A stretch of DNA of 64,000 nucleotides. It comes from a virus. Made by a program: the position numbers and the translations under genes. Below the pieces are notes generated by a model. The model made no database searches. It saw only the letters and a list, made by a program, of their open reading frames with translations, and was not told the DNA's origin. The first letter of the stretch is position 1. Each line of letters begins with the position of its first letter. Shown in pieces: positions 1 to 64,000 of this stretch. The stretch spans positions 89,501 through 153,500 of the IMG/VR virus record IMGVR_UViG_3300033153_007754; one strand, written 5' to 3'.

Positions 1-2070
1 TATAGTTGCTTGCATTTTAATACGATATTCATAATCAATATTTTCAGCTTCAACAAAAATTTCTTTACTGCATTTCTCACCTTCAATTTCTTCATATCTT
101 TTCAATGTATGATGTTGTGTTATCATTTCAAGAGTTTCATCACCAGATTTAACTTTTCTTACTTGTTGAATACTATAAACAGGTTCAATTCCAGCAGAAC
201 AATTATCATGTGTCAAAGAAATTGAACCATTTGGTGCAACCGTTGTTAAAGATACATTTCTAATACCATGTATTTGTAACTTTTTTTGATATTCACTACT
301 TAATGTTTTAAAATAATCATGATTTTTAAAGTTTTTTATTTCTTGGTTTTCTGAGTGTTTCACCATATATGGAAAAGCGCCCCTTTCAATAGCTAAATCT
401 ATAGATGTCTTAATAGTTTGATTCTTTATAAAAGACATTAAATCATCAACAACTTTAATTGCTTCATCAGAATCATATTTAATACCTAAAAATGCTAACA
501 TATCTGCTAAACCAGTTATACCTAAACCAATTCGTCTACCATCTAATAGTTTTATTTTGTTTGCTAATAATGGTTGTTTATCTTGGTTGATTTCAACGAT
601 ATTATCTAATCCACGAATTAATAATTCAACACTTTTACTTAATTTATCATAGTCTATAACTGCATTTTTCCTAAAAGGATTTATTACAAAATTATGTAAA
701 ACAATAGAACCTAAATTACAACTTTCGTTTGCAGACATAGGAATTTCACCGCAATTATGAACCAAACATGTAGAATCACATACATCATTATTAATATAAA
801 AATTATGGTTATCTTCAACCGTTAAATCATACACATCAATACTTTCATTTAAATCTTCTATTTTTATTACTTTAACAGTATATTCTTGATAATTATATGG
901 ATTAAAATTATCATGGATAGCCATACCCAATGTATTCTTTGCTTCTGTATATGTTCCATCTAGGTTGGCAATTAAATGTTCTGGCGTACATACAAAATCA
1001 AATCCATTACTTAAATATAATTTTATAACTTTTTTATGTCCTGTTTTAAAGGCAATTGCATTTTTAACTTCACAAACCCATTCTTTACCATTGTGTTTGG
1101 CAGAATAAACTGGGAATTCTTTATTTTCTTCAGATAATACCCTAATATCTACACCACCACGACCATCAGCAACAGCAATACTTGTATCACCAGCAAAACA
1201 CGGGTTAGTAGTGACATATTTAAAATGTTCAATCTGATTTGCTGGGTCATTTTTCAATATAGCATCATTAAATAAACAAGCTGGTTCAGCATCGGAATGA
1301 TTGTTATCAATAAATGCTTCCCATATATCACCTACTCTAAAATTCTTTTTAAAGACATCACCATTTTCAAGTTTAAATGCTGTTTCCCATTCAGCATCCA
1401 TTTCATTATTATATACTAATCCCATAAACTTATCTGTCATTTGAATGGATATATTCGCATTTTCTATTTTGGTTTTATCACCATGTTTAATTTTAATGAA
1501 ATCCATCACGTCTGGGTGGTTGATGGAAATTGTTAAAATTAATGCTCCACGTCTTCCGTTTTGTGCTATTATCCCAGTTGCAGTAGAAAATAAATCCATA
1601 AATGAAACCGCACCAGTTGATATTTTTGCGGAATTATTAACTGGTGCACCTTTTGGTCTTAATTTAGAAATATCAAAACCAACACCACCGCCCATTTTCA
1701 TGATGTTCATCATATCTTTATTTGTTGCTGATATGCCATCTATAGAGTCTTTTTCTATATCTAATACAAAACAGTTAGATAGCGTTGATTTGGTGTCATA
1801 CGGGTTATTTAGTGCATATAAAACCCTACCGGCGAATGTTATTAGATTATTATCAAATTGTTCCTTAAATATTTCATACCATTTTGAATAATCATTTTTA
1901 AAAGAATCCCTTTCACACTTTGCCATTCCACCAGCCAGCCTATGATTCATATCTTTTTTACTCATTTCCAATACGTTATTATCTTTATCTGTTAATGCAT
2001 ATTTATTATAAAACACGAATGTTGATAAATCATGTTTATGTTTTTCAAGTAAGACATTTTTCTTTTCCAT
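1..2070 (-). CDS. nrdJ: Class II (B12-type) ribonucleotide reductase with intein, C-terminus outside window
   Basis: Makes deoxyribonucleotides for phage DNA synthesis. The frame was read directly from the complement: it starts with ATG at 2070 and is still open at base 1, giving 690 codons. Visible reductase signatures are LSNCFVLDI near the N-terminus, GGGVGFDISKLRPKGAPV, NGRRGAL, the TNP-CGEIPM active-site region and ESCNLGSI. NPCGEIP followed by ESCNLGS is the pattern of adenosylcobalamin-dependent enzymes rather than class Ia. The reading frame is split by a mini-intein exactly between the Pro and Cys of TNP/CGE (residues 291-439). No small-subunit gene is visible next door, which fits class II. 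Class is inferred from motifs. Confidence 0.92.
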   Translation of the reverse strand, partial: MEKKNVLLEKHKHDLSTFVFYNKYALTDKDNNVLEMSKKDMNHRLAGGMAKCERDSFKNDYSKWYEIFKEQFDNNLITFAGRVLYALNNPYDTKSTLSNCFVLDIEKDSIDGISATNKDMMNIMKMGGGVGFDISKLRPKGAPVNNSAKISTGAVSFMDLFSTATGIIAQNGRRGALILTISINHPDVMDFIKIKHGDKTKIENANISIQMTDKFMGLVYNNEMDAEWETAFKLENGDVFKKNFRVGDIWEAFIDNNHSDAEPACLFNDAILKNDPANQIEHFKYVTTNPCFAGDTSIAVADGRGGVDIRVLSEENKEFPVYSAKHNGKEWVCEVKNAIAFKTGHKKVIKLYLSNGFDFVCTPEHLIANLDGTYTEAKNTLGMAIHDNFNPYNYQEYTVKVIKIEDLNESIDVYDLTVEDNHNFYINNDVCDSTCLVHNCGEIPMSANESCNLGSIVLHNFVINPFRKNAVIDYDKLSKSVELLIRGLDNIVEINQDKQPLLANKIKLLDGRRIGLGITGLADMLAFLGIKYDSDEAIKVVDDLMSFIKNQTIKTSIDLAIERGAFPYMVKHSENQEIKNFKNHDYFKTLSSEYQKKLQIHGIRNVSLTTVAPNGSISLTHDNCSAGIEPVYSIQQVRKVKSGDETLEMITQHHTLKRYEEIEGEKCSKEIFVEAENIDYEYRIKMQATI
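754..1200 (-). other. Mini-intein inside the ribonucleotide reductase
   Basis: In-frame self-splicing protein element of 149 residues. It begins with Cys in CFAGDTSIAV (block A), contains a block B motif FVCTPEHL with the TxxH signature, a block F-like segment YDLTVEDNHNFYI, and ends in CLVHN followed by the Cys of the C-extein. The length leaves no room for a homing endonuclease, so it looks like a minimal intein that can splice but not home. The insertion point abuts the catalytic-site cysteine, the most conserved part of the host enzyme. Boundaries follow from the Cys/His-Asn/Cys splice residues. Confidence 0.93.
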
Positions 2071-2106
2071 ATTAATGACCTTATTATTGTTAAATTATTA
2101 ATAAAA

Positions 2107-2775
2107 TTATTTCTTTTTAGTTATTTTCTTTTTGGTTGTTTTTTTAGTTTTATTAACTGTTTTTGGTTTTGTATTTTTTTTAGATTTAACAGTGACTTTT
2201 ACCACAGCAGTTTTAGATTGTTCGCCATTACTCGAATCGAATCCGATGGTAGTTTTATTGTCATTGGTTACACTATCAATAACCTCATCCAACACACCTT
2301 TTTTTTGTTCTTTTGGGAATAAATAATCTACATTATTATTAACCCTAGTTATAGATTTAACTCTTATAAAATTCAAGTTAAATTTTTCTTTTTTGATATA
2401 AAGGTTTATTAAAGAAAGTTTGTTAATAAAAATAGGTATAAGTGTATATCCACCAATGTCAAGACTTATTAATAAATTTCTTGTGGTTTCTAAATCCAAA
2501 ACCCGTTCTTTTTTGTTTACTTCTGTATATGTTAATTTAATGGCATAGACTTTTCCACCCGAAAATGAAACATATATTTTACGTATGTTTTTGTTCTTGT
2601 TTAAATAGTGTTGTAACTCAGTGGCTACCAATACAGCTCTTTTATCACCACCTAAATAATGAAACCCAACAGCCTCTTTTTCTAAAAGAACTGTGATGAT
2701 TTCTTCCTGAATTTTAAACACACCATATTGATTATCATCTTTTTGTAACACTCTGAATTCTTCACTTCTTAACAT
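2107..2775 (-). CDS. Unknown protein with Lys-rich tail
   Basis: About 222 residues. Start chosen at the ATG preceded by GAGAGGGTACAAT rather than an upstream TTG. The N-terminal 160 residues look globular (alternating strands and helices), followed by a low-complexity tail very rich in Lys and Thr (residues about 190-222) that could bind nucleic acid. It lies just upstream of the reductase in the same direction. No family recognised. Confidence 0.7.
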   Translation of the reverse strand: MLRSEEFRVLQKDDNQYGVFKIQEEIITVLLEKEAVGFHYLGGDKRAVLVATELQHYLNKNKNIRKIYVSFSGGKVYAIKLTYTEVNKKERVLDLETTRNLLISLDIGGYTLIPIFINKLSLINLYIKKEKFNLNFIRVKSITRVNNNVDYLFPKEQKKGVLDEVIDSVTNDNKTTIGFDSSNGEQSKTAVVKVTVKSKKNTKPKTVNKTKKTTKKKITKKK

Positions 2776-2835
2776 ATTGTACCCTCTCAAAATAAAAATT
2801 AATTATATAATGTAAAACATATTTAGTAAAAATAT

Positions 2836-2843
2836 AATAAATA
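2836..2843 (+). promoter_or_regulatory. Late-promoter-like AATAAATA box before the spike gene
   Basis: The octamer AATAAATA followed by ATTTT sits about 20 bases before the spike start codon, with no -35 hexamer at the usual distance. The same box recurs before most virion genes in the window, as T4 late promoters (TATAAATA) do. Role is inferred. Confidence 0.45.
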
Positions 2844-2863
2844 ATTTTTTTAGGTAGTATTAA

Positions 2864-3616
2864 ATGTATATTGGCAAAATAAAATATGTTAAAGATAATG
2901 AAATAAGAGTGTTAGTTTATGGTGTTTTTGATGATGATATGCCAACAACAAATTACCCGAAAGCAATATTAACCTCTTCTTTAAATATTAAAAATGGAAT
3001 TGGTATTAATAATAAAATATCGGTAGGTGATAATGTTATTTGTGCATTCTTAAATGGTGATTATTCACAACCAATTATATTAGGTTTCATAAATAACGAA
3101 AATGACACAAAAGAATCTTGGTTTAATTCTAATACTATGGATATTAAAACAAAATCTGGTTATGGGATTTCTATAAGAAATGTTGATGAAAATAAAAATT
3201 TTGATATTGATTTTGATGGTGAAATTAATATTAATAAAACAGATGATAATTATAAAAGTGTTCTTAAGCAATTGAATGATTTAAGGGATATTTTAAATAG
3301 TTTTATTAATAAATACAACACACATAAACATGAAACATTAAATTCACAGGGAATAAAAGGTAAGGCTTTGGGTATGGGCGAAACTACCAACATACAAGGC
3401 GATAAATCTATCCCAGAATTAAATGAAGCTGCCATTCGTGCAGCAATACCAGCCAATTTAGGTATAGACCCAGTAACAGGTTTAACGGCCGTACAAATAG
3501 GCGCAATGTTAGCAATCAATATACCTGAAACAGCTCGAATAATGGCTATATTAAGTGGTGAAACTGAAAGTACTGATGGTGATTATAATGTTGAATTTAA
3601 AAGTAAAAGTAAGTAG
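2864..3616 (+). CDS. Baseplate hub/spike protein, gp5/gpV-like OB-fold
   Basis: 250 residues. Residues 1-85 look like the OB-fold domain of phage spike and hub proteins (YIGKIKYVKDNEIRVLVYG, then VGDNVICAFLNGDYSQPIILGF). A beta-rich stretch with repeated DI/DFDGEI follows, then a helical part and the tip-like HKHE near residue 160, as in spike proteins that bind a metal ion at the tip. It would sit at the membrane-piercing end of the tail. No lysozyme domain is present, unlike T4 gp5. It is on the opposite strand to most virion genes and ends 6 bases before a convergent gene. Role is inferred from domain pattern. Confidence 0.65.
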   Translation: MYIGKIKYVKDNEIRVLVYGVFDDDMPTTNYPKAILTSSLNIKNGIGINNKISVGDNVICAFLNGDYSQPIILGFINNENDTKESWFNSNTMDIKTKSGYGISIRNVDENKNFDIDFDGEININKTDDNYKSVLKQLNDLRDILNSFINKYNTHKHETLNSQGIKGKALGMGETTNIQGDKSIPELNEAAIRAAIPANLGIDPVTGLTAVQIGAMLAINIPETARIMAILSGETESTDGDYNVEFKSKSK

Positions 3617-3621
3617 TAGTT

Positions 3622-3948
3622 TTACTTTTTTTTGAAGTCGTTGATGATTTTATTTATTTCATCAAGTTTTGCTTTAAATTCCTGTTCTATATCTCTTTTT
3701 TCTGAATAACATTCTATCCTATCACCAAAAATCTCAAACTCTAAGTAATCATCATTATTTTCATATTCCAGTTGTATAGAATTTCGATATGTTGGAAAAA
3801 CTTCAAATCCATTTAAATCAGTTATTTTATTTATTGTTTCTTTTGTTTTTACCACGACGTTATTAGTGAAACAAGGTGTTCCATCATCAATCCAAGCATC
3901 ATTTTCTATTCTGAAATCATCAACTACACTTAATAGTTCTTCTAACAT
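3622..3948 (-). CDS. Small acidic protein, paralogue-like to the duplicated protein at 16.9-17.6 kb
   Basis: 108 residues, preceded by GAGG seven bases before ATG. The pattern FPTYRNSIQLEYENNDDYLEFEI resembles the two internal repeats of the protein at 16887-17555 (LVLEYDNGDNFIDFDIY). Such a 'target-strand LEY..LEF.I' core is common in small phage and bacterial proteins of unknown function. Convergent with the spike gene. Function unknown. Confidence 0.65.
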   Translation of the reverse strand: MLEELLSVVDDFRIENDAWIDDGTPCFTNNVVVKTKETINKITDLNGFEVFPTYRNSIQLEYENNDDYLEFEIFGDRIECYSEKRDIEQEFKAKLDEINKIINDFKKK

Positions 3949-3970
3949 TTAAACCTCAAAAAAAATTACA

Positions 3971-3982
3971 AATTTATTTATT
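3971..3982 (-). promoter_or_regulatory. AATAAATA box before the gene at 3622-3948
   Basis: On the - strand AATAAATAAATT occurs 23-34 bases before the start codon, matching the box before virion genes. Whether it drives this small gene as a late gene is inference. Confidence 0.35.
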
Positions 3983-3987
3983 CTTGA

Positions 3988-4035
3988 ATTGAAAAAGGGG
4001 ATAAACAACCGAATTGTTATTTACCCCCTTTTTAC
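3988..4035. terminator. Strong hairpin, possible bidirectional terminator or leader stem
   Basis: AAAAAGGGGATAAACAAC pairs with GTTATTTACCCCCTTTTT around a short CGAATT loop, and U-tracts flank both strands. It can stop + strand transcripts running past the spike gene and the convergent small gene. On the + strand the stem ends just before an AGGAGA ribosome-binding site, so it could also protect a 5' end. Confidence 0.6.
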
Positions 4036-4047
4036 TAGGAGAATCGT

Positions 4048-4137
4048 ATGATAATGAAACAACCAAAAGAAGAAGTAACCCATCAACATAACTATTATTG
4101 CATTTATTATTATCTTTGTCAAGTTTTTTTTAAATAA
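4048..4137 (+). CDS. Candidate 29-residue peptide
   Basis: Short frame with a strong ribosome-binding site (TAGGAGA, six bases before ATG), placed between the hairpin and the terminase. The peptide is Tyr-rich (YYCIYYYLCQVFF) and looks membrane-active or simply spurious. The same TAGGAGAATC site precedes the gene at 13395-14867, which supports real translation. Function unknown. Confidence 0.35.
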   Translation: MIMKQPKEEVTHQHNYYCIYYYLCQVFFK

Positions 4138-4163
4138 ATATCTTATATTATCAGGATTTTTTT

Positions 4164-5687
4164 ATGAAGCTAGAAAATATAGAAGAAGAACTAACGTATT
4201 ATAATGGTTTAAATAACTTAAGAGGTATTAAAACTAAAGTAAAGCCACTCACAAAATTACAAAAAGTTAAAACAGCTTTATGTAAACAAAATGTCGAATA
4301 TTTCGCAGAAGAATATTATTACATTGTATCACAGGACAACGGAAGACATAAAATAAAACTAAGAGATTACCAAAAAACTATGATTAAGATGCTGTTGAAT
4401 GAAGACAGAGTTGTTATGAATACGTCAAGACAAATTGGAAAAACTGTTGTGACTGCTATTCCCATACTACATTATGCATTATTTAATGAAGCTAAATTAA
4501 TTGGGATAGCAGGGGATAACTTAGCTACTGCAAAAGAAATTTTAGATAGAATAAAAAGCGCATATATGGAATTACCAATTTGGCTTCAAAAACCTGTCGT
4601 AAAATGGAATGAAAAAGAGGTTAGATTTGCTGATGGCACACGAATATTAGCGCAAGCAACAACGGGTTCAACATTTCGTGGTTTATCTATGAATTGGGTA
4701 TTTGTTGATGAAACAGCTTTTGTCGATGATTTGCTATGGGCTGCCTTTACTGATGCTTTTTTGGCCACTGTTGCTGATAGTGTTACTGCAAAAATAACAT
4801 ACACTTCAACACCAAATGGATACAACCATTTCCATCGAATATGGACTGATGCGGTAAATGGTGTATCCAATTTTAAACCATTTCAGGTGGTTTGGACTGA
4901 TGTAAAAACAAGGAATGAAGCATGGAAAATTAAAACCATGAAAGATATTGATGCAATAGATAAAGAAAGTGCTTTCAGGCAAAACTATTGCGGTGAATTT
5001 ATAACCACTGGAACTACTTTTATTAAACAGGGTATAATAGAAAAGCTATCTTACCTTACAGCTTTAAACGCAGATGATGGCAAAGATTATCTAAACATAT
5101 ATGAAAACCCTCTTAAAAATCATATATATTCAATTGGTGTTGATTTAGGTAAAGGTGTTGGTAAGGATTTTACAACAATACAAATTGTTGATATAACAGA
5201 TGTGGATAATATCAAGTTAGTTCTATCATTCAGGCATAATAATATCGGTAGTATAGAAATAGCACCAATAATTGAATTCTTTTCTGTTTATTATAACAAT
5301 GCATATACATTAGTAGAAAATAACAAATTTGATGTTGCTGATGATTTATTCTATAATTATGGATTTGATAATCTAGTGCATAACAAAGATAATGGTGTTG
5401 CAGGTATATATACAGATAAAAAAACAAAACCTATTATGCTTAATAATCTTAAATATTTAATAACAAATAATAAATTACATATTCCCGATTACCACACTAT
5501 AAACGAATTAGCTCATTTTGTTGTTAAAAATAATGGTTCAATAGAAGCTGATTCAGGTCACCATGATGATACTATTATGGGTTTAGCATTAGCACTATAT
5601 GTTTTAAAATTAGGAGTTGTGGATAATGACCAGGAATCTATAACGAGAGAAGTTAAACAAAAAGCAATTGTATCATTTTTATTATGA
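4164..5687 (+). CDS. terL: Terminase large subunit
   Basis: 507-residue packaging motor that pumps DNA into the prohead and cuts it. ATPase half: Walker A-type SRQIGKT at residues 88-94 and Walker B VFVDE at 178-182, then the TSTPNG coupling motif near 213. Nuclease half (RNase H-like): SIGVDLGKG with Asp326, a second acidic site in VENNKFDVAD, and GHHDDTIMGLALA near the C-terminus. Length is somewhat below T4 gp17 (610). An AATAAATA box lies at 4133-4140. It stands alone on the + strand, with no adjacent small terminase recognised. The Walker A motif begins with Ser instead of Gly, which is common in terminases. Confidence 0.95.
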   Translation: MKLENIEEELTYYNGLNNLRGIKTKVKPLTKLQKVKTALCKQNVEYFAEEYYYIVSQDNGRHKIKLRDYQKTMIKMLLNEDRVVMNTSRQIGKTVVTAIPILHYALFNEAKLIGIAGDNLATAKEILDRIKSAYMELPIWLQKPVVKWNEKEVRFADGTRILAQATTGSTFRGLSMNWVFVDETAFVDDLLWAAFTDAFLATVADSVTAKITYTSTPNGYNHFHRIWTDAVNGVSNFKPFQVVWTDVKTRNEAWKIKTMKDIDAIDKESAFRQNYCGEFITTGTTFIKQGIIEKLSYLTALNADDGKDYLNIYENPLKNHIYSIGVDLGKGVGKDFTTIQIVDITDVDNIKLVLSFRHNNIGSIEIAPIIEFFSVYYNNAYTLVENNKFDVADDLFYNYGFDNLVHNKDNGVAGIYTDKKTKPIMLNNLKYLITNNKLHIPDYHTINELAHFVVKNNGSIEADSGHHDDTIMGLALALYVLKLGVVDNDQESITREVKQKAIVSFLL

Positions 5688-5693
5688 AAATAA

Positions 5694-6029
5694 TTACTTT
5701 TCTAATTCCCACCAGGTAAATGTATCAATAAGTCTTGTATATTCTTGTTTCACATTTGTTAGTTTTTTATTTTCTATAGAGAATATATATTTTTCAATTT
5801 CACCATTCTGATTCTTTAGTTCCACCAAAAAAGGATTTCCATATCTATTAATATAAACATTTATCACATTTTTTGGCGAAATTCTAAAATGTTTACTAAT
5901 GTACTTCATTAGCTTTTTTTTAGGGATGTCTTTCGGTTTCTGTTGTGACATTGAAATCTCATTCAATGTGGATACCAAATCACCTTCAAGTTCTTCCATT
6001 AAAAAATTATTACAATTTGTATATAACAT
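5694..6029 (-). CDS. Unknown small protein
   Basis: 111 residues behind a clear TAGGAGTGAAAA site. Mixed helix/strand composition. The segment KKKLMKYISKHFRISPKNVINVYINRYG-type (about residues 37-65) might be a helical DNA-binding unit, but this is only an impression. Convergent with terminase (7-base gap) and divergent from the initiator-like gene, with the 15-bp array between. Function unknown. Confidence 0.65.
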   Translation of the reverse strand: MLYTNCNNFLMEELEGDLVSTLNEISMSQQKPKDIPKKKLMKYISKHFRISPKNVINVYINRYGNPFLVELKNQNGEIEKYIFSIENKKLTNVKQEYTRLIDTFTWWELEK

Positions 6030-6075
6030 TTTTCACTCCTATCTAACATAAGTCATTAATATATTTATGTTTTGT

Positions 6076-6150
6076 GTTTTTTCCATTGGTGGTTTTACCA
6101 TAGATGGGTTTTCCACCTATGGTTTTTCTATTGGTGGTTTTACCGTTTAT
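6076..6150 (+). repeat. Iteron-like array, five 15-bp units
   Basis: Five head-to-tail units with exact 15-base spacing: units read GTTTTTTCCATTGGT, GGTTTTACCATAGAT, GGGTTTTCCACCTAT, GGTTTTTCTATTGGT and GGTTTTACCGTTTAT. The core GGTTTTACC is nearly self-complementary to GGTAAAACC. The array ends 20 bases before the -35 box of the initiator-like gene. Two more arrays of the same unit lie at 60.56 and 60.94 kb. Placement suggests binding by the adjacent protein (autoregulation or origin). Confidence 0.8.
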
Positions 6151-6170
6151 GGTAAAAATAAATAAAACAC

Positions 6171-6199
6171 TTGACATTCACTCAAAAATTGTGTACAAT
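6171..6199 (+). promoter_or_regulatory. Sigma70-like promoter of the initiator-like gene
   Basis: TTGACA and TACAAT separated by 17 bases, 34 bases before the start codon, immediately downstream of the 15-bp array. Confidence 0.75.
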
Positions 6200-6232
6200 C
6201 TTTTTGTTGGTGTGTGTTTTTAGGAGAGAGAT

Positions 6233-7015
6233 ATGTCATTAATTAACAATAATATAACAGATAATTCATATTTGATTGACGCTGAATTAAGTCTTAAAGC
6301 AAAAGGATTATTAGGGATTTTAATTAATTTCTCTGGTGAAAACCTTAATATGGAAGACATCAAGGGTTACACCGATAGTGGGGTAACCCAAATAAAAAAC
6401 ACACTGAAAGAATTAAAAAAAGTAGGATATTTATTATCCAATAAAATAAGAAATAAAAAAGGTCGTGTAGATTTTATTTTTAAATTAGAAAATAAAACAC
6501 CTAAAAGTGTTCTGAATGATGATATTAAAAAAATTGAACAAACATCAGTTCCAACCAAAAAAGTGTTACCAGCAGTTAAAAAACATGGTTTATCCGCAAA
6601 GAAAATCATTTCGTTCTATAATAAACAAGTAAAAAAAGGTGGTAACCAACAACAAGCCGTCGTTAATCTTTTACCATTTTTAGAAAAAGGTTTAAAAGAA
6701 GATACAATTAAAAGTGCAATACTTGCATATAAAAACACTTTAAATGATTTAAGATATGCAAGTAAAGTTGAAAACTTTTTCATCAATGACATTGAAAAAC
6801 ATATTGATGAAACAGACAATAGGTATGAATCTTTAACTGAAATAAAAGAGAAAGTAAATTCTTTGACACCTAAACAGGAAAGTGAAATATTGAAGCTGGT
6901 TTTTGATGAAAACCCTAGTTATGATTATGAAGGGTTTAATCTGAAAACATTGTTGGAAGTATCACCAACAACTTACAATCATTATATTAAAAAATATAAT
7001 AGAAATGTTGCTTAG
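6233..7015 (+). CDS. Winged-helix replication initiator-like protein
   Basis: 260 residues, start preceded by TAGGAGAGAGAT. Residues 15-90 look like the winged helix-turn-helix of phage and plasmid replication proteins: AELSLKAKGLLGIL, then NMEDIKGYTDSGVTQIKNTLKELKKVGYL and a wing KNKKGRVDFIFKL. The middle is Lys-rich and helical, the end carries a small helical domain (SLTPKQESEILKLVF). The 15-bp iteron-like array directly upstream fits a protein that binds its own promoter and perhaps the origin. It could instead be a plain transcription factor or primosome-type protein. Function inferred from fold pattern and context. Confidence 0.6.
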   Translation: MSLINNNITDNSYLIDAELSLKAKGLLGILINFSGENLNMEDIKGYTDSGVTQIKNTLKELKKVGYLLSNKIRNKKGRVDFIFKLENKTPKSVLNDDIKKIEQTSVPTKKVLPAVKKHGLSAKKIISFYNKQVKKGGNQQQAVVNLLPFLEKGLKEDTIKSAILAYKNTLNDLRYASKVENFFINDIEKHIDETDNRYESLTEIKEKVNSLTPKQESEILKLVFDENPSYDYEGFNLKTLLEVSPTTYNHYIKKYNRNVA

Positions 7016-7389
7016 TCTTTATAGAAATTAAAGGCATAGCCACCTATAAAACCAACAAATAATAAACCTAAAGAAAATAAAGCTTTTTCCATAAAACTAT
7101 GTTTTTCTATATATACAATCTTTTCAATAGTTTCTGTTTCAATTATTGTTTCATCATCACAAAAATAAGTTTTATTTGCCAATAGTTTCCACTTATTTAT
7201 TTGTCTTAATCCTTCAATATCAACCAACACAAACATTTCACTTTGTGGTAGTTCATTTAGATTAATTTCTAACCTACCATCATTCTGTAAAAAATGTACT
7301 TCTTCATTCTTCACAAAAACAGTGTATTTAAATAAATCATTTCCTAATATGGAAATAGAAATTAACATCATTAATAAAATCTTTTTCAT
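7012..7389 (-). CDS. Exported or membrane-anchored small protein
   Basis: 125 residues. Residues 1-16 form a signal peptide-like segment (KKILLMMLISISILG) and residues about 102-120 a transmembrane helix (ALFSLGLLFVGFIGGYAF), giving an envelope protein with a beta-rich middle. Three bases of overlap with the convergent initiator-like gene. Placed after the portal gene in transcription order. A spanin-like or superinfection role is possible but not shown. Confidence 0.65.
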   Translation of the reverse strand: MKKILLMMLISISILGNDLFKYTVFVKNEEVHFLQNDGRLEINLNELPQSEMFVLVDIEGLRQINKWKLLANKTYFCDDETIIETETIEKIVYIEKHSFMEKALFSLGLLFVGFIGGYAFNFYKD

Positions 7390-7398
7390 ATCAACCTC

Positions 7399-9012
7399 CT
7401 ATAAAAGTTTCTTTTTTTTCTTTTTTTTCTTTTTACTTTCATCAATTTTTTCAACATAAATAACAAAACCTTCGGCTTGTTCTTTTCTTAATTCATCATG
7501 TAATTTTTTAATTTCATCATCACTATATCCCATTATATCCCTATATACACCAGCAACAGAAAACAATGGTACTATGTCAGGTCTGCTTTCTGTTGGAAGG
7601 CCTATGTAATCTTTAATATCATTTATTAAAGATATTTTCTCTCTAATATCAGCAAATTTAAAAATTTTCGCATAATCAACAGAATCATGGAATTCTAAAT
7701 ATAAAGAATTCTTAAAAGATACCATGAAATCATCTGAAATATCTGTGTTTTTCTCTTCTTTAATTTTATCATTAATATAATCAAATAACATAGTAATATA
7801 TATTGGAGAAAAAGCCTTTCTATTAGCTAAAACAAAAAACCTAAACCGTCTCATATCTTCACTTATTTCATTTACGTTATCAGCTTTTGGGTGTTGGCCC
7901 CTACCATCTTCAAAATCAATTCTTTTATTTGGAATAAATAAACTCCTATAGGCTTCACGCATAGCAATTTTGTAATCATCTATATTATTTAAATTCATAT
8001 TTCCACCAATAGTGGATACTTCAGTCGCTTTATTTTTATTTCTACTAAACCAGAAATTATCTATCATGGCATGTTTAGCATTTACCGCAGAATATTGTCC
8101 AGTTTCTTGATTGAAAATTGTTTTAAGGTTATATTCATTCTTAATCTTATTTACATGTGCTTTTGCTTTTTTATCTGCCATCATACCTGTGTCTATATAG
8201 AATACAAGGCGTTCAGGTGCTCGTACTATTCGATAAATCAATAATGTGTCTTTTAGTATGTTCAATTGGTTTATCGGTCTAAGCGCTTGATGTAGATACG
8301 AAACCGTTTCGCCATTTATTTTTTTTCCGGATTCTAAATGTATCATGTCTTTTGTCGCTATACCCCTCACATCTTTTCCGTTTTGTTGTGCATAATTTAT
8401 CTTATTATTATTATTTTCTTCTTTATTTTTATATTCATATTGTTTCTTTTCTTTATTATAAAAAACTTTTGTTGGTTCTAGTATATTATAAGAAGATATT
8501 ACACCCTTTGTTCTTTTCTTTTCGATATATAATCTGCCATCCACATAAAATTGTTCAAATAGAATACTTGCGTTATCAGTAAACACCTTTCTATCAACAT
8601 AGAATTTTTCTATATATTCAATTACTTTATTTTTGGCTTTAGTGTTTTTATCTAATAGTGTATTAGATTTTAACATAAATTTAAATGGTGCTGTGTCTTC
8701 AACATTTACAATCACATTATTTTTAATTTCTTCTATTGCTATTTGTACTTCTGTAAATAGAGAGGCACTACGATATTTTCTTATTAATTCATCTAATGTA
8801 GACCACACTTGATAATTCATATTTATATCATCTTTATGTCTACCATACACAAAATTGTTTTGGAGAGCGTTCTCGTTTTTCAATTCCGCTTCCCTGTTGA
8901 CAACTACATTGTTTTTATTCTTCAATTTTGCTTCTGTTAATTTTTTAGATTCATTCAAAACATCTAAATATTTAGCATCAACATCACTTTCCAATATGAT
9001 TTTATTACTCAT
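7399..9012 (-). CDS. Portal protein, T4 gp20-like
   Basis: 537 residues, forms the dodecameric DNA gate of the capsid. The key match is the central block LLIYRIVRAPERLVFYIDTG followed by DNFWFSRNKNKATEVSTIGG, the most conserved part of T4-type portals, and then the YRSLFIPNKRID segment. The N-terminal domain contains YRSASLFTEVQIAIEEIKN, also typical. Length matches gp20 (524). The C-terminus is a run of about ten lysines. A strong AAGAGG site and an AATAAATA box precede it. The gp13-like neck protein is two genes upstream. Confidence 0.93.
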   Translation of the reverse strand: MSNKIILESDVDAKYLDVLNESKKLTEAKLKNKNNVVVNREAELKNENALQNNFVYGRHKDDINMNYQVWSTLDELIRKYRSASLFTEVQIAIEEIKNNVIVNVEDTAPFKFMLKSNTLLDKNTKAKNKVIEYIEKFYVDRKVFTDNASILFEQFYVDGRLYIEKKRTKGVISSYNILEPTKVFYNKEKKQYEYKNKEENNNNKINYAQQNGKDVRGIATKDMIHLESGKKINGETVSYLHQALRPINQLNILKDTLLIYRIVRAPERLVFYIDTGMMADKKAKAHVNKIKNEYNLKTIFNQETGQYSAVNAKHAMIDNFWFSRNKNKATEVSTIGGNMNLNNIDDYKIAMREAYRSLFIPNKRIDFEDGRGQHPKADNVNEISEDMRRFRFFVLANRKAFSPIYITMLFDYINDKIKEEKNTDISDDFMVSFKNSLYLEFHDSVDYAKIFKFADIREKISLINDIKDYIGLPTESRPDIVPLFSVAGVYRDIMGYSDDEIKKLHDELRKEQAEGFVIYVEKIDESKKKKKKKKKLL

Positions 9013-9040
9013 TTAAACCTCTTAGTGTTATATTTGTAAT

Positions 9041-9049
9041 TTATTTATA
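9041..9049 (-). promoter_or_regulatory. T4-late-type box before the portal gene
   Basis: TATAAATAA on the - strand, about 30 bases before the portal start codon, an exact match to the T4 late consensus TATAAATA. No -35 hexamer is needed for that class. Assignment by analogy. Confidence 0.55.
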
Positions 9050-9093
9050 GTATTTTTGGATTGTTTAGTAAACTTTTTTTTTAGATGTATTTT

Positions 9094-9402
9094 TTACTTG
9101 CCTTCTTTTTTCATCTCAACTAGTTTTTCTTGAATTTCTTTGAGTTCATCTTCAGATAAATTACCACCTTCAACTTCTTCCTTGATTTTTTTTAATTCTC
9201 CTTCAATTTCATCAGCACTAGTTTTTTTAGAATTTTCTTTAATTGTTTGAATTTCTTTTTTAATTTCAAGCAATTGTTCTTTAGTATAATTACCATTTGC
9301 AATCATTTCGTGGATTTTTTTAATCTGTTCTTCTGGTTTTTGTTCATTTAACTTGCTTTCAACCAACTCTACCAATTCTTTCAACCCTTTAATTTCATTC
9401 AT
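9094..9402 (-). CDS. Small coiled-coil protein
   Basis: 102 residues, Glu/Lys-rich, predicted almost wholly helical with heptad-like spacing. Two halves look like a duplication: IHEMIANGNYTKEQLLEIKKEI and IKEEVEGGNLSEDELKEIQEKL. Preceded by AAGGAGTT and an AATAAATA box at 9441-9453. Its place between neck and portal genes suggests a prohead core or assembly factor (T4 has small gp67/gp68 next to the portal), but sequence alone does not prove it. Confidence 0.65.
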   Translation of the reverse strand: MNEIKGLKELVELVESKLNEQKPEEQIKKIHEMIANGNYTKEQLLEIKKEIQTIKENSKKTSADEIEGELKKIKEEVEGGNLSEDELKEIQEKLVEMKKEGK

Positions 9403-9450
9403 TTTAACTCCTTATTTTTAAAAATAAAAAAACTTAATATAACTTATTTA

Positions 9451-10185
9451 TTAACCAACATATAAATCACTTCCGGCCGAATATTCAGACTTAAATTTTT
9501 CTTCTAAAGCTTCAACATCACTTTTCCCTTCAGTGTAAATAAAATTAGCATTAACGTTCGCACCACCTGAAAGCTGTCTATCACCAAATTTAGATAAATT
9601 AAAACCCCAATAAGATTTACTCCATGCGACAGCATAAGCACGAATCCAAATGTTATTATAATAAACAGGGGAATCAATATCATATCTTGCTTCAACTTCC
9701 AAGAATATTTCATCACCAATTTTAGGTGTTGGTACTATATTTAATTCTCTACTTTCAGAACTAAATTCAAATTTCACACCACCTGAAAAATGATTTTCAA
9801 CCATAGTTGCATATTCAGCATATAATTCATAAGATATTATATCATAATTGTTATAACTAGAACCTGAACGCCAAGCCAGTGAATAGTCATCAAATAAGAC
9901 ACCTTCACCAAAACGAGCTGATAATGTGCCACTTTTACTTTTTAAAACTTCATTAATAGCCATTGTACCGGCTGGCAAAACAATGGAAGTAGGGTCATCA
10001 ATCGTAATCTTTATTACTTTGCGTCTTGTGGATTCCATAGATGTTTTACTAATATAATATCTCAATGCTTTGTCAATTGCGTGTTTTACTTGTATCTTAG
10101 CAACTTCCTGATGTATAATTGGGTGTCCTAGTTCTACTAATATGTAATTAACAAATTCGTCATATGTTTGTATATTTATTATCAT
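9451..10185 (-). CDS. Neck protein, gp13-like
   Basis: 244 residues. Helical N-terminus (YDEFVNYILVELGHPIIHQEV..QVKHAIDKALRYY), a beta-rich middle including VLPAGTMAINEVL, and a C-terminal helical AYAVAWSKSYWGFNLSKF segment. This arrangement is typical of the head-completion/neck proteins of T4-like phages (gp13), which join portal and tail. Start codon overlaps the stop of the upstream membrane gene by four bases. Assignment rests on remembered family pattern and position near the portal. Confidence 0.65.
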   Translation of the reverse strand: MIINIQTYDEFVNYILVELGHPIIHQEVAKIQVKHAIDKALRYYISKTSMESTRRKVIKITIDDPTSIVLPAGTMAINEVLKSKSGTLSARFGEGVLFDDYSLAWRSGSSYNNYDIISYELYAEYATMVENHFSGGVKFEFSSESRELNIVPTPKIGDEIFLEVEARYDIDSPVYYNNIWIRAYAVAWSKSYWGFNLSKFGDRQLSGGANVNANFIYTEGKSDVEALEEKFKSEYSAGSDLYVG

Positions 10186-10835
10186 ACCTTACCTTCTTTT
10201 TCAATTTCAATCATTTCATAAATTGATGAATTAACCAATTTTTTTAATTTAATTGCAAAATATTCTCTTCTAACATGTATTGATTTACTAGACATTATTA
10301 AAACTTCGATTTCTTGTAAAAAACGCTCAATTGCGGGAGCATGTATTAAACTAAAACGTTCAATTAGTGGCTTTGTTATCCCTGCTTCTTCCCATATTTG
10401 AGTATAATGGGTTACAGTTTTTTCAGCATATGATTTAATATTATTCATTTCAGTTTCATTGTCATAAAAATTTGAATTTAAGAATCTTAATGTTATAACA
10501 CCTTTTAGAAATATATCTTTTACTGCTAATATTTTAATATTTAATAATTTCTTTTTTTCAATGTCTACATTATTATTCCCATTTATCATATCCTGTAATT
10601 GATGTAGATATGTAGATATTTCATGAAATAACCCCCTCCCACTAATTAATACATATTCGTAAACTACATCTATAGCAATATAATGTACAAATGTAAGAAT
10701 GAAAAAAGCATAAAAAGGGTTATTTAAACTTAATATTAAGTTAATTGCTATAAAAGCTAAAATACCCGACAACAAGAATTTTACTATAAATGGTCGTCTC
10801 ATTCTTTTTAACATATTAATTATTTTAATTTTCAT
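10182..10835 (-). CDS. Unknown membrane protein
   Basis: About 217 residues. Two hydrophobic segments near residues 15-60 (FLLSGILAFIAINLIL and YAFFILTFVHYIAIDVVYEYV), then a long soluble helical domain. Start chosen at the ATG nine bases after GGAG, inside the end of the upstream membrane gene, so the two are probably co-translated. Adjacent to another small membrane protein. Function unknown. Confidence 0.65.
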   Translation of the reverse strand: MKIKIINMLKRMRRPFIVKFLLSGILAFIAINLILSLNNPFYAFFILTFVHYIAIDVVYEYVLISGRGLFHEISTYLHQLQDMINGNNNVDIEKKKLLNIKILAVKDIFLKGVITLRFLNSNFYDNETEMNNIKSYAEKTVTHYTQIWEEAGITKPLIERFSLIHAPAIERFLQEIEVLIMSSKSIHVRREYFAIKLKKLVNSSIYEMIEIEKEGKV

Positions 10836-11250
10836 TTCCATCTTCTCCATTTAGATATTTAACAATTTCTTCAATGTCATTTTTGTTTTTATCTGATTTT
10901 AAAATTAATAATAGTTTCACCAAAAAAGAACTTTTTTTATTTTTTAAAAAATTAACAATATCATTAAAAATAAATATAATGAATAATTGTACAAAAATAA
11001 CACCTAAAAAATAAGAATGAATATGTGCAATTACAATAACCGTTTTGTATATAATTATATGATAAACCATTACAATTACACAATTGTTAATAAAAAACTT
11101 GAATGTACTTTTTAATTCTTTTTTGATTATAACTTCATTTGTTTCACGGTTAATTAAATATTTATATGCTACAAGAAATACACCCCTGAAAACAAGAAAC
11201 AATAGTATGTATATATATATTAATGTGTAGCTTTCCAAAATAACCTTCAA
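10825..11250 (-). CDS. Unknown membrane protein
   Basis: 141 residues with at least three hydrophobic segments (YIYILLFLVFRGVFLVAY near the N-terminus, CVIVMVYHIIIY and YFLGVIFVQLFIIFIF in the middle) and a charged tail. Overlaps the next membrane gene, with which it likely forms a unit. Position between virion genes would allow a holin or envelope role, but no family is recognised. Confidence 0.6.
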   Translation of the reverse strand: MKVILESYTLIYIYILLFLVFRGVFLVAYKYLINRETNEVIIKKELKSTFKFFINNCVIVMVYHIIIYKTVIVIAHIHSYFLGVIFVQLFIIFIFNDIVNFLKNKKSSFLVKLLLILKSDKNKNDIEEIVKYLNGEDGNEN

Positions 11251-11264
11251 ACATATAAAACTAT

Positions 11265-12092
11265 TTACATGTAAACATAAATCCCAGTTATTAGATTACC
11301 CTCTCCACTTATCATAAATCCTATTTTAAGGTAATATTCGTAACTGTAAGTATCTTTGTTTTTAGTGTATAAGTTATATAGCTTTAAATTATGTTCATCT
11401 ATACTAGAAACACTATCAGGTATATCAAATAATTTATTATAAGCAATATCAACACTTTCTAGTGATTTATTAAGAATGGATTTTAAATTATCTTCAGCAA
11501 CATCCAACATAAATGTATCAAGTTTATCACCTTTTAGTGTATATAATAAATTATAGTATTTATCTATTACTGGTCTTAAACACTTATAATTTTTTATTTC
11601 AGATAATTTTAAATCACAACTTATTTCTTTATAATTGGATACACTCATTTCACCTAAAAAAATATTATATTTAACATTAAATATTTCATCAGGGTAATTT
11701 CCCTTTATGTAATTAAACACATTTTCATTAAGTGTATAAAGATGTATTTTTTCACCTAATTTTCTTGCAACAGCTAGTTTAGTATAAAAATCATTATTAG
11801 CAAATCTTTCAGTAAAATATAAACTACTATTTTTATAAATTGTTTCCATTAATATATCACTTAATTTATCTTGTTTTAAACCATCTTCATAATCAGTTAT
11901 TTTTCTTTTATTTTTTATTTTATATTTTTTATTCTCAATGTGAAAATAATCACCAATAATTTCTATCATTTGATTATCTGTTTTTCTATATTGCTTTTTT
12001 AACCTTGAATACGCTGATTTTGTGAATTCGTAGTAAAAATCATTATATACAATCACATTTTCAATAGGTGTTTTAAACTTAATTTTATACAT
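11265..12092 (-). CDS. Unknown protein
   Basis: About 275 residues. Start chosen at the ATG following GAGAGGTGAT, overlapping the resolvase end. Repeated Tyr/Lys/Asn-rich helices and strands, no signal peptide or membrane segment, no motif recognised. It lies between the resolvase and the membrane pair, in the late cluster. Could be a virion protein. Confidence 0.65.
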   Translation of the reverse strand: MYKIKFKTPIENVIVYNDFYYEFTKSAYSRLKKQYRKTDNQMIEIIGDYFHIENKKYKIKNKRKITDYEDGLKQDKLSDILMETIYKNSSLYFTERFANNDFYTKLAVARKLGEKIHLYTLNENVFNYIKGNYPDEIFNVKYNIFLGEMSVSNYKEISCDLKLSEIKNYKCLRPVIDKYYNLLYTLKGDKLDTFMLDVAEDNLKSILNKSLESVDIAYNKLFDIPDSVSSIDEHNLKLYNLYTKNKDTYSYEYYLKIGFMISGEGNLITGIYVYM

Positions 12093-12100
12093 ATCACCTC

Positions 12101-12637
12101 TCATTCTCTGGATAAAAAATAGGCATCAACGATATCTGAAATTCCATCTTTGCCATATTTAATATTATACTTATCTGCTAATGTTTTTATATATCCTTTA
12201 ACCAGTTTTTCAGGGATAGATTTAAACATATCCAACTTATCTGCATTACCATTTCCGGTGGCGTTTTTCTTTAATACTTTAATCCCAACAAGATTTATTT
12301 CTATACTGCTTTTACTAATCAAATATTTAATTGTACCAATTAATTCACCTATCTGATATAAACGCATAGATGCACGTGAAAAAGCATAGTTTTCTACGGA
12401 TATTCTTATTGGATTGTGTGATATTATAAAGTGTGATATAGTATCTATTCGTTCATTAGGTGTTATTTCACAATCAACAAATTCAACATTAAAATTACCA
12501 TCATCAGAATTATATTTTTTTAATTTTATCAACTTTTTTCTGGATGTTAATAATAATACATTTATAATACCATTATCAGTATTTTTTATATAAATACAAG
12601 ATTTTTTTAGTGCAAGGTCACAACCAACTTGAATCAT
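12101..12637 (-). CDS. RuvC-like Holliday-junction resolvase
   Basis: 178 residues with the RNase H-fold pattern of RuvC: GCDLAL with Asp7, ISVENYAFSRAS with Glu82, and an acidic C-terminal site DGISDIVDAYFL around Asp168/Asp171, preceded by KKNATGNGNADK, which corresponds to the substrate-binding loop of RuvC. It would trim branched replication and recombination intermediates before packaging, the job of gp49 endonuclease VII in T4. Stop and start overlap with its neighbours by one to four bases. Confidence 0.85.
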   Translation of the reverse strand: MIQVGCDLALKKSCIYIKNTDNGIINVLLLTSRKKLIKLKKYNSDDGNFNVEFVDCEITPNERIDTISHFIISHNPIRISVENYAFSRASMRLYQIGELIGTIKYLISKSSIEINLVGIKVLKKNATGNGNADKLDMFKSIPEKLVKGYIKTLADKYNIKYGKDGISDIVDAYFLSRE

Positions 12638-13029
12638 TATTGCAACTCTAAAAAATTAGAAATATGGTTTTCATTTATACTTGGTACATTCCAGATAACA
12701 TTATAAATTAAAGTGAATTCACCTAGTGTTTGTGTAGAACCCAATATATTTATTTCAATTCGATTGATTTTATACACTCCATTTGGTAAATTGATAGATA
12801 AATCAATCTGATTTAAACCCTCGCTTCGTTTTGTCGGTATACCTGTTGTTATACCCCCCTTGTATGTTAAAACGCTTGCATCGTTCAATTTTGTGACTTC
12901 AATTTCTAAATAAAAATCATTATTATCAACATCAAATTCAGATAACAGTGCAGACTTATCAGGGAACATGAAATTCATATTGTTTCGGTATACATTAATT
13001 TGTGGTGAGTTTGCTAAATTTAAAGCCAT
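12637..13029 (-). CDS. Unknown beta-rich protein, likely structural
   Basis: 130 residues, nearly all beta-strand pattern, with Asn/Asp turns. The stop overlaps the start of the resolvase gene by one base. An AATAAATA box lies at 13061-13071, suggesting late expression. May be a small virion or decoration protein. No family recognised. Confidence 0.6.
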   Translation of the reverse strand: MALNLANSPQINVYRNNMNFMFPDKSALLSEFDVDNNDFYLEIEVTKLNDASVLTYKGGITTGIPTKRSEGLNQIDLSINLPNGVYKINRIEINILGSTQTLGEFTLIYNVIWNVPSINENHISNFLELQ

Positions 13030-13109
13030 AAATAACCCCTTAAAACATATAAATATTGTTACATATTTATTTTAAATAATAAAGTTATTTATTTTTTTAT
13101 GGTTTTCTC

Positions 13110-13349
13110 CTATAGGTTTGAAATTTTTGTGTCTATTTCTTTTAAAATATCTTCTGAATAACCTGAAAATGAAAAATAACAGTGTTGGAAATTACTAACA
13201 GTTGCATTAAAATCAGTGTCACCAATTATAATATTCCAAATTTTATTATTTTTCCAATTTTCTACATTCCCGAATATACCAACAAATATTTCATTATTTT
13301 TATTTTGGTTTTTCCTTTTTAATTTTTTCAATGCTTTTAATAAATCCAT
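13110..13349 (-). CDS. Unknown small protein
   Basis: 79 residues with a good site (GAGGTGG, six bases before ATG). Basic helical N-terminus (LLKALKKLKRKNQNK) followed by a beta-rich part. It begins just downstream of the terminator of the preceding gene, and no clear promoter was seen, so expression may depend on readthrough. Confidence 0.55.
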   Translation of the reverse strand: MDLLKALKKLKRKNQNKNNEIFVGIFGNVENWKNNKIWNIIIGDTDFNATVSNFQHCYFSFSGYSEDILKEIDTKISNL

Positions 13350-13360
13350 AATACCACCTC

Positions 13361-13390
13361 AAAAAAAGAAGCCCCTTAAATGGGGCTTTA
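13361..13390 (-). terminator. Rho-independent terminator
   Basis: On the - strand AAAGCCCC, loop ATTTAA, GGGGCTT and a run of seven U. It directly follows the stop of the 490-residue gene. Confidence 0.9.
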
Positions 13391-13394
13391 AATG

Positions 13395-14867
13395 TTAACC
13401 ATTAATTATATAAGTTGTCCATACATTGTAGTCATCAAAACCACCTTTCTTCGATGTGCAATTTAGGTTCAACCAACTTTCAGGTGAACCAGATTCTTTT
13501 AAAAACCCTTCTAAATAACTATTATTTGTAAGTATCCCAGAATATGAATGTAGCTTTACTTTTATTTCTTCACCATTTTCATATTTTTCATAGTCTAATT
13601 GTAATTTATCACTTGCCATTTTTTCTTTTTGTTTTTCAGCAATCAAACCACATTTTTTATTTAGATAAGCAAATTGTTCAATATCTCTTATACCACCTAT
13701 TTTTTTGCCATCTAAAGTGGCTTTTTCAAACTGTATTGTATCCCATTGTATTTCACAATTATTTAAGTAAGATGATATTTTTTTATACTTAAGACCATCC
13801 GCCTTAACAGATACGCTTGTTTCAACTTTACCATCTAAAACAATGTATTGTATGTTTATAAAAAAGGTATGACCTTTTCTTTTAAGTTCAAATTCTTCTT
13901 GATGACTATAATCGTCAGTAGGATTTTCAATATCTTTTAAAAGTTCAATTTCTTCAAGTTCTTTTTGTTGTTTTACTTCTTCAATTTCTTCCAATCTTTT
14001 AATTTCTTTTTCTTTTTTAGCTTCTGCATTAACACTTTTAAATTTCTTAGATTCTTCTTCTGTTGTATCCAGAAAAAGAGTTTGTGAAAAATACATTGGG
14101 TCATCTTCTCCATAAGACATATCAACATTTTCACTTGCTAGTGCAATGTCTCTTTTATTTTGTCTTTTCCCACCACTCCAATAACATCTATTCATTAATT
14201 CTTCTGTTATTTCCATTCCATATTGACCTAGATATTCACCATGTTTTTTAATAAAATTATTCAATCTTTTTTCATTTTGTTTTTCAATTTTTTCATTTTC
14301 TACAATTTCATTTCTTTCTGCTTTTAATTCAGAAAGTTTTTTAATTTGTTCTTTTGTACCATTTTTTGAAACGAAATCAGCCTTTTGAGTTCTCCAAAAT
14401 TTATTAATATCAGTTTCAATAGCAGATAAATATTTATCTGCTATTTCTTCTTTTTTTGATGCAACAACATTTTTTAACTCTTCTAACATTTCAACATTTT
14501 CACCAGCAAATTCTTTACATTTCTTAATGCCATTACTATATAAGTAATCTGCATTTAAAACGTAATTTAAGGATTTATCAAAAGCTTTTCTATTTTTTTC
14601 ATCAATTTTTTCTTGTTTTTTAACTTCTTCTTCTTTTTTTGCATTTTCTAAATCACATTCTTCAATATGATAGGCAATTCTAACCTTGCCGTATCTACTT
14701 GAAGATACTTCAGTTTCACAATTTAAAGTATGAGTTTCCCCAACTTTAAAACTTTTCATGGTTTCTTTTTTTTCAAGTTTCCATTTAAGAGAATAACCCT
14801 TAAATTCTGTAGTGCAATGTATCCATTTTCTTCCCATCTTTTCTATCTTTAGTGTTAATTCAATCAT
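13395..14867 (-). CDS. Large coiled-coil protein of unknown function
   Basis: 490 residues. N-terminal 75 residues are beta-rich (EMGRKWIHCTTEFKGYSLKW type), residues about 80-340 are highly charged helices with long EEIEEVKQQKELEE-like coiled coil, and the C-terminal 150 residues are again beta-rich (HTFFINIQYIVLDGKVETS). It has its own strong sigma70-type promoter with hairpin leader, a strong TAGGAG site and its own terminator, so it is an independent, probably early, highly expressed unit. No family recognised. Confidence 0.75.
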   Translation of the reverse strand: MIELTLKIEKMGRKWIHCTTEFKGYSLKWKLEKKETMKSFKVGETHTLNCETEVSSSRYGKVRIAYHIEECDLENAKKEEEVKKQEKIDEKNRKAFDKSLNYVLNADYLYSNGIKKCKEFAGENVEMLEELKNVVASKKEEIADKYLSAIETDINKFWRTQKADFVSKNGTKEQIKKLSELKAERNEIVENEKIEKQNEKRLNNFIKKHGEYLGQYGMEITEELMNRCYWSGGKRQNKRDIALASENVDMSYGEDDPMYFSQTLFLDTTEEESKKFKSVNAEAKKEKEIKRLEEIEEVKQQKELEEIELLKDIENPTDDYSHQEEFELKRKGHTFFINIQYIVLDGKVETSVSVKADGLKYKKISSYLNNCEIQWDTIQFEKATLDGKKIGGIRDIEQFAYLNKKCGLIAEKQKEKMASDKLQLDYEKYENGEEIKVKLHSYSGILTNNSYLEGFLKESGSPESWLNLNCTSKKGGFDDYNVWTTYIING

Positions 14868-14883
14868 GTGATTCTCCTACAAA

Positions 14884-14937
14884 TCATGGCTTAATTACCA
14901 TCTATTTACAGTATATTGATTTTTCGGGATTTGTCAA
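14884..14937 (-). promoter_or_regulatory. Sigma70-like promoter with hairpin leader
   Basis: TTGACA (14932-14937) and TATACT (14910-14915) with 16 bases between, then a leader with ATGG TAATTAAG CCAT, a small stem-loop just before the ribosome-binding site. Same module as at 15.4, 16.0, 43.3 and 63.3 kb. Confidence 0.85.
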
Positions 14938-14959
14938 GGGTTTTGTTACTTTTTTTGTA

Positions 14960-15409
14960 TTATTTTTTAGAAATCTTATCTAACACAACTGAATGTACAT
15001 TTTCTCTTACTATTTTATAATTGTATTTAGTTTTAAATTCATCATTAAAAAAGATATAATTATGTACCACTACACCATGAACATAACCATATAATCTTAG
15101 GTGACTTGGTGGATTAAGTTCTTTTATCATTTCTTTCGCAATCTTTATATTTTCTTTTCTAACTTCTTCATAGTCTTTCAATTTACCAACTTTTTTTAAT
15201 ATTCTTTCAAATAAATTTTCTGCTGTATTTTTTTCCAATACTTTCCAGTACCAACTATTGTTGTTTATATACACTTCCCATTCATTTTCGTATTCTAAAT
15301 ATTCTACATACCCGTAATATTTTCCTAATTCATTATATAATAAATCATCAATATCTTTTTCTATTTGTTTGATTATGTTAATGTTTAATGTTCTTTTACC
15401 CTTAGTCAT
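14960..15409 (-). CDS. Unknown protein
   Basis: 149 residues, start preceded by GGGAGGATT. Charged helical start, Tyr/Trp-rich middle (WYWKVL) and a C-terminus YKIVRENVHSVVLDKISKK. A decayed copy of this C-terminus remains at 15.50-15.57 kb, so the gene was once tandemly duplicated. Own promoter with the hairpin leader. Function unknown. Confidence 0.7.
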   Translation of the reverse strand: MTKGKRTLNINIIKQIEKDIDDLLYNELGKYYGYVEYLEYENEWEVYINNNSWYWKVLEKNTAENLFERILKKVGKLKDYEEVRKENIKIAKEMIKELNPPSHLRLYGYVHGVVVHNYIFFNDEFKTKYNYKIVRENVHSVVLDKISKK

Positions 15410-15426
15410 ATAATCCTCCCAGATTG

Positions 15427-15477
15427 TGGTTTAATTGCCACCTATATACAATATACTCATTTATTTAAATTTGTCAA
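15427..15477 (-). promoter_or_regulatory. Sigma70-like promoter with hairpin leader
   Basis: TTGACA (15472-15477), 16 bases, TATATT (15450-15455), then the stem TGGC AATTAA ACCA before GGGAGG. Confidence 0.8.
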
Positions 15478-15499
15478 GGCTTTTCTTACTTTTTTTTGA

Positions 15500-15575
15500 T
15501 TATTTTTTAGATATATTACCTAATACAACTGAATGTACATTTTCTCTTAGAATTTTATTATTATATTTACTTTTG
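15500..15575 (-). pseudogene. Remnant of a second copy of the gene at 14960-15409
   Basis: The - strand reads KYNNKILRENVHSVVLGNIS plus KK and stop, matching the last 22 or so residues of the neighbouring gene at DNA and protein level, but there is no start or upstream body. The promoter of the intact gene follows directly, so the fragment is the scar of a tandem gene-plus-promoter duplication. Confidence 0.75.
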
Positions 15576-15590
15576 TGGATTTATGTTTTT

Positions 15591-15977
15591 TTATTTATAT
15601 TCTCTAAATTGAACATGCTTGAATAGTGGTCTCTTTTTCACAGTACCATCCGGTAAAATTTCTTCACTACTTTCTCGCCGTGTTGTAGCATACACCGCAA
15701 TAATACCATTTTTTTTACCAAAATTAACTAGGTTATATGTTACACCAAACTCACCAGATATGAACAATACATCTCCTTTGTTTAATTTTGAGATTTCCTT
15801 TTTGAATGAGTTAAGCATTTCAGAATCCAATTCCCCATCAGGTGGTACCTGTGAAAATCTCTTTTGTAAATCCTCACTAATAGTTTTAAATTTTTCAATA
15901 CCATATTTTAATGTGGCATCTTTTTTTTGATTCTCATTCATTGGGTGGCTTGTCATTTTTAACATTGTCTTATTCAT
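15591..15977 (-). CDS. Unknown protein
   Basis: 128 residues, start at the ATG after CAGGAGAATGAT. Helical N-terminal half and a beta-rich C-terminal half including KKNGIIAVYATTRRESSEEIL. Behind its own promoter and hairpin leader. It seems to have taken the place of a lost copy of the next gene. Function unknown. Confidence 0.65.
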   Translation of the reverse strand: MNKTMLKMTSHPMNENQKKDATLKYGIEKFKTISEDLQKRFSQVPPDGELDSEMLNSFKKEISKLNKGDVLFISGEFGVTYNLVNFGKKNGIIAVYATTRRESSEEILPDGTVKKRPLFKHVQFREYK

Positions 15978-15991
15978 ATCATTCTCCTGTT

Positions 15992-16048
15992 GAATCATGG
16001 CTTAATTGCCATCTATCTATAACATACGGATTTTTTTAGATTTGTCAA
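15992..16048 (-). promoter_or_regulatory. Sigma70-like promoter with hairpin leader
   Basis: TTGACA (16043-16048), 16 bases, TATGTT (16021-16026), followed by the stem ATGGC AATTAA GCCAT before the ribosome-binding site. Confidence 0.75.
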
Positions 16049-16149
16049 GGGCTTTCTTACTTTTTTTGAAATTTAATTTGGATAAAAAACAATAGTACTA
16101 CACATGCTACCCATATAATACAGGAAATTAAAGTGAAATTAAGTTTTAT

Positions 16150-16887
16150 TTATATCCCAACAATATTTGGTTTAATTGGTTCTTTTTCATTAACACTTAT
16201 ATTTGCACGTTCTAATTTAATTTGTTTTTCCACATCATTTTCTTCAACTTCAGATTCATTAATTGTGAAATACTCATTAAATACATCTAATCCAATATTG
16301 TTAATCATAGTTTTACAAGATTTACATTTTCCACAATGACTTAAGACATCATCATGAATTAAGGGGTTTTCACACGTAGATATCATTTTTTTTAATTTAT
16401 CGTCAATCATATTCCATATATGTGTTTTTTTTATTTTAATCAAAGGGAATTTCAAAACAGGTCTTCTTACATATGTATGTATAAATGGTTTATAAGCATT
16501 ATATAATCTCTTGATTTCGGGTAAATAACTAATTGCATCATCACCCATAACATAACCTAGATGTATTTCATCAATGCTACTAGAAAAAATACTACACCCC
16601 ATAATCCATAACACCGGTTGTATTAAAGTTGCACTATACAGGTCACCTACTTTAATATCTACTTTCATTTGTGCACGATTAAATTCAACCCGATTGCCAT
16701 ACCTTTCTTTGAAATAATTATAAATTATATCACGAGCCTTGTTTTCCATCTTGGTTTGTGTTATGTTATTCCCTATTTCAAATTTAATTAAATAAACATG
16801 GTTGTCTGTGCTTGCTTCTAAAGCTTTTTGAATTAAATAAGTAGAATCCAAACCACCTGAAAACGGTATTAAAATATCTTTTCTCAT
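16150..16887 (-). CDS. QueC-like PP-loop ATPase
   Basis: 245 residues. SGGLDS at residues 10-15 is the PP-loop that binds ATP and adenylates the substrate. Cys172 and HCGKCKSC (Cys185, 188, 191) form the zinc site found in QueC, the enzyme that makes preQ0 from carboxy-deazaguanine. Phages use this pathway to put deazaguanines in DNA against restriction. No queD, queE, folE or DNA transglycosylase gene is visible here, so either the rest lies elsewhere or the host supplies precursor. A different zinc-containing PP-loop amidating enzyme is the alternative. Start overlaps the upstream stop by one base. Confidence 0.7.
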   Translation of the reverse strand: MRKDILIPFSGGLDSTYLIQKALEASTDNHVYLIKFEIGNNITQTKMENKARDIIYNYFKERYGNRVEFNRAQMKVDIKVGDLYSATLIQPVLWIMGCSIFSSSIDEIHLGYVMGDDAISYLPEIKRLYNAYKPFIHTYVRRPVLKFPLIKIKKTHIWNMIDDKLKKMISTCENPLIHDDVLSHCGKCKSCKTMINNIGLDVFNEYFTINESEVEENDVEKQIKLERANISVNEKEPIKPNIVGI

Positions 16888-17555
16888 TATTTACCTTCCT
16901 TTTTAAAAAAAATATTAACTAATTGGCTTATATTATTATAATCAATATTTTTCTTGGTTACTAATATATTATCAATAACTTCTTCCATATCTATTAAAAC
17001 GCCTTCTTTAGTATTATATATATCAAAATCAATGAAATTATCCCCATTATCATATTCTAACACCAAATCATTTTCATAAAGTGGCGAAATAAATGGAAAA
17101 TGTTCTAATTGATTAGCAATTTTATTAATTATAAGTAAAACATCTTTATGTATCAAATATGAATATTTTTCTTTTAAATCTTTCAATCTTTTTTCAATCT
17201 TTTCTTTCACGCTTGCTTTGTCAATCTTTTTATAAAAATCCTTAACTAATTGATTTATATTATTATAATCAACTTTTTTTTCTTTTATTAATACATAATC
17301 AACCACTTCTTCCATATCTATTAAAACACCTTTTTCAGTATTATATATATGAAATTCAATATAATCATAATTCCAATAATATTCCAATATTACACCACGT
17401 TCAACACCACGTTCAATTAGTGGATTAACAAAAGGTGGTCGTTCTAATTTACTAGAAATATTATTAATTACAAGCAATACATCTTCATGTATTAGATATA
17501 AACGTTTTTCTTTTAAATCTTTCAATTTTTTTTCAATCTTTTCTTTCACATTCAT
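16887..17555 (-). CDS. Protein with internal tandem duplication
   Basis: 222 residues made of two copies of a unit of about 110 residues: VKEKIEKKLKDLKEKRLYLI and VKEKIEKRLKDLKEKYSYLI begin the copies, and both contain PLxE..xLEYxxxxxFIxFxIYNT and GVLIDMEEVxDxxLxxKKxDYNNIxQLV. The unit also resembles the single-copy protein at 3622-3948. It overlaps both neighbours, in an operon with the QueC-like gene. Function unknown. Confidence 0.7.
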   Translation of the reverse strand: MNVKEKIEKKLKDLKEKRLYLIHEDVLLVINNISSKLERPPFVNPLIERGVERGVILEYYWNYDYIEFHIYNTEKGVLIDMEEVVDYVLIKEKKVDYNNINQLVKDFYKKIDKASVKEKIEKRLKDLKEKYSYLIHKDVLLIINKIANQLEHFPFISPLYENDLVLEYDNGDNFIDFDIYNTKEGVLIDMEEVIDNILVTKKNIDYNNISQLVNIFFKKEGK

Positions 17556-17706
17556 TTATTTTACCCTCCAATTCAATTTTTTTACATTTATTTTTATATT
17601 CACAATTAAAACAACCTATTTTATTACAAGTACATTTTTCAAGTAAACATAGTTGTTTTTTAAGTATATCAATCTTTTTTTTCTTCAAAAACAACTCATT
17701 TTCCAT
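17533..17706 (-). CDS. Small Cys-cluster protein
   Basis: About 57 residues. Basic helical start (FLKKKKIDILKKQLCLLEKC) and CTCNKIGCFNCEYKNKC, a cluster able to bind zinc. Start chosen at the ATG after AGGTG, inside the upstream gene, and the end overlaps the duplicated protein. Similar short Cys proteins occur at 47.7 and 55.4 kb. Confidence 0.6.
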   Translation of the reverse strand: MENELFLKKKKIDILKKQLCLLEKCTCNKIGCFNCEYKNKCKKIELEGKINECERKD

Positions 17707-18127
17707 TATGCACACCTATAGAAAATAACCCACGTTCTTTTTTAAATGGACTACTAAATAACGTTCTAATACTAATATAATCAGCGGAATTATCAAACCA
17801 TTCTTCATCAATGCATATACTAATTAAATGTATGGGATATATTTCTTTTTTTTCTTTATTACATCTATCTAATATGATTTTATCAACTTCATTCACAAAC
17901 TTTTTGATGAAATCATTTGAATATAAATATTCTTTAAGATTTATAGTAAAACCATTCAAATATAAATGCGAAAAAAGCCTTAATAAATCGTGTTTTACTT
18001 CCTTATCTTCAATTCCATATTCACTTATCACTCTATATACGTATCTTATACTAATATTCTCTACAAATTCATATAGCTTTCTTATAGCCTTGTTATTATG
18101 TTCTGATGTTACAAAATATTCATCCAT
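17696..18127 (-). CDS. Unknown helical protein
   Basis: About 143 residues, start taken at the ATG after GTGGGT rather than the TTG four codons earlier. Mostly helical with many aromatic residues. First gene of the operon running to the QueC-like gene. No motif recognised. Confidence 0.6.
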   Translation of the reverse strand: MDEYFVTSEHNNKAIRKLYEFVENISIRYVYRVISEYGIEDKEVKHDLLRLFSHLYLNGFTINLKEYLYSNDFIKKFVNEVDKIILDRCNKEKKEIYPIHLISICIDEEWFDNSADYISIRTLFSSPFKKERGLFSIGVHNGK

Positions 18128-18194
18128 GTTTACCCACAAAAAATTAACTATGTGTATAATATCATAAGACTTAAATTTAAGGAATTAAATTGAT

Positions 18195-18971
18195 TTATTT
18201 AGTTTTTCTGAATGACTTTTTAATATCAAAACCAGCTTTTTTTATTTTAGTGTTATTACAGACTTCTGGTATGTTTTTTTCATTAAATCTTGCCGTATAC
18301 ATCAATATTTCCTGATATGCTTCAGTGTGTTCAACTGGTGCATTTATAAATTTTAATGGTATATTTTCTGATACACTCCAAATGGATTCTTCTGGTTTAA
18401 CGTAGTTTGGTTTAACAGGAAAATACGCCCATGAAACATTGCCGTTTTCACCTATTGGAAAAGCATTAAATATAATATTCAAAGAATAAACTTTATTTTT
18501 CATACAATATTCATCAAACACTTTTTTATTTAATATTTTATTAATATTTTTAAAATATTTTTGGTTTTGTCTTGCTTCATATTTATATAAATCATCAATA
18601 TCATAAAAAAATGGACTCACACCCCTACGTTCTTTACGTAATGTCATATAATGATAATAAAGATTTTTAAATCTATCATTTATCTCATAAAAGAATTCGT
18701 TTTTTGGGATTTCCGCACCATCTTTCTCAAAAACTATATAAGGATAGAATTTTCCACAAAAAAACAACACACCCGTTAATAACCCAATATTATCATAATA
18801 TTGCATTTTAGGGATGGCATCCCTATCTGATATAAAAGTGTCAAGTTCTTTTTCTTTCATATCTGTTACATTATTAAAAACCCGTCTTATATTAGTTTCC
18901 TGATAATCATATGCATAAAACATATAATCATAGAAATCATTGTAATTAGAATGTAATACTTTATTTTTCAT
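18195..18971 (-). CDS. Unknown protein
   Basis: 258 residues, rich in Tyr, Phe and Asn (FYDYMFYAYDYQETNIRRVF), soluble, no recognised motif. A 67-base gap with no clear terminator separates it from the next operon. Function unknown. Confidence 0.65.
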   Translation of the reverse strand: MKNKVLHSNYNDFYDYMFYAYDYQETNIRRVFNNVTDMKEKELDTFISDRDAIPKMQYYDNIGLLTGVLFFCGKFYPYIVFEKDGAEIPKNEFFYEINDRFKNLYYHYMTLRKERRGVSPFFYDIDDLYKYEARQNQKYFKNINKILNKKVFDEYCMKNKVYSLNIIFNAFPIGENGNVSWAYFPVKPNYVKPEESIWSVSENIPLKFINAPVEHTEAYQEILMYTARFNEKNIPEVCNNTKIKKAGFDIKKSFRKTK

Positions 18972-19036
18972 ATTTTCCTTCTACTATTTTTTTGAGTTTA
19001 ACCCAGAGATAAAGGGCTATAAGGGATAGTACTATA

Positions 19037-19426
19037 TTAATCATTTCTAACAAGAAAAAATTGTGACTTCTCATCAATATAATTTTTACCCACATAACAC
19101 CTTTTTTTGGTTTTTCTGTCTATAATACCTGTAACCAAACTACCATTATTAAATATAATTTTATCACCTATTTTTAAATTTTTATAATCAGGCAATTTAT
19201 CTAAATTATCTGGTAAAATAATTGTGTTATGTTGCCCTGAATGGAATAAAAATCTTTTATTGTTATCTAAAGTAGAATACACCACTATCAAACATTTTTT
19301 TTGAGATGGTGAAACCCCTACTTTACATATAGATAAACCTTTTCCACGGTTATATGTGCCTGTCCCATTTTGTGTTATAATAACCTTTGTGTCAACTTTT
19401 GCTGTCATAATATCAATGTTTTTCAT
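19037..19426 (-). CDS. Unknown beta-rich protein
   Basis: 129 residues behind AGGGAGTGA. Short strands and turns, e.g. NLKIGDKIIFNNGSLVTGII, like an SH3-type or OB-type barrel. Own sigma70-like promoter without the hairpin leader. Function unknown. Confidence 0.65.
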   Translation of the reverse strand: MKNIDIMTAKVDTKVIITQNGTGTYNRGKGLSICKVGVSPSQKKCLIVVYSTLDNNKRFLFHSGQHNTIILPDNLDKLPDYKNLKIGDKIIFNNGSLVTGIIDRKTKKRCYVGKNYIDEKSQFFLVRND

Positions 19427-19453
19427 ACTTCACTCCCTTAAAAACATATAAAC

Positions 19454-19482
19454 AGTATATAAGACAATTTCCAATATGTCAA
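19454..19482 (-). promoter_or_regulatory. Sigma70-like promoter
   Basis: TTGACA (19477-19482), 17 bases, TATACT (19454-19459), reading into the gene that starts at 19426. Confidence 0.8.
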
Positions 19483-19486
19483 GTTA

Positions 19487-19696
19487 TTAATAAGTTTTCC
19501 CATAAATAAAACGACCAAACACCTTTAAGAAAATACCCACTACCATATCAAATAAAAATAAACCGATATAAAGCACAACAAAGGCAATTATAATTGCAAA
19601 AGTTCCAGCCCAACCTAATTGTGAAGCACCTACAATTTTAAGTACAATCATAAATATTTGTATTAAAAATAATAATTCAATCAATTTTTCCTCCAT
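19487..19696 (-). CDS. Small two-helix membrane protein
   Basis: 69 residues with two hydrophobic helices (LIELLFLIQIFMIVLKIVG and TFAIIIAFVVLYIGLFLFDMVVGIFL). Begins within the end of the upstream DUF5662-like gene. Size and topology would fit a holin-like or superinfection protein, but nothing proves it. Confidence 0.6.
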   Translation of the reverse strand: MEEKLIELLFLIQIFMIVLKIVGASQLGWAGTFAIIIAFVVLYIGLFLFDMVVGIFLKVFGRFIYGKTY

Positions 19697-20238
19697 ATTT
19701 CGTTAATTAACATATAAATAGTATTTTCTTGTTGTGTAGTAAAAGAAGCTTTAGTATTAATAAATCTTTCAGCCCAAATACATGGTGACTTATTAAATTC
19801 TTGTGATAGTGCACACCAATCACAAACCATTTCTGCCATTGATGGGTAATCCATTGTTGTTGCATCCACAATATTACCAGAACCCAATTCACCAATATTA
19901 AAATTTTTATCCCAAAACAGTGGATTATGTTTGTTGGTTGTCATATGATGGAATCTAGCTTGTTTGAATTCTTCCTTTATTTTATCATTAACAACATAAT
20001 CCACTGTTTCATTTAATCTTTTTGATTCATGCAAATCTGTTAATAAAATATAAGGTTCAAGCTCAATTTTAGAAAACTTACTTCCATCATGTTTTTTAAT
20101 TTCTTTAAATTCATCAGGTGTTATTAACCCTAAGTCAACCATTTTTTTAGCAAAATGTACAACTAATGCAATGTGTATAGCTGTACGTTTTACGAAATAT
20201 TCCATCATTTCACGTGTTGTATGCTTACTACATTCCAT
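19681..20238 (-). CDS. DUF5662-like protein
   Basis: 185 residues. Pattern HIALVVHFAKKMVDLGLITP, FHHMTTNKHNPLFW and DYPSMAEMVCDWCALSQEF recalls the DUF5662 family, whose His/Asp residues look like a metal site of an HD-type helical fold. Found in many phages, with no known activity. GAGGTGG precedes the start. Overlaps the genes on both sides. Confidence 0.65.
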   Translation of the reverse strand: MECSKHTTREMMEYFVKRTAIHIALVVHFAKKMVDLGLITPDEFKEIKKHDGSKFSKIELEPYILLTDLHESKRLNETVDYVVNDKIKEEFKQARFHHMTTNKHNPLFWDKNFNIGELGSGNIVDATTMDYPSMAEMVCDWCALSQEFNKSPCIWAERFINTKASFTTQQENTIYMLINEIWRKN

Positions 20239-20702
20239 CACACCACCTCATTTAATATTTCAAGTATCTTTTCTTCATTATTAAAATCAAATAAATTCGG
20301 ATTAACATAAAAATTATTAGTAAAACAATTAATGTATTTACCACACTTTAATATTTCACCATCAAAACTTTTTAGTCTTAACTTATCTTCATGTTTTACA
20401 AGCATAAATTTTGTCTTAAATACTTGTTGTCTTAATTTATTTAATTCATTTACCATTTTTTTTGTTAATTTATCAGGTTTTACAGCACTATATACATCTA
20501 ATAAGGTTAGTTTTTTTACGCTTAATATATTATCTTTATCAATAAATATTTTATCACCATCTTCAACATCAATACGTTTGGCTTCTTGTATTAATTTTAT
20601 TTTTTTTCCATTTATTTTAACACCTTTTTCTGTCAATACTTTATTTATAGCATCACCATAAACACATGTTAAATAACCATATAAATTAATCACAGTATTC
20701 AC
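20238..20702 (-). CDS. Unknown protein, possibly S4-like N-terminus
   Basis: 154 residues. The N-terminal INKVLTEKGVKINGKKIKL...VEDGDKIFID resembles an S4-type RNA-binding loop but is short of a firm match. The C-terminal half is helical and basic. Overlaps neighbours on both sides in a tight operon. Confidence 0.55.
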   Translation of the reverse strand: MNTVINLYGYLTCVYGDAINKVLTEKGVKINGKKIKLIQEAKRIDVEDGDKIFIDKDNILSVKKLTLLDVYSAVKPDKLTKKMVNELNKLRQQVFKTKFMLVKHEDKLRLKSFDGEILKCGKYINCFTNNFYVNPNLFDFNNEEKILEILNEVV

Positions 20703-20979
20703 TCCTTTCTTTTGCCATTTTATAAATTTGTTTGATAACTAAAACATTCAATAAATCTATATAGAAATCTGTAAAATTGACAACCTCTTTCACGCTATAA
20801 TCACTTGTCTCATCAAATTTACTTAAATCATTAAAAAACTCTTTGAATTCATCCAAAAGCGTTTCAGAATCAAGCTTGTTTGTAAAATACCCATCAACAC
20901 CACACCCAAGCAGTAGGTTAAACCTTTTTTTTGTATCTTCTATGATTTTTACAAATAACACATATTCCAAATCTTCCAT
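20686..20979 (-). CDS. Unknown small acidic protein
   Basis: 97 residues, helical, Asp/Glu-rich, overlapping the next gene by 17 bases. First gene of the 20.98-19.49 kb operon. No motif recognised. Confidence 0.55.
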   Translation of the reverse strand: MEDLEYVLFVKIIEDTKKRFNLLLGCGVDGYFTNKLDSETLLDEFKEFFNDLSKFDETSDYSVKEVVNFTDFYIDLLNVLVIKQIYKMAKERSEYCD

Positions 20980-21053
20980 AATTTCCCCATTATAAAAAAG
21001 GATTGAAAAAATTCAATCAGGTTATTATAAGTTTTTTGTGATATTTAATAAAT

Positions 21054-22166
21054 TTATTTTTTTAGAATGGTTTTGATTTCTAGTGCTATCTTTGCGTTAC
21101 TATGTTTTTGTATATCTTTTATATCAATTTCGTTCCCATCAGCATCAATAACCAAATCACAATTAATTTCATATTTACCATCCAACTCACTAATAAAATC
21201 TTTTGTTGCATCAGAATGTATAATTGTGATAAATTTAGATATTTCCTGATGTGATTTTACACCACCTTCTCTTGATATAATAGAGTTAATTCTGTGTGTT
21301 GTGATATAAGCAGAATAAATAGGGATTAAAGGATTATTGAATTTCACTTTTTTATTACTATTCTTTTTATTAACACCACTTTTATCATTAAATTTAATAG
21401 ATTTCTTTTTAATATAATAAGTGTTTGCACCATTGAATTTTAAATCATATGGCTTAATTACAATACCTTCTATCATATCACTACCATAAAGGCTTTTTGC
21501 GTTCTCAACATCAAATTCAAGGGCTTCTTTTAATGTTTTAACACCATAATCTTTAATATAATATTCAGATAATCCCAATTCATTAAATAATTCTTTAGTT
21601 TTTTTAGGACTTATTAATTCACCATCCAAAAATAAATCATAAAATACTATTTGTTTATGTTTTGAATATCTAATTTCTTTCTGTATACCATCACCAAACA
21701 TTTCACATTCTAATACAATATGTTTGTGTTTATTTTTATAAAAATCTGCAATAGTGTTTATAACATTTTGATAGTCTTTCACTACATTTTTATGTTCAAA
21801 AAAGTTAATGTTTTCACTTAAATACATAGTTCTTTTACCATAATCAACCACCATTTCTTGACCATCAAAAAATATTGATATTGCAAAATGTGTTCCATGA
21901 ATTTTAGATGTTAAAATCCATTCTTGATTGTTATTAGTATTTATTAAAAGTTTATCTAATTTAGTGTTATAATGATTACCAATTGAGCTGTATTTTCTAA
22001 ATGGAATTAATGTCAATTCACCATTTATTTTTTTATGGATAATACCACTCAATAGAATTCCACAATTAGAACATTTTTTATTGGTAATTTTTCTTTTAAA
22101 TTCATTTAAATCACCAATATTTACAATTTTACTTTCACCACAACTACAATTAATTACATAATTCAT
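21054..22166 (-). CDS. Rnl2-type RNA ligase with N-terminal zinc ribbon
   Basis: 370 residues. Seals RNA breaks through a covalent Lys-AMP. Motif I is SKIHGTHF with Lys88 as nucleophile, the Kx(H/D)G form of Rnl2-type ligases. Motif III is IVFYDLFL, motif IV EGIVIKPY and motif V YIKKKSIKF. Ahead of it, Cys7/Cys9 and Cys32/Cys35 form a likely zinc ribbon not present in T4 Rnl2. The C-terminal 100 residues are a separate helical domain. Likely role is repair of host- or phage-induced RNA cleavage. Own promoter with a hairpin leader, so probably early. Confidence 0.85.
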   Translation of the reverse strand: MNYVINCSCGESKIVNIGDLNEFKRKITNKKCSNCGILLSGIIHKKINGELTLIPFRKYSSIGNHYNTKLDKLLINTNNNQEWILTSKIHGTHFAISIFFDGQEMVVDYGKRTMYLSENINFFEHKNVVKDYQNVINTIADFYKNKHKHIVLECEMFGDGIQKEIRYSKHKQIVFYDLFLDGELISPKKTKELFNELGLSEYYIKDYGVKTLKEALEFDVENAKSLYGSDMIEGIVIKPYDLKFNGANTYYIKKKSIKFNDKSGVNKKNSNKKVKFNNPLIPIYSAYITTHRINSIISREGGVKSHQEISKFITIIHSDATKDFISELDGKYEINCDLVIDADGNEIDIKDIQKHSNAKIALEIKTILKK

Positions 22167-22177
22167 AAAAACCTCCT

Positions 22178-22227
22178 GATGGGATAATTCCCATTATAAT
22201 AATATTTTATTATGTATTTTTTGTCAA
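22178..22227 (-). promoter_or_regulatory. Sigma70-like promoter with hairpin leader
   Basis: TTGACA (22222-22227), 17 bases, TATTAT (22199-22204), then ATGGGA ATT ATCCCAT just before CAGGAGG. The hairpin differs in sequence from the other modules but not in position. Confidence 0.7.
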
Positions 22228-22232
22228 GTTTT

Positions 22233-22604
22233 TTAAAATATCAAGAAAAGAATTGATATTGTATTAATGATTATATGAAAAGTGTTGTCTATTATTATCA
22301 TCAACCATGTTGATAAGAAGGGTGGCGTTTTTTCACCATAACCGAAATTAGTTTTACCCCAACTCCAATTAACCAGTTTAATCCAGTAAACCGCAAGCCT
22401 AAACCTATCAATCAAAAAATGTGTGGAAAATATTACAAATAAAGCTAAGGTAAAACCAGTAATAAAATAAAATAATGCAGTATATAAACCAGCATGTAAT
22501 AATGCAATCCATGTTTTTTTTGTTTTATTATTTGCAATCCAACTATTTTGTAACAAATAATCCCCGACCAAATGAAATAATAAACTTAAGGCTATTTTAC
22601 TCAT
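22233..22604 (-). CDS. DUF3307 membrane protein
   Basis: 123 residues. HLVGDYLLQNSWIANNK, then helices including IALLHAGLYTALFYFITGFTLALFVIFSTHFLIDRF, the pattern of DUF3307 membrane proteins with conserved His and Asp in the membrane. Common in phages and bacteria, function unknown. Four-base overlap with the upstream gene. Confidence 0.75.
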   Translation of the reverse strand: MSKIALSLLFHLVGDYLLQNSWIANNKTKKTWIALLHAGLYTALFYFITGFTLALFVIFSTHFLIDRFRLAVYWIKLVNWSWGKTNFGYGEKTPPFLSTWLMIIIDNTFHIIINTISILFLIF

Positions 22605-22918
22605 TTATCACCACCAATTAAGATATTAAAATATGCATCCCAGTCTATAGTATGTTCCAATTCAGCCCCTCCATAAACATTGTTTTTACCAACATAAAAT
22701 TTAAAATTATCACTATCAAAAACAAACCAATTTCCACATAAAGTAAATTTTTTACGTTCTTTACTATTTTCAACTCTCACACCTCTTGTTTCAAAACCTT
22801 TTTTTAATAGATATGCTTCCAAATTTTTAGGCGTAAACAATACTTTTATATATGCTGTTTTAATATTAACTTTAAAACCTTTTTTTAAATTTTCAATCAA
22901 TTTATTAATTTTTTTCAT
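22601..22918 (-). CDS. Unknown small protein
   Basis: About 105 residues. Start taken at the ATG after GAGAGGTATTTTAAAA. Basic N-terminal helix, then a beta-rich body with WFVFDSDNFKFYVGKNNVYGG. Overlaps both neighbours. Function unknown. Confidence 0.55.
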   Translation of the reverse strand: MKKINKLIENLKKGFKVNIKTAYIKVLFTPKNLEAYLLKKGFETRGVRVENSKERKKFTLCGNWFVFDSDNFKFYVGKNNVYGGAELEHTIDWDAYFNILIGGDK

Positions 22919-23360
22919 TTTTAAAATACCTCTCAATTAAATTATCAACAGTAATGTTTCTATATCCATCAGCACCCTTCTTTTTTAGGGATACTGCGCC
23001 TGTATTATTCCATGTAAACACCCTTAAATATCTTTTAGTGTCCTTATTCAAGATATCAATAAAACCGCTGCCACTGTCGTATTTCATATAGTAATTACCC
23101 TCGAATCCTCTTAGTTTTTTATACCCAGAATTGATTTTAGTGTTTATGTCTTTTGTTTCAACGCCTTCGACGTCAGTTAAAGCTTGAAAATCAACTCTTG
23201 AATTAATCATAAATATCATTTTATGGTCTCCTGTTACTATTCCATAATGTTCATTTAACAAGTAAGTACAACCCGTTATACCAACTTTGTTTTCATCCTT
23301 AAATAATTCACTAAATTCCATTTCTTCTGTATTGTTTCCTATTATTTTTAATAACCTCAT
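22905..23360 (-). CDS. Unknown protein
   Basis: 151 residues, beta-rich (FEGNYYMKYDSGSGFIDILNKD), no motif recognised. Start overlaps the upstream stop by four bases, so co-translated. Confidence 0.6.
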   Translation of the reverse strand: MRLLKIIGNNTEEMEFSELFKDENKVGITGCTYLLNEHYGIVTGDHKMIFMINSRVDFQALTDVEGVETKDINTKINSGYKKLRGFEGNYYMKYDSGSGFIDILNKDTKRYLRVFTWNNTGAVSLKKKGADGYRNITVDNLIERYFKNEKN

Positions 23361-24061
23361 TTTAACCCCTTTGATTTTGTTATCAATCGTTGTGTATATC
23401 TTTTAACATTATCGACTGGAAAATGTTGTTCTAAATGTTCAAAAACATAATTTACGTTTACGTCATTTGTTTTATTTTTATCATTCGGAAACATAAAGGT
23501 AAGAATAAGTACCATCACATCCAGCATTTCCTCCCATAGCATACCAGATTTTTTATTTATATCAAAAATACGATTTATCGTATTCCTTGCATCTTCATAG
23601 TAATTTACAGACACACTTAATTCAATTTTACCATCATTTTTTATAATTACATTATGGATGCCAACATCAGGTATTAATATGTTAACATCTTGTTGTTTTA
23701 CTAAAATTGTATCTGTTAATATTAAATCATCATATTTAATTTTACCAACAATTGAATCAGAATCATCAATCATATCTTTTTGGAAAATAATACCTATATT
23801 CCCCATCATTGCATTAAAATTAACACATTCATCAACAAAATATATATCAGAACCATATTCAAGTGGTACGGGTGAGCCAACATCATCATTAATGTTATGT
23901 AAAATTAACACACTACCTTTATAAATTTCATTATCCGTTATTTGATAAAAGATGTTTTCCGCTGTACATTTCGGACTAATCTCAGACCAAACTTCAAAAA
24001 AATTATCACTTTCTTCGTATTCATCTTTAAAGTTTGTTTTGAACTGTCTTATTACTATCAT
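23357..24061 (-). CDS. Unknown protein
   Basis: About 234 residues, start at the ATG after GTGAGGTATCAAAT. First half beta-rich and acidic, C-terminal half helical (MLWEEMLDVMVLILTFMFP). Probably first gene of the operon ending with the DUF3307 gene. Function unknown. Confidence 0.6.
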   Translation of the reverse strand: MIVIRQFKTNFKDEYEESDNFFEVWSEISPKCTAENIFYQITDNEIYKGSVLILHNINDDVGSPVPLEYGSDIYFVDECVNFNAMMGNIGIIFQKDMIDDSDSIVGKIKYDDLILTDTILVKQQDVNILIPDVGIHNVIIKNDGKIELSVSVNYYEDARNTINRIFDINKKSGMLWEEMLDVMVLILTFMFPNDKNKTNDVNVNYVFEHLEQHFPVDNVKRYTQRLITKSKGLK

Positions 24062-24101
24062 ATTTGATACCTCACAAAAAAAGATATAATAACACAATAA
24101 T

Positions 24102-24497
24102 TTAATTTAAGAAATATTTAATGAAATCTGTTATTTTAATTAAAACTAAAATGCTAGCATAATTATCACCACCCTTTACAGTTCTGGGTTTTTTCTTTTT
24201 TATATATTCTTTTAATACTTCAACTGGAATCATTAATGAAAATTTGTGTTCACCCTTTTTTGTAAAGTTTTGCACCCAAATTTCTGATTCTGTTGTTATT
24301 ATACCCGAATCTTTACCCCAAGACGAAACCTCTATTACCATATTACCAGATTTAACCCATATATCCTTTTCTGTTTTAACTTCACATTTTGTTACACCAG
24401 AAAATATATTATCTACATATTCTTCCCATTGTCGACCAAAAGCCAAATCGATATCAAATTTCTTTAAAACTTTAATGTCTTTACTATCGTTTAGCAT
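24102..24497 (-). CDS. Putative PD-(D/E)XK-type endonuclease
   Basis: 131 residues. KCEVKTEKDIWVKSGNMVIE and WGKDSGIITTESEIWV follow the pattern seen in small phage nucleases, where a Glu-x-Lys and a downstream Glu bind metal and 'GN..IE...G..SGI.TT' is the conserved core. A role in recombination or replication repair beside the helicase is plausible. No experimental anchor. Confidence 0.6.
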   Translation of the reverse strand: MLNDSKDIKVLKKFDIDLAFGRQWEEYVDNIFSGVTKCEVKTEKDIWVKSGNMVIEVSSWGKDSGIITTESEIWVQNFTKKGEHKFSLMIPVEVLKEYIKKKKPRTVKGGDNYASILVLIKITDFIKYFLN

Positions 24498-24500
24498 ACC

Positions 24501-24830
24501 CTATACCTCCTCATATGTTTCTAAAATAATACCACTGCTATATCCACCTTTTTTCTTAATTTTATTTGAATATAAATCTAAGACATCTTCGATTACCATT
24601 TCCGGATTTACCAATAAAAATAAACTAATAACATCACATGCAAATGTACTAAAATCTGTTTTTGATGTTAAATCAAGGTGTTTTATGTCATCATTTATTT
24701 TTTTCATTACTTCTTTGTTAATATCCCCTTTAAGTGGTTTAATTGTGCATTTACCACCCTTTTCAACTATCATTTGCGGAACATTGTTTCTAACTAAAAG
24801 ATTATAAACCGCTATTTTATTGTTTTCCAT
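24501..24830 (-). CDS. Unknown small protein
   Basis: 109 residues, mixed helix/strand, preceded by AAGGTGG. Sits between helicase and nuclease genes with gaps of a few bases. Function unknown. Confidence 0.6.
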   Translation of the reverse strand: MENNKIAVYNLLVRNNVPQMIVEKGGKCTIKPLKGDINKEVMKKINDDIKHLDLTSKTDFSTFACDVISLFLLVNPEMVIEDVLDLYSNKIKKKGGYSSGIILETYEEV

Positions 24831-24846
24831 TTCACCACCTTAAAAA

Positions 24847-26283
24847 TTATTTTCTAATATACTGATTCATACCACTTAATGTAATTGTTTTTTTAACTTC
24901 TTTTTTGGGTTCAGCACTAATACTATTATCAATACCACCTAATTCATTATCATTTCTATCTAAAGACACTGTTTGTCTTATATAATCCACATGTGGATAA
25001 AAGAGTACTTCATTTTCATGACCCATTCTATTTTTTAATAGTTTCATACCAAGTCTTCTTAGTTTCACTAATTCACCATTTTTAAAGCCACCAATAATAA
25101 CATCTGCATGGTCATTAATTGCTTTGGAATCACCAATTTCATCAAGAGATATGTCAACTGGGTTGGCTCTATTACCGGCTCTTGTTGTTTGTGCACCAGA
25201 AAATATTATTGCATCCCTATCAATTCCAATTCCACGTAATACAGCAGCTATTCCACCAATTCTTTCATATGAATTATCACCGAAAGTTGCTTTCATAATT
25301 CCTAAATAATCTATTGCAATTAAATCAGGCTTAAAACCTTTTTTAACATATAATTGTTCTAAATAAGCTTCTAATTTATATGTTGTTAGGGAAAATGGTG
25401 TAAACTGTCTTAATACTAGTCTTTCATTCGTTTTGTATTGTGTACGTACCCTATCCCTTAAATCCTTGTATGATTGTTTATCCATTTTTTTTATTTCAGC
25501 TTCAGGTACACCACTTAAAGACCAATCAAATCTAGCAGCAATTTTATTAACTGGTATTTCTAAACTAACATATAATACTTTTAATTCAGGATTACTTTTT
25601 AACATTGCAGCAGCTTCAGATATCATAACCATCGTTTTCCCTACATGTGTTCGCATCATAAAAATATTTAATGTTCCCTTTTCGTATCCACCTTGCGTTT
25701 TAGAATTTACCCAATCAATACCAGATGGATATTTATGTCCAGATTGTGTATAATAATCATACATCTCTTCCCAATTTGAATGATATTCAGTACCTAACTC
25801 TAAATTAAAATTAATTTTAGCAACTTCTTTAAATAATTCATTGATTTTAAAAACAGCATCATGAGCATTTTCTAATTTAAAATCAATTTTTTTATACAAC
25901 TTACTTGCTGTTAGCATTGCGTCGTGTGTTGCTGAAACAGTTACAAATTTTTCAATCAAATGCAATACAAACTTTTCAGTTCCACTCAAAATACCTATTC
26001 TTTCATTTTTAATTTGTTCAATTAATTTATCAATATTTGCAACACTAATTGCACCATTATGTATTAATATGTTACTTAATTGTTCAAAATTTGGAAGTGA
26101 TTCATAATCCTTATAAAAGTTATTAATTGCATCCCAAACCAATGATATGTTTTTAGTTTCATTCTTCACATAGCTAAGTTTTACGTTATCATATAACATT
26201 CGATACATTGTTTCACCCTTTTCAGGTGTATCCAATATGTATTTAATCAATTTGCTATAAGATAATACAGAATCTTGTATCAT
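24847..26283 (-). CDS. DnaB-type replicative helicase
   Basis: 478 residues, unwinds DNA at the phage fork. The C-terminal RecA-like domain shows a Walker A-like NIFMMRTHVGKT (about residues 206-217), LKVLYVSLEIP (motif H1a), PDLIAIDYLGIM (Walker B) and IIFSGAQTTR, with a DnaB-family end containing KNRMGHENEVLFY. The P-loop lacks its first Gly (MRTHVGKT), as in T4 gp41-like proteins with divergent loops. N-terminal 150 residues are helical, as in DnaB. No separate primase gene is visible in this window. Confidence 0.88.
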   Translation of the reverse strand: MIQDSVLSYSKLIKYILDTPEKGETMYRMLYDNVKLSYVKNETKNISLVWDAINNFYKDYESLPNFEQLSNILIHNGAISVANIDKLIEQIKNERIGILSGTEKFVLHLIEKFVTVSATHDAMLTASKLYKKIDFKLENAHDAVFKINELFKEVAKINFNLELGTEYHSNWEEMYDYYTQSGHKYPSGIDWVNSKTQGGYEKGTLNIFMMRTHVGKTMVMISEAAAMLKSNPELKVLYVSLEIPVNKIAARFDWSLSGVPEAEIKKMDKQSYKDLRDRVRTQYKTNERLVLRQFTPFSLTTYKLEAYLEQLYVKKGFKPDLIAIDYLGIMKATFGDNSYERIGGIAAVLRGIGIDRDAIIFSGAQTTRAGNRANPVDISLDEIGDSKAINDHADVIIGGFKNGELVKLRRLGMKLLKNRMGHENEVLFYPHVDYIRQTVSLDRNDNELGGIDNSISAEPKKEVKKTITLSGMNQYIRK

Positions 26284-26344
26284 TTAACCCACTTTAAAAA
26301 AGTTATAATGATATATATAGCATTTCAATAATATTTAAGAAAGA

Positions 26345-26370
26345 ATAAAAAAGGGGGCTTACACCCCCTA
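26345..26370 (-). terminator. Terminator of the capsid gene
   Basis: On the - strand GGGGG, TGTAAG loop, CCCCC, then TTTTTT, about 30 bases after the capsid stop. Confidence 0.9.
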
Positions 26371-26398
26371 TATTAAATTATAAATTTAATTGTTTAAC

Positions 26399-27865
26399 TT
26401 AAGACTTTGTAGCCATAAATCCGATATCAGCTAATACCAACTTTCTATAGTAATTTTCAGCACCATAAAGGTCTGTTGCAATACCATATCTACTAGATAA
26501 AAGTTTCTTTCTACGGAAATCATTTTCACCGATTGCAGACTCAACCTCGATTGGACGGTAAGGGCAAAAGATAATTCCGTTATCCCTTTCTGTCATTCCT
26601 TTATAACCAATTAATGCACTTAACGCATCACGTTGATTATCATTAAAAATATTGAATTTTCCACCTAAAGTACCAATAAAACCTTCACCTGTTGGACTAA
26701 CTTGTGCGGCTGGCTTGAAGTTCGGCATTGCTTGTATAAAGGTAGAAAATGTAGAACCACCAACAATCCAATTCGCTTCACCCTTTCTGTTACTTTTATT
26801 TATCATTTTAGCTTGATTCAATAATTCAATCCAAATGGTTTGTAACTTGGTCATTTCAGACACATGATGCGACATTTGTGTATCAACTTGAATTGTGTAA
26901 GTACCATTCAATATAGCTTTGGCTTCAATTTCAGCCAAAATTTCACCATCAGTTTCTCTTGCAAGTAAATAAGCACCATTTGTTAAAATATCATCTTCAA
27001 TATCAAATCCATGTGAGGATAACATATCTTGTCTAGCATACTTAGAAAATTCTGCTGTTAACTCTCTTGCTTTCGCAGTAACAGTTTGTGAAACGGTTTT
27101 AAATCCCATTCTATTTCTTTTTACAACATTATCTTCCCAATATGTTTCACTTTGTGGACCTGTATAATTCTTAAAATAGGTATAAGCGATATCATCATTA
27201 TTTAAACCTAAAGTAAAGGCATAAGTAGTACCACCTTGTGTAATTTCTACATCAGTTACAGAATCATTAATATCAGCTTTTAAAGCGGCCAAAGTTGTTG
27301 ACGCAAAATCTGTTATCTTAAATAATACTCTATTACCTTCAAGATGTACTTTTAAAACCTTAACACCTTCAGAGGCAGTTGTACCACTACTACCATCATC
27401 TGTTGCAATAGTATAAACACTATTCACCAAATCATCAGTACCATCATCACCTTCACTATCCATAACAACAATTAACGAAGTTCCTTGGTCAACAATTTTA
27501 CTATTAGTTCCACCAATATCTGTATCAAGAGAACCTTGAAGGTGGTATCTTAAAGCATATTGTTCACCAGTATTGGCGCTCATTGGAACAACACCAACCA
27601 GTTGTGTACTAAATAATTGAGGAACCATTCTTGTTACAAGTGGTAAAATAATTGGCGAGTGAAGAGCTGTGCTTCCGTGGCCAACAAATGCTTGCGGGTC
27701 TTCTTTCATCATCTGCTTTGTGTTTTCCACAAGAGCGTTTGTAATCCATTGCGTACGTCTATCTGTTATACCATTCTTAGCTAACAAACCGTTTACTCTT
27801 GCTTCGTCAAACTTACCCATTACTGCGAATAATTCATTCTCAGTTAATCTTTTTTTTGTTTGCAT
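26399..27865 (-). CDS. Major capsid protein, T4 gp23-like
   Basis: 488 residues. Matches the gp23 pattern: APIILPLVTRMVPQLFSTQLVGVVPMSANTGEQYALRY type N-terminal arm (here TALHSPIILPLVTRMVPQLF), GFDIEDDILTNG-type centre, then WIVGGSTFSTFIQAMPNF and the C-terminal GIIFCPYRPIEVESAIG and SRYGIATDLYGAENYYRKL. Slightly shorter than T4 gp23 (521). T4 cleaves this protein after a prohead protease site, and no protease gene is recognised here. Preceded by a TATAAATA box at 27906-27913 and AAGGAG. Confidence 0.95.
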   Translation of the reverse strand: MQTKKRLTENELFAVMGKFDEARVNGLLAKNGITDRRTQWITNALVENTKQMMKEDPQAFVGHGSTALHSPIILPLVTRMVPQLFSTQLVGVVPMSANTGEQYALRYHLQGSLDTDIGGTNSKIVDQGTSLIVVMDSEGDDGTDDLVNSVYTIATDDGSSGTTASEGVKVLKVHLEGNRVLFKITDFASTTLAALKADINDSVTDVEITQGGTTYAFTLGLNNDDIAYTYFKNYTGPQSETYWEDNVVKRNRMGFKTVSQTVTAKARELTAEFSKYARQDMLSSHGFDIEDDILTNGAYLLARETDGEILAEIEAKAILNGTYTIQVDTQMSHHVSEMTKLQTIWIELLNQAKMINKSNRKGEANWIVGGSTFSTFIQAMPNFKPAAQVSPTGEGFIGTLGGKFNIFNDNQRDALSALIGYKGMTERDNGIIFCPYRPIEVESAIGENDFRRKKLLSSRYGIATDLYGAENYYRKLVLADIGFMATKS

Positions 27866-27905
27866 GTTACACTCCTTTAAAATGTTTTAGCGCATTCTTT
27901 AAATC

Positions 27906-27913
27906 TATTTATA
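27906..27913 (-). promoter_or_regulatory. T4-late-type box before the capsid gene
   Basis: TATAAATA on the - strand about 40 bases before the start codon, an exact match to the T4 late promoter octamer. Confidence 0.6.
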
Positions 27914-27917
27914 TATG

Positions 27918-28988
27918 TTAATACATGTCGTAATAATCATCTAAATAAGCAAGTACATTATCAACCTGTGTGGCTGGAACTAAATCAATTTGATTAGCTT
28001 CACTGGTTAACTCAACTTTACTTGTTTGTTTTGTTTCAGGTACTTCTTCAATTTTCTTTTCTTCCAAATCTTCACACATAAACCCAAAGTCCCACTCATG
28101 TCCATAGTCAACATTTTTACTGTTATCTAAAGAATTTAAATAACTCTCTTTACCATCTTCCATGAAACTATTTTTAACAAGACCAACCTCAGGGTTTAAC
28201 ACGGAATTAATTTCTTCATTAGTGTTTGTATTCATAAATGTTTGGGGTGTAACTAATGGGGCATTTCCTTGTACAACCGCTTCTTTAAATACATCACCAT
28301 TTTCTGGAACACTCCAAAAATCCTGACTAAGCATTTTATTTTCTTTTTTCTTTTCATTGTTTTCTATTGATACATTGCGATTTTTTGTAACCAAACCACC
28401 TTCGATTTTACTTTCTAATTGATTAATTACTTCTTCAACAATTGGTATACTTAAAATGTTTTTTATAGTCTCTTCATCATCAACAAGTTTAGATTTCAGT
28501 GTTTTATACGTAATGATTTTTTCATCATCACCCTTTACTTCACTAATATCTTCATTTAAAAACTTATGGAATAAATCAATACTATCACCTCGTGTGGTTT
28601 CGGGTTTTAATTCTTTAACTTTTTTTATAAATTTAAAATAATTTTCAGAGATACCCTTGACTCCCATTTCTTTCTGTATTTCCTCACCAAAACGTACTTT
28701 ATCCGACATACTACCCCTTTTAGTTCTATCAAGAACTTTTTCATTTTTTTTGATTTTTATACTTTTAACTTTCACATTACCATTTGTTTTAACTGTAACT
28801 GTTGGTTTTGTTGTTATATCATTTTTAACAATATCAGTAACACCCTTAACAGCATCTTTAACTAAATTAGTTCCACCATTATTTTTTTCCGGTTTTCTAA
28901 TCTTCATGCTTAAATCGTTTAGGTTTTTTTCGGATACATTTATATTATATTTTCCGAACAGGTTTTTTATATTTGCTTTTAGACCCAT
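27918..28988 (-). CDS. Probable head-assembly or scaffold protein
   Basis: 356 residues, charged and low-complexity in places. A Lys-rich N-terminal third (KVKSIKIKKNEKVLDRTK), acidic middle, and Gln/Asn/Thr-rich C-terminus. The gene just before the capsid gene in transcription order is gp22 scaffold or gp21 protease in T4, but no serine-protease motif is seen here, so a scaffold or core role is the inference. AATAAATA box at 29012-29023. Confidence 0.5.
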   Translation of the reverse strand: MGLKANIKNLFGKYNINVSEKNLNDLSMKIRKPEKNNGGTNLVKDAVKGVTDIVKNDITTKPTVTVKTNGNVKVKSIKIKKNEKVLDRTKRGSMSDKVRFGEEIQKEMGVKGISENYFKFIKKVKELKPETTRGDSIDLFHKFLNEDISEVKGDDEKIITYKTLKSKLVDDEETIKNILSIPIVEEVINQLESKIEGGLVTKNRNVSIENNEKKKENKMLSQDFWSVPENGDVFKEAVVQGNAPLVTPQTFMNTNTNEEINSVLNPEVGLVKNSFMEDGKESYLNSLDNSKNVDYGHEWDFGFMCEDLEEKKIEEVPETKQTSKVELTSEANQIDLVPATQVDNVLAYLDDYYDMY

Positions 28989-29011
28989 ATTTGCATCCCT
29001 TTTATAAATAT

Positions 29012-29023
29012 AATTTATTTATG
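29012..29023 (-). promoter_or_regulatory. Late-promoter-like box
   Basis: CATAAATAAATT on the - strand, about 25 bases before the start of the 356-residue head gene, matching the other boxes. Confidence 0.5.
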
Positions 29024-29052
29024 TTTTTTTTTAAAAGTGTTTTTTTTGATAT

Positions 29053-29757
29053 CTATCGATTGTATATTTCTTCTATTTTTTCAGATAAAACACCTGATTT
29101 AAGTTCTTTTTTGTGATTTTCTAATTCATTTAGTTCATTTTCTGAAAAGAATTGCAATTTAAATTCATCATCACTTGTTACTATAAAATCTGATTCAATA
29201 ATACCTTCTTTGATTAATTCAATTAAATCTTTAATACTTGCACCATTATCAAAATTTTCTTTAAATAAATTTAATGAAACATTATCAAATTCTTTTAAAT
29301 CCTTTATTACATTTTCTTGAACTAATGTATTTAAGTCACTTATTTCATTAACCATGTTTTCTGGTAATGTAATCATATTCAGTTCTTTGATGTTTTCACC
29401 TAATTTTCTTTTAGTTATAGCGGCTTTTCTTTTTGCTGAACTTGTTTGTTTAGGCTTTTTTTTATTTTTCATTCTCAAACTTCTTTTTTTATCCGCTGCT
29501 TTTTGTGCCGCTGTTTTCTTTACTTTTCTAACCCGCCCATTTTCATCAACTTCGATTCGATAATTAGGGTCATCGCCTAACTTTTTTTTCATGGCTCTAT
29601 ATTTTAATGCAACTGTTTTACCATGTTTAGCTAATATACTGGCAATACTCTCATTTAAAACATCAAACCCATCCTTTTTACTTTCTTCTAAAACCTCTTT
29701 TTTCTTTTTAATTATACCTAAAATCTTATTAAAACTTTCATTAATATTTTCCCTCAT
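29053..29757 (-). CDS. Basic protein of the head module
   Basis: 234 residues. Very Lys/Arg-rich middle (AAQKAADKKRSLRMKNKKKP, then SSAKRKAAITKRK) between helical ends. Such a basic block suits binding DNA or an acidic core inside the prohead. Position next to the scaffold-like and neck genes supports a prohead core protein. Unproven. Confidence 0.5.
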   Translation of the reverse strand: MRENINESFNKILGIIKKKKEVLEESKKDGFDVLNESIASILAKHGKTVALKYRAMKKKLGDDPNYRIEVDENGRVRKVKKTAAQKAADKKRSLRMKNKKKPKQTSSAKRKAAITKRKLGENIKELNMITLPENMVNEISDLNTLVQENVIKDLKEFDNVSLNLFKENFDNGASIKDLIELIKEGIIESDFIVTSDDEFKLQFFSENELNELENHKKELKSGVLSEKIEEIYNR

Positions 29758-29768
29758 AGTTCACCTTC

Positions 29769-30425
29769 CTAACGCTTAAAAGGGTTATTGTCATCATTAT
29801 AAAATTCGTTCATATCACTTTCAATATCTGTCAATGTTTCTGTTTCATTAATTGCATTTATATTATCATTTTCAGTTCTAAATTCTGTTTTTTCACCAGA
29901 ATATTTATATTGTTTAGATTTCAGTTTATATAGGTAATTTTTACCACCCGAATAAAAAGAATTATCAACTTCATCATCAACAAATATAATTTTAAAAATC
30001 TTAGTTGATGGTGTATGTATTATTAAATCACCAATTATTGGTCGTCTACCTAATACCCTCTCTATAGTATTAATGTCAATTAAAAATGTAACTTCATCAT
30101 CAATTGTAACACCACCTAAATTAAAAAAATCACCACTCCCATCAAAGCTGTTATTATTTTCCATTAACATTCTAATTTTAAAAACATCTTTATATACTTT
30201 TTTCTTTAATTCACCCAGTACAAAATTTATATCTATATTGTTAATATCTAATTTTATAAACTCAACATCAACACCAAATAATGATATATATTCAGCACTT
30301 TGTATTTCATTTAAATTTTGTAATTCTAATGTATCATTATTAAATTTCATGTAAATATTTGCATTAACATCTTCTATGTTGTTAGCCGTGTTATTACCGT
30401 TTAATAAATCTTCTATAAAAGCCAT
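29769..30425 (-). CDS. Neck protein, gp14-like
   Basis: 218 residues. The order LFGVDVEFIKL, KIRMLMENNNSFDGSGDFFN, LGGVTIDDEVTFLI, RRPIIGDLIIH, KIFKIIFVDDEVDNSFYSGG and YLYKLKSKQYKYSGEKTEF matches the T4 gp14 family, which closes the head-tail neck above the tail terminator. Length close to gp14 (256). In the T4 map gp13 and gp14 are adjacent, but here the gp13-like gene is about 20 kb away. Confidence 0.8.
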   Translation of the reverse strand: MAFIEDLLNGNNTANNIEDVNANIYMKFNNDTLELQNLNEIQSAEYISLFGVDVEFIKLDINNIDINFVLGELKKKVYKDVFKIRMLMENNNSFDGSGDFFNLGGVTIDDEVTFLIDINTIERVLGRRPIIGDLIIHTPSTKIFKIIFVDDEVDNSFYSGGKNYLYKLKSKQYKYSGEKTEFRTENDNINAINETETLTDIESDMNEFYNDDNNPFKR

Positions 30426-30426
30426 T

Positions 30427-31089
30427 TTAAAACCTTAATTCATGTATGTTAATTTTCAATTCTTTTAGTAGTTTATCAACATCTTTTTTAAATTTCTTAG
30501 GGAAATATAATAGTGATGAATTGGCAATATCTACATACATAATATTACTACCTTTATTCCCAATATTAAATGTTACAGTTTTATTCTCTATAGATGTTGT
30601 TGCTATTTTAATATCACCATTCCGTAATAGTTTCAAAATATTTTTTAAGGATTCCCTTGAAATATCTTCCAATTTTGGCAAATATCTATATTCAATTTTC
30701 ATTTCCTTTGAGTCATTTAATAAGTCTAAGCCATCATTCTCAAATCTTGTCAAGAAAAAGGTAAGTGAATCAAAATAGTTTTGAGTTGAACCGATACGAT
30801 TCTTTTCATTTCTTAACTCGTATTCTTCTGTTATATCATCATTAGAATAAACTAGATATATAACACCATCATCATCAGTAATAAATGAAACATAATTAAA
30901 ATTTTCCTTAATATTATATGCACCATCAGGATTAATAAACATATCAAATAATAGGTTTTCTGTTTCTAAATCTTCAATTATTTTCAAAATAATATTTTTA
31001 ATTTTAGGTGTACTATATTTTTCTAAAATTTCATCTTCTGAATACAGTAAACCTCTTTCTAATACTTGCAAAAATGTATTTAATTCCAT
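30427..31089 (-). CDS. Unknown protein of the tail module
   Basis: About 220 residues. Start at the second ATG, nine bases after AGGA. Alternating helices and strands, no motif recognised. Between sheath and gp14-like genes, so it may be the tail terminator (gp15 position) or another neck component. Inference from place only. Confidence 0.5.
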   Translation of the reverse strand: MELNTFLQVLERGLLYSEDEILEKYSTPKIKNIILKIIEDLETENLLFDMFINPDGAYNIKENFNYVSFITDDDGVIYLVYSNDDITEEYELRNEKNRIGSTQNYFDSLTFFLTRFENDGLDLLNDSKEMKIEYRYLPKLEDISRESLKNILKLLRNGDIKIATTSIENKTVTFNIGNKGSNIMYVDIANSSLLYFPKKFKKDVDKLLKELKINIHELRF

Positions 31090-31102
31090 GTTCATCCTAT
31101 AT

Positions 31103-31129
31103 AAAAAAACAGGGGTTATATAACCCCTA
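31103..31129 (-). terminator. Terminator after the sheath gene
   Basis: On the - strand AGGGGTTA/TAACCCCT, a near-perfect hairpin, followed by GTTTTTTT. It lies just upstream of the next gene, so it separates sheath from neck transcripts, at least partly. Confidence 0.85.
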
Positions 31130-31145
31130 TCTTAAATATTAAAAA

Positions 31146-33626
31146 TTATAATAATGATTTATTCTTAGCTCTTGCAAAAATACGTTCAATTGCTGTTTTA
31201 TGGTCAATACCATAATCAAGATATAAGTCAGTTGCACCTTCAGTATTGTTAGTTAAATCACACACAACAATAAAAGCATCAATTCCCCTGTTATCTAATT
31301 CATTTTGTAAATATTTAGATACAATTCTTTGTAACTTATCCCTTGTTGGTGCATCATTATCTTCAGCAACAAAAGAATCAACCATTTCATCAATGTAATA
31401 CATACATTCATTATGCTTAAATCGTACGTTAACACGGTTTAATGAGCTTTCTGTGTTTAACCCTGTTTTATTACCTACCTTGACGATACCAGTGTTTTTC
31501 TTGAATATCAATGGATTCACACGTCTTAAATATAACTCATTTGCATCGTCTTTACCAGGTACCCACTCAACCGATTTATAACGACTCGCAACACCTCTAT
31601 TTTTACCAAACACACCTTTTTGTCTTCCATAAACATCCATTGCCTGAATGTCATTTTTTATCATCACAACATTGGATGGAATCCTAATATCTTTATCCCC
31701 ATATTTGTTACTTATATTAAAAAATGTTGGCAAAGTTTCATATGCGTGTCTTGTACTAGAAATACCCCAACCACCAGCATCAAACCATGTTTCAAATGCT
31801 CCAATTATATCAGCATTTAATTGTAAAGAATAAGGTAAATTAAATTTACCAAATGTATCTAATTGTGAATCTATAACAGAAGTATTAACACCTTCATTAA
31901 TGATAGCTAAATCAGCAGCGCTATATGTTCCATTTCCCGTTAAAACAAGTGGACAGGTATATTCTTCCAAACCAAATTGTTTATATGCAGTTAGAACATC
32001 ATTTGCGACAATTGTACCATCAGCACCATTTTCTAATGTAACATCAATATCCAAATGGTTAACCACTTCATCAGGCAAGTTCACAAATATACTAATCAAT
32101 TTAGATTGTGCAATTAACTTATCTTCAATATAGTATCTATTACCATTATCATCCCTTGCCGTAACATCTGTATTAACTGTAACAATAAACTTTTCTGATA
32201 CACTACCATTTGCAACTAAAATTAATAATTCATGGTCTGCGAAAGTTCTGAAATTAACAAGTTTTTTTAATGTTATAGAACCTTCAATTGCATCTTTACC
32301 ATGTATTTGGACTGTTGTTGTATTTCCCCAAATACCTGGTGTTTTAGCAAAAATGATTATATCTTGTAGATTAATATTGCTTTTTAAATTTGTTTCAAAA
32401 GTACTATCGAATGCATCATAAATTTGTTCAGCAGTTCCATAAACATTGTTTACAGATTGATAAGTAATTGGTCTTGAAATAGTTGCATTTACAATATCTT
32501 GATAATAAAACACAGTATCAAATTGTTCAAAGACATCACCAGAATCATATCTTGCTATAATACTACTATTTACACTTATAACGGGTTTCCCTGTTTCACT
32601 TTCTACATACAAAGTAACAACACCATTATCAATTGTATGTGATATATAATTACAACTTATTTTTGTTGTTATATCAACACCAACAGCAGAAGCAGGCGCA
32701 CTAAAAAAATCACTAACAACATCCGTTCCAGCCGAAGGCGCTTCGATTTCAATACCTGAAACAGTACTGATTTTATCTGAGGATAATACTAAAAAATTGT
32801 TTGAATCAACACTTGCGATATCAACACCAACAGTAGTATTAATTGCACTAATTAAAGATGCTGTATCAGTAACAGTAGATAAATCAATGTCACCATCAAA
32901 ATCAGTTCCATTTAATACTATACCAATAGCATCTCCACCAACACCAGTAAATAAAGAAGCATCTACATCACCTGTTATAATAGCTCTGGAATCACCATCT
33001 TCATCAATATATAATTTATCGTCACTATCTACACTTAAGGAAGCGCCATAAAATTTAAATTTAGAAGTGTTTAGTGGATTATTTGTCACATGGCTTTCAA
33101 CCACATATGGAATCATACCACCATTTGTAACTTCTAAATTAGAAACACCATCAGTAATTGTAATATCAGTTAAATTCTTTACAAAAACTTTTACAGAATC
33201 AACATCATATTCTTCAACTTTAACAAGTGTTACAGCATTGCCATCTATAGCATAAGTAGTAGTACTTAACATGTTAGATAAAACAGTATTAGAAACTATT
33301 AATTCAAAAACAAATGATGGCAAACTATTTGTTATATTTTTCAATGCTGTTTTGGTTGTACCATCATTAAAGGCTCGGGAAACACTAACAATCGAATCCT
33401 GAGACATATAATCAACCACATGCCAATCTTGTATTACATTAGATTTATCACCATCACCAAAAACAGAAGTAAAATTACTATTACTAACATCAATTGGTCG
33501 ACCGATAAAACCTTTTTCAAACGCCCCAGAAAAACCAACTTTTTCGTCTATCACTACCGCAGATGGTGTACTTTCGTCAGGTACTTCTGAAGAATAAACC
33601 CCAGCAATATTTAATACTTTTGCCAT
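31146..33626 (-). CDS. Contractile tail sheath protein, gp18-like
   Basis: 826 residues, forms the outer tube that contracts to inject DNA. The N-terminal MAKVLNIAGVYSSEVPDEST and NVIQDWHVVDY, and the C-terminal NECMYYIDEMVDSFVAEDND with DKLQRIVSKYLQNELDNRGI are the conserved sheath ends. The middle is long and beta-rich (residues about 130-400, Thr/Ser/Asp-rich), likely extra surface domains, making it longer than T4 gp18 (659). Terminator follows. Confidence 0.93.
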   Translation of the reverse strand: MAKVLNIAGVYSSEVPDESTPSAVVIDEKVGFSGAFEKGFIGRPIDVSNSNFTSVFGDGDKSNVIQDWHVVDYMSQDSIVSVSRAFNDGTTKTALKNITNSLPSFVFELIVSNTVLSNMLSTTTYAIDGNAVTLVKVEEYDVDSVKVFVKNLTDITITDGVSNLEVTNGGMIPYVVESHVTNNPLNTSKFKFYGASLSVDSDDKLYIDEDGDSRAIITGDVDASLFTGVGGDAIGIVLNGTDFDGDIDLSTVTDTASLISAINTTVGVDIASVDSNNFLVLSSDKISTVSGIEIEAPSAGTDVVSDFFSAPASAVGVDITTKISCNYISHTIDNGVVTLYVESETGKPVISVNSSIIARYDSGDVFEQFDTVFYYQDIVNATISRPITYQSVNNVYGTAEQIYDAFDSTFETNLKSNINLQDIIIFAKTPGIWGNTTTVQIHGKDAIEGSITLKKLVNFRTFADHELLILVANGSVSEKFIVTVNTDVTARDDNGNRYYIEDKLIAQSKLISIFVNLPDEVVNHLDIDVTLENGADGTIVANDVLTAYKQFGLEEYTCPLVLTGNGTYSAADLAIINEGVNTSVIDSQLDTFGKFNLPYSLQLNADIIGAFETWFDAGGWGISSTRHAYETLPTFFNISNKYGDKDIRIPSNVVMIKNDIQAMDVYGRQKGVFGKNRGVASRYKSVEWVPGKDDANELYLRRVNPLIFKKNTGIVKVGNKTGLNTESSLNRVNVRFKHNECMYYIDEMVDSFVAEDNDAPTRDKLQRIVSKYLQNELDNRGIDAFIVVCDLTNNTEGATDLYLDYGIDHKTAIERIFARAKNKSLL

Positions 33627-33639
33627 ATCTATTTACCTC

Positions 33640-34269
33640 TTATTCAAATTCATTGTTAAAGTTATCTTTACTTATATCAGACAATTTTCCAAAATAGCTA
33701 TTTATGGAATCCAACACATCTGTTAAACCAACTAATGGTATATATTTTTGTTTAGAATATAAAAAAGTTACAGTATATTCCGATACTGATTCTGTATCTT
33801 CACTATTATTTTCAATTTCACTAATTTCTTGTATAAAACAATCTTTTAATAACCATCCATAAACAGGGTTACTCTTAGTATCTCGTTGTACTAATTTTAT
33901 ATCAGCCGTCTTACCATCAAGAATTAAATCACCATTGTCATCAAAATAACTGTTCGATTCCATCCATGCTTGAAAGAATGGTTTTAAAATATGTTTCGGG
34001 TCATTGGATACTGTAATAGTGAAAGGGGAAACTTCCATACTACCAGACAAATGAACTGTATGTCCTTTCCATTTAAATGTTGTAACATTCATAGACGTGG
34101 ATGGCTGATTCATGCTTTTAACTAATGTCATAGCACGAGTTAGCGAGTCTGTTGGTAATTCAATACCTAAAGCACTAGATAACCCTAAAATTTCACCAAT
34201 CGAAATTTCATATTGGCCAGCCCGAAGCCCCTGTGATAAAATATTTTTATAATCTCTTGCTTTACTCAT
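33640..34269 (-). CDS. Tail tube protein, gp19-like
   Basis: 209 residues, inner tube of the tail. RDYKNILSQGLRAGQYEIS, then the beta-barrel segment VTTFKWKGHTVHLSGSMEVS and LILDGKTADIKLVQRDTK, with WLLKDCFIQEISEIE, is the pattern of gp19. Directly precedes the sheath gene in transcription order. AATAAATA box at 34301-34311. T4 has sheath before tube. Confidence 0.85.
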   Translation of the reverse strand: MSKARDYKNILSQGLRAGQYEISIGEILGLSSALGIELPTDSLTRAMTLVKSMNQPSTSMNVTTFKWKGHTVHLSGSMEVSPFTITVSNDPKHILKPFFQAWMESNSYFDDNGDLILDGKTADIKLVQRDTKSNPVYGWLLKDCFIQEISEIENNSEDTESVSEYTVTFLYSKQKYIPLVGLTDVLDSINSYFGKLSDISKDNFNNEFE

Positions 34270-34300
34270 TTATTTAACTCCTTTTTTACTTTCTATAACA

Positions 34301-34311
34301 TATTTATTATT
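34301..34311 (-). promoter_or_regulatory. Late-promoter-like box before the tail tube gene
   Basis: AATAATAAATA on the - strand, about 32 bases before the start codon. Confidence 0.4.
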
Positions 34312-37300
34312 TGAATTTTTCTACTGTATCAATCACAACATTGTAATCAGTTCGATTTAAAGTATTTTCATCAGGATTTATATATTTAAAATCAAACTTT
34401 CTTTTAACAAGGTAATTTCCTTTATCAGTTTCTTTCTTACCATTATTCAAATAAAAATAAAACATTTGTTCAATCATTCTAATAAATTTATCACGTTTAC
34501 CAATACCCAAATCTTCAATTTCACTTAATTCAGCTCCATATACAAATTCTAAAATTGGCTCCATATATGAAAGTACTTTATGTAATGGTAATTTATTAGC
34601 TTTTAATATAGTTTTTTCATCATTCACAAACATAGTAAAAGATAGGTTGTATAAGTTAGCGTCTGTTTTCTTTGCACGTTTAAGAAGCATATTTACACTT
34701 AAAACATTTTCACCACTAATTGGTTCAAAATTATCATAATCACCTTCATTTGCCATAAAATTCAAACTATAAGTTTTATTAATTTCGGTAACAGGATAAT
34801 CGTATTGACTTATTGTTCCATCCCTTGAATCAAAAACAAAAGGGAATCCTTTCCCAGTTTTACTTTTCCCATCTCTCCATGTACCATTCAAATCAGATAA
34901 ATCACCAATTAATGTAACTATATCACTTTTATTTGTGATTTTATTTTTAACACCTTTTACCTCATCAAGTATACCATCAATAATAAAATCAGTTCCTTCT
35001 TCACCCATAGAAACGACTATTTTACTTTCTATATCAGTCACTAAATTTTCTGTTGGTGAAAATGTACTATTTCGGATATAAGGACCGATTTCGTCATAAA
35101 AGTTTTCATCCTTTTTATACCAATATTTTAATGCATTAAATATTGCAATTTTTGTTGCACCTTTATAGAGCCCTGTAATTAAACTTGAAAAACGGTAATC
35201 TCTCTTCAATGCACCTTCATGTTCAACAACAGAGTTGTTATGTCGTACAATATTATCAATAAGCATTTTAAGGAATTTCTCAAAAAACAAAGTACCTTCT
35301 TTTTGTGAAATAACGCTATTTTTAATTAAATCTTTTCTTATTCTTTGGAAGTCAAAAACATGTAAAAAATTATTATCACTTCTTATTGCTAAATCGTGTT
35401 TCTTAATGAATTTGTCGGCAAGCTTATTATTACCTGAAAATATACCATAAGATTCATCAAATGCATCTGCAGGGTGGTATTTATCTACAGTATCCATGAA
35501 GCTTGCATCAAATATTTCCACACCTTTATCATCAGATATACTGCCTAATAATATCATTATAATCTCTTGCTTTTCGTCAACATCAAAGTATAAATCACTA
35601 ACTTCAATTATCATTTCAGCAAAATTAGAATCAATTAAACCTGCGTTTTTCCCCATTAAAACATATTTTGCTACATGAGGTTGGGATACTACAAAGTTAC
35701 GCAAACCATTCGATAACATCTTATTACGATATTGGGATGTAAACCCAACTTTTTTATCAAGTTTATCAAAGCCATATTTTCGACCTGTTTTAATAACATC
35801 ATCATAACGTAAATCAATAAATGGGTATAAACCAATACCAAATAACGCACCCATATCATTACTATTTTCGTATGCAAATTCTATATATTCCTTATAATTC
35901 TTTTCTGTTATATTTGGTAGAACATGTTTAGTTAAGAAATCACCAAATCCAATGTGACTAAAAGCAGCAAGATATGTTTTAAAATCATTAGATTTCTTCC
36001 TGAAAAATTTAAGATATGGGTATACATCATCACTCAATCTGGTGCTATCAGAAATCCTATCAAATAAATCACCTGTTTCACTATTTATCTTTCTAAAATA
36101 TTTTTTGAATTTACTAAATACATGCATATCATTCCAATCCATTATTGACGAATTTTTATGAAAAAACATTTCAGCAATATTGGTTGCTTGTACAATAGTT
36201 CTCAAATCTACTAACCCATTTTTCACACCATTTAATAAGATATTAGCAAGTGATATATGTGTATCACCAAACCACCCTTTATCGTTTGCCTTATCAACAA
36301 ACTTCTTGGCATTTGGTAATACATGGTAATCACCCCATTCTTGAATGCCATACGTAACTAAACGATTTAAAACAACAGCCAACTGGTTGATGTCTTTCAT
36401 TAATAATTCCTTTATCTCTTCTACTTTCCTAACTTCATCGTCAAATGGGTTTTCAAACATTTGTATAAGATACCCAAAACTATATGTATCCAGAAGATGA
36501 CCTTTGTTATCAACACTCTTTAATTCAACGTCATCAGCCTTTTCAGGTGTATCCAATGGTGTTGATGGTGTTGGTATTGTTGCCGGTGATGGTGCTTTGA
36601 TTTCAGGCTCAGAAGGTTGGGTTACTGTTACAGGTTCAATAGGTTTAACCGGTGTTTCAAGTTCTTTGGCAATATCTTCTTCTGGTTCTACGATTCTAGG
36701 TGTTTTATCTACTAAATACCAAGCCTTCCTTTTACCACCCCATCTAAAACCAAAAGATTTGATTTTATTCTTATGTTTATAAGTGTCACCAGAAACCCAC
36801 ATCCAAGTTCCATCCAATTTTATTTCCAACCCATCTAAATTCTTTAATCCTTTATATGCTTCCCATTGTTTTTGGCTTAATTCATCTGTATTTAAACCAC
36901 TTGCATCAATATTTGCATCTGGAACATCTGTTATCACAACTTCTTCAGTATCCTCAATTGGTGCTTCAACTTTCCAATTTTCAATATCACTTTTAAATAA
37001 AGAATTGTATATATTTGCATCTGGAAAAGAATCTTTTAATAATTTTTTTTGTGCTTTTAGTGTATTAAAAAACAAATCTGAATAAGTAATATCTCTATAA
37101 AACTTATCAATATTACTATCACCAATATTTTCCATGTGTATTTGTAAAAACTTACCAACATTTTCCACATTTTCAGGCGTCACAGAAACATCACTTAAAG
37201 ATAACATAGCAAAATAATCATATACTTCATCTTGTGTTAAATAATCATTCAAATTTGTATATAATACATTTAATTCTGTCTCTGGTAATTTACCTCCCAT

Positions 37301-37441
37301 GAATTGGAATATTTTACCCTCAATTTTTTCAAAATTATCATCTAATATTTTTTTTGGGTTAAAATCGGTAAAGAAATCATTAAATTGGTCGTAATCATCC
37401 AAATTAACCATTTCAAATAAAAATTCATTATTATGCTTCAT
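34307..37441 (-). CDS. Large multi-domain tail-module protein
   Basis: About 1044 residues, start at the ATG nine bases after GAGG. Domain order: helical 1-165; a small module GTWMWVSGDTYKHKNKIKSF with FGFRWGGKRKAWYL (about 212-252), known as a standalone module in other phage and plasmid proteins; a Pro/Thr-rich linker (about 262-310, PVKPIEPVTVTQPSEPEIKA); a helical region 320-830; a beta-rich C-terminus. Located between baseplate-tube and tail-tube genes, so probably virion-associated, perhaps injected or a baseplate component. Not the usual tape-measure pattern. No family assigned. Confidence 0.65.
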   Translation of the reverse strand: MKHNNEFLFEMVNLDDYDQFNDFFTDFNPKKILDDNFEKIEGKIFQFMGGKLPETELNVLYTNLNDYLTQDEVYDYFAMLSLSDVSVTPENVENVGKFLQIHMENIGDSNIDKFYRDITYSDLFFNTLKAQKKLLKDSFPDANIYNSLFKSDIENWKVEAPIEDTEEVVITDVPDANIDASGLNTDELSQKQWEAYKGLKNLDGLEIKLDGTWMWVSGDTYKHKNKIKSFGFRWGGKRKAWYLVDKTPRIVEPEEDIAKELETPVKPIEPVTVTQPSEPEIKAPSPATIPTPSTPLDTPEKADDVELKSVDNKGHLLDTYSFGYLIQMFENPFDDEVRKVEEIKELLMKDINQLAVVLNRLVTYGIQEWGDYHVLPNAKKFVDKANDKGWFGDTHISLANILLNGVKNGLVDLRTIVQATNIAEMFFHKNSSIMDWNDMHVFSKFKKYFRKINSETGDLFDRISDSTRLSDDVYPYLKFFRKKSNDFKTYLAAFSHIGFGDFLTKHVLPNITEKNYKEYIEFAYENSNDMGALFGIGLYPFIDLRYDDVIKTGRKYGFDKLDKKVGFTSQYRNKMLSNGLRNFVVSQPHVAKYVLMGKNAGLIDSNFAEMIIEVSDLYFDVDEKQEIIMILLGSISDDKGVEIFDASFMDTVDKYHPADAFDESYGIFSGNNKLADKFIKKHDLAIRSDNNFLHVFDFQRIRKDLIKNSVISQKEGTLFFEKFLKMLIDNIVRHNNSVVEHEGALKRDYRFSSLITGLYKGATKIAIFNALKYWYKKDENFYDEIGPYIRNSTFSPTENLVTDIESKIVVSMGEEGTDFIIDGILDEVKGVKNKITNKSDIVTLIGDLSDLNGTWRDGKSKTGKGFPFVFDSRDGTISQYDYPVTEINKTYSLNFMANEGDYDNFEPISGENVLSVNMLLKRAKKTDANLYNLSFTMFVNDEKTILKANKLPLHKVLSYMEPILEFVYGAELSEIEDLGIGKRDKFIRMIEQMFYFYLNNGKKETDKGNYLVKRKFDFKYINPDENTLNRTDYNVVIDTVEKFK

Positions 37442-38438
37442 TATCATTTCCCTCATCAATAATTTCTTTATAGTCTTTTAAAAATTCTTTTAAATAATAT
37501 CTATCATTTTCCTTTAATTTAATACTTAAATCTTGCACTATACTACTACTATCATAGAAAAACTGTCTACCTTCAGGGGATTTATTAAGTCTTACATTCT
37601 CTATTTTCATTAAATTATAATTCATAATTAATACATCATTTACATATACTTTTGCTTTAACAGACAAAGGGTATTCTATTCCATGTGTACTTCTATCATC
37701 AGGATAAGAATACATTTGAAATTTACTTAATATTTTTTTTACTATTTCGATTTCTTTTGTTGTTGTTGGAATCAACCTAAAATCAAATTCAGGTTCCCTT
37801 CTCGCAATATCATTAAATTTCAAATAATCAGAATCGATTTTTGGATTTATACCTTTAAAAGATTTCAACATTTCATGTGCATCAGCCAGTTTACCAGCAA
37901 CCGAACCAATGGCTTTACCAACTTTAGGTATTAAATTAAATAAATTAGATTTCGCCAATTTCTTCATTCCAATATCTTTTAATAAGTCTTCTTTTTTCAT
38001 TAAAACATCAATCAAACCTTCATTTTCAGTTTTATTTTTTAATAAATTTGCAACCATCCCTATTAAACCAGCATCTTCAACACTCCAATCTAAATCGATA
38101 CTATTTATAATTTCCATATCAACAGGAAAAAACAATAAAATCCTATCATAAATTTCAATTTTTGGTATAAATATTTCTTTAATAATATCTTTATTTTTGG
38201 TGTTTTTTTTGATTACTTCTTGACCACAACTTTCATAGTTAGCTTTTTTATTAGGATTCGTTTTAGTAACAAATTTAACAGCTTCAAGACCTAGTTCTTT
38301 TAAACTATCAATGCTTACTTTTTTTTCAGAAACATTTTTATAAAAAGTAAATTCAATATAAGTTCCACCATCACTAACATTCTCAGGAAATTCCAGTAAC
38401 GTTTTATCTTTGATTTTTTCAGGTTGTTTTTTCGCCAT
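37431..38438 (-). CDS. Baseplate tail-tube junction protein, gp48/gp54-like
   Basis: 335 residues. The middle AGKLADAHEMLKSFKGINPK, then PEFDFRLIPTTTKEIEIVKKILSKF and YPLSVKAKVYVNDVLIMNY, follow the tube-initiator pattern of T4 gp54/gp48, which cap the baseplate and start the tail tube. Adjacent to the tail tube and large protein. Overlaps the next gene by about 11 bases. A box CATAAATAACTT lies at 38464-38475. Assignment moderate. Confidence 0.6.
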   Translation of the reverse strand: MAKKQPEKIKDKTLLEFPENVSDGGTYIEFTFYKNVSEKKVSIDSLKELGLEAVKFVTKTNPNKKANYESCGQEVIKKNTKNKDIIKEIFIPKIEIYDRILLFFPVDMEIINSIDLDWSVEDAGLIGMVANLLKNKTENEGLIDVLMKKEDLLKDIGMKKLAKSNLFNLIPKVGKAIGSVAGKLADAHEMLKSFKGINPKIDSDYLKFNDIARREPEFDFRLIPTTTKEIEIVKKILSKFQMYSYPDDRSTHGIEYPLSVKAKVYVNDVLIMNYNLMKIENVRLNKSPEGRQFFYDSSSIVQDLSIKLKENDRYYLKEFLKDYKEIIDEGNDNEA

Positions 38439-38523
38439 ACAATATAACCTTATTGCAATTAATAAAGTTATTTATGTTTTTTTTAGGGGATTGCTTTTTA
38501 TTTCACAATAATAAAAAAATATA

Positions 38524-38552
38524 TTGCAAAACTAAATTGTATGCGTTATAAT
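38524..38552 (+). promoter_or_regulatory. Promoter of the CRISPR-Cas operon
   Basis: TTGCAA (38524-38529), 17 bases, TATAAT (38547-38552), 38 bases before the cas6 start. The operon therefore has its own host-type promoter, facing away from the tail module. Confidence 0.75.
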
Positions 38553-38589
38553 GTGTACGTTGATTAACCACCTTTTTTGAGGTATAAAC

Positions 38590-39282
38590 ATGAAGATTTC
38601 AATAAAATTTAAGTTCACAATACAAATGGATGAATACTGGATAAGCAAACAATACAGAAGAGGTATCGTATCTCTTTTAAAAGATTTATTTGATTCTGCT
38701 GGAATTGATTTATTTAAAACAAACCAGAGAAAGCCGTATACGTTTTCAGTCAAATTCCCTAAATTCGATAAAACAACCAAAACCAATTTCATAACTAGTG
38801 AAAATTGGTTTTGGGTAAACTTTTCAGCTTATGATGATGCAATAGCAAAAAGTATAAAGTCTGAAATATATAAGATTAAATTTTTATCTGCCTTTGGTAA
38901 AGAAATATATGTAGATAAAGTAACTATTAAAGAACAAGATATAATTACAAAAAATGTTATTTTATTTAAAACATTTTCTCCTATTTTAGTAAAGGATGAA
39001 AATGGTAAAAGATTTTTAAATGATTTTAATAAAGATGTTTTTAAACAAAGGTTAATTACCAATATTAAAAATGGATATGAACAATTCACCACCGAAAAAG
39101 CAGGAAGGGTTGATGTATCTTTTAAAAAAGGTAATATGACTGTTGCTGAAACTTATGGTGGTGAAATAGGTTATAAAGGAATCATTAAACTTTTTGCACA
39201 TTCTGATGTTTTACAATTTGTTTATGAAAGTGGAATTGGAAATAAAACAGGCCAAGGCTACGGAATGTTGGAGATATTATGA
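38590..39282 (+). CDS. cas6: Cas6 family pre-crRNA endonuclease
   Basis: 230 residues, start after GAGGTATAAAC. Double-RRM RAMP fold: an N-terminal MKISIKFKFTIQ strand, and the C-terminal glycine-rich GIGNKTGQGYGMLEI that defines Cas6. Cas6 cuts CRISPR repeats and hands crRNA to the effector. Its only His is in LFAHSDVLQF (near residue 204), not at the N-terminal position of the usual catalytic His, so activity may rely on other residues or be lost. First gene of the operon, overlapping the next by four bases (ATGA). Confidence 0.85.
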   Translation: MKISIKFKFTIQMDEYWISKQYRRGIVSLLKDLFDSAGIDLFKTNQRKPYTFSVKFPKFDKTTKTNFITSENWFWVNFSAYDDAIAKSIKSEIYKIKFLSAFGKEIYVDKVTIKEQDIITKNVILFKTFSPILVKDENGKRFLNDFNKDVFKQRLITNIKNGYEQFTTEKAGRVDVSFKKGNMTVAETYGGEIGYKGIIKLFAHSDVLQFVYESGIGNKTGQGYGMLEIL

Positions 39283-39911
39283 AAACTATTAAATTTATAT
39301 CAAAACATCTAACCAAACTGGATTCTGATGTTAGTGGTAAATGTGCTATTTGTGGGGAAGAACATATTGGTTTCAAACTAAAAAAAGTTCTTTCAGCGAA
39401 TTTTAATGATTGGAAATACATCAAAGATGGTAGTACAAAACATGTTTGTGTTGATTGCCAAAGTTGCTTGGGTTCTAAAAACTTTGATGGAAAAGCATTA
39501 AGAAATTATTCTGTTATTATTACAAAAAAAGAAATTAAAAAAATTAAAAGGTCTGACATATTAGAAGTCATTAGAAATCCATTAAAAGAATTTGTTATTA
39601 TAGTTAATTTTTCTCAAAAAAAACACGCTTTTTGGGATGCAAAAATAAATAACAATAAAAGACACACATATATAGCAACAGACAAGGGAAGTTATATTTT
39701 AAATAATAAAAACTTTTTAGAACTATACAATGATTTATTTACATTGTATGAAATGAAAATAAGTAAAACTGAAATGAGGAGTGGAAAATACAATTTTATA
39801 AATTTAATGAAAAACAATAATATTTTTGATATTGATAATAAAATAAAAAAACAACGAGGTACAAACAATTTTGATTTTGCCATTTGGTTGTTACATAAGG
39901 AGGAAAAATGA
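39279..39911 (+). CDS. csf1: Csf1-like (type IV Cas8-like) protein
   Basis: 210 residues with a four-cysteine zinc site: Cys22/Cys25 (KCAICGEEH) and Cys57/Cys60 (HVCVDCQSC, with Cys63 nearby). In type IV systems Csf1 is the large-subunit replacement with such a zinc finger near the N-terminus. The C-terminal two thirds are Lys-rich helices and strands. Placement between cas6 and csf2 and overlapping starts support the call. Could be another zinc-binding Cas protein. Confidence 0.65.
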   Translation: MKTIKFISKHLTKLDSDVSGKCAICGEEHIGFKLKKVLSANFNDWKYIKDGSTKHVCVDCQSCLGSKNFDGKALRNYSVIITKKEIKKIKRSDILEVIRNPLKEFVIIVNFSQKKHAFWDAKINNNKRHTYIATDKGSYILNNKNFLELYNDLFTLYEMKISKTEMRSGKYNFINLMKNNNIFDIDNKIKKQRGTNNFDFAIWLLHKEEK

Positions 39912-41110
39912 TTAAAGTAGATTACAATTTTACAACAACAACACCAGTTCACACAGGGGCCGACACTAATATGGGAACACTAAAGTCTTTAAGAAGACAG
40001 AAGGTTATATTAAAAAAGGCAAAGACTGAAAAAACAAAATACAACACTGAAATGAGAAGGGAAGCATTAAGAGATATTCTTTTTGCAGTTTATAGTAAAA
40101 TTGATAAAGACCAAATTAAAGGAAAAAGATTAATGAAGATTTGGGATGAATTTCATTCCAAAGTTTTACAAGCTGCAACAGCATCAAATAAAATTCAGTT
40201 CTTAAACCGATTATCTCAACTTTGGGATATTAAATCGATTGATGACACCCTGATTTTACAACATTTGGACTATATGTCAGACAGTGAATTATTACAAACT
40301 GTGAGAGACGAAAGCATTTATCTTGTTTTATCTGTTAGAAAATTAAGAGATGACAAAAAGAATAAAGTAAAGAAGACAAAAAATAATCTATTTAGTAACA
40401 TTGAAGAAAAAAAAGAGGTTGAAATTAAAAAATATTATGACCTTGTTCCAGCAATTTCAGGGAATTCAATTAGAGGTATTTTAAGAAGAATTTCCATGAA
40501 GGATTTTGTTGATAGGGTTGGTATAACAAAACTACCAAAAGACTTGTATCATATTCTATTTACTGGTGGAGTACTAGATAGTTCAACCCAATTTGAAAAC
40601 TTAGATAGAAGAGAATCTTTTATAAAAAATAACCCACTTGTAGCCGTTTTTGGTTCTGCTATTGGAAATATGACAATTGAAGGTTTATTATCTGTTGGAT
40701 GGGCTTACCCAAAATGTTTAGAGATGGGTACAAGTGATAAATCTTACTGGACTTATCTTGATACAGTTTTTCAAACAAGAAGGGATGATTCAGAAATTCA
40801 ACACTTTTTGGAATTAGAACAAGGGCATCCTGGAACATCACAAATGAAATATGAATATGAGGTTTTTGCAACAGGAACACCTTTTACACATGCATTTAGA
40901 TTCATGGAACTTGATGATATTACAACATCAGCTTTTTGGAGGGTATTGGAGTTATTTAAAGAAAACAGTAGTATTGGTGGAATGAAAGCAATTGGTAACT
41001 CATATATAGATTTATCAGAAATCAAAATACCAAAAAATGCAAGTAAATTATATTTGGATTATTTAGAAAAAAATAAAAAAACAATAAAAGATTTTTTCGG
41101 GAACTTATAA
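39908..41110 (+). CDS. csf2: Csf2, type IV Cas7 backbone protein
   Basis: 400 residues. Would coat the crRNA as the repeating backbone of the effector. YNFTTTTPVHTGADTNMGTL at the start and PAISGNSIRGILRR at residues 181-194 are the RAMP motifs of Cas7/Csf2, and SSIGGMKAIGNSYIDL near residue 360 is the late Gly-rich loop. Residues about 28-165 are a charged helical insertion. Strong AAGGAGG site inside the csf1 end. Adjacent csf1, csf3 and cysH-like genes fix the type. Confidence 0.82.
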   Translation: MIKVDYNFTTTTPVHTGADTNMGTLKSLRRQKVILKKAKTEKTKYNTEMRREALRDILFAVYSKIDKDQIKGKRLMKIWDEFHSKVLQAATASNKIQFLNRLSQLWDIKSIDDTLILQHLDYMSDSELLQTVRDESIYLVLSVRKLRDDKKNKVKKTKNNLFSNIEEKKEVEIKKYYDLVPAISGNSIRGILRRISMKDFVDRVGITKLPKDLYHILFTGGVLDSSTQFENLDRRESFIKNNPLVAVFGSAIGNMTIEGLLSVGWAYPKCLEMGTSDKSYWTYLDTVFQTRRDDSEIQHFLELEQGHPGTSQMKYEYEVFATGTPFTHAFRFMELDDITTSAFWRVLELFKENSSIGGMKAIGNSYIDLSEIKIPKNASKLYLDYLEKNKKTIKDFFGNL

Positions 41111-41838
41111 TGTTTTATTCAGAAAAACAACTTAATTATAAAATAGATGGTGCAATTAAAACAATTAATACAGCATTGGAACAAGTAGCAAATCCATACA
41201 TTGCTTGTAGTTGGGGAAAAGATAGCATTGTGATGTTATGGTTAATAAGAAAAATTGACAAGAATATCCCAGTTGTTTACATGAATTCTAATTACTCATT
41301 TCCAGATAATTATGAATTCAGAGATAGGATGTTAAAAGAATGGAATATAAAACATTATATTGAACTTCCACCCGTTTCTGATTATAAAGAAATAGTTGAA
41401 ACTTTTGGTTTACCTGGTATTTCCAGAAAATCACAAGACCAAGAAAAAGTTGTTTCTAAATTAAAAAAACAATTAAGACCTGAAATTAAAGAATTTGATT
41501 CAGTGTTTTTAGGTATAAGAGCATCTGAAAGTAGGGCAAGACAAAATATGATAAGATATTCAGGTAAAATAAACACCCTAAAAAATGGAATTACAAAAAT
41601 AATGCCAATTGCAGACTGGACTTTCAAAGAAATGTGGCAAATTGTAAAGGAAAATAATATACCAATGAATACCATATATTCAAAAGATAAATTTTCATCA
41701 CCTGAATGGATAAGAAATTCAGGAATACTATCAACTGATGGGGCTTCGTCTGGAAAAATACAATGGATTAAATATTATTATCCAGCAATTTACAGAAAGT
41801 TATCAGTTGATTATCCGGAGGTAAAAGGGTATGTATAA
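41110..41838 (+). CDS. cysH: CysH-like PP-loop protein of the CRISPR operon
   Basis: 242 residues. YIACSWGKDSIVMLWLI carries the PP-loop (SWGKDS, residues 34-39) that binds ATP or PAPS, and FLGIRASESRARQNMI is the conserved Arg motif of the PAPS-reductase family. The C-terminal ECGLH-type catalytic Cys motif of true reductases is absent. CysH-like proteins are a known accessory of type IV-B CRISPR loci. Inserted between csf2 and csf3, overlapping both (one and eight bases), so translation is coupled. Role unknown. Confidence 0.85.
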   Translation: MFYSEKQLNYKIDGAIKTINTALEQVANPYIACSWGKDSIVMLWLIRKIDKNIPVVYMNSNYSFPDNYEFRDRMLKEWNIKHYIELPPVSDYKEIVETFGLPGISRKSQDQEKVVSKLKKQLRPEIKEFDSVFLGIRASESRARQNMIRYSGKINTLKNGITKIMPIADWTFKEMWQIVKENNIPMNTIYSKDKFSSPEWIRNSGILSTDGASSGKIQWIKYYYPAIYRKLSVDYPEVKGYV

Positions 41839-42466
41839 GATAACATTTAAAATGGTTTCACCTGTTGTTTTAATGGATAATGTCACCTTTGATTCAATAC
41901 TTGCATATTGTGTATATAGTCATTATAGAAAAATTACTGATATTAAAACATCTGGTGGAAAAGAAATTGATGAAAGCAAACAAGACATACCAGTAACAAA
42001 ACATAAGGATGGTTTTTATCTTGCCAGTTGGGATATTACAACAGAAGAACACGAAAGTGTTGAAAGATGGCGGAAAAGATGGGATAACACAAATGATAGA
42101 CTTGCTGATTTTAAAAAAGCAAAAAGAAAAATAGACACTGCACGAGGTAAATATAAATCATATGATATGCCAATTGTAGTAAAAAGCATTGATGAAATAA
42201 GTTTTTATTTTAAATCAAAGGAGGTGGGAAAAGTAAGTTTTTTCATAAATAACTACCTTGTTGGGATTGGTAAGAAAGTTAAAATGGGGTATGGATGGTT
42301 TTCTGGGTTTGAAATAGAAAAAGTAAAAGATAGTGATGTTTTATATTATAGACCAACACCCAAAAACTTTAAATCACCACTTAAAACGATTGATGGTTTT
42401 GGTGGAATTAAACCACCATATTGGCACAATCAACAAGACATAAAAATTCCATCACTACATTTCTAA
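41831..42466 (+). CDS. csf3: Csf3, type IV Cas5 protein
   Basis: 211 residues. RAMP protein: YKITFKMVSPVVLMDNVTFD at the N-terminus and the Gly-rich loop LVGIGKKVKMGYGWFSGFEI near residue 150. Csf3 caps the 5' handle of the crRNA in type IV complexes. Start follows GGAGG within the cysH-like gene. Last gene of the operon, with no helicase, Cas11, adaptation genes or array after it. Confidence 0.78.
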   Translation: MYKITFKMVSPVVLMDNVTFDSILAYCVYSHYRKITDIKTSGGKEIDESKQDIPVTKHKDGFYLASWDITTEEHESVERWRKRWDNTNDRLADFKKAKRKIDTARGKYKSYDMPIVVKSIDEISFYFKSKEVGKVSFFINNYLVGIGKKVKMGYGWFSGFEIEKVKDSDVLYYRPTPKNFKSPLKTIDGFGGIKPPYWHNQQDIKIPSLHF

Positions 42467-42559
42467 ACCAAAAAACAATTTTAATTTATTAAAAATCAAG
42501 TGAATTTTCTTTAATATATTATTTCTTTAAAATATTATATTGTGGGGATTGGATGTAAT

Positions 42560-42586
42560 GGTTTTAATTAATATATATTAATACCA
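42560..42586. terminator. AT-rich palindrome between convergent genes
   Basis: GGTTTTAATTAATATATATTAATACC can fold on itself and lies where the csf operon and the oppositely oriented gene meet. Possible bidirectional stop, weak because the stem is A/T only. Confidence 0.35.
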
Positions 42587-43033
42587 ACTTAATTCAACAC
42601 TTTCAGTGTTAATTTTTAAAAGATACAGTCCGTCTATACTGTATCCTGCTGAAATATTAGTAAAGTCCAGACCAACTTTATAAAGTACTTTTGCCACAGC
42701 TTGTTCTAAGTCACACACCGGAAAAGAATAACTTAGTGTTCCCATATTTTCTTCAAGCAACATATGCAGAAGTTTTTCTTCAAATTCTTCCTGCAATGAA
42801 TTGAAAACCACCATCTTACTAAAATATTTATTTATATCCTCACCCCTTCTAAGGTGGGGTGTAAAGTCTTCCATGAATTCCCACATTGGTAAAACAATAA
42901 TGCCTTCAAATTCTTCAGGTTTTTTTTCTTTAAAACCACCAAATTTAGCAACTTTGTTATAATTATGTGACAGAACCTCTTTACCTGCTTGCGTTAAATG
43001 TAGTTTTATTTTTCCATTTAATGAAAATTCCAT
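42578..43033 (-). CDS. Unknown phage protein
   Basis: About 151 residues, start at the ATG after AAGGAGAATAAA. IKLHLTQAGKEVLSHNYNK near the start is a 'KL.LT..G...L' winged-helix-like opening shared with the next upstream gene (KMVLTEEGRKLVLKHLNN), so the two may be distant relatives. C-terminal half acidic. Function unknown. Confidence 0.65.
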   Translation of the reverse strand: MEFSLNGKIKLHLTQAGKEVLSHNYNKVAKFGGFKEKKPEEFEGIIVLPMWEFMEDFTPHLRRGEDINKYFSKMVVFNSLQEEFEEKLLHMLLEENMGTLSYSFPVCDLEQAVAKVLYKVGLDFTNISAGYSIDGLYLLKINTESVELSWY

Positions 43034-43052
43034 TTTATTCTCCTTATTATTA

Positions 43053-43301
43053 TTAATTATTAACAATTTCAAATTCCCCATTAAGAATATATTTAGAGAA
43101 ACCAACCCTAGTATCTCTTTCAGCCCCAAATATAAATAAAAAAGTTGAAAAATTCATGTCTACATTTTCATCAACTTCACTTTGTGTTGGTAAACCTTCG
43201 TTTACCGCATCATTATTTAAATGTTTCAGTACTAGTTTCCTGCCTTCTTCTGTCAACACCATTTTTACAATTGTTTTTATATTTACCTTTGTGTTACACA
43301 T
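43053..43301 (-). CDS. Unknown small protein
   Basis: 82 residues, start after AGGAGGATGGT. VKMVLTEEGRKLVLKHLNND resembles the start of the next gene. Driven by its own sigma70-like promoter with hairpin leader, in operon with the downstream gene. Confidence 0.65.
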   Translation of the reverse strand: MCNTKVNIKTIVKMVLTEEGRKLVLKHLNNDAVNEGLPTQSEVDENVDMNFSTFLFIFGAERDTRVGFSKYILNGEFEIVNN

Positions 43302-43311
43302 ACCATCCTCC

Positions 43312-43371
43312 TATGGGTTGTGGCTTAATTGCCATCTATCTACAATATACGGATTTTTTCGGATTTGTCAA
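43312..43371 (-). promoter_or_regulatory. Sigma70-like promoter with hairpin leader
   Basis: TTGACA (43366-43371), 16 bases, TATATT (43344-43349), then TGGC AATTAA GCCA before the ribosome-binding site, almost identical to the modules at 14.9-16.0 kb. Confidence 0.85.
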
Positions 43372-43523
43372 GTGTTTTTTTTTAATTTTTTTTGAAATGT
43401 GCTTTTTTTTCTATTTAACTACTCAATTAATTTTTGGTTGTATTGTTTAATTCTATTAAGTTAATCTTAGGTATTTTAGGGTACATAAACAATATATCAT
43501 AATCAATAAAGATATATTCTTTC

Positions 43524-43675
43524 ACTGGTACTTATGTAGAATGGAATAAATTTAAACTTTTCATTATATATATCCATTATTCATTCTCCACTTTAATCAA
43601 GACAGGTTTTTGTCGTAATCTTAATGGTGTATCTGCTAACATATAAACACCATTCCATTCTACATAAGTACCAGT
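43524..43675. repeat. 24-bp perfect inverted repeat (43524-43547 and 43652-43675)
   Basis: The right arm encodes TGTYVEWN in the C-terminal part of the lipoprotein, and the left arm lies beyond its stop codon in the opposite direction, 104 bases away. The repeat can form a hairpin or act as an inversion point. No recombinase is adjacent. Confidence 0.8.
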
Positions 43676-44086
43676 AGTTGTGAAAAAGAAAACACCATCA
43701 CCATTACTACCATAACTACCATCTTCAGCGGGTGATGGTAAGGCAATTGCACCATGTCCACCGCTATTCCTTCTTTGTGGGTTTGTTATTTGAGAATTAA
43801 CAGAGCTTACTTTACCTTCTATTGTGAAATTCGCAACAACACTACCCTTATCTATTAAATATATAAATGCAACTTTAACCCTATTATTCCAAAGCTTAGT
43901 TCTTTTGTTGATTTGGTAACGTTCTAAAGACCAATTTAATGTTACAGGTGGTTGTATCTTAAGAAGTGTACTTTGGTTTTTGGCAACCAATTCTTCTTCA
44001 TCTTCAGCATATCCGTCATCACACCCCATTGTAAATAATATACTTAATAAAAGCATAATTAAAACACCAATTTTTAAACTTTTCAT
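43577..44086 (-). CDS. Lipoprotein
   Basis: 169 residues. Signal peptide KSLKIGVLIMLLLSILFTMGC with lipobox and Cys22 as lipid site, then Asp/Glu-rich linker. The body shows WSLERYQINKRTKLWNN, GKVSSVNSQ and GSYGSNGDGVFFFTTTGTYV, a pattern I recall from small phage/plasmid lipoproteins of unknown function. Anchored in the envelope, it may act in superinfection exclusion. The C-terminus is covered by a 24-bp inverted repeat arm. Confidence 0.75.
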   Translation of the reverse strand: MKSLKIGVLIMLLLSILFTMGCDDGYAEDEEELVAKNQSTLLKIQPPVTLNWSLERYQINKRTKLWNNRVKVAFIYLIDKGSVVANFTIEGKVSSVNSQITNPQRRNSGGHGAIALPSPAEDGSYGSNGDGVFFFTTTGTYVEWNGVYMLADTPLRLRQKPVLIKVENE

Positions 44087-44095
44087 ATGGAACTC

Positions 44096-44488
44096 CTATA
44101 AATTATCCATGTTAATAGATGGTAATAATCCATTTTTAAATATTTTTTTATGAACCATTTTTGATTTTGCATTGTAATCACCAATAGCACCATTTAAGCG
44201 ATAACGAATGCCATCAGCAATAGAATATAATCTTATTAACTCTTCCTTATCAGCCCTATCATTTTTATCAAAAATCTTTTTAAAATCATTCAATCTTTTT
44301 TCAGCGTGTTCATGATTCTTCTTTAATACTTTAATATCTTCAGATTGCTGTTTGAAATATTCATAATTATAGATAGCCATATCACTATCAAGAACCTTTT
44401 TTGTGACTCCATAAGTAGAATCACAAGCAATATCACACCCTGTTACAAACATTAGTGCAAATAGTATTAATAACAATTTCTTTAACAT
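44096..44488 (-). CDS. Lipoprotein
   Basis: 130 residues. Signal peptide KKLLLILFALMFVTGC with lipobox at Cys18, then a helical, Lys/Asp-rich mature domain (YFKQQSEDIKVLKKNHEHAEK). Followed directly by the other lipoprotein gene. Envelope protein of unknown role. Confidence 0.7.
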   Translation of the reverse strand: MLKKLLLILFALMFVTGCDIACDSTYGVTKKVLDSDMAIYNYEYFKQQSEDIKVLKKNHEHAEKRLNDFKKIFDKNDRADKEELIRLYSIADGIRYRLNGAIGDYNAKSKMVHKKIFKNGLLPSINMDNL

Positions 44489-44883
44489 TTTACCTCCATT
44501 TTTTCATTTTTTAAAATCCTATAATCCTTATCAATTTTATGATAAGAATCAAATATATTAAATTGCATTTTAAAAGCAGCAACCACCAAACCATGACGCA
44601 ATGAATAGTTTACAACATATAGTTCTGATGCTGATTTATATAATCCCCTTACACTTATTTTATTACTATTTAATAATTTTTTTTGTTTTTTTGTTATTGG
44701 TATTAAACACCTTTGTTCAGTTCCATTTTCTATTGCTATTAAATAAGATAAATATTCGGAATTGTCTTTCATATTTAATTCAACAACTAAATCATGTAGT
44801 ATTGTAAAATCAAATGTTTCTTGTATAAATAAATCGAATTCTTTTTCAATTTTATAATCGGTAATATCTCTTATTAAATCCAT
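44482..44883 (-). CDS. Unknown protein
   Basis: About 133 residues, start at the second ATG after GGGGTATG. Acidic N-terminus, beta-rich end. Its stop overlaps the start of the lipoprotein gene, so they are coupled. Function unknown. Confidence 0.55.
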   Translation of the reverse strand: MDLIRDITDYKIEKEFDLFIQETFDFTILHDLVVELNMKDNSEYLSYLIAIENGTEQRCLIPITKKQKKLLNSNKISVRGLYKSASELYVVNYSLRHGLVVAAFKMQFNIFDSYHKIDKDYRILKNEKMEVKC

Positions 44884-44891
44884 CATACCCC

Positions 44892-45188
44892 CTATTCATC
44901 ATCTGCAAGTGAAAATCTGATGCTCCCAATTTCACCACAACCTGAACCCCAAATAGTTGGCATACCATCACCAGTATATTCAACTGTAAAATCCATGCCA
45001 TTATACGTGAATTCAGTTGGGTCACTTTCACTATAGCCAACACCATCAAGATAAATTCTTGCAAACTCTTTTGGAATTGTGAAATCGAATTCTTTGACGA
45101 CACCAGCAATTAAAAGGTAGAATGCTTGAAGAAAAAGCACCTCTGTTTCCTTTTCGATTCTTTTCATTTCTTTAATTATTCCTTCCAT
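44892..45188 (-). CDS. Small protein, paralogue of the gene at 56181-56432
   Basis: 98 residues. IIKEMKRIEKETEVLFLQAF and KEFARIYLDGVGYSESD line up with KITKEMDKIEERIYHLFLKA and HKADLYLKAAGFSLDAD of the later gene. N-terminal helix, then a small beta domain. Function unknown. Confidence 0.6.
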   Translation of the reverse strand: MEGIIKEMKRIEKETEVLFLQAFYLLIAGVVKEFDFTIPKEFARIYLDGVGYSESDPTEFTYNGMDFTVEYTGDGMPTIWGSGCGEIGSIRFSLADDE

Positions 45189-45199
45189 TTTACACTCCT

Positions 45200-45460
45200 T
45201 TATATTATATAACCACTTAACTTCACACTAACAAAACCGTTTGATTCCAATAAACAACTATCTCCAAGGTAACATATTTTTTCATCACTTAATTCAATTT
45301 TTTTTATTAAATCATCATTAATAAGACCCACATCAATAAATCTAAAAAAATCATAATAAGTTTCTATTTTCCATTCACCATATTTTTTTATAGGCTTGGA
45401 TTGACTTAAATAATATTTTCCATCCGAATGTTGTGTTATGTACCTAATTAATATAAACAT
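45200..45460 (-). CDS. Unknown small protein
   Basis: About 86 residues, start at the ATG after GGGGGTG, inside the end of the zinc-motif gene. Strand-rich, Tyr- and Asp-rich. Function unknown. Confidence 0.55.
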   Translation of the reverse strand: MFILIRYITQHSDGKYYLSQSKPIKKYGEWKIETYYDFFRFIDVGLINDDLIKKIELSDEKICYLGDSCLLESNGFVSVKLSGYII

Positions 45461-45713
45461 TAGCACCCCCAAATGTAAATCTTTTTTGTTTGCTTATTGG
45501 GATTTCAACTTCTTCAATTCGTTCAACATCAAGATAAGAATCGTAACATTCAACACATAAAGCACTCACATTGTCATAATTTAAGTCACCATCACTTGTT
45601 TTTACGATTTTCAAACTTGCCTTCACTTTACATTTTTCACAGCTACCATCAGCTCGTTTTATTACGGTATCATATATTGCTTGTAATAATGGTTTATCAA
45701 ATTTTATTAACAT
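45444..45713 (-). CDS. HNH-like zinc-fold protein, catalytic His missing
   Basis: About 89 residues. SCEKCKVKASLKIVKTSDGD followed by NYDNVSALCVECYDSY follows the C..C...N..LC..C frame of HNH nucleases, but the first catalytic His is replaced (KIVKTSD) and the CH pair is CY. Likely a zinc-binding, non-cutting relative. Start is coupled to the upstream stop. Confidence 0.55.
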   Translation of the reverse strand: MLIKFDKPLLQAIYDTVIKRADGSCEKCKVKASLKIVKTSDGDLNYDNVSALCVECYDSYLDVERIEEVEIPISKQKRFTFGGANVYIN

Positions 45714-45715
45714 TA

Positions 45716-45976
45716 TTATCTCCACTCTGGTCTAGCTGGTAAACCATTTTCTTTAGCTTCTAAACAAGATTTTTTAACCATTTCTAATAATAAATCCTTT
45801 TCATATTTTTTAATTCTATCAGATATAAAAACATCATGTTCATATACACATTCTTGCATATAACTATCTTTATTAAATTTATTACCAAATTCATTTATTA
45901 ATTTTTCAGTTTTATTTTCATATTTAAAACTAAAAAATAGGATTGTAAATGTAACTAGAAACAACAATATCTTCAT
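45716..45976 (-). CDS. Small exported or membrane-anchored protein
   Basis: 86 residues. N-terminal hydrophobic segment ILLFLVTFTILFFSF, then a charged helical domain. One-base overlap with the upstream gene. Function unknown. Confidence 0.6.
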   Translation of the reverse strand: MKILLFLVTFTILFFSFKYENKTEKLINEFGNKFNKDSYMQECVYEHDVFISDRIKKYEKDLLLEMVKKSCLEAKENGLPARPEWR

Positions 45977-46497
45977 TATAATACCTCATCAATTACTTCA
46001 AAAATAGATTTCATATATTGCCAATAAACTTCAAGGTAACTAACATATTTTTTAATAAACATGTTGTTTGTGTATTCCCTTTTATTTTCGATACCCACGA
46101 AAAGATAGTTTTTAATATAATCTGTTATTTTATCCTGCATAGATTCATATTCCAATCTACTAGGAAATATGAATCTGATATTAAAATGAATACCAATACA
46201 ATTATTATTTGCATTCATTATTTTATATTTTGCAATATTTACATATTTAACATCATTTTTCTCAATATTATTGTAATCTAAATAAGTTTCAAATGGTCCA
46301 AATAACCTATCCATCAAGGAAGCATCATCAAAACCTGAATAAGACATATTTAATTTTACGTTAAATTTTAAAATAGTAGTTTTTTTTCCTATTTTCTTTG
46401 AAATGAATTTAAATTTATTTTCATATTTCATTTCACCAAAATCTTCAATTTTCTTTTTTCTTCTATATTTTTTACTAAATATATTAAATAAACCCAT
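45976..46497 (-). CDS. Unknown protein of a three-member paralogous set
   Basis: 173 residues. Starts GLFNIFSKKYRRKKKIEDFG, then a beta-strand core (LKFNVKLNMSYSGFD, CIGIHFNIRFIF). The next gene (LHLIKLFNEEYRKNH...KFGSMELEN, IDFNIQLNFHH, VIGVNFFVKLII) and the one at 56640-57170 have the same order. Function unknown. Confidence 0.6.
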   Translation of the reverse strand: MGLFNIFSKKYRRKKKIEDFGEMKYENKFKFISKKIGKKTTILKFNVKLNMSYSGFDDASLMDRLFGPFETYLDYNNIEKNDVKYVNIAKYKIMNANNNCIGIHFNIRFIFPSRLEYESMQDKITDYIKNYLFVGIENKREYTNNMFIKKYVSYLEVYWQYMKSIFEVIDEVL

Positions 46498-46502
46498 CTT
46501 CT

Positions 46503-47063
46503 TTATCCCCTTAATAAAACAGCATTTAACATTTTTCTAATTTCATTAGTATACACACCACTTACTTTAACCCAAGATATACTATCCTGATACCATTTTA
46601 CTTGTTGTAATAAGCGGGATTCTGTGTATCCTTTTTTTTGTTTTAATGCTTTAAATACATAATTATTAAAATAATCTTGAAAGTTATCTATAATCACATT
46701 TAAATCCAGTTCACCAAGATGTAATATTATTAATTTCACAAAAAAGTTAACACCAATAACATTTCCTTTATTATTTTTAATTTCATCTAAATAATATACA
46801 TTATACTCTATTGTTTCACTTAACTTTAAGGAAACATTTTTTACATACATCTTAAAATCTTCAAGAATACCATTTATAGTGTATTTAATGTTAGTGTGAT
46901 GGAAATTTAATTGAATGTTAAAATCAATAACACTGAAATCCTTGCCTTTTTTTGTTAATTTTGGTTCATATTCTACAAAGTTTTCAAGCTCCATAGAACC
47001 AAACTTATTGATATTATGATTTTTTCTATATTCTTCATTGAATAATTTAATTAAATGTAACAC
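46503..47063 (-). CDS. Unknown protein of the same paralogous set
   Basis: About 186 residues, read from a GTG start with GGAGG seven bases upstream, rather than a longer frame lacking such a site. Same fold order as the gene at 45976-46497. Own strong promoter. Function unknown. Confidence 0.6.
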   Translation of the reverse strand: MLHLIKLFNEEYRKNHNINKFGSMELENFVEYEPKLTKKGKDFSVIDFNIQLNFHHTNIKYTINGILEDFKMYVKNVSLKLSETIEYNVYYLDEIKNNKGNVIGVNFFVKLIILHLGELDLNVIIDNFQDYFNNYVFKALKQKKGYTESRLLQQVKWYQDSISWVKVSGVYTNEIRKMLNAVLLRG

Positions 47064-47091
47064 GATTCCTCCTACCAAATCATACAACATT

Positions 47092-47120
47092 ATAATAGAC
47101 AATCATCACCGATTTGTCAA
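47092..47120 (-). promoter_or_regulatory. Sigma70-like promoter
   Basis: TTGACA (47115-47120), 17 bases, TATTAT (47092-47097). It overlaps the end of the small membrane protein gene. Confidence 0.75.
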
Positions 47121-47270
47121 GCTTTTTTTAATATTTCTATAAAAGGAATAATTATTTAAATTAAATAAAATATAATTATAATACCCTGTTAATACATATA
47201 TTGGTGTTACAATTACAGCAATAATTAACCCCATAATCACCAATAGCAACCCGTTTACTACATTTCCCAT
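47106..47270 (-). CDS. Small membrane protein
   Basis: 54 residues with a hydrophobic helix NGLLLVIMGLIIAVIVTPIY and a Tyr/Asn-rich tail. Clear ribosome-binding site AAGGTGG eight bases before ATG. Its 3' end overlaps the -35 box of the next gene. Function unknown. Confidence 0.55.
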   Translation of the reverse strand: MGNVVNGLLLVIMGLIIAVIVTPIYVLTGYYNYILFNLNNYSFYRNIKKSLTNR

Positions 47271-47295
47271 ATTTACACCACCTTAAACGTAAAAA

Positions 47296-47355
47296 TGCGA
47301 CTATCTGCTAATTGTCTGTTTTGTGATGACTTATAAATATTAGCAAATAGTCGCA
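47296..47355. repeat. 17-bp inverted repeat with one mismatch
   Basis: TGCGACTAT.TGCTAAT (47296-47312) is mirrored by ATTAGCA.ATAGTCGCA (47339-47355) around a 26-base loop, with another GACTAT at 47361. It lies in a stretch of about 150 bases without a gene. Could be a recombination site, operator or RNA hairpin. No U-tract, so not a standard terminator. Confidence 0.7.
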
Positions 47356-47426
47356 AATATGACTATAATCGACACCCACTTTATTATTCGTTAAAAACTC
47401 GATGCCACCAAAAAATCATGATTTAA

Positions 47427-47612
47427 TTAAGGAAAATAAAATGTGTATATGGTGTTGACTTTAACATACTTATTCTTATTACCCCAAAAGTGAACCAACA
47501 TGAAATTAAATATTACCAAGCCATACTTACCATTCCGGTCTGTAATCAGTACCGGTGTAATTTTAATTATACGAGATAACATTCTAATAAGTAAATCAAT
47601 CAACCACATCAT
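47427..47612 (-). CDS. Weak candidate small membrane protein
   Basis: 61 residues, amphipathic or hydrophobic N-terminus (WLIDLLIRMLSRIIKITPVL). The nearest AAGG is 13 bases from the ATG, too far for a strong site, so the frame may not be translated. Confidence 0.3.
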   Translation of the reverse strand: MMWLIDLLIRMLSRIIKITPVLITDRNGKYGLVIFNFMLVHFWGNKNKYVKVNTIYTFYFP

Positions 47613-47659
47613 ATTTTTAATATACCTTTTTTTTATTATTTAATAAAGTTTTCAATTAA

Positions 47660-47782
47660 CTAAACCCCTACAAATTTATTACAACAATCATTTTCACCAT
47701 CAACCTGTTTTTTGGTAACACTACAATAACCTTTTTTGTAGAACCTACATTGTTTACATTTATTCACAGTTTTAATTAACAT
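47660..47782 (-). CDS. Small Cys-cluster protein
   Basis: 40 residues with CKQCRFYKKGYC and a CC pair, a probable zinc-binding knuckle like that at 55.4 kb (CKQCKYIRMVV). Its ATG overlaps the stop of the MORN-like gene (ATGTTAA), so it is translated by coupling. Confidence 0.5.
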   Translation of the reverse strand: MLIKTVNKCKQCRFYKKGYCSVTKKQVDGENDCCNKFVGV

Positions 47783-48063
47783 ATTTTTTTACCATCCTTA
47801 TATTTATTATTAAACATTAATAAACCGTTTTTATCCCAGCCAGCAACATTACCATCTAAAACACCTTTTTTATAAAAAGAAACTCTATATTTATTACCAT
47901 TTTCATACCACTCAGTACACATTCCATTAAATAACCCATTTTTAAAATTATATTCTCTTTTTTTATTACCATTTTTATATTTTAAAACATGTTTTCCTGT
48001 AAAAGGTGTCTTAGAAACTGGGTAATATATACCATTTTTATTTATTAAATTATTAAATTCCAT
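47776..48063 (-). CDS. MORN-like repeat protein, YwqK type
   Basis: About 95 residues, four repeats of the kind KYKNGNKKREYNFKNGLFNG. Such repeats make a beta-hairpin ladder. Start lies in the end of the next upstream member. Bacterial relatives are annotated as YwqK-type antitoxin or MORN-variant proteins, true function unknown. Confidence 0.75.
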   Translation of the reverse strand: MEFNNLINKNGIYYPVSKTPFTGKHVLKYKNGNKKREYNFKNGLFNGMCTEWYENGNKYRVSFYKKGVLDGNVAGWDKNGLLMFNNKYKDGKKIC

Positions 48064-49114
48064 ATTGCTCACCAATTATAGTTGAAAAATCAAATGTGAA
48101 CTGTACTTTACCATTTAATTTATAATAAGTATATTCACTTGTAAATTTACCATCATTATAATGTGCTTTAATTTTTTTATCACCCTTTTTATACCATTCT
48201 CTATATTTCCCTTGTAATAATCCACGATAATATTTTTTACGTATTGCCATGTTCCCATTTCGATACCATTTATAGAATTTACCATGTTTTATACCATCTT
48301 CATAAGTCACCATTCTTTTTAATGTTCTTCCATCTTCCCAGTATTCAACAACAGTTCCAGTAAAAATTCCATTACAATCATACACAGAACCATCCACTAT
48401 TTCAATCACATCTTTTGTTGTATCTATTTCATCACCATAAACATAATCAATATAACTTTTTACACTTCCATCCTTATACCACTCTAATTGTTTGCCATGA
48501 TTTTTATAATAACAAATTTGCGTTGGGTCATAGTCTTCTCTAATAATAACATCATCCAAATAGTGGTGATGTGTTCGGTAATCTATACTATTACGTTCTG
48601 TGTCTTCCCAGCATTTATAATTTAAATATTTTAAATACCCATCTTTCCATATTACATGCGAGTCTAAACCACCATCTTCATAATATTTTTTATATTCAAC
48701 TAAATCACCATACTTATATTCACTCTCTGAACTAAGAGAATCAACCTTATACCACCACTTATTAAAACCATGTTCTTTTCCATTTTTATATTTTATTTCA
48801 TTAATTTTCAAACCATTTTCATCAACGATACTTTTTTTACCATGTTTTTTTCCATCTTCATAACTTGTTGTAATTAACCATTTTTTATCTTCATAAAAAT
48901 ATGTATATTTACCATCTAATACTTTAAACTCAACATTATCATTTTTAGGAAAATATGTTAAAACACAACTAAATCTTGGTGTAGAAAAATACTGTGATAC
49001 TTCACCATTATCACGTGTTTTTTCCCATCCAAAAATAGTGTTTTCCCAATCGGATGTCATTAAAGATTCTTTTAACTTCTTGTTTATTCGTCTTTTTATT
49101 TTTAAACGTGTCAT
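48053..49114 (-). CDS. MORN-like repeat protein, YwqK type
   Basis: 353 residues, repeats with the core YEDGxKHGKFxxWYxNGxxxxxxxYxxGxxxG throughout, many Trp and Tyr. N-terminal 55 residues are distinct. Middle of a three-gene set with overlaps, likely from local duplication. Function unknown. Confidence 0.8.
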   Translation of the reverse strand: MTRLKIKRRINKKLKESLMTSDWENTIFGWEKTRDNGEVSQYFSTPRFSCVLTYFPKNDNVEFKVLDGKYTYFYEDKKWLITTSYEDGKKHGKKSIVDENGLKINEIKYKNGKEHGFNKWWYKVDSLSSESEYKYGDLVEYKKYYEDGGLDSHVIWKDGYLKYLNYKCWEDTERNSIDYRTHHHYLDDVIIREDYDPTQICYYKNHGKQLEWYKDGSVKSYIDYVYGDEIDTTKDVIEIVDGSVYDCNGIFTGTVVEYWEDGRTLKRMVTYEDGIKHGKFYKWYRNGNMAIRKKYYRGLLQGKYREWYKKGDKKIKAHYNDGKFTSEYTYYKLNGKVQFTFDFSTIIGEQYGI

Positions 49115-49122
49115 AACACCAC

Positions 49123-49773
49123 CTATTTTTTTTCGTCACCATTTTCATACCAATATGTGTAATCCCCTTGACGGCAACCATTTACGTAATTAGATTCACA
49201 TCGTTTCTTTCCATCCATGTAATATTCTATATATTTACCATGTTCTTTTCCATTTACATAATCACGTTCCCTTTCTTTATTACCATCTTCATCCCACCAA
49301 GTTACTTTACCACATATTTTACCATTCACATAATTAACAAACCTTCGTTTCTTACCGTTTTCATGCCACCAAATTTCTTTACCATGTTTTTTACCATTTT
49401 TATGATTTATTTCAAATTCTTTTTTATGATTTTCATAGTATTCTATTTTTAAACCATGTTTAAGACCATCTTTATAGTTTATTTCCCATGCCTTATCACC
49501 ATTATCATACCAAAAAACCTCTTTACCATCTTTTTCCCCATCCTTAAAATCTATTTCCCATTGTTTATCTCCATATTCACTGTAATAAACCTCTTTACCA
49601 TCTTTTTTTCCATCTTTGTAGTTTTCTTCTGATATTACTTTACCATCTTCCCCGTAATAAATCTCTTTACCATGTTTTTTTCCATCTTTATAATTAATTT
49701 CAATTTTTTTATTGCCATTACTATAATTATCAACATAAACACCTGTATATGGTACATTATTTTTAAGATACAT
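49123..49773 (-). CDS. MORN-like repeat protein, YwqK type
   Basis: About 216 residues made almost wholly of nine units of about 23 residues of the type YKDGKKHGKEIYYGEDGK. Units at the N-terminal end are nearly identical, evidence of recent expansion. Start taken at the ATG nine bases after GAGGTG, inside the preceding small gene. Confidence 0.8.
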   Translation of the reverse strand: MYLKNNVPYTGVYVDNYSNGNKKIEINYKDGKKHGKEIYYGEDGKVISEENYKDGKKDGKEVYYSEYGDKQWEIDFKDGEKDGKEVFWYDNGDKAWEINYKDGLKHGLKIEYYENHKKEFEINHKNGKKHGKEIWWHENGKKRRFVNYVNGKICGKVTWWDEDGNKERERDYVNGKEHGKYIEYYMDGKKRCESNYVNGCRQGDYTYWYENGDEKK

Positions 49774-49870
49774 CTGCATCACCTCTTATAATAATTTTTA
49801 ATCTATCATTGTTGATTCCTTGAACTATATTTAAATCAATAACTTTTTCCATTTTATTATCATCACCCAT
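49763..49870 (-). CDS. Candidate 35-residue protein
   Basis: Good site (GGGGGTG, three bases before ATG is close but usable) and its stop overlaps the start of the MORN-like gene by 11 bases, the usual coupling here. Acidic then basic (GDDNKMEKVIDLN...KIIIRGDADVS). Function unknown. Confidence 0.45.
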   Translation of the reverse strand: MGDDNKMEKVIDLNIVQGINNDRLKIIIRGDADVS

Positions 49871-49881
49871 TACACCCCCTT

Positions 49882-50061
49882 TTATATCAATTTAATGCGC
49901 TCATATTCAATTAGATTGTTAGTTAAATATATTAAATCCGAATAGATTTTAATTAACTTTTTAGAATCTGTTTCACCATTAACCTTTTCTTTTAATTCTT
50001 TTATTCGCCGTTTTCTATTATTAATTCTACCATCAATTGTATTTAAATCTTCATTTTCCAT
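49882..50061 (-). CDS. Small coiled-coil protein
   Basis: About 59 residues, start at the ATG nine bases after GAGG, overlapping the S4-domain gene end by 11 bases. Fully helical (RKRRIKELKEKVNGETDSKK). Function unknown. Confidence 0.55.
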   Translation of the reverse strand: MENEDLNTIDGRINNRKRRIKELKEKVNGETDSKKLIKIYSDLIYLTNNLIEYERIKLI

Positions 50062-51238
50062 TTTGGTTAACCTCACCGACCGTATAAAACCTACTATTAC
50101 CAAATGTCACTTTATAACCATCACCAAGACGATATAACTCACTCTTAACCACCACACCATTGACTTTAACACCATTATTATATAACATACGACTTAATTC
50201 AGCCTGTGAAGTAACTTTTAAAATATCAATCAAAAATTCCTTAAGTGTTATCTTTTTATTTTCACTCAATATTTCCTGAAAAGTTTTTTTTGAATTCGGT
50301 TTTTTTCTATAATGATTAATTATAATATTCTCTTTTCTTTCTTGCTGTATTGCAATTTTCTTATGTCTATATATTTCTTTCAAACCCATGTCAAGCTTTT
50401 TATAGTTATTAGCATAATGCATTATTTCTTCATAGTAATAATTTTCTTTGAATTCGGAAATTCTTTTACTTATTTTTCTTACATCACCCTCTATTTCCCT
50501 TAATGAATTTAATATCATTTCTAATTCCATAAAACTATATAAATAATCATTCATTCTTAACTGTTTTACTGTTGTTTTTCTAATATCAATCATTGTGGAA
50601 ATACTATCAATTAATCCTTCCATGCCTTTTACTTCATTTTCTATTGAATTTGGTGTTATTATTATCTGTTTAAATCTATGTAAAAGTTCATTTCTTTGTA
50701 TATTAAATTTTTTAAGTATTCTTTTTAACCTCAAATCATTTTTGAATTTATCCTCAATGCCATTTTTATACCCAGTTATTTCTTTCAACTTTTCAATATT
50801 ATACATACACATATTAATTAAATCAGTGGAATTGTATTTTTTATTACTAAATATGTTTTCCGCTAAGTTTCTTATTAAAAACACATATGTCATCCAGTCA
50901 TCACTGCTTTTTGTTCTTGATTTATATACTTTTTCTATCAAAGACATTTTATCTTTTAATGAATTATACCTGTGATATAATTGGAAATAAAAATCATTTT
51001 GAATAATGAAATAAACCTCTTTTTTTAAGTTTGAATACCCATCCATATCACCATTACAGATATCACAAACCCACTTACTTAATTCAAATGGGTATTTATG
51101 TTTTTGTATTTCGAGAATAAGCTGTTTTATTAAATTCTTCCAGAATGGTGAACCATTTTTTTTGGTTGCCATAATACCCAATACACGGTTTGTTATAAGA
51201 TTTTGTCCTTGCTTGATGTGTATTTCTTTACTAAACAT
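50051..51238 (-). CDS. Helical protein with C-terminal S4 domain
   Basis: 395 residues. Residues 1-310 are helical; residues about 325-390 form an S4-type RNA-binding domain: ITLKEFLIDILKVTSQAELSRMLYNNGVKV-NGVVVKSELYRL-GDGYKVTFGNSRFY. Shares its N-terminal body and HYRKKPNSKKTFQEIL with the next upstream gene, its paralogue. The shared CCAATTTTGG operator lies just upstream. RNA target unknown. Confidence 0.7.
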   Translation of the reverse strand: MFSKEIHIKQGQNLITNRVLGIMATKKNGSPFWKNLIKQLILEIQKHKYPFELSKWVCDICNGDMDGYSNLKKEVYFIIQNDFYFQLYHRYNSLKDKMSLIEKVYKSRTKSSDDWMTYVFLIRNLAENIFSNKKYNSTDLINMCMYNIEKLKEITGYKNGIEDKFKNDLRLKRILKKFNIQRNELLHRFKQIIITPNSIENEVKGMEGLIDSISTMIDIRKTTVKQLRMNDYLYSFMELEMILNSLREIEGDVRKISKRISEFKENYYYEEIMHYANNYKKLDMGLKEIYRHKKIAIQQERKENIIINHYRKKPNSKKTFQEILSENKKITLKEFLIDILKVTSQAELSRMLYNNGVKVNGVVVKSELYRLGDGYKVTFGNSRFYTVGEVNQNGK

Positions 51239-51258
51239 TTAGATACTCCATGATTTAC

Positions 51259-51270
51259 ACCAAAATTGGT
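51259..51270. promoter_or_regulatory. Dyad ACCAAAATTGGT before the S4-domain gene
   Basis: Dyad ACCAA-AA-TTGGT about 21 bases before the start codon, below a TATAAT-like box. The same CCAAAATTGG core precedes the paralogue at 52269-52278. Candidate operator of a shared regulator, possibly the proteins themselves. Confidence 0.55.
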
Positions 51271-51299
51271 ATATGTTATTATAATATAATTTAATTATT

Positions 51300-52247
51300 T
51301 TAGGAATTTTCTTTTAATATTTCCTGAAAAGTTTTTTTTGTGTTTTTATTTTTTCTGTAATATTGAATGATTATTTTTTCCTTTTTAACTTCTTCTTTTG
51401 CAATTTTTTTAATTTGATATAATTTATTAATAATTCTATTATAATATTTAATAGTTTTAATTTGTTTAATAAAAACATCATAGTCGAATTCTTTTTTAAA
51501 ACGCTCAAAACTAAGCATTGATGTTTGAATGGCTTTTAATTTGTTTTCCAATGTTTTAGTACCACGTATTATGTGATTCCTTACACCTCTAATTAATGTA
51601 ATTTCATTACTTAATAAATCAATTATAGTATGAAAAATACCACCAACATCATTAAATAATTCATACACGTTTTCTTTGGGTAAATCTATTTTTTTTAATA
51701 AGTGTAATACATCATTTCGGCCTTTATTAGCAGATTTTAAAGCACCTCTATTTTGATGGAAATAATCCCCAATATTACTATTAAAACCATCAAATAAATT
51801 GTGGTAATCATCTGTAAAATATAGTTCATAATCAACACCAGAAGTAGTGAAACCATTATAAATCCCTTCAGCCAACCGTGTATATATTTTAAATAAACTA
51901 TAAGTTGATGAATAAATCATACTTGAATTAGATATTGACGAAATATGGCTTACTAAATCAATCTTTTCTTTTAATTCAAGTTCTTTATATTTTAAATTAA
52001 AAAAGAAACTATTTTTTATTTCTGATATTATTTTATCTGTTTCATATTTATCTAAAGACATTACCCATTTACTACAATCATAAGTGTATTTATGTTCAAC
52101 GATTATATCCATCAAATCTAATAAATATGTTCGCCAATTATTTACACCACTTTCTTTGATTTCTTCTATTGCATTAATTTCATTCCAAAACATTTTTTTA
52201 AATGCTTCAATTTCTAAATCTTTCTCACTTCTCTTTACATTACACAT
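51300..52247 (-). CDS. Paralogue of the S4-domain protein, lacking S4
   Basis: 315 residues. Same body as the gene at 50051-51238 (SKWVMSLDK vs SKWVCDICN; YYRKNKNTKKTFQEILKEN vs HYRKKPNSKKTFQEILSEN) but ends at KENS where the S4 domain would begin. Either the S4 part was lost or gained in the sister. TTGCAC / TAAAAT promoter upstream. Function unknown. Confidence 0.65.
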   Translation of the reverse strand: MCNVKRSEKDLEIEAFKKMFWNEINAIEEIKESGVNNWRTYLLDLMDIIVEHKYTYDCSKWVMSLDKYETDKIISEIKNSFFFNLKYKELELKEKIDLVSHISSISNSSMIYSSTYSLFKIYTRLAEGIYNGFTTSGVDYELYFTDDYHNLFDGFNSNIGDYFHQNRGALKSANKGRNDVLHLLKKIDLPKENVYELFNDVGGIFHTIIDLLSNEITLIRGVRNHIIRGTKTLENKLKAIQTSMLSFERFKKEFDYDVFIKQIKTIKYYNRIINKLYQIKKIAKEEVKKEKIIIQYYRKNKNTKKTFQEILKENS

Positions 52248-52268
52248 TTTATCCCCTATCTACATATA

Positions 52269-52278
52269 CCAAAATTGG
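52269..52278. promoter_or_regulatory. CCAAAATTGG operator-like site
   Basis: Core shared with 51259-51270. It follows a TTGCAC-17-TAAAAT promoter on the - strand, where a bound protein would block elongation. Confidence 0.5.
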
Positions 52279-52340
52279 CACATATAGATTTTAGCATACA
52301 TATTTAAATAGTGCAATATTTTTTTTATTATGTGTTTTTT

Positions 52341-54560
52341 TTAAGATATCATAGTAGAAGATAATTTTTCAATAAATCCGTTTACGTCTTCCTGATTAAT
52401 TACTTTTAATTCTTTTACATCCTTATAATCAATTTCCTGATTTGAAAACAATATAGTATTCTTAAAATCATGTAAATATTCAATGTAAGACACGAAAGCA
52501 TCAAAAACGGTTACTGCATCACTTCTTAACGTTTCAGGCTTTAGAATGGATTCCAAGCTGTATTTTTCAATCATTTCAGCCATGCCATACAAAATAAAAG
52601 TATCATTATATTTAAAAACTGAATTATCACTTAAATCAAATAAATAATCAAACCCTGTTTGTGAAGCTATCACACCATCAAACCAATTTTCACTTGTGTA
52701 AAACTCCATGAAATCAGTATCGAAATTGTTTGTTATGTCTTTAATAAAATCATCCATTTTTATTTTATAAAATAACACAAGATTATCTAACATTTCATTT
52801 ATTTTGTATTTTAATATATAAGTATTTTTTTGTGTAAATGGTGTGATTGCATTATAAATAATATCCAACAATGTAAAACTATCACTAGATACCCATTTCC
52901 AAAATTTATTATTAGAATCACTTGCGTCTGGTGTATTCCCTGTGTTACTATCTTGTAAACTAAAAAAGATGTTATCGCCATCAGAAATTATATCATTTTC
53001 TGAATAAGTTGTTCCTGCATTATATATATTAAATTGGTATATAAAATCATTCAATGTTGTGTTCTTATAATTAGCTTTAATAAATGTTAAGATATTCATT
53101 TTTGTATCACCAGATTCAAATGCAGCAAACAATAAATTTAAATCTTTTTGTATATTTATATTATCATAATTATCATTTTTAGATGTCAAAAAGTTTTCAA
53201 ACATTGTTTCATTTGTTATTACATCATGATTATAATATTCTTTTATATCAGTTACATCAAAGATAGGAACTAACCCACCATTATATAAATTCTCTATATC
53301 ATATTTATTTTTATATTCAAACCTTGCAGAATTAATTAAAAAGGGTATATATTCAAAAGAACCATCAACACTATCAGTATTAACTTGTGTTGTTATTGCT
53401 GTTATTTCATCATCAGTTAAAATATCATTTTTATTATACAAAGATTGATTTAATTTACTTAATTCGATTTTTTCATTTTGTGTGTTAAAAAATGGTAATT
53501 TAAATAAATATGTGCCAATTTCAAACATTTTATCATAATAATTTTCTTTATAAGAACATCTTAAGAATAAATCAATGGCTGGTTCATACCAATCTTCAGT
53601 ATATACTTTACTAAAATTCACAATATTTTCAATATAACTAAAATGTGGTAATTCGATTTTATTAGTATAACTAGTAGTATCAATATATTCTATTGTTTCA
53701 TCAAAATATAAGCTGGAATATAATTTTTCTTTTAACCCTTTAAAATATCCACCTAAGAAAAGAAATTGTTCTAGTAAATATATGATATCATAACTCCAAT
53801 TAATATGTAATATATTTGGTAAATAAATATCTGGTGTATTATATGTGTCATAACCTAATAAAGATGCAATTTCCTTATCACTTTCTGTTTGCAAATAACC
53901 AAAAGAATATGGTGTTGTAGAATCATTAAAGTATTTCGTAGTATCCAGTTTTAAATCTGTCAATGTTGCATACGTTAAATTAACGCCTGTAACGTCTAAT
54001 TGGTATACTGTATAATCTGTGTCATAATTTAAAATTTCGGTTGCTGGAGCAAGGTTTAAGGCTACTTTTTTAACAAAAAGAACGTTTAGTATAGATACGG
54101 ATGGGATAGAATATATCAACAATTCTGATTTATTTGGTAACTTCTCTGTTGTAGATACACTAATTATATAATTATCATCACCTAAATCATGTATTGTTTC
54201 TATTGTTAAGTTAAAATTAATCGTTTTATATGTTAAAACTAAAACATCTGTTACGGCAAGAATTAAAGAAGTGTTAATTTTAAAAGCATATAAATTATTA
54301 TTTATGGTAAAGTGATGGTTATCACCTAATCCAAAATTGTAGCCAATCTCATTAATTGTATAATTACTTGTTGGGATTGGGAAAATGTTTTGATAAATAG
54401 TAGCCAATAAAGAATTATTGTTTGTGTTGGAAATAATATCACTAAAATTTGCGAATATAGTATTATAATCAGTAACACCCAACCCATCTTTAAATTTATG
54501 ATATATTGTACTTAAATAAATTGTATTAAGTAAATTATATAACTTTTTATTTTTTAACAT
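52341..54560 (-). CDS. Large virion protein with carbohydrate-binding-like module
   Basis: 739 residues, mostly Tyr/Asn/Asp-rich strands and helices. Near residues 540-590, YNAGTTYSENDIISDGDNIF followed by SLQDSNTGNTPDASD resembles the CBM5/12-type module of phage tail and baseplate proteins. AATAAATA box at 54589-54597. Probably a baseplate, tail-fibre or receptor-binding component. No closer family recognised. Confidence 0.55.
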   Translation of the reverse strand: MLKNKKLYNLLNTIYLSTIYHKFKDGLGVTDYNTIFANFSDIISNTNNNSLLATIYQNIFPIPTSNYTINEIGYNFGLGDNHHFTINNNLYAFKINTSLILAVTDVLVLTYKTINFNLTIETIHDLGDDNYIISVSTTEKLPNKSELLIYSIPSVSILNVLFVKKVALNLAPATEILNYDTDYTVYQLDVTGVNLTYATLTDLKLDTTKYFNDSTTPYSFGYLQTESDKEIASLLGYDTYNTPDIYLPNILHINWSYDIIYLLEQFLFLGGYFKGLKEKLYSSLYFDETIEYIDTTSYTNKIELPHFSYIENIVNFSKVYTEDWYEPAIDLFLRCSYKENYYDKMFEIGTYLFKLPFFNTQNEKIELSKLNQSLYNKNDILTDDEITAITTQVNTDSVDGSFEYIPFLINSARFEYKNKYDIENLYNGGLVPIFDVTDIKEYYNHDVITNETMFENFLTSKNDNYDNINIQKDLNLLFAAFESGDTKMNILTFIKANYKNTTLNDFIYQFNIYNAGTTYSENDIISDGDNIFFSLQDSNTGNTPDASDSNNKFWKWVSSDSFTLLDIIYNAITPFTQKNTYILKYKINEMLDNLVLFYKIKMDDFIKDITNNFDTDFMEFYTSENWFDGVIASQTGFDYLFDLSDNSVFKYNDTFILYGMAEMIEKYSLESILKPETLRSDAVTVFDAFVSYIEYLHDFKNTILFSNQEIDYKDVKELKVINQEDVNGFIEKLSSTMIS

Positions 54561-54588
54561 TTTTTTTACCCTATTAACTATATATAAT

Positions 54589-54597
54589 ATATTTATT
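54589..54597 (-). promoter_or_regulatory. Late-promoter-like box before the 739-residue protein
   Basis: AATAAATAT on the - strand, about 30 bases before the start, followed by ATTATA as at other boxes. Confidence 0.4.
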
Positions 54598-54625
54598 TGA
54601 TTGTTTTTTTTAGATATGGTTACAA

Positions 54626-55372
54626 TTATATTTGATTTTGTAAAATTTCCATAGGATATTCATCAAAAATTTCTCCTTTTAATTCTCTTCCATTCTTTTT
54701 TTTACTTCTTCTAACTCCATCAGCACCCCATGTACCCCATTGTTTAAAGAAAAATGCTACATCTTGTTTTTTGCATTGATTCTTTATATTTATTACCCAT
54801 TCTTCTTTCATTGAACGAGCTTTAACACCACTTTCTCCACCAACAATTACCCAATGAATACCAGATAAATCTAACACTCCTAAATCCTCTAATAGTGGTT
54901 CTATTGATAGAAATTTTATTCTAGCATTAATATTTCTTAAATAATCAATTCTTGACTTTACGGATTTATCTTCAACTGTAACACCCAACCAAATATTATC
55001 AGATAATTCTTTATCCTTCAGATAGTCATTCATAATCTTTTCTCTTTTGGTTAACAGCTGATAAGTATGTTGAGGAGTATCTTTAATTATTTTAAAAATT
55101 TCATCTAAATATGAATAAGGCATCTCTTCATGAAAAATATCACTCATAGAATTCACAAAAAATTTAGTAGGTTTTTTTACATTTAAAGGCTGAGTAAGCC
55201 TTTCTTTCATTAATGTAAATTTAAAATTATTTTCATAACCTTTTATATTCATTGCTTTTAAACGATGTGCCATTGCTTTTGCATAACAATTTTTACATCC
55301 AGAACTAATTTGAGAACAACCAACAGAAGGATTCCAAGTTGCTTCAGTCCATTCTATTTTAGTTTTTTTCAT
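54626..55372 (-). CDS. DUF5131 (phage Gp37/Gp68) protein
   Basis: 248 residues. KIEWTEATWNPSVGCSQISS and GCKNCYAKAMAHRL carry three Cys (C-x7-C-x2-C), a radical-SAM-like set. NIWLGVTVEDKSVKSRIDYL, FLSIEPLLEDLG and HWVIVGGESGVKARSM are hallmarks of the family found in many phages and mobile elements. Activity unknown; TcmP-like partners, often adjacent in other genomes, were not recognised here. Confidence 0.85.
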   Translation of the reverse strand: MKKTKIEWTEATWNPSVGCSQISSGCKNCYAKAMAHRLKAMNIKGYENNFKFTLMKERLTQPLNVKKPTKFFVNSMSDIFHEEMPYSYLDEIFKIIKDTPQHTYQLLTKREKIMNDYLKDKELSDNIWLGVTVEDKSVKSRIDYLRNINARIKFLSIEPLLEDLGVLDLSGIHWVIVGGESGVKARSMKEEWVINIKNQCKKQDVAFFFKQWGTWGADGVRRSKKKNGRELKGEIFDEYPMEILQNQI

Positions 55373-55395
55373 GATTCCTCCATTTGAATTTTATA

Positions 55396-55590
55396 CTATT
55401 TAGAAATGAAATGTTTACAAGGTGTGTCAATCCTTTCCATTTCTAAAAATCTATTATTAATTACCCTGTTTTTTCTTTCCCTTCCGCAATAAAATATGTT
55501 TGAACCATCACGAAAAACAACCATTCTAATATATTTGCATTGTTTACATTTTTTATCATACACAATATTAAGCATTTCTTTCATTATCAT
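55396..55590 (-). CDS. Small Cys-cluster protein
   Basis: About 64 residues. CKQCKYIRMVV and later YCGRERKN and CKHF give a four-Cys zinc-type site. Resembles the peptide at 47.7 kb. Start choice is uncertain among three ATG codons. Confidence 0.5.
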   Translation of the reverse strand: MIMKEMLNIVYDKKCKQCKYIRMVVFRDGSNIFYCGRERKNRVINNRFLEMERIDTPCKHFISK

Positions 55591-55603
55591 ATTACCCAAC
55601 TAT

Positions 55604-55936
55604 TTAACAATAAACAATTCTATTTTCACTATTGTTTTGGATTAGTTTATCAAACAGTTTCACAACACAGTTTGCATCAAAAATACTATTTAAACTAGCC
55701 TTTACTAAAAAAAGAAAGTGTGTGTTATCTTCATCAAAATTACTACCAAATATCTTTTCTAAATCTACTGTATTATTTATAATAATATCTTTTGCCCTAT
55801 CATGCAAGACTTTGTTTGCATTTAGAACACAAAAACCTTCCTTGAAATATGTATCATAATAATATTTCGCTATTTCTTCTTCATTCATAAGTTCTTTACT
55901 TGCTTTATTAACTACTTCTATTAATTCATTACCCAT
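55604..55936 (-). CDS. Unknown small protein
   Basis: 110 residues, helical, acidic N-terminus (NELIEVVNKASKELMNEEEI). Overlap-free operon member. Function unknown. Confidence 0.55.
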   Translation of the reverse strand: MGNELIEVVNKASKELMNEEEIAKYYYDTYFKEGFCVLNANKVLHDRAKDIIINNTVDLEKIFGSNFDEDNTHFLFLVKASLNSIFDANCVVKLFDKLIQNNSENRIVYC

Positions 55937-55947
55937 TATCTTACCCC

Positions 55948-56181
55948 TTAATCCAAATAATATACAGTTTTTTTTGGACGCTTTCTTTCAATTCTCAAAT
56001 CCCCAATATGTTCAATAGCTTCATTATCCGTTGAAAATACCTTGGGTTTATAGTGGAAATCGTAACCATATACTTTAGTATAATCTTTAATATACACCCA
56101 AAAGAATAGTAAAAATCTTTCCTGAATCATCCATTTATCTATGCTACCTTTGCTTTCGCAAATTAATTTGAATTTACCCAT
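55948..56181 (-). CDS. Unknown small protein
   Basis: 77 residues, aromatic- and Lys-rich, beta-like (ERFLLFFWVYIKDYTKVYGY). One-base overlap with the next gene. Function unknown. Confidence 0.55.
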   Translation of the reverse strand: MGKFKLICESKGSIDKWMIQERFLLFFWVYIKDYTKVYGYDFHYKPKVFSTDNEAIEHIGDLRIERKRPKKTVYYLD

Positions 56182-56432
56182 TATATCAAAAAAAACAATG
56201 TCATTTCTTCACAATCAGTGATAAAATGTATTCGTCTATAAGCATCCTGAGAATAATACCCATCTGCATCTAAAGAAAAACCGGCAGCTTTTAAATACAA
56301 GTCTGCTTTATGTTCAGATAGGCTAAATTCAAAATTATCTATTTTTCTGTCAATTATTTTTTTTAATGCTTTTAAAAATAAATGATAAATTCTTTCTTCT
56401 ATTTTATCCATTTCCTTAGTTATTTTATCCAT
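56181..56432 (-). CDS. Small protein, paralogue of the gene at 44892-45188
   Basis: 83 residues. ITKEMDKIEERIYHLFLKAL and KADLYLKAAGFSLDAD align with the earlier gene in order and spacing. Function unknown. Confidence 0.6.
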   Translation of the reverse strand: MDKITKEMDKIEERIYHLFLKALKKIIDRKIDNFEFSLSEHKADLYLKAAGFSLDADGYYSQDAYRRIHFITDCEEMTLFFLI

Positions 56433-56436
56433 TGTA

Positions 56437-56622
56437 TTATCCTTGTAAATGTTTATTCACTGCGAAAATTATAGTTACTATTAATAATAAAATTGGAAAA
56501 GATAGGAATTTAAGCTCCCAGTAATTACCCATATTGTCACGCATCATTTTATCGAAGTTATTACTTTTTTTGCTTTTTTTTCTTGGAGCATTTCCATCAC
56601 CATCTTTTTTGATTAATTTCAT
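56437..56622 (-). CDS. Small membrane protein
   Basis: 61 residues, Lys-rich N-terminus then a C-terminal hydrophobic helix (LKFLSFPILLLIVTIIFAV), so a tail-anchored protein. Function unknown. Confidence 0.5.
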   Translation of the reverse strand: MKLIKKDGDGNAPRKKSKKSNNFDKMMRDNMGNYWELKFLSFPILLLIVTIIFAVNKHLQG

Positions 56623-56639
56623 TATATCACCTATTATAT

Positions 56640-57170
56640 TTATGCCAATTTATCATTAAAAACATCTTGTAAAGCATCGTTAATTTTTGTATGTAATACC
56701 TTATTTTCTAATATAGTACCATTTAATTGTTTAGCAAAAACTTCTGTATAAGCAGCAATAGATTCTCTAATAAGACGGAAATCTTTTTCTAAAGAATCAA
56801 TACCAACCTTAATACACACACCTATGTATAGAAACCCATTTTCTTTAAAAAAAGCATTTTTTTGCCATTTTTCATTTGATGGTGTACGGTAAATATCGTC
56901 TATCCTAATATCACATTCTAATTCATTAAATTTATTTTCATATAATTCTTGAGATTCAACATTAGTTGTATCTAACACAGTTTGTTGGATATTATATCTA
57001 ATTGTATTGGGTGAATATACACCCATCGTAAAATAAATATCCAACTTCTTAACACCATTTACAGTATCAACATAAGTGTTTGTAATACACCATTTTGTTT
57101 TTTCGTTTGGTATTTTTTGAATTTCTTTTTTTTCACCAAACAACCTACTTAAAAAATTACCTCTTTTCAT
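56640..57170 (-). CDS. Unknown protein of the 45-47 kb paralogous set
   Basis: 176 residues. RGNFLSRLFGEKKEIQKIPN, LDIYFTMGVYSPNTIRYN and FLYIGVCIKVGI echo the order of the two genes at 45976-47063. Function unknown. Confidence 0.55.
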   Translation of the reverse strand: MKRGNFLSRLFGEKKEIQKIPNEKTKWCITNTYVDTVNGVKKLDIYFTMGVYSPNTIRYNIQQTVLDTTNVESQELYENKFNELECDIRIDDIYRTPSNEKWQKNAFFKENGFLYIGVCIKVGIDSLEKDFRLIRESIAAYTEVFAKQLNGTILENKVLHTKINDALQDVFNDKLA

Positions 57171-57532
57171 TATCTTACCTCTTTACAAAATTTATCTGGA
57201 ATAATCCAATAACCATTAACTGTAAATTTATTCATTTCTAGTAAACGTTTTCTTATTTTTAAACGTGCTACTCTCCATCTTCCATCATCATAAGTTATTT
57301 TATACTTTCTTCTACTTAGTGTTGCAACTGTTACATGTCCACCATCATCAACTAAAAAATCATCTCCATAAAATATCATTTCGCCTAATTTTATATCCAT
57401 TTTATTTTTATTGAACCTCTCAACATCGCATTCAGAAGTACCCTTAATTATTTTCATGTTTTCATGAAAATCATTATAATCTAATGTTTCCAACCACTCT
57501 TTTAAACCTTCAAAATCAATAACTCTTTTCAT
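57170..57532 (-). CDS. Unknown small protein
   Basis: About 120 residues, start at the ATG after AGAGGGGAATAAA. Strand- and Lys-rich. Start is coupled to the stop of the receiver-like gene. Function unknown. Confidence 0.55.
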   Translation of the reverse strand: MKRVIDFEGLKEWLETLDYNDFHENMKIIKGTSECDVERFNKNKMDIKLGEMIFYGDDFLVDDGGHVTVATLSRRKYKITYDDGRWRVARLKIRKRLLEMNKFTVNGYWIIPDKFCKEVR

Positions 57533-57533
57533 T

Positions 57534-57857
57534 TTATTCCCCTCTATTATTACAAACAATTTCATTTAAAAATACATTAATTGTATGCCCTTCAATACCT
57601 AACCCATTAACCCTATTAATTATGTCATACCCATTATATGCAACATTATGTTCTATTTCTTCTTTAATTTCATTAAGCAATGTATCAGTTACAATCATAT
57701 CAGGCTTTATTTTATTAATTTCTAAAACCATATCATCCAATTCAGAAGATGGGTATAAATGTATTATTTCACAACCTGTATGTTCGTCCATTACATCAAG
57801 AAAGTCTTCAAATTCTCTTTTTAAAGCATTGATAAATACTAATTTTTTATGTTTCAT
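57534..57857 (-). CDS. Small protein with receiver-like pattern
   Basis: About 107 residues, start at the ATG after GAGAATAAA. KPDMIVTDTLLNEIKEEIEH and GYDIINRVNGLGIEGHTINV loosely match the strand/Asp/helix order of response-regulator receivers, but key acidic and Lys positions are not convincing. Function unknown. Confidence 0.45.
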   Translation of the reverse strand: MKHKKLVFINALKREFEDFLDVMDEHTGCEIIHLYPSSELDDMVLEINKIKPDMIVTDTLLNEIKEEIEHNVAYNGYDIINRVNGLGIEGHTINVFLNEIVCNNRGE

Positions 57858-57864
57858 TTTATTC

Positions 57865-58344
57865 TCATTCATAATCATTAACAAAATTTTCTTCAAAAAG
57901 CTTAACGACATTTTTCGTATCAACTTTCTTTTTCATCAATTTTTCAACTTTTTTCACTACATCTTTCATTTCAATAATATCAACTAATTGTTCACCTAAA
58001 TCATCTAATATTTCATATTTTAAATCGGATTCAATATCTACATCACTTAGTTCATGACAACCCCACGTTATATAACGTTTTGCTAATGCCATGTCACTGG
58101 GTATCACCACCTTTTTAAGTAATTCTGATACATTAATCACTTTATCAACTTTACTAGTGTTCATCCCATTATGTTCAAGAAAAATATCACCAAAAATATC
58201 CATGAAATTTTCATTATTAAGTTGGATTGTTACACCATCATTTTTTTTAAGTGTGTGTGTACCTGTTTTTGATTCTTCAATTCCATAAAATTTAGCAAGT
58301 TCTAATGCTCTCTCATTGATTGCCTTTATATTCTCTTTATTCAT
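57865..58344 (-). CDS. Unknown protein with shared C-terminal domain
   Basis: About 159 residues. The C-terminal half (VINVSELLKKVVIPSDMALA, then KRYITWGCHELSDVDIES, ending VDTKNVVKLFEENFVNDYE) is shared with the next gene upstream. N-terminal half begins ENIKAINERALELAKFYGIE. Start choice between two adjacent ATG. Function unknown. Confidence 0.6.
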   Translation of the reverse strand: MNKENIKAINERALELAKFYGIEESKTGTHTLKKNDGVTIQLNNENFMDIFGDIFLEHNGMNTSKVDKVINVSELLKKVVIPSDMALAKRYITWGCHELSDVDIESDLKYEILDDLGEQLVDIIEMKDVVKKVEKLMKKKVDTKNVVKLFEENFVNDYE

Positions 58345-59032
58345 CATATTCTCTTTCTACATTTTTATTAAATAATTCAAGTACCTTTTTTGTATCTATC
58401 TTGGATTTAATAAATGATTCAACCTCTTTTATAACCTCTGGTATATCATTGAAATCACTAAAAAATTCATCCATCAAACTATCTTCTATATCCTCGATGT
58501 GTATATTATCGAAACCAATATCTATATAAATTTGTGCAAACTCCATTTCTGTTGGTATTTTAACCCTATTAAGTAATTCATATAAATCAATTGTTTTTTT
58601 AGGTCTTACCATGGTTGAATTAACTAAAGATTTAACTTCTTTAAGTTTAATATCCTTTTCAACATTTTCTATAAAAGAATCCATTTCATCTAAAACATTT
58701 ATTAGAAAATGTTGTTTTCCACGAACCAAAACTTCAGTTGCATCTTTATTTTTATATTTACCACAAATCAAATCATTAGTGTCATTCAGAAAAATTGAAC
58801 TATATGCTTCTAAATTTATTATTATGTGATTTTCCTTAACAAAATAATAAAAACCTTGTAGTAGTTCTGATATTGCTTTAATTTCAACTGCATTATCAAA
58901 ATCACTTCTATCAAAAAGTATTTTAGTTTTCCCATCTTTTAATCCAACCAAATCGGTGTTATGATTGATTTTTATAATTCTATATGTATCTATTCTAACA
59001 CCTTTGTGAAATATTGGTTTAATTATATTCAT
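58337..59032 (-). CDS. Unknown protein with shared C-terminal domain
   Basis: 231 residues. Residues 145-231 match the neighbour's C-terminus: TIDLYELLNRVKIPTEMEFA, then IEDIEDSLMDEFFSDFNDIP and IDTKKVLELFNKNVEREYDE. N-terminal part beta-rich, unique. AGGAGATAAA precedes the start. The Rha protein upstream also ends KIVELFNKNA, so the end module may be mobile. Confidence 0.65.
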   Translation of the reverse strand: MNIIKPIFHKGVRIDTYRIIKINHNTDLVGLKDGKTKILFDRSDFDNAVEIKAISELLQGFYYFVKENHIIINLEAYSSIFLNDTNDLICGKYKNKDATEVLVRGKQHFLINVLDEMDSFIENVEKDIKLKEVKSLVNSTMVRPKKTIDLYELLNRVKIPTEMEFAQIYIDIGFDNIHIEDIEDSLMDEFFSDFNDIPEVIKEVESFIKSKIDTKKVLELFNKNVEREYDE

Positions 59033-59043
59033 TTTATCTCCTA

Positions 59044-59586
59044 TTATGCATTTTTATTAAATAATTCCACTATTTTAGAATTAAGTAATAATTCAATAAA
59101 AACATTTGATTCACTACCAAACTTAAATTTAATGTAATCAGCCATAGATTGACTATAGCCGAAATCAATATATGTGTTTCTTAAATGTCTCTCAAATCTA
59201 TCTATATCAAATACATATACACCTGTTTCATGAGTTTCTTCAACATCTAAAAAAATATCGTTAAGACCAAATATTTCTTTAAATTTCATAAAAATATCTA
59301 ATAATGTTAAACATCCATCCCCAATTATAAAACCACATGGGTTTGACTTATTTTTAATTTGGGTTTCATATTTGTCTATAACCTTAAGGTGTAACTCACA
59401 ATTTCTTGGTAATGTGTATGCACTATGGTCATTCCAATCTCTACCAACTAATTTTAATTCAAAAAAACTATTCGGGTGAAGCCATTGACCCAAGTCTTTA
59501 ATGTCTTTCATAACACGGCTGTGTTCCTTATTGAATTTATTCGATATTTCAATACTGGTTACATAACCCTTTTGCCCTTTTGTCAT
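59044..59586 (-). CDS. Rha family regulator
   Basis: 180 residues. GYVTSIEISNKFNKEHSRVM, KDIKDLGQWLHPNSFF and ELKLVGRDWNDHSAY match the phage Rha N-terminal domain (helix-turn-helix type, KEHxxVxxDI). Rha proteins regulate lytic/lysogenic or host-interference functions in lambdoid phages. A conserved C-terminal module follows. A second Rha gene is 100 bases upstream. Confidence 0.75.
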   Translation of the reverse strand: MTKGQKGYVTSIEISNKFNKEHSRVMKDIKDLGQWLHPNSFFELKLVGRDWNDHSAYTLPRNCELHLKVIDKYETQIKNKSNPCGFIIGDGCLTLLDIFMKFKEIFGLNDIFLDVEETHETGVYVFDIDRFERHLRNTYIDFGYSQSMADYIKFKFGSESNVFIELLLNSKIVELFNKNA

Positions 59587-59684
59587 ACACCCTCACTTAA
59601 AAAAAACTGGAATATCAATCTGATTATCCAATAAAACATTATACTATTTTTAAGAAGTTTTTACAAGAATTAAATTGTGAAAAT

Positions 59685-60440
59685 TTAGTTATTAATCAGT
59701 TCCAGATAAGATATCATTTTATTTCTTAATATTGTGAAAACATCATCAGAATTTAAATCAATTTTGGGTATAACCCTTTTAATTAAATAACTTTCAACAT
59801 CAACATATATATCCGATAACTTTTCATCATGCTGCCTTACCATTTCCCTTATTGATATAGAAGTTCTTTTATCATTAAAATGTTTTCTAGCATTTCTTTT
59901 ACTGGTCATACCCAATATGTTTTTATTCAATTCATTCATTAACCACTGATAGATTGACACATCCCTACCATATAAGCGACCAACACATTTATCCATTTGA
60001 TGGGTAATTAAAGTATCAGTCATCATTTTAGTTAAATCTATAGTTGTCTGGTACTTTTCAATATTTGAAATATATTCCGCCATTTTTCTAAAGGCTGATA
60101 TATACCATTCTTTAATTTCCATAACATCTTTACCTGTGAAACCCATAGCCAACATCATGAAACCATCAAATGATAGAATATACATATTAAGTGATTTATT
60201 CTGTTTTGTCAAGTACTTAGAGCGCTCAAAATTGATGTTGCCAAATTCCGTACTAACCTTTTTTAAAATGTTTTTAATATCTCTAATAACATTCTTATGC
60301 TCTTTATTGAATTTTTCAGCTATCGCCAAACTGGTTGTGGTAGATTGCATTCGTTCCATTATTTCAGAAATATCTAAACCTTTAAGTCTTGGTTTTGATG
60401 GCTTCAACGTTGTTCTGGAACTAGTTGTTTCTTTTGTCAT
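59685..60440 (-). CDS. Rha family regulator
   Basis: About 251 residues, start at the ATG after GTGAGGTAAAT. SLAIAEKFNKEHKNVIRDIK is the Rha core, followed by NMYILSFDGFMMLAMGFTGK and DVMEIKEWYISAFRKMAEYI. The C-terminal 120 residues are a helical extra domain. N-terminal 35 residues are Thr/Ser-rich and unstructured. Beyond it lie the iteron-like arrays. Confidence 0.8.
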   Translation of the reverse strand: MTKETTSSRTTLKPSKPRLKGLDISEIMERMQSTTTSLAIAEKFNKEHKNVIRDIKNILKKVSTEFGNINFERSKYLTKQNKSLNMYILSFDGFMMLAMGFTGKDVMEIKEWYISAFRKMAEYISNIEKYQTTIDLTKMMTDTLITHQMDKCVGRLYGRDVSIYQWLMNELNKNILGMTSKRNARKHFNDKRTSISIREMVRQHDEKLSDIYVDVESYLIKRVIPKIDLNSDDVFTILRNKMISYLELINN

Positions 60441-60557
60441 ATTTACCTCACATATAAAGCAGATAACCAAATCAATTACCCTTAAGAGATAATATCATTT
60501 TTCATAACATATTGCAAATTCTACATTAATATAATAAAAAAGAGATTTACTGTGTGT

Positions 60558-60602
60558 GGTTTTACCGTAGATGGAAAAACCACCTATGGTAAAACCGTCT
60601 AT
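60558..60602 (+). repeat. Iteron-like array, three 15-bp units
   Basis: GGTTTTACCGTAGAT, GGAAAAACCACCTAT and GGTAAAACCGTCTAT, 15-base spacing, mixed orientation. It overlaps the stop codon of the next gene. Same unit as at 6076-6150. Confidence 0.75.
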
Positions 60603-60862
60603 GGGATAATTTTAATAATATTTATTTCTACTTTATTATTCATATAATTAATAACTAAATTAATATTTATTTCACCTAAATAATATGTTCGATTTTGATA
60701 AAAACCATCAAACCCACTTGTATTATATTCAATATTATTCTTATATAATATTTCTTCTACTTGTATATGTATAGGGGTTTTACTAAAATTATTAACCTTT
60801 TTTATCAATTTTGATATATCTAATGCAGTATGTAATTTAAATTTATTAATTATCTCACTCAT
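60599..60862 (-). CDS. Unknown small protein
   Basis: 87 residues, helical N-terminus and strand-rich end (YYLGEININLVINYM). Flanked on both sides by 15-bp arrays, so its transcription may be tied to the array-binding protein. Function unknown. Confidence 0.55.
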   Translation of the reverse strand: MSEIINKFKLHTALDISKLIKKVNNFSKTPIHIQVEEILYKNNIEYNTSGFDGFYQNRTYYLGEININLVINYMNNKVEINIIKIIP

Positions 60863-60936
60863 TTATTCCACCTAAAAAAATTACATTATTATATCATTAT
60901 CCATATAATTTATAAAATAGTATATTCTCCATTGAT

Positions 60937-60996
60937 GGTTTTACCGTGGGTGGTTTTTCCACCTATGGTAAAACCATTTACAGAAAACCTACCAAC
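60937..60996 (+). repeat. Iteron-like array, four 15-bp units
   Basis: GGTTTTACCGTGGGT, GGTTTTTCCACCTAT, GGTAAAACCATTTAC and a weaker AGAAAACCTACCAAC, head to tail. It lies just before the promoter of the structured RNA and after the small gene, so it can act on either. Confidence 0.75.
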
Positions 60997-61037
60997 CATA
61001 AATAAGTTTAACTTTTTTAGAAATATTTATTTTTTTC

Positions 61038-61066
61038 TTGATTAAATAAGTAAAATCTGTTATTTT
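61038..61066 (+). promoter_or_regulatory. Promoter of the structured RNA
   Basis: TTGATT (61038-61043), 17 bases, TATTTT (61061-61066), 12 bases before the first paired G of the RNA. Confidence 0.55.
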
Positions 61067-61078
61067 GTTTCTATTATT

Positions 61079-61500
61079 GGTTGCACGGGATGTTATCCTG
61101 TGATATTGAAGCTCTTTAAGGGTGTGTGAACATACAAAGAAATGCAACCAACACACATACCCTTAATACCCATATTGTGGTGATATGGGATGCAAATTAA
61201 GACATAACATGTAAACAAGCTTAAACCCTCTATTATAAAGGTTTTGTTTGAATGTAACTTCCCCATAAAAGTTACAATTTTACTGTTTGGTGAACATAAG
61301 CAACTTACCTATAAACAGTAGAATAAAACAGGATGAAGTGATTACGTTTAAATATTTTATACCCGTGTAGTGTGAAAGATGCGTGACATATTGTATACAT
61401 GGCAATATGACTTGGTTATACAAGACTCTGTATTCATAGCTACACCATACCAAGATAAAATAAGCAATTATTTTTCCACGTAATCTTCAATAATATTTTT
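61079..61500 (+). ncRNA. Large structured RNA, family unknown
   Basis: About 420 nt, richer in GC than the flanks, no coding frame of note. Pairings seen: GGTTGCA (61079-61085) with TGCAACC (61143-61149) encloses one strand of TTAAGGGTGTGTG (61116-61128) whose partner CACACATACCCTTAA (61152-61166) lies outside, an H-type pseudoknot. Hairpins: 61086-61100, 61169-61189, 61213-61249, 61254-61275, 61281-61320. Basal stem GATTACGT (61340-61347) with ACGTAATC (61478-61485) holds TTTTAT/ATAAAA, GTGTAG/CTACAC and two inner hairpins. A T run (61495-61501) follows the basal stem. Strand is inferred from promoter and T run. tmRNA, RNase P and tRNA signatures are missing. Confidence 0.72.
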
Positions 61501-61949
61501 TAAGATGAATTCTTTAAATCGTTAGATATATGTTTAAAAAATATGAAATTTCTTTCCCTCAATTAATTAAAACTACCATAACTGGTTAAAGTTACATTTA
61601 TGTATCTACCAGAAAGGGGGGTATAAAGAACCGTCCAGTATTACTATAATAGTATATATAAATACTACTATATAGTATCATTGTATAATATTATTATAAG
61701 TATTACTTAAATATCACTTTTAAATAAACTAATTTAAAAAAATAATAAATTTATATATATAAAAAAAGTTAATAAATTAAAAAACAATAAAAAATAAAAT
61801 AAAATTATTATTATTAAGATATTTCAAAAATAAAGATGTACTCAATCGTCCATCTTATATTTTCATAATATCTATAGAAAGTATATTACTTTTAGTTTTA
61901 CTTATAATATTATTATATATAATATATATAGTAATTAGGAGTTAAAAAA
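61501..61949. other. AT-rich gap without gene
   Basis: About 450 bases, A+T well above 85 per cent from 61620 on, with short palindromes such as ATACTACTATATAGTAT near 61663. No frame longer than a few codons with a ribosome-binding site. Together with the 15-bp arrays it would melt easily, as an origin would, but there is no direct proof. Confidence 0.5.
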
Positions 61950-62618
61950 ATGGAAAAATTAAAAAAAGAATTAATAAAAAAACTAAAAAGAAATAAATTT
62001 AAAATATCAATAATTGAAAATATAAATTTTGGAATACAAATTAAAGCATTATATAAAAATAAAAAATATACATTTAGAATATTTAAATCTAAAAAAAAAG
62101 GAATACATATTGATTATTCATTAATAAATGATAAAAAAATAATTAATATGTTTAAAAATAACAAGAAAATGGAACTTAAAAATATTATTAATAATACTAC
62201 TTATAAGTATGATAAAAATGAAATTGGATTTGGATTTTATGAAAATAAATCTAAAAGTATGTTAATATTATCTTCTGTTTATTTACATAATAAAGATATT
62301 TTAGAAAAAATTGATTTGAATGGAATTAGTAAAACATATGATAATAGATTATTAATGAGTTTTTATATTTATATAATAACAAATACTCAATATAAATTAA
62401 ATATTTTTGAAAGTAAAAGATTAGAAAAATTAAGAGATAGATTTGATAATAAAATTGATTTTAATAACTTTTATATTCAGGAAATAGTTAAAAGACAAGA
62501 TTACACATTTAATAAAAATAATATAAACACTGATGAATTTATTATATCTGAAACAGGTTTACATACTAAAATTTCAAAGATATTTTCAAAGACTGTTTAT
62601 AAATTATATAGATATTAA
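61950..62618 (+). CDS. Very AT-rich unknown protein
   Basis: 222 residues, start after TTAGGAG. Unusual composition: nearly all codons AAA, AAT, ATA, TTA, so Lys, Asn and Ile dominate. That is more extreme than the neighbours, which suggests recent arrival or drift. Beta/helix mix, no motif recognised. Confidence 0.65.
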   Translation: MEKLKKELIKKLKRNKFKISIIENINFGIQIKALYKNKKYTFRIFKSKKKGIHIDYSLINDKKIINMFKNNKKMELKNIINNTTYKYDKNEIGFGFYENKSKSMLILSSVYLHNKDILEKIDLNGISKTYDNRLLMSFYIYIITNTQYKLNIFESKRLEKLRDRFDNKIDFNNFYIQEIVKRQDYTFNKNNINTDEFIISETGLHTKISKIFSKTVYKLYRY

Positions 62619-62625
62619 AAATCAA

Positions 62626-62653
62626 TTGACAAACTCTTTAAAATCCATATAAT
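62626..62653 (+). promoter_or_regulatory. Sigma70-like promoter
   Basis: TTGACA (62626-62631), 16 bases, TATAAT (62648-62653), then GGGT AATTAA ACC, a shortened version of the hairpin leader, before GGAGG. Confidence 0.8.
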
Positions 62654-62694
62654 TTAAATGATGGGTAATTAAACCTATATTAATGGAGGATTAT

Positions 62695-63336
62695 ATGAGT
62701 GATATGATAATAGAAAAAAAAATAAATACAATTGATGAACTACAAAAATTTATAGAATCAATTATGAAATATAAAGTAATTAATTTTAATGATGGATTTA
62801 CAACTGTTGTAGTACATGGTGGTAATCCATTGGGTCCATATGCTTTCCAAAATGATTACATAATATTGTATTTAAAAAATGCTGATTATATAATTATGCA
62901 TATAAAAACTGAATTATTTGATAATAAAAACTTAACATTAAACCTAAATACTTCAAATTCTGATTGTAAAATGACATTCACTACTTCCACTAAATTTATT
63001 AATAATAGAAAAATATTAGAAAAAATGAAAAGAATTGAAAATGATGTACTGATAAATATTGCTAATTCTATAACAAAAGATTTTATGGATGGTGAAACAG
63101 CAAGCATACCAACTAATAGTCGATATATGGTACATGAAGCAATTAGCAATGAATTTAATACAGATTTTATTGCTAATGAAATTACTGATGTGTATTTTTG
63201 TTATAAAAATCATATGCCTAAATTCTTACAACCTGATGACATTTTAAAATATCTAAATTCGTTATATAAAGATGTTACTGTTAATTACCACACTGATTAT
63301 AGTAAAATGGAAAGAATATTTTATTTTGAGAAATAA
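62695..63336 (+). CDS. Unknown protein
   Basis: About 213 residues, start at the ATG after GGAGGATTAT. Acidic, mixed fold (TTVVVHGGNPLGPYAFQNDY). Own promoter with hairpin leader, likely early. Function unknown. Confidence 0.65.
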   Translation: MSDMIIEKKINTIDELQKFIESIMKYKVINFNDGFTTVVVHGGNPLGPYAFQNDYIILYLKNADYIIMHIKTELFDNKNLTLNLNTSNSDCKMTFTTSTKFINNRKILEKMKRIENDVLINIANSITKDFMDGETASIPTNSRYMVHEAISNEFNTDFIANEITDVYFCYKNHMPKFLQPDDILKYLNSLYKDVTVNYHTDYSKMERIFYFEK

Positions 63337-63339
63337 ACC

Positions 63340-63390
63340 TTGACAAATCCAAAAAAAACCAATATACTGTAGATAGATGATAATTAAGCC
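63340..63390 (+). promoter_or_regulatory. Sigma70-like promoter with hairpin leader
   Basis: TTGACA (63340-63345), 17 bases, TATACT (63363-63368), then GATGATAATTAAGCCATC before the ribosome-binding site, the + strand copy of the module at 14.9 kb. Confidence 0.82.
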
Positions 63391-63410
63391 ATCGTTTACA
63401 TGAGGTTCAA

Positions 63411-63818
63411 ATGACTACTAATAAATATATCTCAAATGAAATAGTGAAATACTGGGATGAAACATATGAATCTTTTAATGGTATGGAAGTTATCGCACCA
63501 ACAACATATAGGTCGGAACTTAAAACTACAATTTGGGATTTTTTTAATAATTTATCATCAACTGATGGTATGGAACAAATGCATATTGACATTTTATTAA
63601 AAAATGGTAATTATTTAAGTTTTTATTTTGATGACATTTCAGATGTTGTTGATAATGATAATTATTCAATAACTTTTCATCATGATGGTGAAACATATAA
63701 TACAACTAAATTATCAACACAAGCTGTATTATGTGCTGATGTTTATGGTTTATTATTGAAAAGAAGTTTATTCACCAAAAAAGAAATAGATTCATTAAAA
63801 AAAAGATACCAACATTAA
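63411..63818 (+). CDS. Unknown protein
   Basis: 135 residues behind GAGG. Strand- and acid-rich, repeated Tyr. Function unknown. Confidence 0.65.
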   Translation: MTTNKYISNEIVKYWDETYESFNGMEVIAPTTYRSELKTTIWDFFNNLSSTDGMEQMHIDILLKNGNYLSFYFDDISDVVDNDNYSITFHHDGETYNTTKLSTQAVLCADVYGLLLKRSLFTKKEIDSLKKRYQH

Positions 63819-63839
63819 AAAAATCCGTAGGGGAATCAA

Positions 63840-64000
63840 GTGGGTAATTTTTATAGAAATACAGACGGAAAGGACTTTGTAATCAGAGACGGAAAGGTTT
63901 ATATTTCACCTAAAAAATTCAATTCTAATATAGATTCCACTGCTACAAGTGGAATTAAATCATTTTGGTTCAATGAGCCAATGTTATTATCACCTTTTAG
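63840..64000 (+). CDS. Partial gene running off the window
   Basis: GTG start six bases after GGGG, open for 53 codons to the end. Begins GNFYRNTDGKDFVIRDGKVY, then ISPKKFNSNIDSTATSGIKS, beta-like. The rest is outside the window. Function unknown. Confidence 0.5.
   Translation, partial: MGNFYRNTDGKDFVIRDGKVYISPKKFNSNIDSTATSGIKSFWFNEPMLLSPF

What the first reader, a model, noticed from the sequence alone, without database searches (positions are those of the whole stretch)
38524..42466. Phage-borne type IV-like CRISPR-Cas operon with both Cas6 and a CysH-like protein
Five overlapping + strand genes (cas6, csf1-like, csf2, cysH-like, csf3) with their own promoter sit between tail genes and accessory genes. 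Known type IV-B loci have the CysH-like protein but usually lack Cas6 and arrays; type IV-A has Cas6 with the helicase DinG but no CysH. This locus joins the two and shows no helicase, no Cas11 and no array in the window. It is also in a lytic-looking T4-type genome, whereas type IV is known mainly from plasmids. It could arm the phage against rivals or use crRNA from elsewhere.
Basis: partly seen in the sequence, partly recalled or inferred. Interest (0 to 1): 0.92.

Follow-up and report, generated by a model that had tools for sequence, protein, structure and literature searches.

The report
Phage type IV CRISPR with fused Cas7-Cas11
A T4-like virus of bacteria carries a five-gene, array-less CRISPR-type RNA-binding complex in which two normally separate backbone proteins are merged into one and an RNA-gripping Cas6 protein has been added, so the virus may capture its host's own CRISPR guide RNAs instead of making any.

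Summary
Window 38590-42466 encodes cas6, csf1, csf2, cysH-like and csf3, translationally overlapping, in a T4-type phage record of 153,500 bases with a 114-base exact terminal repeat, so probably a complete genome. It has no CRISPR array, Cas1 or DinG. All three Csf proteins hit type IV profiles best. Nineteen loci share this fusion (16 in virus records, 3 in metagenome-assembled genomes). They form one group (support 100), distinct from 21 loci with separate cas11, and the fusion is absent from the named phages, plasmids and papers searched. The CysH-like gene keeps its PP-loop but lacks the catalytic cysteine, as in IV-B. Cas6 occurs only here. It resembles type I-B Cas6 rather than type IV Cas6 and lacks the catalytic histidine. 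One relative has an array with a I-C-like repeat. I read this as a IV-B-derived new variant. The most likely mechanism, inferred and not shown, is that Cas6 captures host repeat RNA and loads it on the filament, diverting host crRNAs or re-using them as guides. The host is unresolved.

The parts
38524..38552 (+). possible sigma-70-type promoter (TTGCAA-17-TATAAT)
   Evidence: 10 of 12 consensus matches, but the number of such sites in the region is no more than in shuffles
38579..38582 (+). Shine-Dalgarno-like GAGG before cas6
   Evidence: sequence; 31 of 51 called starts in the window have an SD-like 4-mer against 3% background
38590..39282 (+). cas6 (230 aa), Cas6b / type I-B-like, N-terminal catalytic His absent
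   Evidence: PADLOC Cas6b 2.6e-33, TIGR01877 3.6e-23 above cut-off, Pfam Cas6_C 1.1e-17; nearest relatives in type I-B-like operons; no His at the catalytic position
39279..39911 (+). csf1 (type IV Cas8-like large subunit, 210 aa) with CxxC...CxxC
   Evidence: PADLOC Csf1_0_IV 8.3e-33; TIGR03114 5e-14 (below its cut-off); Cys 22, 25, 57, 60 invariant in six relatives
39908..41110 (+). csf2 (Cas7, 400 aa) carrying an inserted Cas11 domain
   Evidence: PADLOC Csf2_0_IV 1.5e-43; AF2 pLDDT 81.8, pTM 0.74; the 27 best PDB fold matches are all type IV Csf2 complexes
40046..40363 (+). Cas11 small-subunit domain inserted in Csf2 (helices 47-152)
   Evidence: PADLOC Cas11_1_IV 5.6e-11; HMM seeded with the insert recovers the standalone Cas11 of IV-B loci; hhalign probability 96.5, E 8e-10 against standalone Cas11; six helices between strands of the Cas7 core
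41110..41838 (+). cysH-like gene (242 aa)
   Evidence: Pfam PAPS_reduct 8.9e-26; present in 16 of 18 assessable fused loci
41209..41226 (+). PP-loop SWGKDS of the CysH-like protein
   Evidence: kept in the family as S-x-G-K-D-S; the protein's single Cys (C33) lies directly before it and the C-terminal catalytic Cys is absent
41831..42466 (+). csf3 (type IV Cas5, 211 aa)
   Evidence: PADLOC Csf3_0_IV 9.9e-31; TIGR03116 4.4e-18 (below its cut-off)

Best explanation
This is a IV-B-derived class 1 CRISPR effector operon carried by a T4-type phage; its fused lineage is found in 16 virus records. Its Cas11 small subunit has been inserted once into a hairpin loop of the Cas7 subunit Csf2, so each backbone subunit brings its own small subunit. 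Csf2-Cas11, Csf3 and Csf1 form an RNA-binding filament with no nuclease or helicase of its own. In this phage a type I-B-like Cas6 has been added at the head of the operon. Because the apparently complete genome has no array, I propose that Cas6 grips the repeat of host crRNA or pre-crRNA and loads it onto the filament. The most likely benefit is counter-defence, by diverting crRNAs from the host's own complexes. Re-using the captured guides against rival mobile elements is the second reading. The CysH-like enzyme would bind ATP with its PP-loop and modify a substrate that remains unknown. Gene identities, the fusion, its single origin and the absence of array, Cas1 and DinG are shown here; filament formation, crRNA capture, its effect and the CysH role are inferred.
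For: Profiles for all five genes. Cas11 insert by profile, HMM survey, hhalign and AF2. Single origin, support 100. Relatives L009 and L011 lie beside phage portal, capsid or terminase genes. Record with a 114-nt exact terminal repeat and no array, Cas1 or DinG. Cas6 is translationally coupled to csf1 and has the base composition of the phage. Nearest Cas6 proteins sit in cas6-cas8-like-cas7-cas5-cas3 operons, and the two with an array nearby share one repeat type. A fused relative, L011, has an array of at least 11 repeats with a I-C-like repeat 0.95 kb after cysH but no Cas6. PMC11656645 describes CAST complexes that bind host crRNAs through Cas6.
Against: The one purified IV-B complex bound heterogeneous RNA and did not enrich crRNAs even when Cas6 and an array were co-expressed (PMC7937560). 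The nearest Cas6 found is only about 24-30% identical and its real RNA target is unknown. The host is unresolved, so no host array could be tested. Cas6 was found in none of the other 18 fused loci, so it is not needed by the lineage.
Confidence: 0.45

Rival explanations
1. Guide-directed weapon: the complex loads host or co-infecting-element crRNAs processed by the phage Cas6 and silences rival phages or plasmids by binding their DNA or transcripts, as IV-A does.
For: IV-A is described as nuclease-independent interference that suppresses gene expression and serves plasmid competition (PMC11519345 abstract). L011 has a real array of 10 complete 33-34 nt spacers beside a fused locus, and the L017 phage has a Cas12f-like gene with its own mini-array, so spacer-carrying CRISPR does occur in phages of this lineage.
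Against: No array in this genome, no DinG helicase, no identified effector. L011 spacers gave no convincing hit in the sequences held.
Confidence: 0.25
2. Non-CRISPR RNA complex: the filament binds phage or host small RNAs without repeat specificity and presents them to the CysH-like enzyme; Cas6 has become a general RNA-binding or structural cap.
For: The purified IV-B complex of Mycobacterium sp. JS623 bound heterogeneous RNA. Cas6 lacks the catalytic His. CysH is the most constant accessory gene (16 of 18). Most fused loci have neither Cas6 nor an array.
Against: An added Cas6 that keeps its conserved C-terminal glycines and the K-x-x-T-F motif is hard to explain without repeat-like RNA. 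Archaeal Cas6 lacking the His is still an active crRNA-processing enzyme (PMC3652601).
Confidence: 0.2
3. Decaying or chance cargo: a type IV operon picked up by the phage with no present function.
For: The closest relatives of the operon are only about 50% identical in Csf2, and no close relative of the phage was found to show that it is kept; Cas6 lacks the catalytic His.
Against: Five intact overlapping ORFs with conserved motifs, phage-like composition, and related loci in 15 other virus records.
Confidence: 0.05

Closest known systems
Type IV-B CRISPR-Cas (csf1-cas11-csf2-csf3 with cysH-like; Mycobacterium sp. JS623 complex, PDB 7jhy)
   Same: Csf1, Cas11, Csf2, Csf3 and a CysH-like protein; no array, no DinG; best Csf2 sequence and fold relatives include 7jhy
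   Different: Cas11 is inserted in Csf2 instead of being a separate gene; a Cas6 is present; carried by a T4-type phage
Fuxivirus type IV-B locus of Bathyarchaeia viruses (PMC10848311)
   Same: virus-borne IV-B effector module with a CysH-like gene and no adaptation module
   Different: that locus is in a virus of archaea, has a mini-array, and Cas11 is treated there as a protein of its own; a text search of the paper finds no Cas6
Type IV-A (csf1-3, csf5/Cas6, DinG, array)
   Same: Csf1-3 homologues plus a Cas6
   Different: no DinG, no array; Cas11 and CysH present; the Cas6 is of the Cas6b/I-B kind
Cas7-11 effectors of subtypes III-E and III-I
   Same: Cas7 and Cas11 domains in one polypeptide
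   Different: those fuse several Cas7 domains with Cas11 in series (PMC12669027); here one Cas7 carries Cas11 inside a hairpin, so it would act as a repeated subunit
Type I-B-like Cas6 (Bacteroidota operons L067-L070)
   Same: nearest Cas6 sequences found (24-30% identity over most of the protein)
   Different: those are in cellular genomes next to cas8-like, cas7, cas5 and cas3 genes, and have a His before the K-P-F-T-F motif

Membership tests
Type IV CRISPR-Cas | Csf1, Csf2 and Csf3 homologues | tested here: met
   best profiles are type IV for all three (8e-33, 1.5e-43, 1e-30), type III far weaker; NCBIfam equivalog models hit but below cut-off; fold matches are type IV Csf2
Type IV-B | Cas11 small subunit present | tested here: met
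   present as a domain inside Csf2, not as its own gene
Type IV-B | CysH-like gene in the operon, catalytic Cys absent | tested here: met
   definition from PMC8175902
Type IV-B | no CRISPR array and no adaptation module | tested here: met
   record has a 114-nt terminal repeat
Type IV-B | lacks a crRNA-processing enzyme (Cas6) | tested here: not met
   Cas6 present at 38590-39282; whether it cleaves is not testable here
Type IV-B | separate cas11 and csf2 genes | tested here: not met
   fused in this and 18 other loci; separate in 21 loci
Type IV-A | DinG helicase (Csf4) | tested here: not met
   no match in G000 even at E 10 for TIGR03117 or Helicase_C_2
Type IV-A | own CRISPR array | tested here: not met
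Type IV-C | Cas10-like large subunit in place of Csf1 | tested here: not met
   large subunit is Csf1
Type III-E / III-I Cas7-11 | several Cas7 domains and one Cas11 in a single effector | tested here: not met
   400-aa protein with one Cas7 core and one Cas11 insert
Functional crRNA-guided complex | binds crRNA and a matching target | not testable with these tools
   needs biochemistry

The most novel reading that the evidence does not exclude
A phage-centred lineage of type IV, deserving its own subtype or variant, in which a Cas7-Cas11 fusion builds the filament and which in this phage uses a captured Cas6 to load the host's own crRNAs, turning host immunity RNA into either a decoy or a weapon.
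Probability: 0.35. Interest if true: 0.88.

Novelty: new variant of a known kind. Interest (0 to 1): 0.7.

Why it matters
What type IV-B complexes do, and which RNA they carry, is an open question. A IV-B-like operon that kept or regained a Cas6 offers a direct handle: the RNA bound by that Cas6 would say what the complex loads. The Cas7-Cas11 fusion fixes subunit stoichiometry and gives a compact filament for structural work. It also suggests that fusion of Cas7 and Cas11 has happened in type IV as well as type III. If crRNA capture is right, it would be a protein-complex route for a phage to exploit host CRISPR without any array of its own.

Tried and rejected
Array elsewhere in the phage genome: only 72-nt-period coding repeats (MORN_2 proteins) were found. 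Solitary repeat similar to I-B or L011 repeats in G000: best matches no better than shuffles. Other virus-borne relatives of this Cas6: two viral scans found none; INPHARED had only two unannotated Listeria phage records at 28% identity. Weak Cas6-model hits in other type IV records were taken as Csf3 C-termini where coordinates were compared (L031 falls inside csf3); not all were checked. Empty-site comparison through the neighbouring baseplate gene: no relatives found. Host by protein similarity gave conflicting answers: RNR nearest Bacteroides phages, sheath nearest Campylobacter phages, polymerase and capsid nearest cyanophages and marine viruses; strong SD motifs argue against a typical Bacteroidota host. 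Cas6 structure from a single sequence was poor (pLDDT 42) and is not used. BFVD fold search found nothing below 0.01. No PDB chain matched the insert by sequence, so its identity rests on Cas11 profiles and standalone Cas11 genes. Rfam found nothing at gathering scores. Type I or III identity was considered and rejected on profile scores. Pinilla-Redondo 2020, Moya-Beltran 2021 and Al-Shayeb 2022 are not held, so novelty was not checked against them.

Full report
1. What is there. The window is the last 64 kb of a 153,500-base IMG/VR virus record. The record's last 114 bases repeat its first 114 exactly, so the genome is probably complete. It is a T4-type phage: gp23-like major head protein (phrog_138, 4e-45), gp41-like helicase, contractile tail sheath, baseplate wedge, family B polymerase and a large ribonucleotide reductase. 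G+C is 27%. At 38590-42466 five + strand genes overlap one another by 1-8 nt, in a region where most genes lie on the minus strand (57 minus against 13 plus ORFs over 100 aa). Their G+C and third-position G+C match the phage.

2. Identities. Gene 1 is a Cas6 of the Cas6b kind (PADLOC 113.7 bits; type IV Cas6 model only 32.4 bits; NCBIfam Cas6 above cut-off). Gene 2 is Csf1 (8.3e-33) with four invariant cysteines. Gene 3 is Csf2. Gene 4 is a PAPS-reductase-family, CysH-like protein. Gene 5 is Csf3. The NCBIfam equivalog models for Csf1-3 hit well below their cut-offs, which fits a divergent lineage.

3. Residues 49-158 of Csf2 hit a type IV Cas11 model (5.6e-11). In separate-gene Csf2 the sequence runs LRTIMVYVDGIGEVPIPYISGNGIRG; in this family a matching LRRQK stretch is followed by roughly 125 extra residues before the shared P-x-I-S-G-N-S-I-R-G. 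An HMM seeded with the insert recovers the standalone Cas11 proteins of IV-B loci, and the two profiles align over 90 columns (hhalign probability 96.5, E 8e-10). AlphaFold2 with 17 sequences (pLDDT 82, pTM 0.74) shows six helices at 47-152 between two strands of the Cas7 core. The best fold matches in the PDB are type IV Csf2 complexes (ranks 1-27), including 7jhy of IV-B. The insert has no convincing sequence match in the PDB.

4. The family. Scans of IMG/VR and GTDB contigs gave 19 loci with the fusion (16 virus records counting the window; L007 and L008 are near-identical; three contigs of metagenome-assembled genomes) and 21 with separate cas11. A tree of 256 core columns separates fused from split with support 100 and a long branch, so the fusion most likely arose once. 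No named phage in INPHARED and none of 63 plasmid records with a match has the fused form. Fused loci in L009 and L011 sit next to portal, terminase or capsid genes. CysH is present in 16 of 18 assessable fused loci; L014 and L018 lack it. The Csf3 scan added six more distant type IV virus loci; none of those six has Cas6 either.

5. CysH-like protein. It keeps the PP-loop (SWGKDS) but has a single cysteine, directly before that loop, and none at the catalytic C-terminal position. This is the pattern reported for IV-B CasCysH (PMC8175902).

6. Cas6. Among the 39 records searched, clear Cas6 matches occur only here and in the metagenome-assembled genomes. The nearest relatives found (24-30% identity) lie in genomes of the phylum of G028 (a Paludibacter bin, so Bacteroidota) at the head of cas6-cas8-like-cas7-cas5-cas3 operons, which I read as type I-B; two have arrays of the repeat GTCTTAATCGCACTACAGTAGAATTGAAAC or a close variant. 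The position of the catalytic His in Pyrococcus/Methanosarcina-type Cas6 is Phe here, or Asn by the closer Bacteroidota alignment, and the only His is in the C-terminal half. Loss of this His does not prove inactivity: Sulfolobus Cas6 lacks it and still processes crRNA (PMC3652601).

7. Guides. There is no array, Cas1 or repeat-like unit in the phage. One fused relative, L011, has an array of at least 11 repeats (GTTTCAATCCACGCCCCCGCGCGGGGGGCGAC, I-C-like by my own knowledge) about 0.95 kb after cysH. One separate-cas11 locus, L045, has a four-repeat array 0.8 kb after cysH. So the rule that IV-B-type loci lack arrays has exceptions, as already noted for Fuxivirus (PMC10848311).

8. How it most likely works. 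Shown: gene content, fusion, single origin, absence of array, Cas1 and DinG. From published work: Csf2 and Cas11 form a filament on RNA, and the purified IV-B complex bound mixed RNA, not crRNA (PMC7937560). Inferred: Cas6 provides repeat recognition and lets the complex load host crRNA or pre-crRNA; the benefit to the phage is diversion of host crRNAs or their re-use as guides. CAST systems that borrow host crRNAs through Cas6 are a precedent (PMC11656645). The substrate of the CysH-like protein remains unknown.

9. Membership. It belongs to type IV and is nearest to IV-B, but it fails two usual IV-B features: it has a Cas6, and its Cas11 and Csf2 are one gene. It fails IV-A (no DinG, no array) and IV-C (Csf1, not Cas10). 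I therefore call it a new variant derived from IV-B. The 2025 classification counts three type IV subtypes and, in the passages read, mentions Cas7-Cas11 fusions only for III-E and III-I (PMC12669027). Three key type IV papers could not be read, so the novelty of the fusion is probable, not certain.

10. Limits. The host is unresolved. No close relative of this phage was found, so no empty-site comparison or selection test was possible. The 'complete genome' statement rests on the terminal repeat. Function has not been tested.

Noticed in passing
L094:3347-4895 (record of L017, a fused-lineage phage): Mini-CRISPR array (three ~31-nt repeats AGTCCAAGAYGAACTATAGTGTGATGGTAAC plus a degenerate fourth) directly upstream of a 434-aa Cas12f-like protein (PADLOC Cas12f 1.2e-74), in the same phage as a fused type IV locus.
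   Followed up: partly
L011:10415-11107: Array of at least 11 I-C-like repeats with 33-34 nt spacers running towards the contig end, in a contig with phage portal and head genes and a fused type IV locus.
   Followed up: partly
L045:4044-4297: Four-repeat array (CTCGCAACCAGACCAGTAGGGTCTGCGTGTTGCGAG) 0.8 kb after cysH of a separate-cas11 IV-B locus.
   Followed up: no
L010:9999-11836 and L015:10900-12554: A second, longer PAPS-reductase-family gene (379-405 aa; L015 matches phrog_2302) followed by a ParB-like gene lies between cysH and csf3, an IbrA/IbrB-like pair; similar long PAPS-reductase genes lie near several split loci.
   Followed up: partly
L014 and L018 fused loci: No CysH-like gene is found; L014 instead has a DNA methyltransferase just after csf3.
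   Followed up: no
G000 1-26000 (L002, L003) and window 49126-49782: Many proteins built of 24-residue MORN_2 (YwqK-like) repeats, encoded as 72-nt repeats, fill much of the first 26 kb of the phage genome.
   Followed up: partly
window 16153-16887 (-) and 54629-55372 (-): A QueC-like protein (possible 7-deazaguanine chemistry) and a DUF5131 protein matching PADLOC candidate defence models PDC-M30B/M41B at 1e-116 and 1e-108.
   Followed up: no
L061 and L065: Tandem pairs of Cas6 genes in Bacteroidota genomes; in L061 the second copy lacks the usual LHD motif.
   Followed up: no

Follow-up and report, generated by a model that had tools for sequence, protein, structure and literature searches.

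ROOL, GOLLD and similar large ornate phage RNAs have, to our knowledge, no known function; ROOL is a homo-octameric nanocage, and in phages both RNAs are often located near tRNA islands. Solved structures comprise a 659-nt ROOL and an 833-nt GOLLD (PMC12286853). Other non-coding transcripts act at replication origins. In bacteriophage T4, a promoter is followed at oriF and oriG by an AT-rich unwinding element, and the transcript persists as an R-loop that primes the leading strand; oriE, oriF and oriG lie near sites of transcription divergence and skew shifts (PMC3016281). In ColE1, RNA II has its transcription start 550 bp ahead of the origin and forms a persistent hybrid (PMC5043065). The lactococcal phage c2 (Ceduovirus) needs a non-coding ori transcript, PE1-T, whose length and sequence or structure are critical and which is thought to initiate replication (PMC7150918).

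The RNA considered here was studied in a 64-kb window, that is, the whole stretch of DNA from base 89501 to base 153500 of a virus record with 153,500 bases; coordinates are those of the window unless the record is named.

The phage genome

The record ends in an exact 114-bp direct repeat (record 1-114 = 153387-153500), indicating a genome closed at 153,386 bp. Judged from its genes, the uncultured virus is a T4-related myovirus: the structural genes code for a gp20-type portal, a gp23-type capsid, a tail sheath and a T4-type terminase, and those for a T4-type replisome include polymerase, DnaB-like gp41-type helicase, primase, clamp, clamp loader and SSB; a FEN-type 5'-3' exonuclease is also encoded. 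The gp43-type polymerase is divided into two proteins, whose genes (record 75059-76147 and 80371-82275, minus strand) are arranged with the C-terminal part upstream of the N-terminal part. Capsid and polymerase have ~25-30% identity to the closest phages; the search for relatives with these two proteins turned up nothing but identical pieces of the virus itself, present in two IMG samples only (3300033141 and 3300033148), or distant T4-like phages with at most ~30% identity. No tRNA or tmRNA gene was found by ARAGORN in the scanned genome pieces.

The genome also contains a five-gene type IV CRISPR-Cas operon (38590-42466, plus strand) for Cas6, Csf1, Csf2, a CysH-like PAPS reductase and Csf3, with an internal Cas11-like match at residues 49-158 of Csf2. 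Subtype IV-B is marked by CysH and has been described as having no Cas6 (PMC8175902); the phage operon carries both a CysH-like gene and Cas6. No CRISPR array was detected genome-wide by a scan for exact 14-mers at 40-100 nt spacing, and the repeats that matched were MORN-type protein repeats or GGTTTTACC palindromes. A group of MORN-repeat proteins rich in internal repeats, which is uncommon for a T4-related phage, is encoded at record ~6400-25600 on the plus strand. A TnpB/Cas12f-like protein of 539 aa is encoded at record 46263-47882 (L006:6263-7882, minus strand), and a short ORF just upstream resembles a truncated MerR-type N-terminus, which suggests the remnant of an IS607-type element.

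The non-coding region

The features of the region are the following:

60863-61949, no strand: ORF-free gap, candidate origin region, with leftward genes on its left and rightward genes on its right (ORF listing)
60924-60989, no strand: palindromic hairpin (GATGGTTTTACC...GGTAAAACCAT) upstream of the RNA (sequence, fold)
61038-61066, plus strand: TTGATT-17-TATTTT, a weak promoter-like match, with TG as in an extended -10 (read from sequence)
61077-61500, plus strand: structured RNA, whole (fold energy, pseudoknot scan, pair probabilities)
61496-61501, plus strand: T6 run directly next to the basal stem, where the RNA may have its 3' end (sequence)
61616-61621, plus strand: the genome's sole plus-strand G6 run, where an R-loop may nucleate (genome-wide scan)
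61637-61836, no strand: AT-richest stretch of the genome, candidate DNA unwinding element (9% GC over 200 nt)
61950-62618, plus strand: first rightward gene, 222 aa, without family match (ORF listing, family searches)

The gap is the largest ORF-free one in the 153.4-kb genome and has the structured RNA at its start. Between 60863 and 61949 neither strand has an ORF that reaches 60 aa, the longest frames being of 57 aa and lacking support; the stretch 61079-61500 is therefore non-coding, as the earlier note on this DNA had stated. An 87-aa leftward ORF bounds the gap at 60862, and in the list of 100-aa ATG genes the leftward genes stop at record 149,940 and the rightward ones begin at record 151,450. 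A ribosome-binding-like AGGAG lies just before 61950. The GC content of the RNA, ~30%, is higher than that of the surrounding non-coding DNA.

The GGTTTTACC palindromes occur at only three sites in the genome (60544-60609, 60924-60989 and 6076-6160) and are adjoined by Rha-type genes; two of them flank the 87-aa ORF next to the likely origin. It is possible that they are operators for a phage regulator. The second-largest ORF-free gap (47103-47775, 673 nt) contains a strong hairpin and, on the minus strand, a high-scoring pair of crossing helices, with an overall fold z of only -1.5.

Fold of the RNA

The elements of the predicted fold are listed here:

61077-61085, plus strand: pseudoknot helix A, 5' strand (UUGGUUGCA) (pseudoknot scan)
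61143-61151, plus strand: helix A, 3' strand (UGCAACCAA), 2 nt ahead of the helix B 3' strand
61116-61128, plus strand: pseudoknot helix B, 5' strand (UUAAGGGUGUGUG) (pseudoknot scan, pair probabilities)
61154-61166, plus strand: helix B, 3' strand (CACAUACCCUUAA) (pseudoknot scan, pair probabilities)
61129-61142, plus strand: A-rich pseudoknot loop of 14 nt (AACAUACAAAGAAA), spanning helix A (pseudoknot scan, sequence)
61084-61102, plus strand: hairpin CACGGGAU/AUCCUGUG, of 6 bp if helix A takes 61084-61085 (pair probabilities)
61104-61492, plus strand: basal stem 61104-61111/61485-61492 (UAUUGAAG/CUUCAAUA), closing the multibranched domain (pair probabilities)
61169-61189, plus strand: hairpin CCCAUAUU/GAUAUGGG (pair probabilities)
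61216-61324, plus strand: three successive hairpins, 61216-61250, 61253-61276 and 61277-61324 (mean pair probability 0.83-0.97)
61331-61477, plus strand: branched 3' domain (pair probability 0.1-0.95, depending on context)

The plus strand of 61075-61500 folds with -106.7 kcal/mol (z -5.35), an energy that none of 100 shuffles equalled; with 400 shuffles z was -4.57, while the minus strand of the same stretch reached only -1.9 to -2.1. The better fold of the plus strand, together with the 16 G-U pairs among its 132, favours a rightward RNA. Helix A is formed by 9 bp and helix B by 13 bp, including one G-U, and since their 3' strands are just 2 nt apart the two helices can stack on each other. 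Their summed stacking energy is -39.6 against -24.9 +/- 2.6 in shuffles, none of 400 being as good, and the pseudoknot score ranks third among 712 equal-sized segments of the genome. The predicted 5' end of the RNA falls at the junction of the two helices. Most hairpins are robust across the contexts folded, and within the central domain those in 61216-61324 hold best; the hairpin at 61169-61189 survives in all but the longest context, and an RNA end near 61500-61560 is needed for part of the 3' domain. Thus, the large structured RNA, the A-B-A'-B' pseudoknot, the hairpins and the multibranched domain proposed in the earlier note were all recovered.

The ends of the RNA bear out that proposal only in part. 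The 8-bp basal stem exists and forms only with an RNA end near 61500-61560, its mean pair probability being 0.71-0.93 for such an end, 0.38 for an RNA extended to 61640 and 0.01 for one extended to 61949. A promoter-like start can be read, with TTGATT at 61038-61043, a 17-nt spacer and TG-n-TATTTT ending at 61066, predicting transcription from ~61073-61077; its consensus match is 8/12, under the scan threshold, and by the consensus scan promoter matches in the region are not more frequent than expected by chance. As for the proposed U-run end, T6 is present at 61496-61501, and no canonical intrinsic terminator was found at the RNA end.

Search for related RNAs

Rfam gave nothing over threshold in the 64-kb window or in the remaining 89.5 kb, so that the comparison with known families suggested in the earlier note yielded no match. 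The covariance models of ROOL and GOLLD gave no match at gathering score or at E values up to 10; RNase P RNA, group I and II intron and ribozyme families had no Rfam model match, and no tRNA-like domain (tmRNA or tRNA) was recognized by ARAGORN. In these searches the RNA accordingly had no match to ROOL, GOLLD, tmRNA, RNase P or group I introns, in line with the earlier note. A permissive Rfam scan of 1.5 kb around the RNA listed no large-RNA family; the best matches were microRNA-like, on the neighbouring palindromes, and the rest were at chance level.

No DNA homologues were found in phages and plasmids, except for a 28-nt match at E 2. A viral pattern scan for the pseudoknot returned 12 matches, all due to chance on inspection, and a second one returned none (0 matches); in genome contigs the pattern was found in one Clostridia and one Flavobacterium contig, both by chance. 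These pattern scans require the exact letters of the helices, and diverged homologues would be missed. When the RNA was compared with a leader close to the TnpB gene (GCACGGGAT...TTAAGGGT), the resemblance had exactly the score of shuffles. As far as could be searched by similarity and exact pattern, the RNA is an orphan, and by its sequence it appears to be unlike any described family.

Evidence for a probable replication origin

The cumulative GC skew has its minimum at 61872 (record 151,372) in the raw curve and at 60997 (record 150,497) after detrending, and the cumulative AT skew at 61127 (record 150,627). The skew range is 3614, compared with a maximum of 2002 in 2000 block shuffles, and when only intergenic DNA is considered the minima are at 60997 for GC and 61127 for AT. 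Gene direction changes from leftward to rightward at the RNA locus. Skew in phages partly tracks gene orientation, and here much of it does. At 4-fold degenerate sites the gene-strand effect on the GC skew is 0.115 +/- 0.030; over and above orientation, the arm of the genome contributes an effect of 0.109 +/- 0.030. With orientation removed, the residual 4-fold GC minimum lies at record 139.7 kb, 11 kb from the site, and the residual 4-fold AT signal gives no support to the site.

Downstream of the RNA, in the rightward direction, are both the G6 run, ~115 nt from the RNA and ~540 nt from the predicted start, and the GC minimum; the 450 nt from 61707 have 10.9% GC. No DnaA boxes and no convincing iteron-like direct repeats were found at the site. 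The location of an origin at the RNA site is well supported, although not proven by skew alone, and the position of the RNA at the gene divergence and skew turnover points to a likely role in starting genome replication. T4 itself has several origins, some of which lack such marks.

Comparison with known systems and alternative explanations

The T4 origins oriF and oriG resemble the site in belonging to a related replisome and in combining divergence with a skew shift. The promoter and downstream AT-rich unwinding element of the T4 R-loop origins would be paralleled here by a promoter-like element with a consensus match of just 8/12 and, downstream of it, the AT-richest stretch of the genome. 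The minimal T4 origin measures ~100 bp, and no large structured RNA intervenes there between the promoter and the unwinding element. Phage c2, a small siphovirus of ~20 kb, has its origin in a non-coding region between divergent gene blocks, and the ORF-free site described here is placed likewise; the sequences are unrelated, and no pseudoknotted fold of such kind was found reported for c2. RNA II of ColE1 is a structured non-coding RNA of ~550 nt, and here the predicted start is ~540 nt before the G6 run. It differs in having no sequence match, in that ColE1 needs no AT-rich DNA, and in its antisense RNA I, for which a consensus scan revealed no promoter-like site on the minus strand of 61077-61489.

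The reading that we favour, tentatively and at just short of an even bet, sees in the RNA a non-coding transcript made at an origin of a T4-related phage where replication is initiated by transcription; R-loop priming would be governed by the fold. Computed here were the fold, the excess of the pseudoknot over shuffles, the strand preference, the gap, the skew extremum, the strand switch, the G6 run, the AT minimum and the replisome genes; what we infer is that the region is transcribed, that an R-loop forms and serves for priming, and that the fold exerts control. The promoter just upstream would drive a rightward RNA, whose first 420 nt would fold into the pseudoknotted, multibranched structure; transcription beyond 61500 would enter the G6 run and then the AT-richest stretch, where the transcript would remain hybridised to the template as an R-loop. 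An RNase H/FEN nuclease would trim the RNA, which would then prime the rightward leading strand. The fold would set whether and when the transcript ends near 61500 or reads through to the hybrid, and its change on extension, together with the T6 run, is compatible with such control of termination and read-through. Against this model, the promoter is weak by consensus, and the U run could end the RNA ahead of the G6/AT region, so that read-through would then be needed.

The main rival, to which we give a distinctly smaller chance, is a free-standing, abundant and perhaps oligomeric RNA of the ROOL/GOLLD kind, adjacent to the origin merely because early promoters cluster there. The compact fold with pseudoknot, closing stem and U run straight after it would suit such an RNA, and the need of the basal stem for an RNA end near 61500 fits a discrete species of ~420 nt. 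The likeness is that of large ornate phage RNAs with pseudoknots; however, the RNA is shorter than the 659-nt ROOL and the 833-nt GOLLD (PMC12286853), matches neither model even at E values up to 10, and lies beside a likely origin in a genome with no tRNA genes and hence no tRNA island. The parallel that the earlier note had drawn from size and phage context is thus not sustained, and the skew minimum, strand switch, lone G6 run and AT-richest stretch point to a replication-origin transcript rather than to a ROOL/GOLLD-like RNA. It is rather unlikely that the RNA is a long, structured 5' leader, or an attenuator, of the operon that runs rightward from 61950: it would be on the same strand, upstream of the first rightward gene with its AGGAG, but ~450 nt of very AT-rich DNA separate RNA and gene, and the closing stem is lost on extension to 61949.

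The palindromes and AT-rich inverted repeats around the site would agree with a real origin acting as DNA, its inverted repeats serving as cruciforms or as binding sites for proteins, with an incidental RNA fold; this we consider improbable, as the fold of the plus strand is clearly superior to that of the minus strand and includes 16 G-U pairs, and the pseudoknot requires crossing helices. The lack of detected homologues and the weak promoter would be expected if AT-rich non-coding DNA folded by chance and no RNA were made, which is very improbable given the excess of energy and pseudoknot score over shuffles and a GC content of ~30%, above that of the surrounding non-coding DNA. Finally, since the phage encodes Cas6, Csf1, Csf2, a CysH-like protein, Csf3 and a TnpB-like protein with no CRISPR array detected, one may imagine that the RNA serves as guide or scaffold, either for the array-less type IV Csf complex and its Cas6 or for the TnpB-like protein. 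This is scarcely credible: the cas genes are ~19 kb away and tnpB is also distant, the RNA well exceeds crRNAs and omega RNAs in length, and it has no repeat-spacer layout.

Concluding remarks

If the origin-transcript reading holds, the novelty lies in the RNA itself, transcript-initiated origins being already known. More speculatively, and with a lower probability that makes it unlikely at present, pseudoknotted RNAs of ~420 nt may form a class built into the origins of T4-related phages, with the fold as a switch that directs the transcript to termination or to priming by an R-loop. A review of T4 replication (PMC3016281) counts the factors that set R-loop formation at T4 origins among the open questions. 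If the proposal is true, a large ornate phage RNA would have a definite job at an origin, and a folded RNA placed between promoter, G run and unwinding element would join the question of R-loop formation with that of the ornate RNAs.
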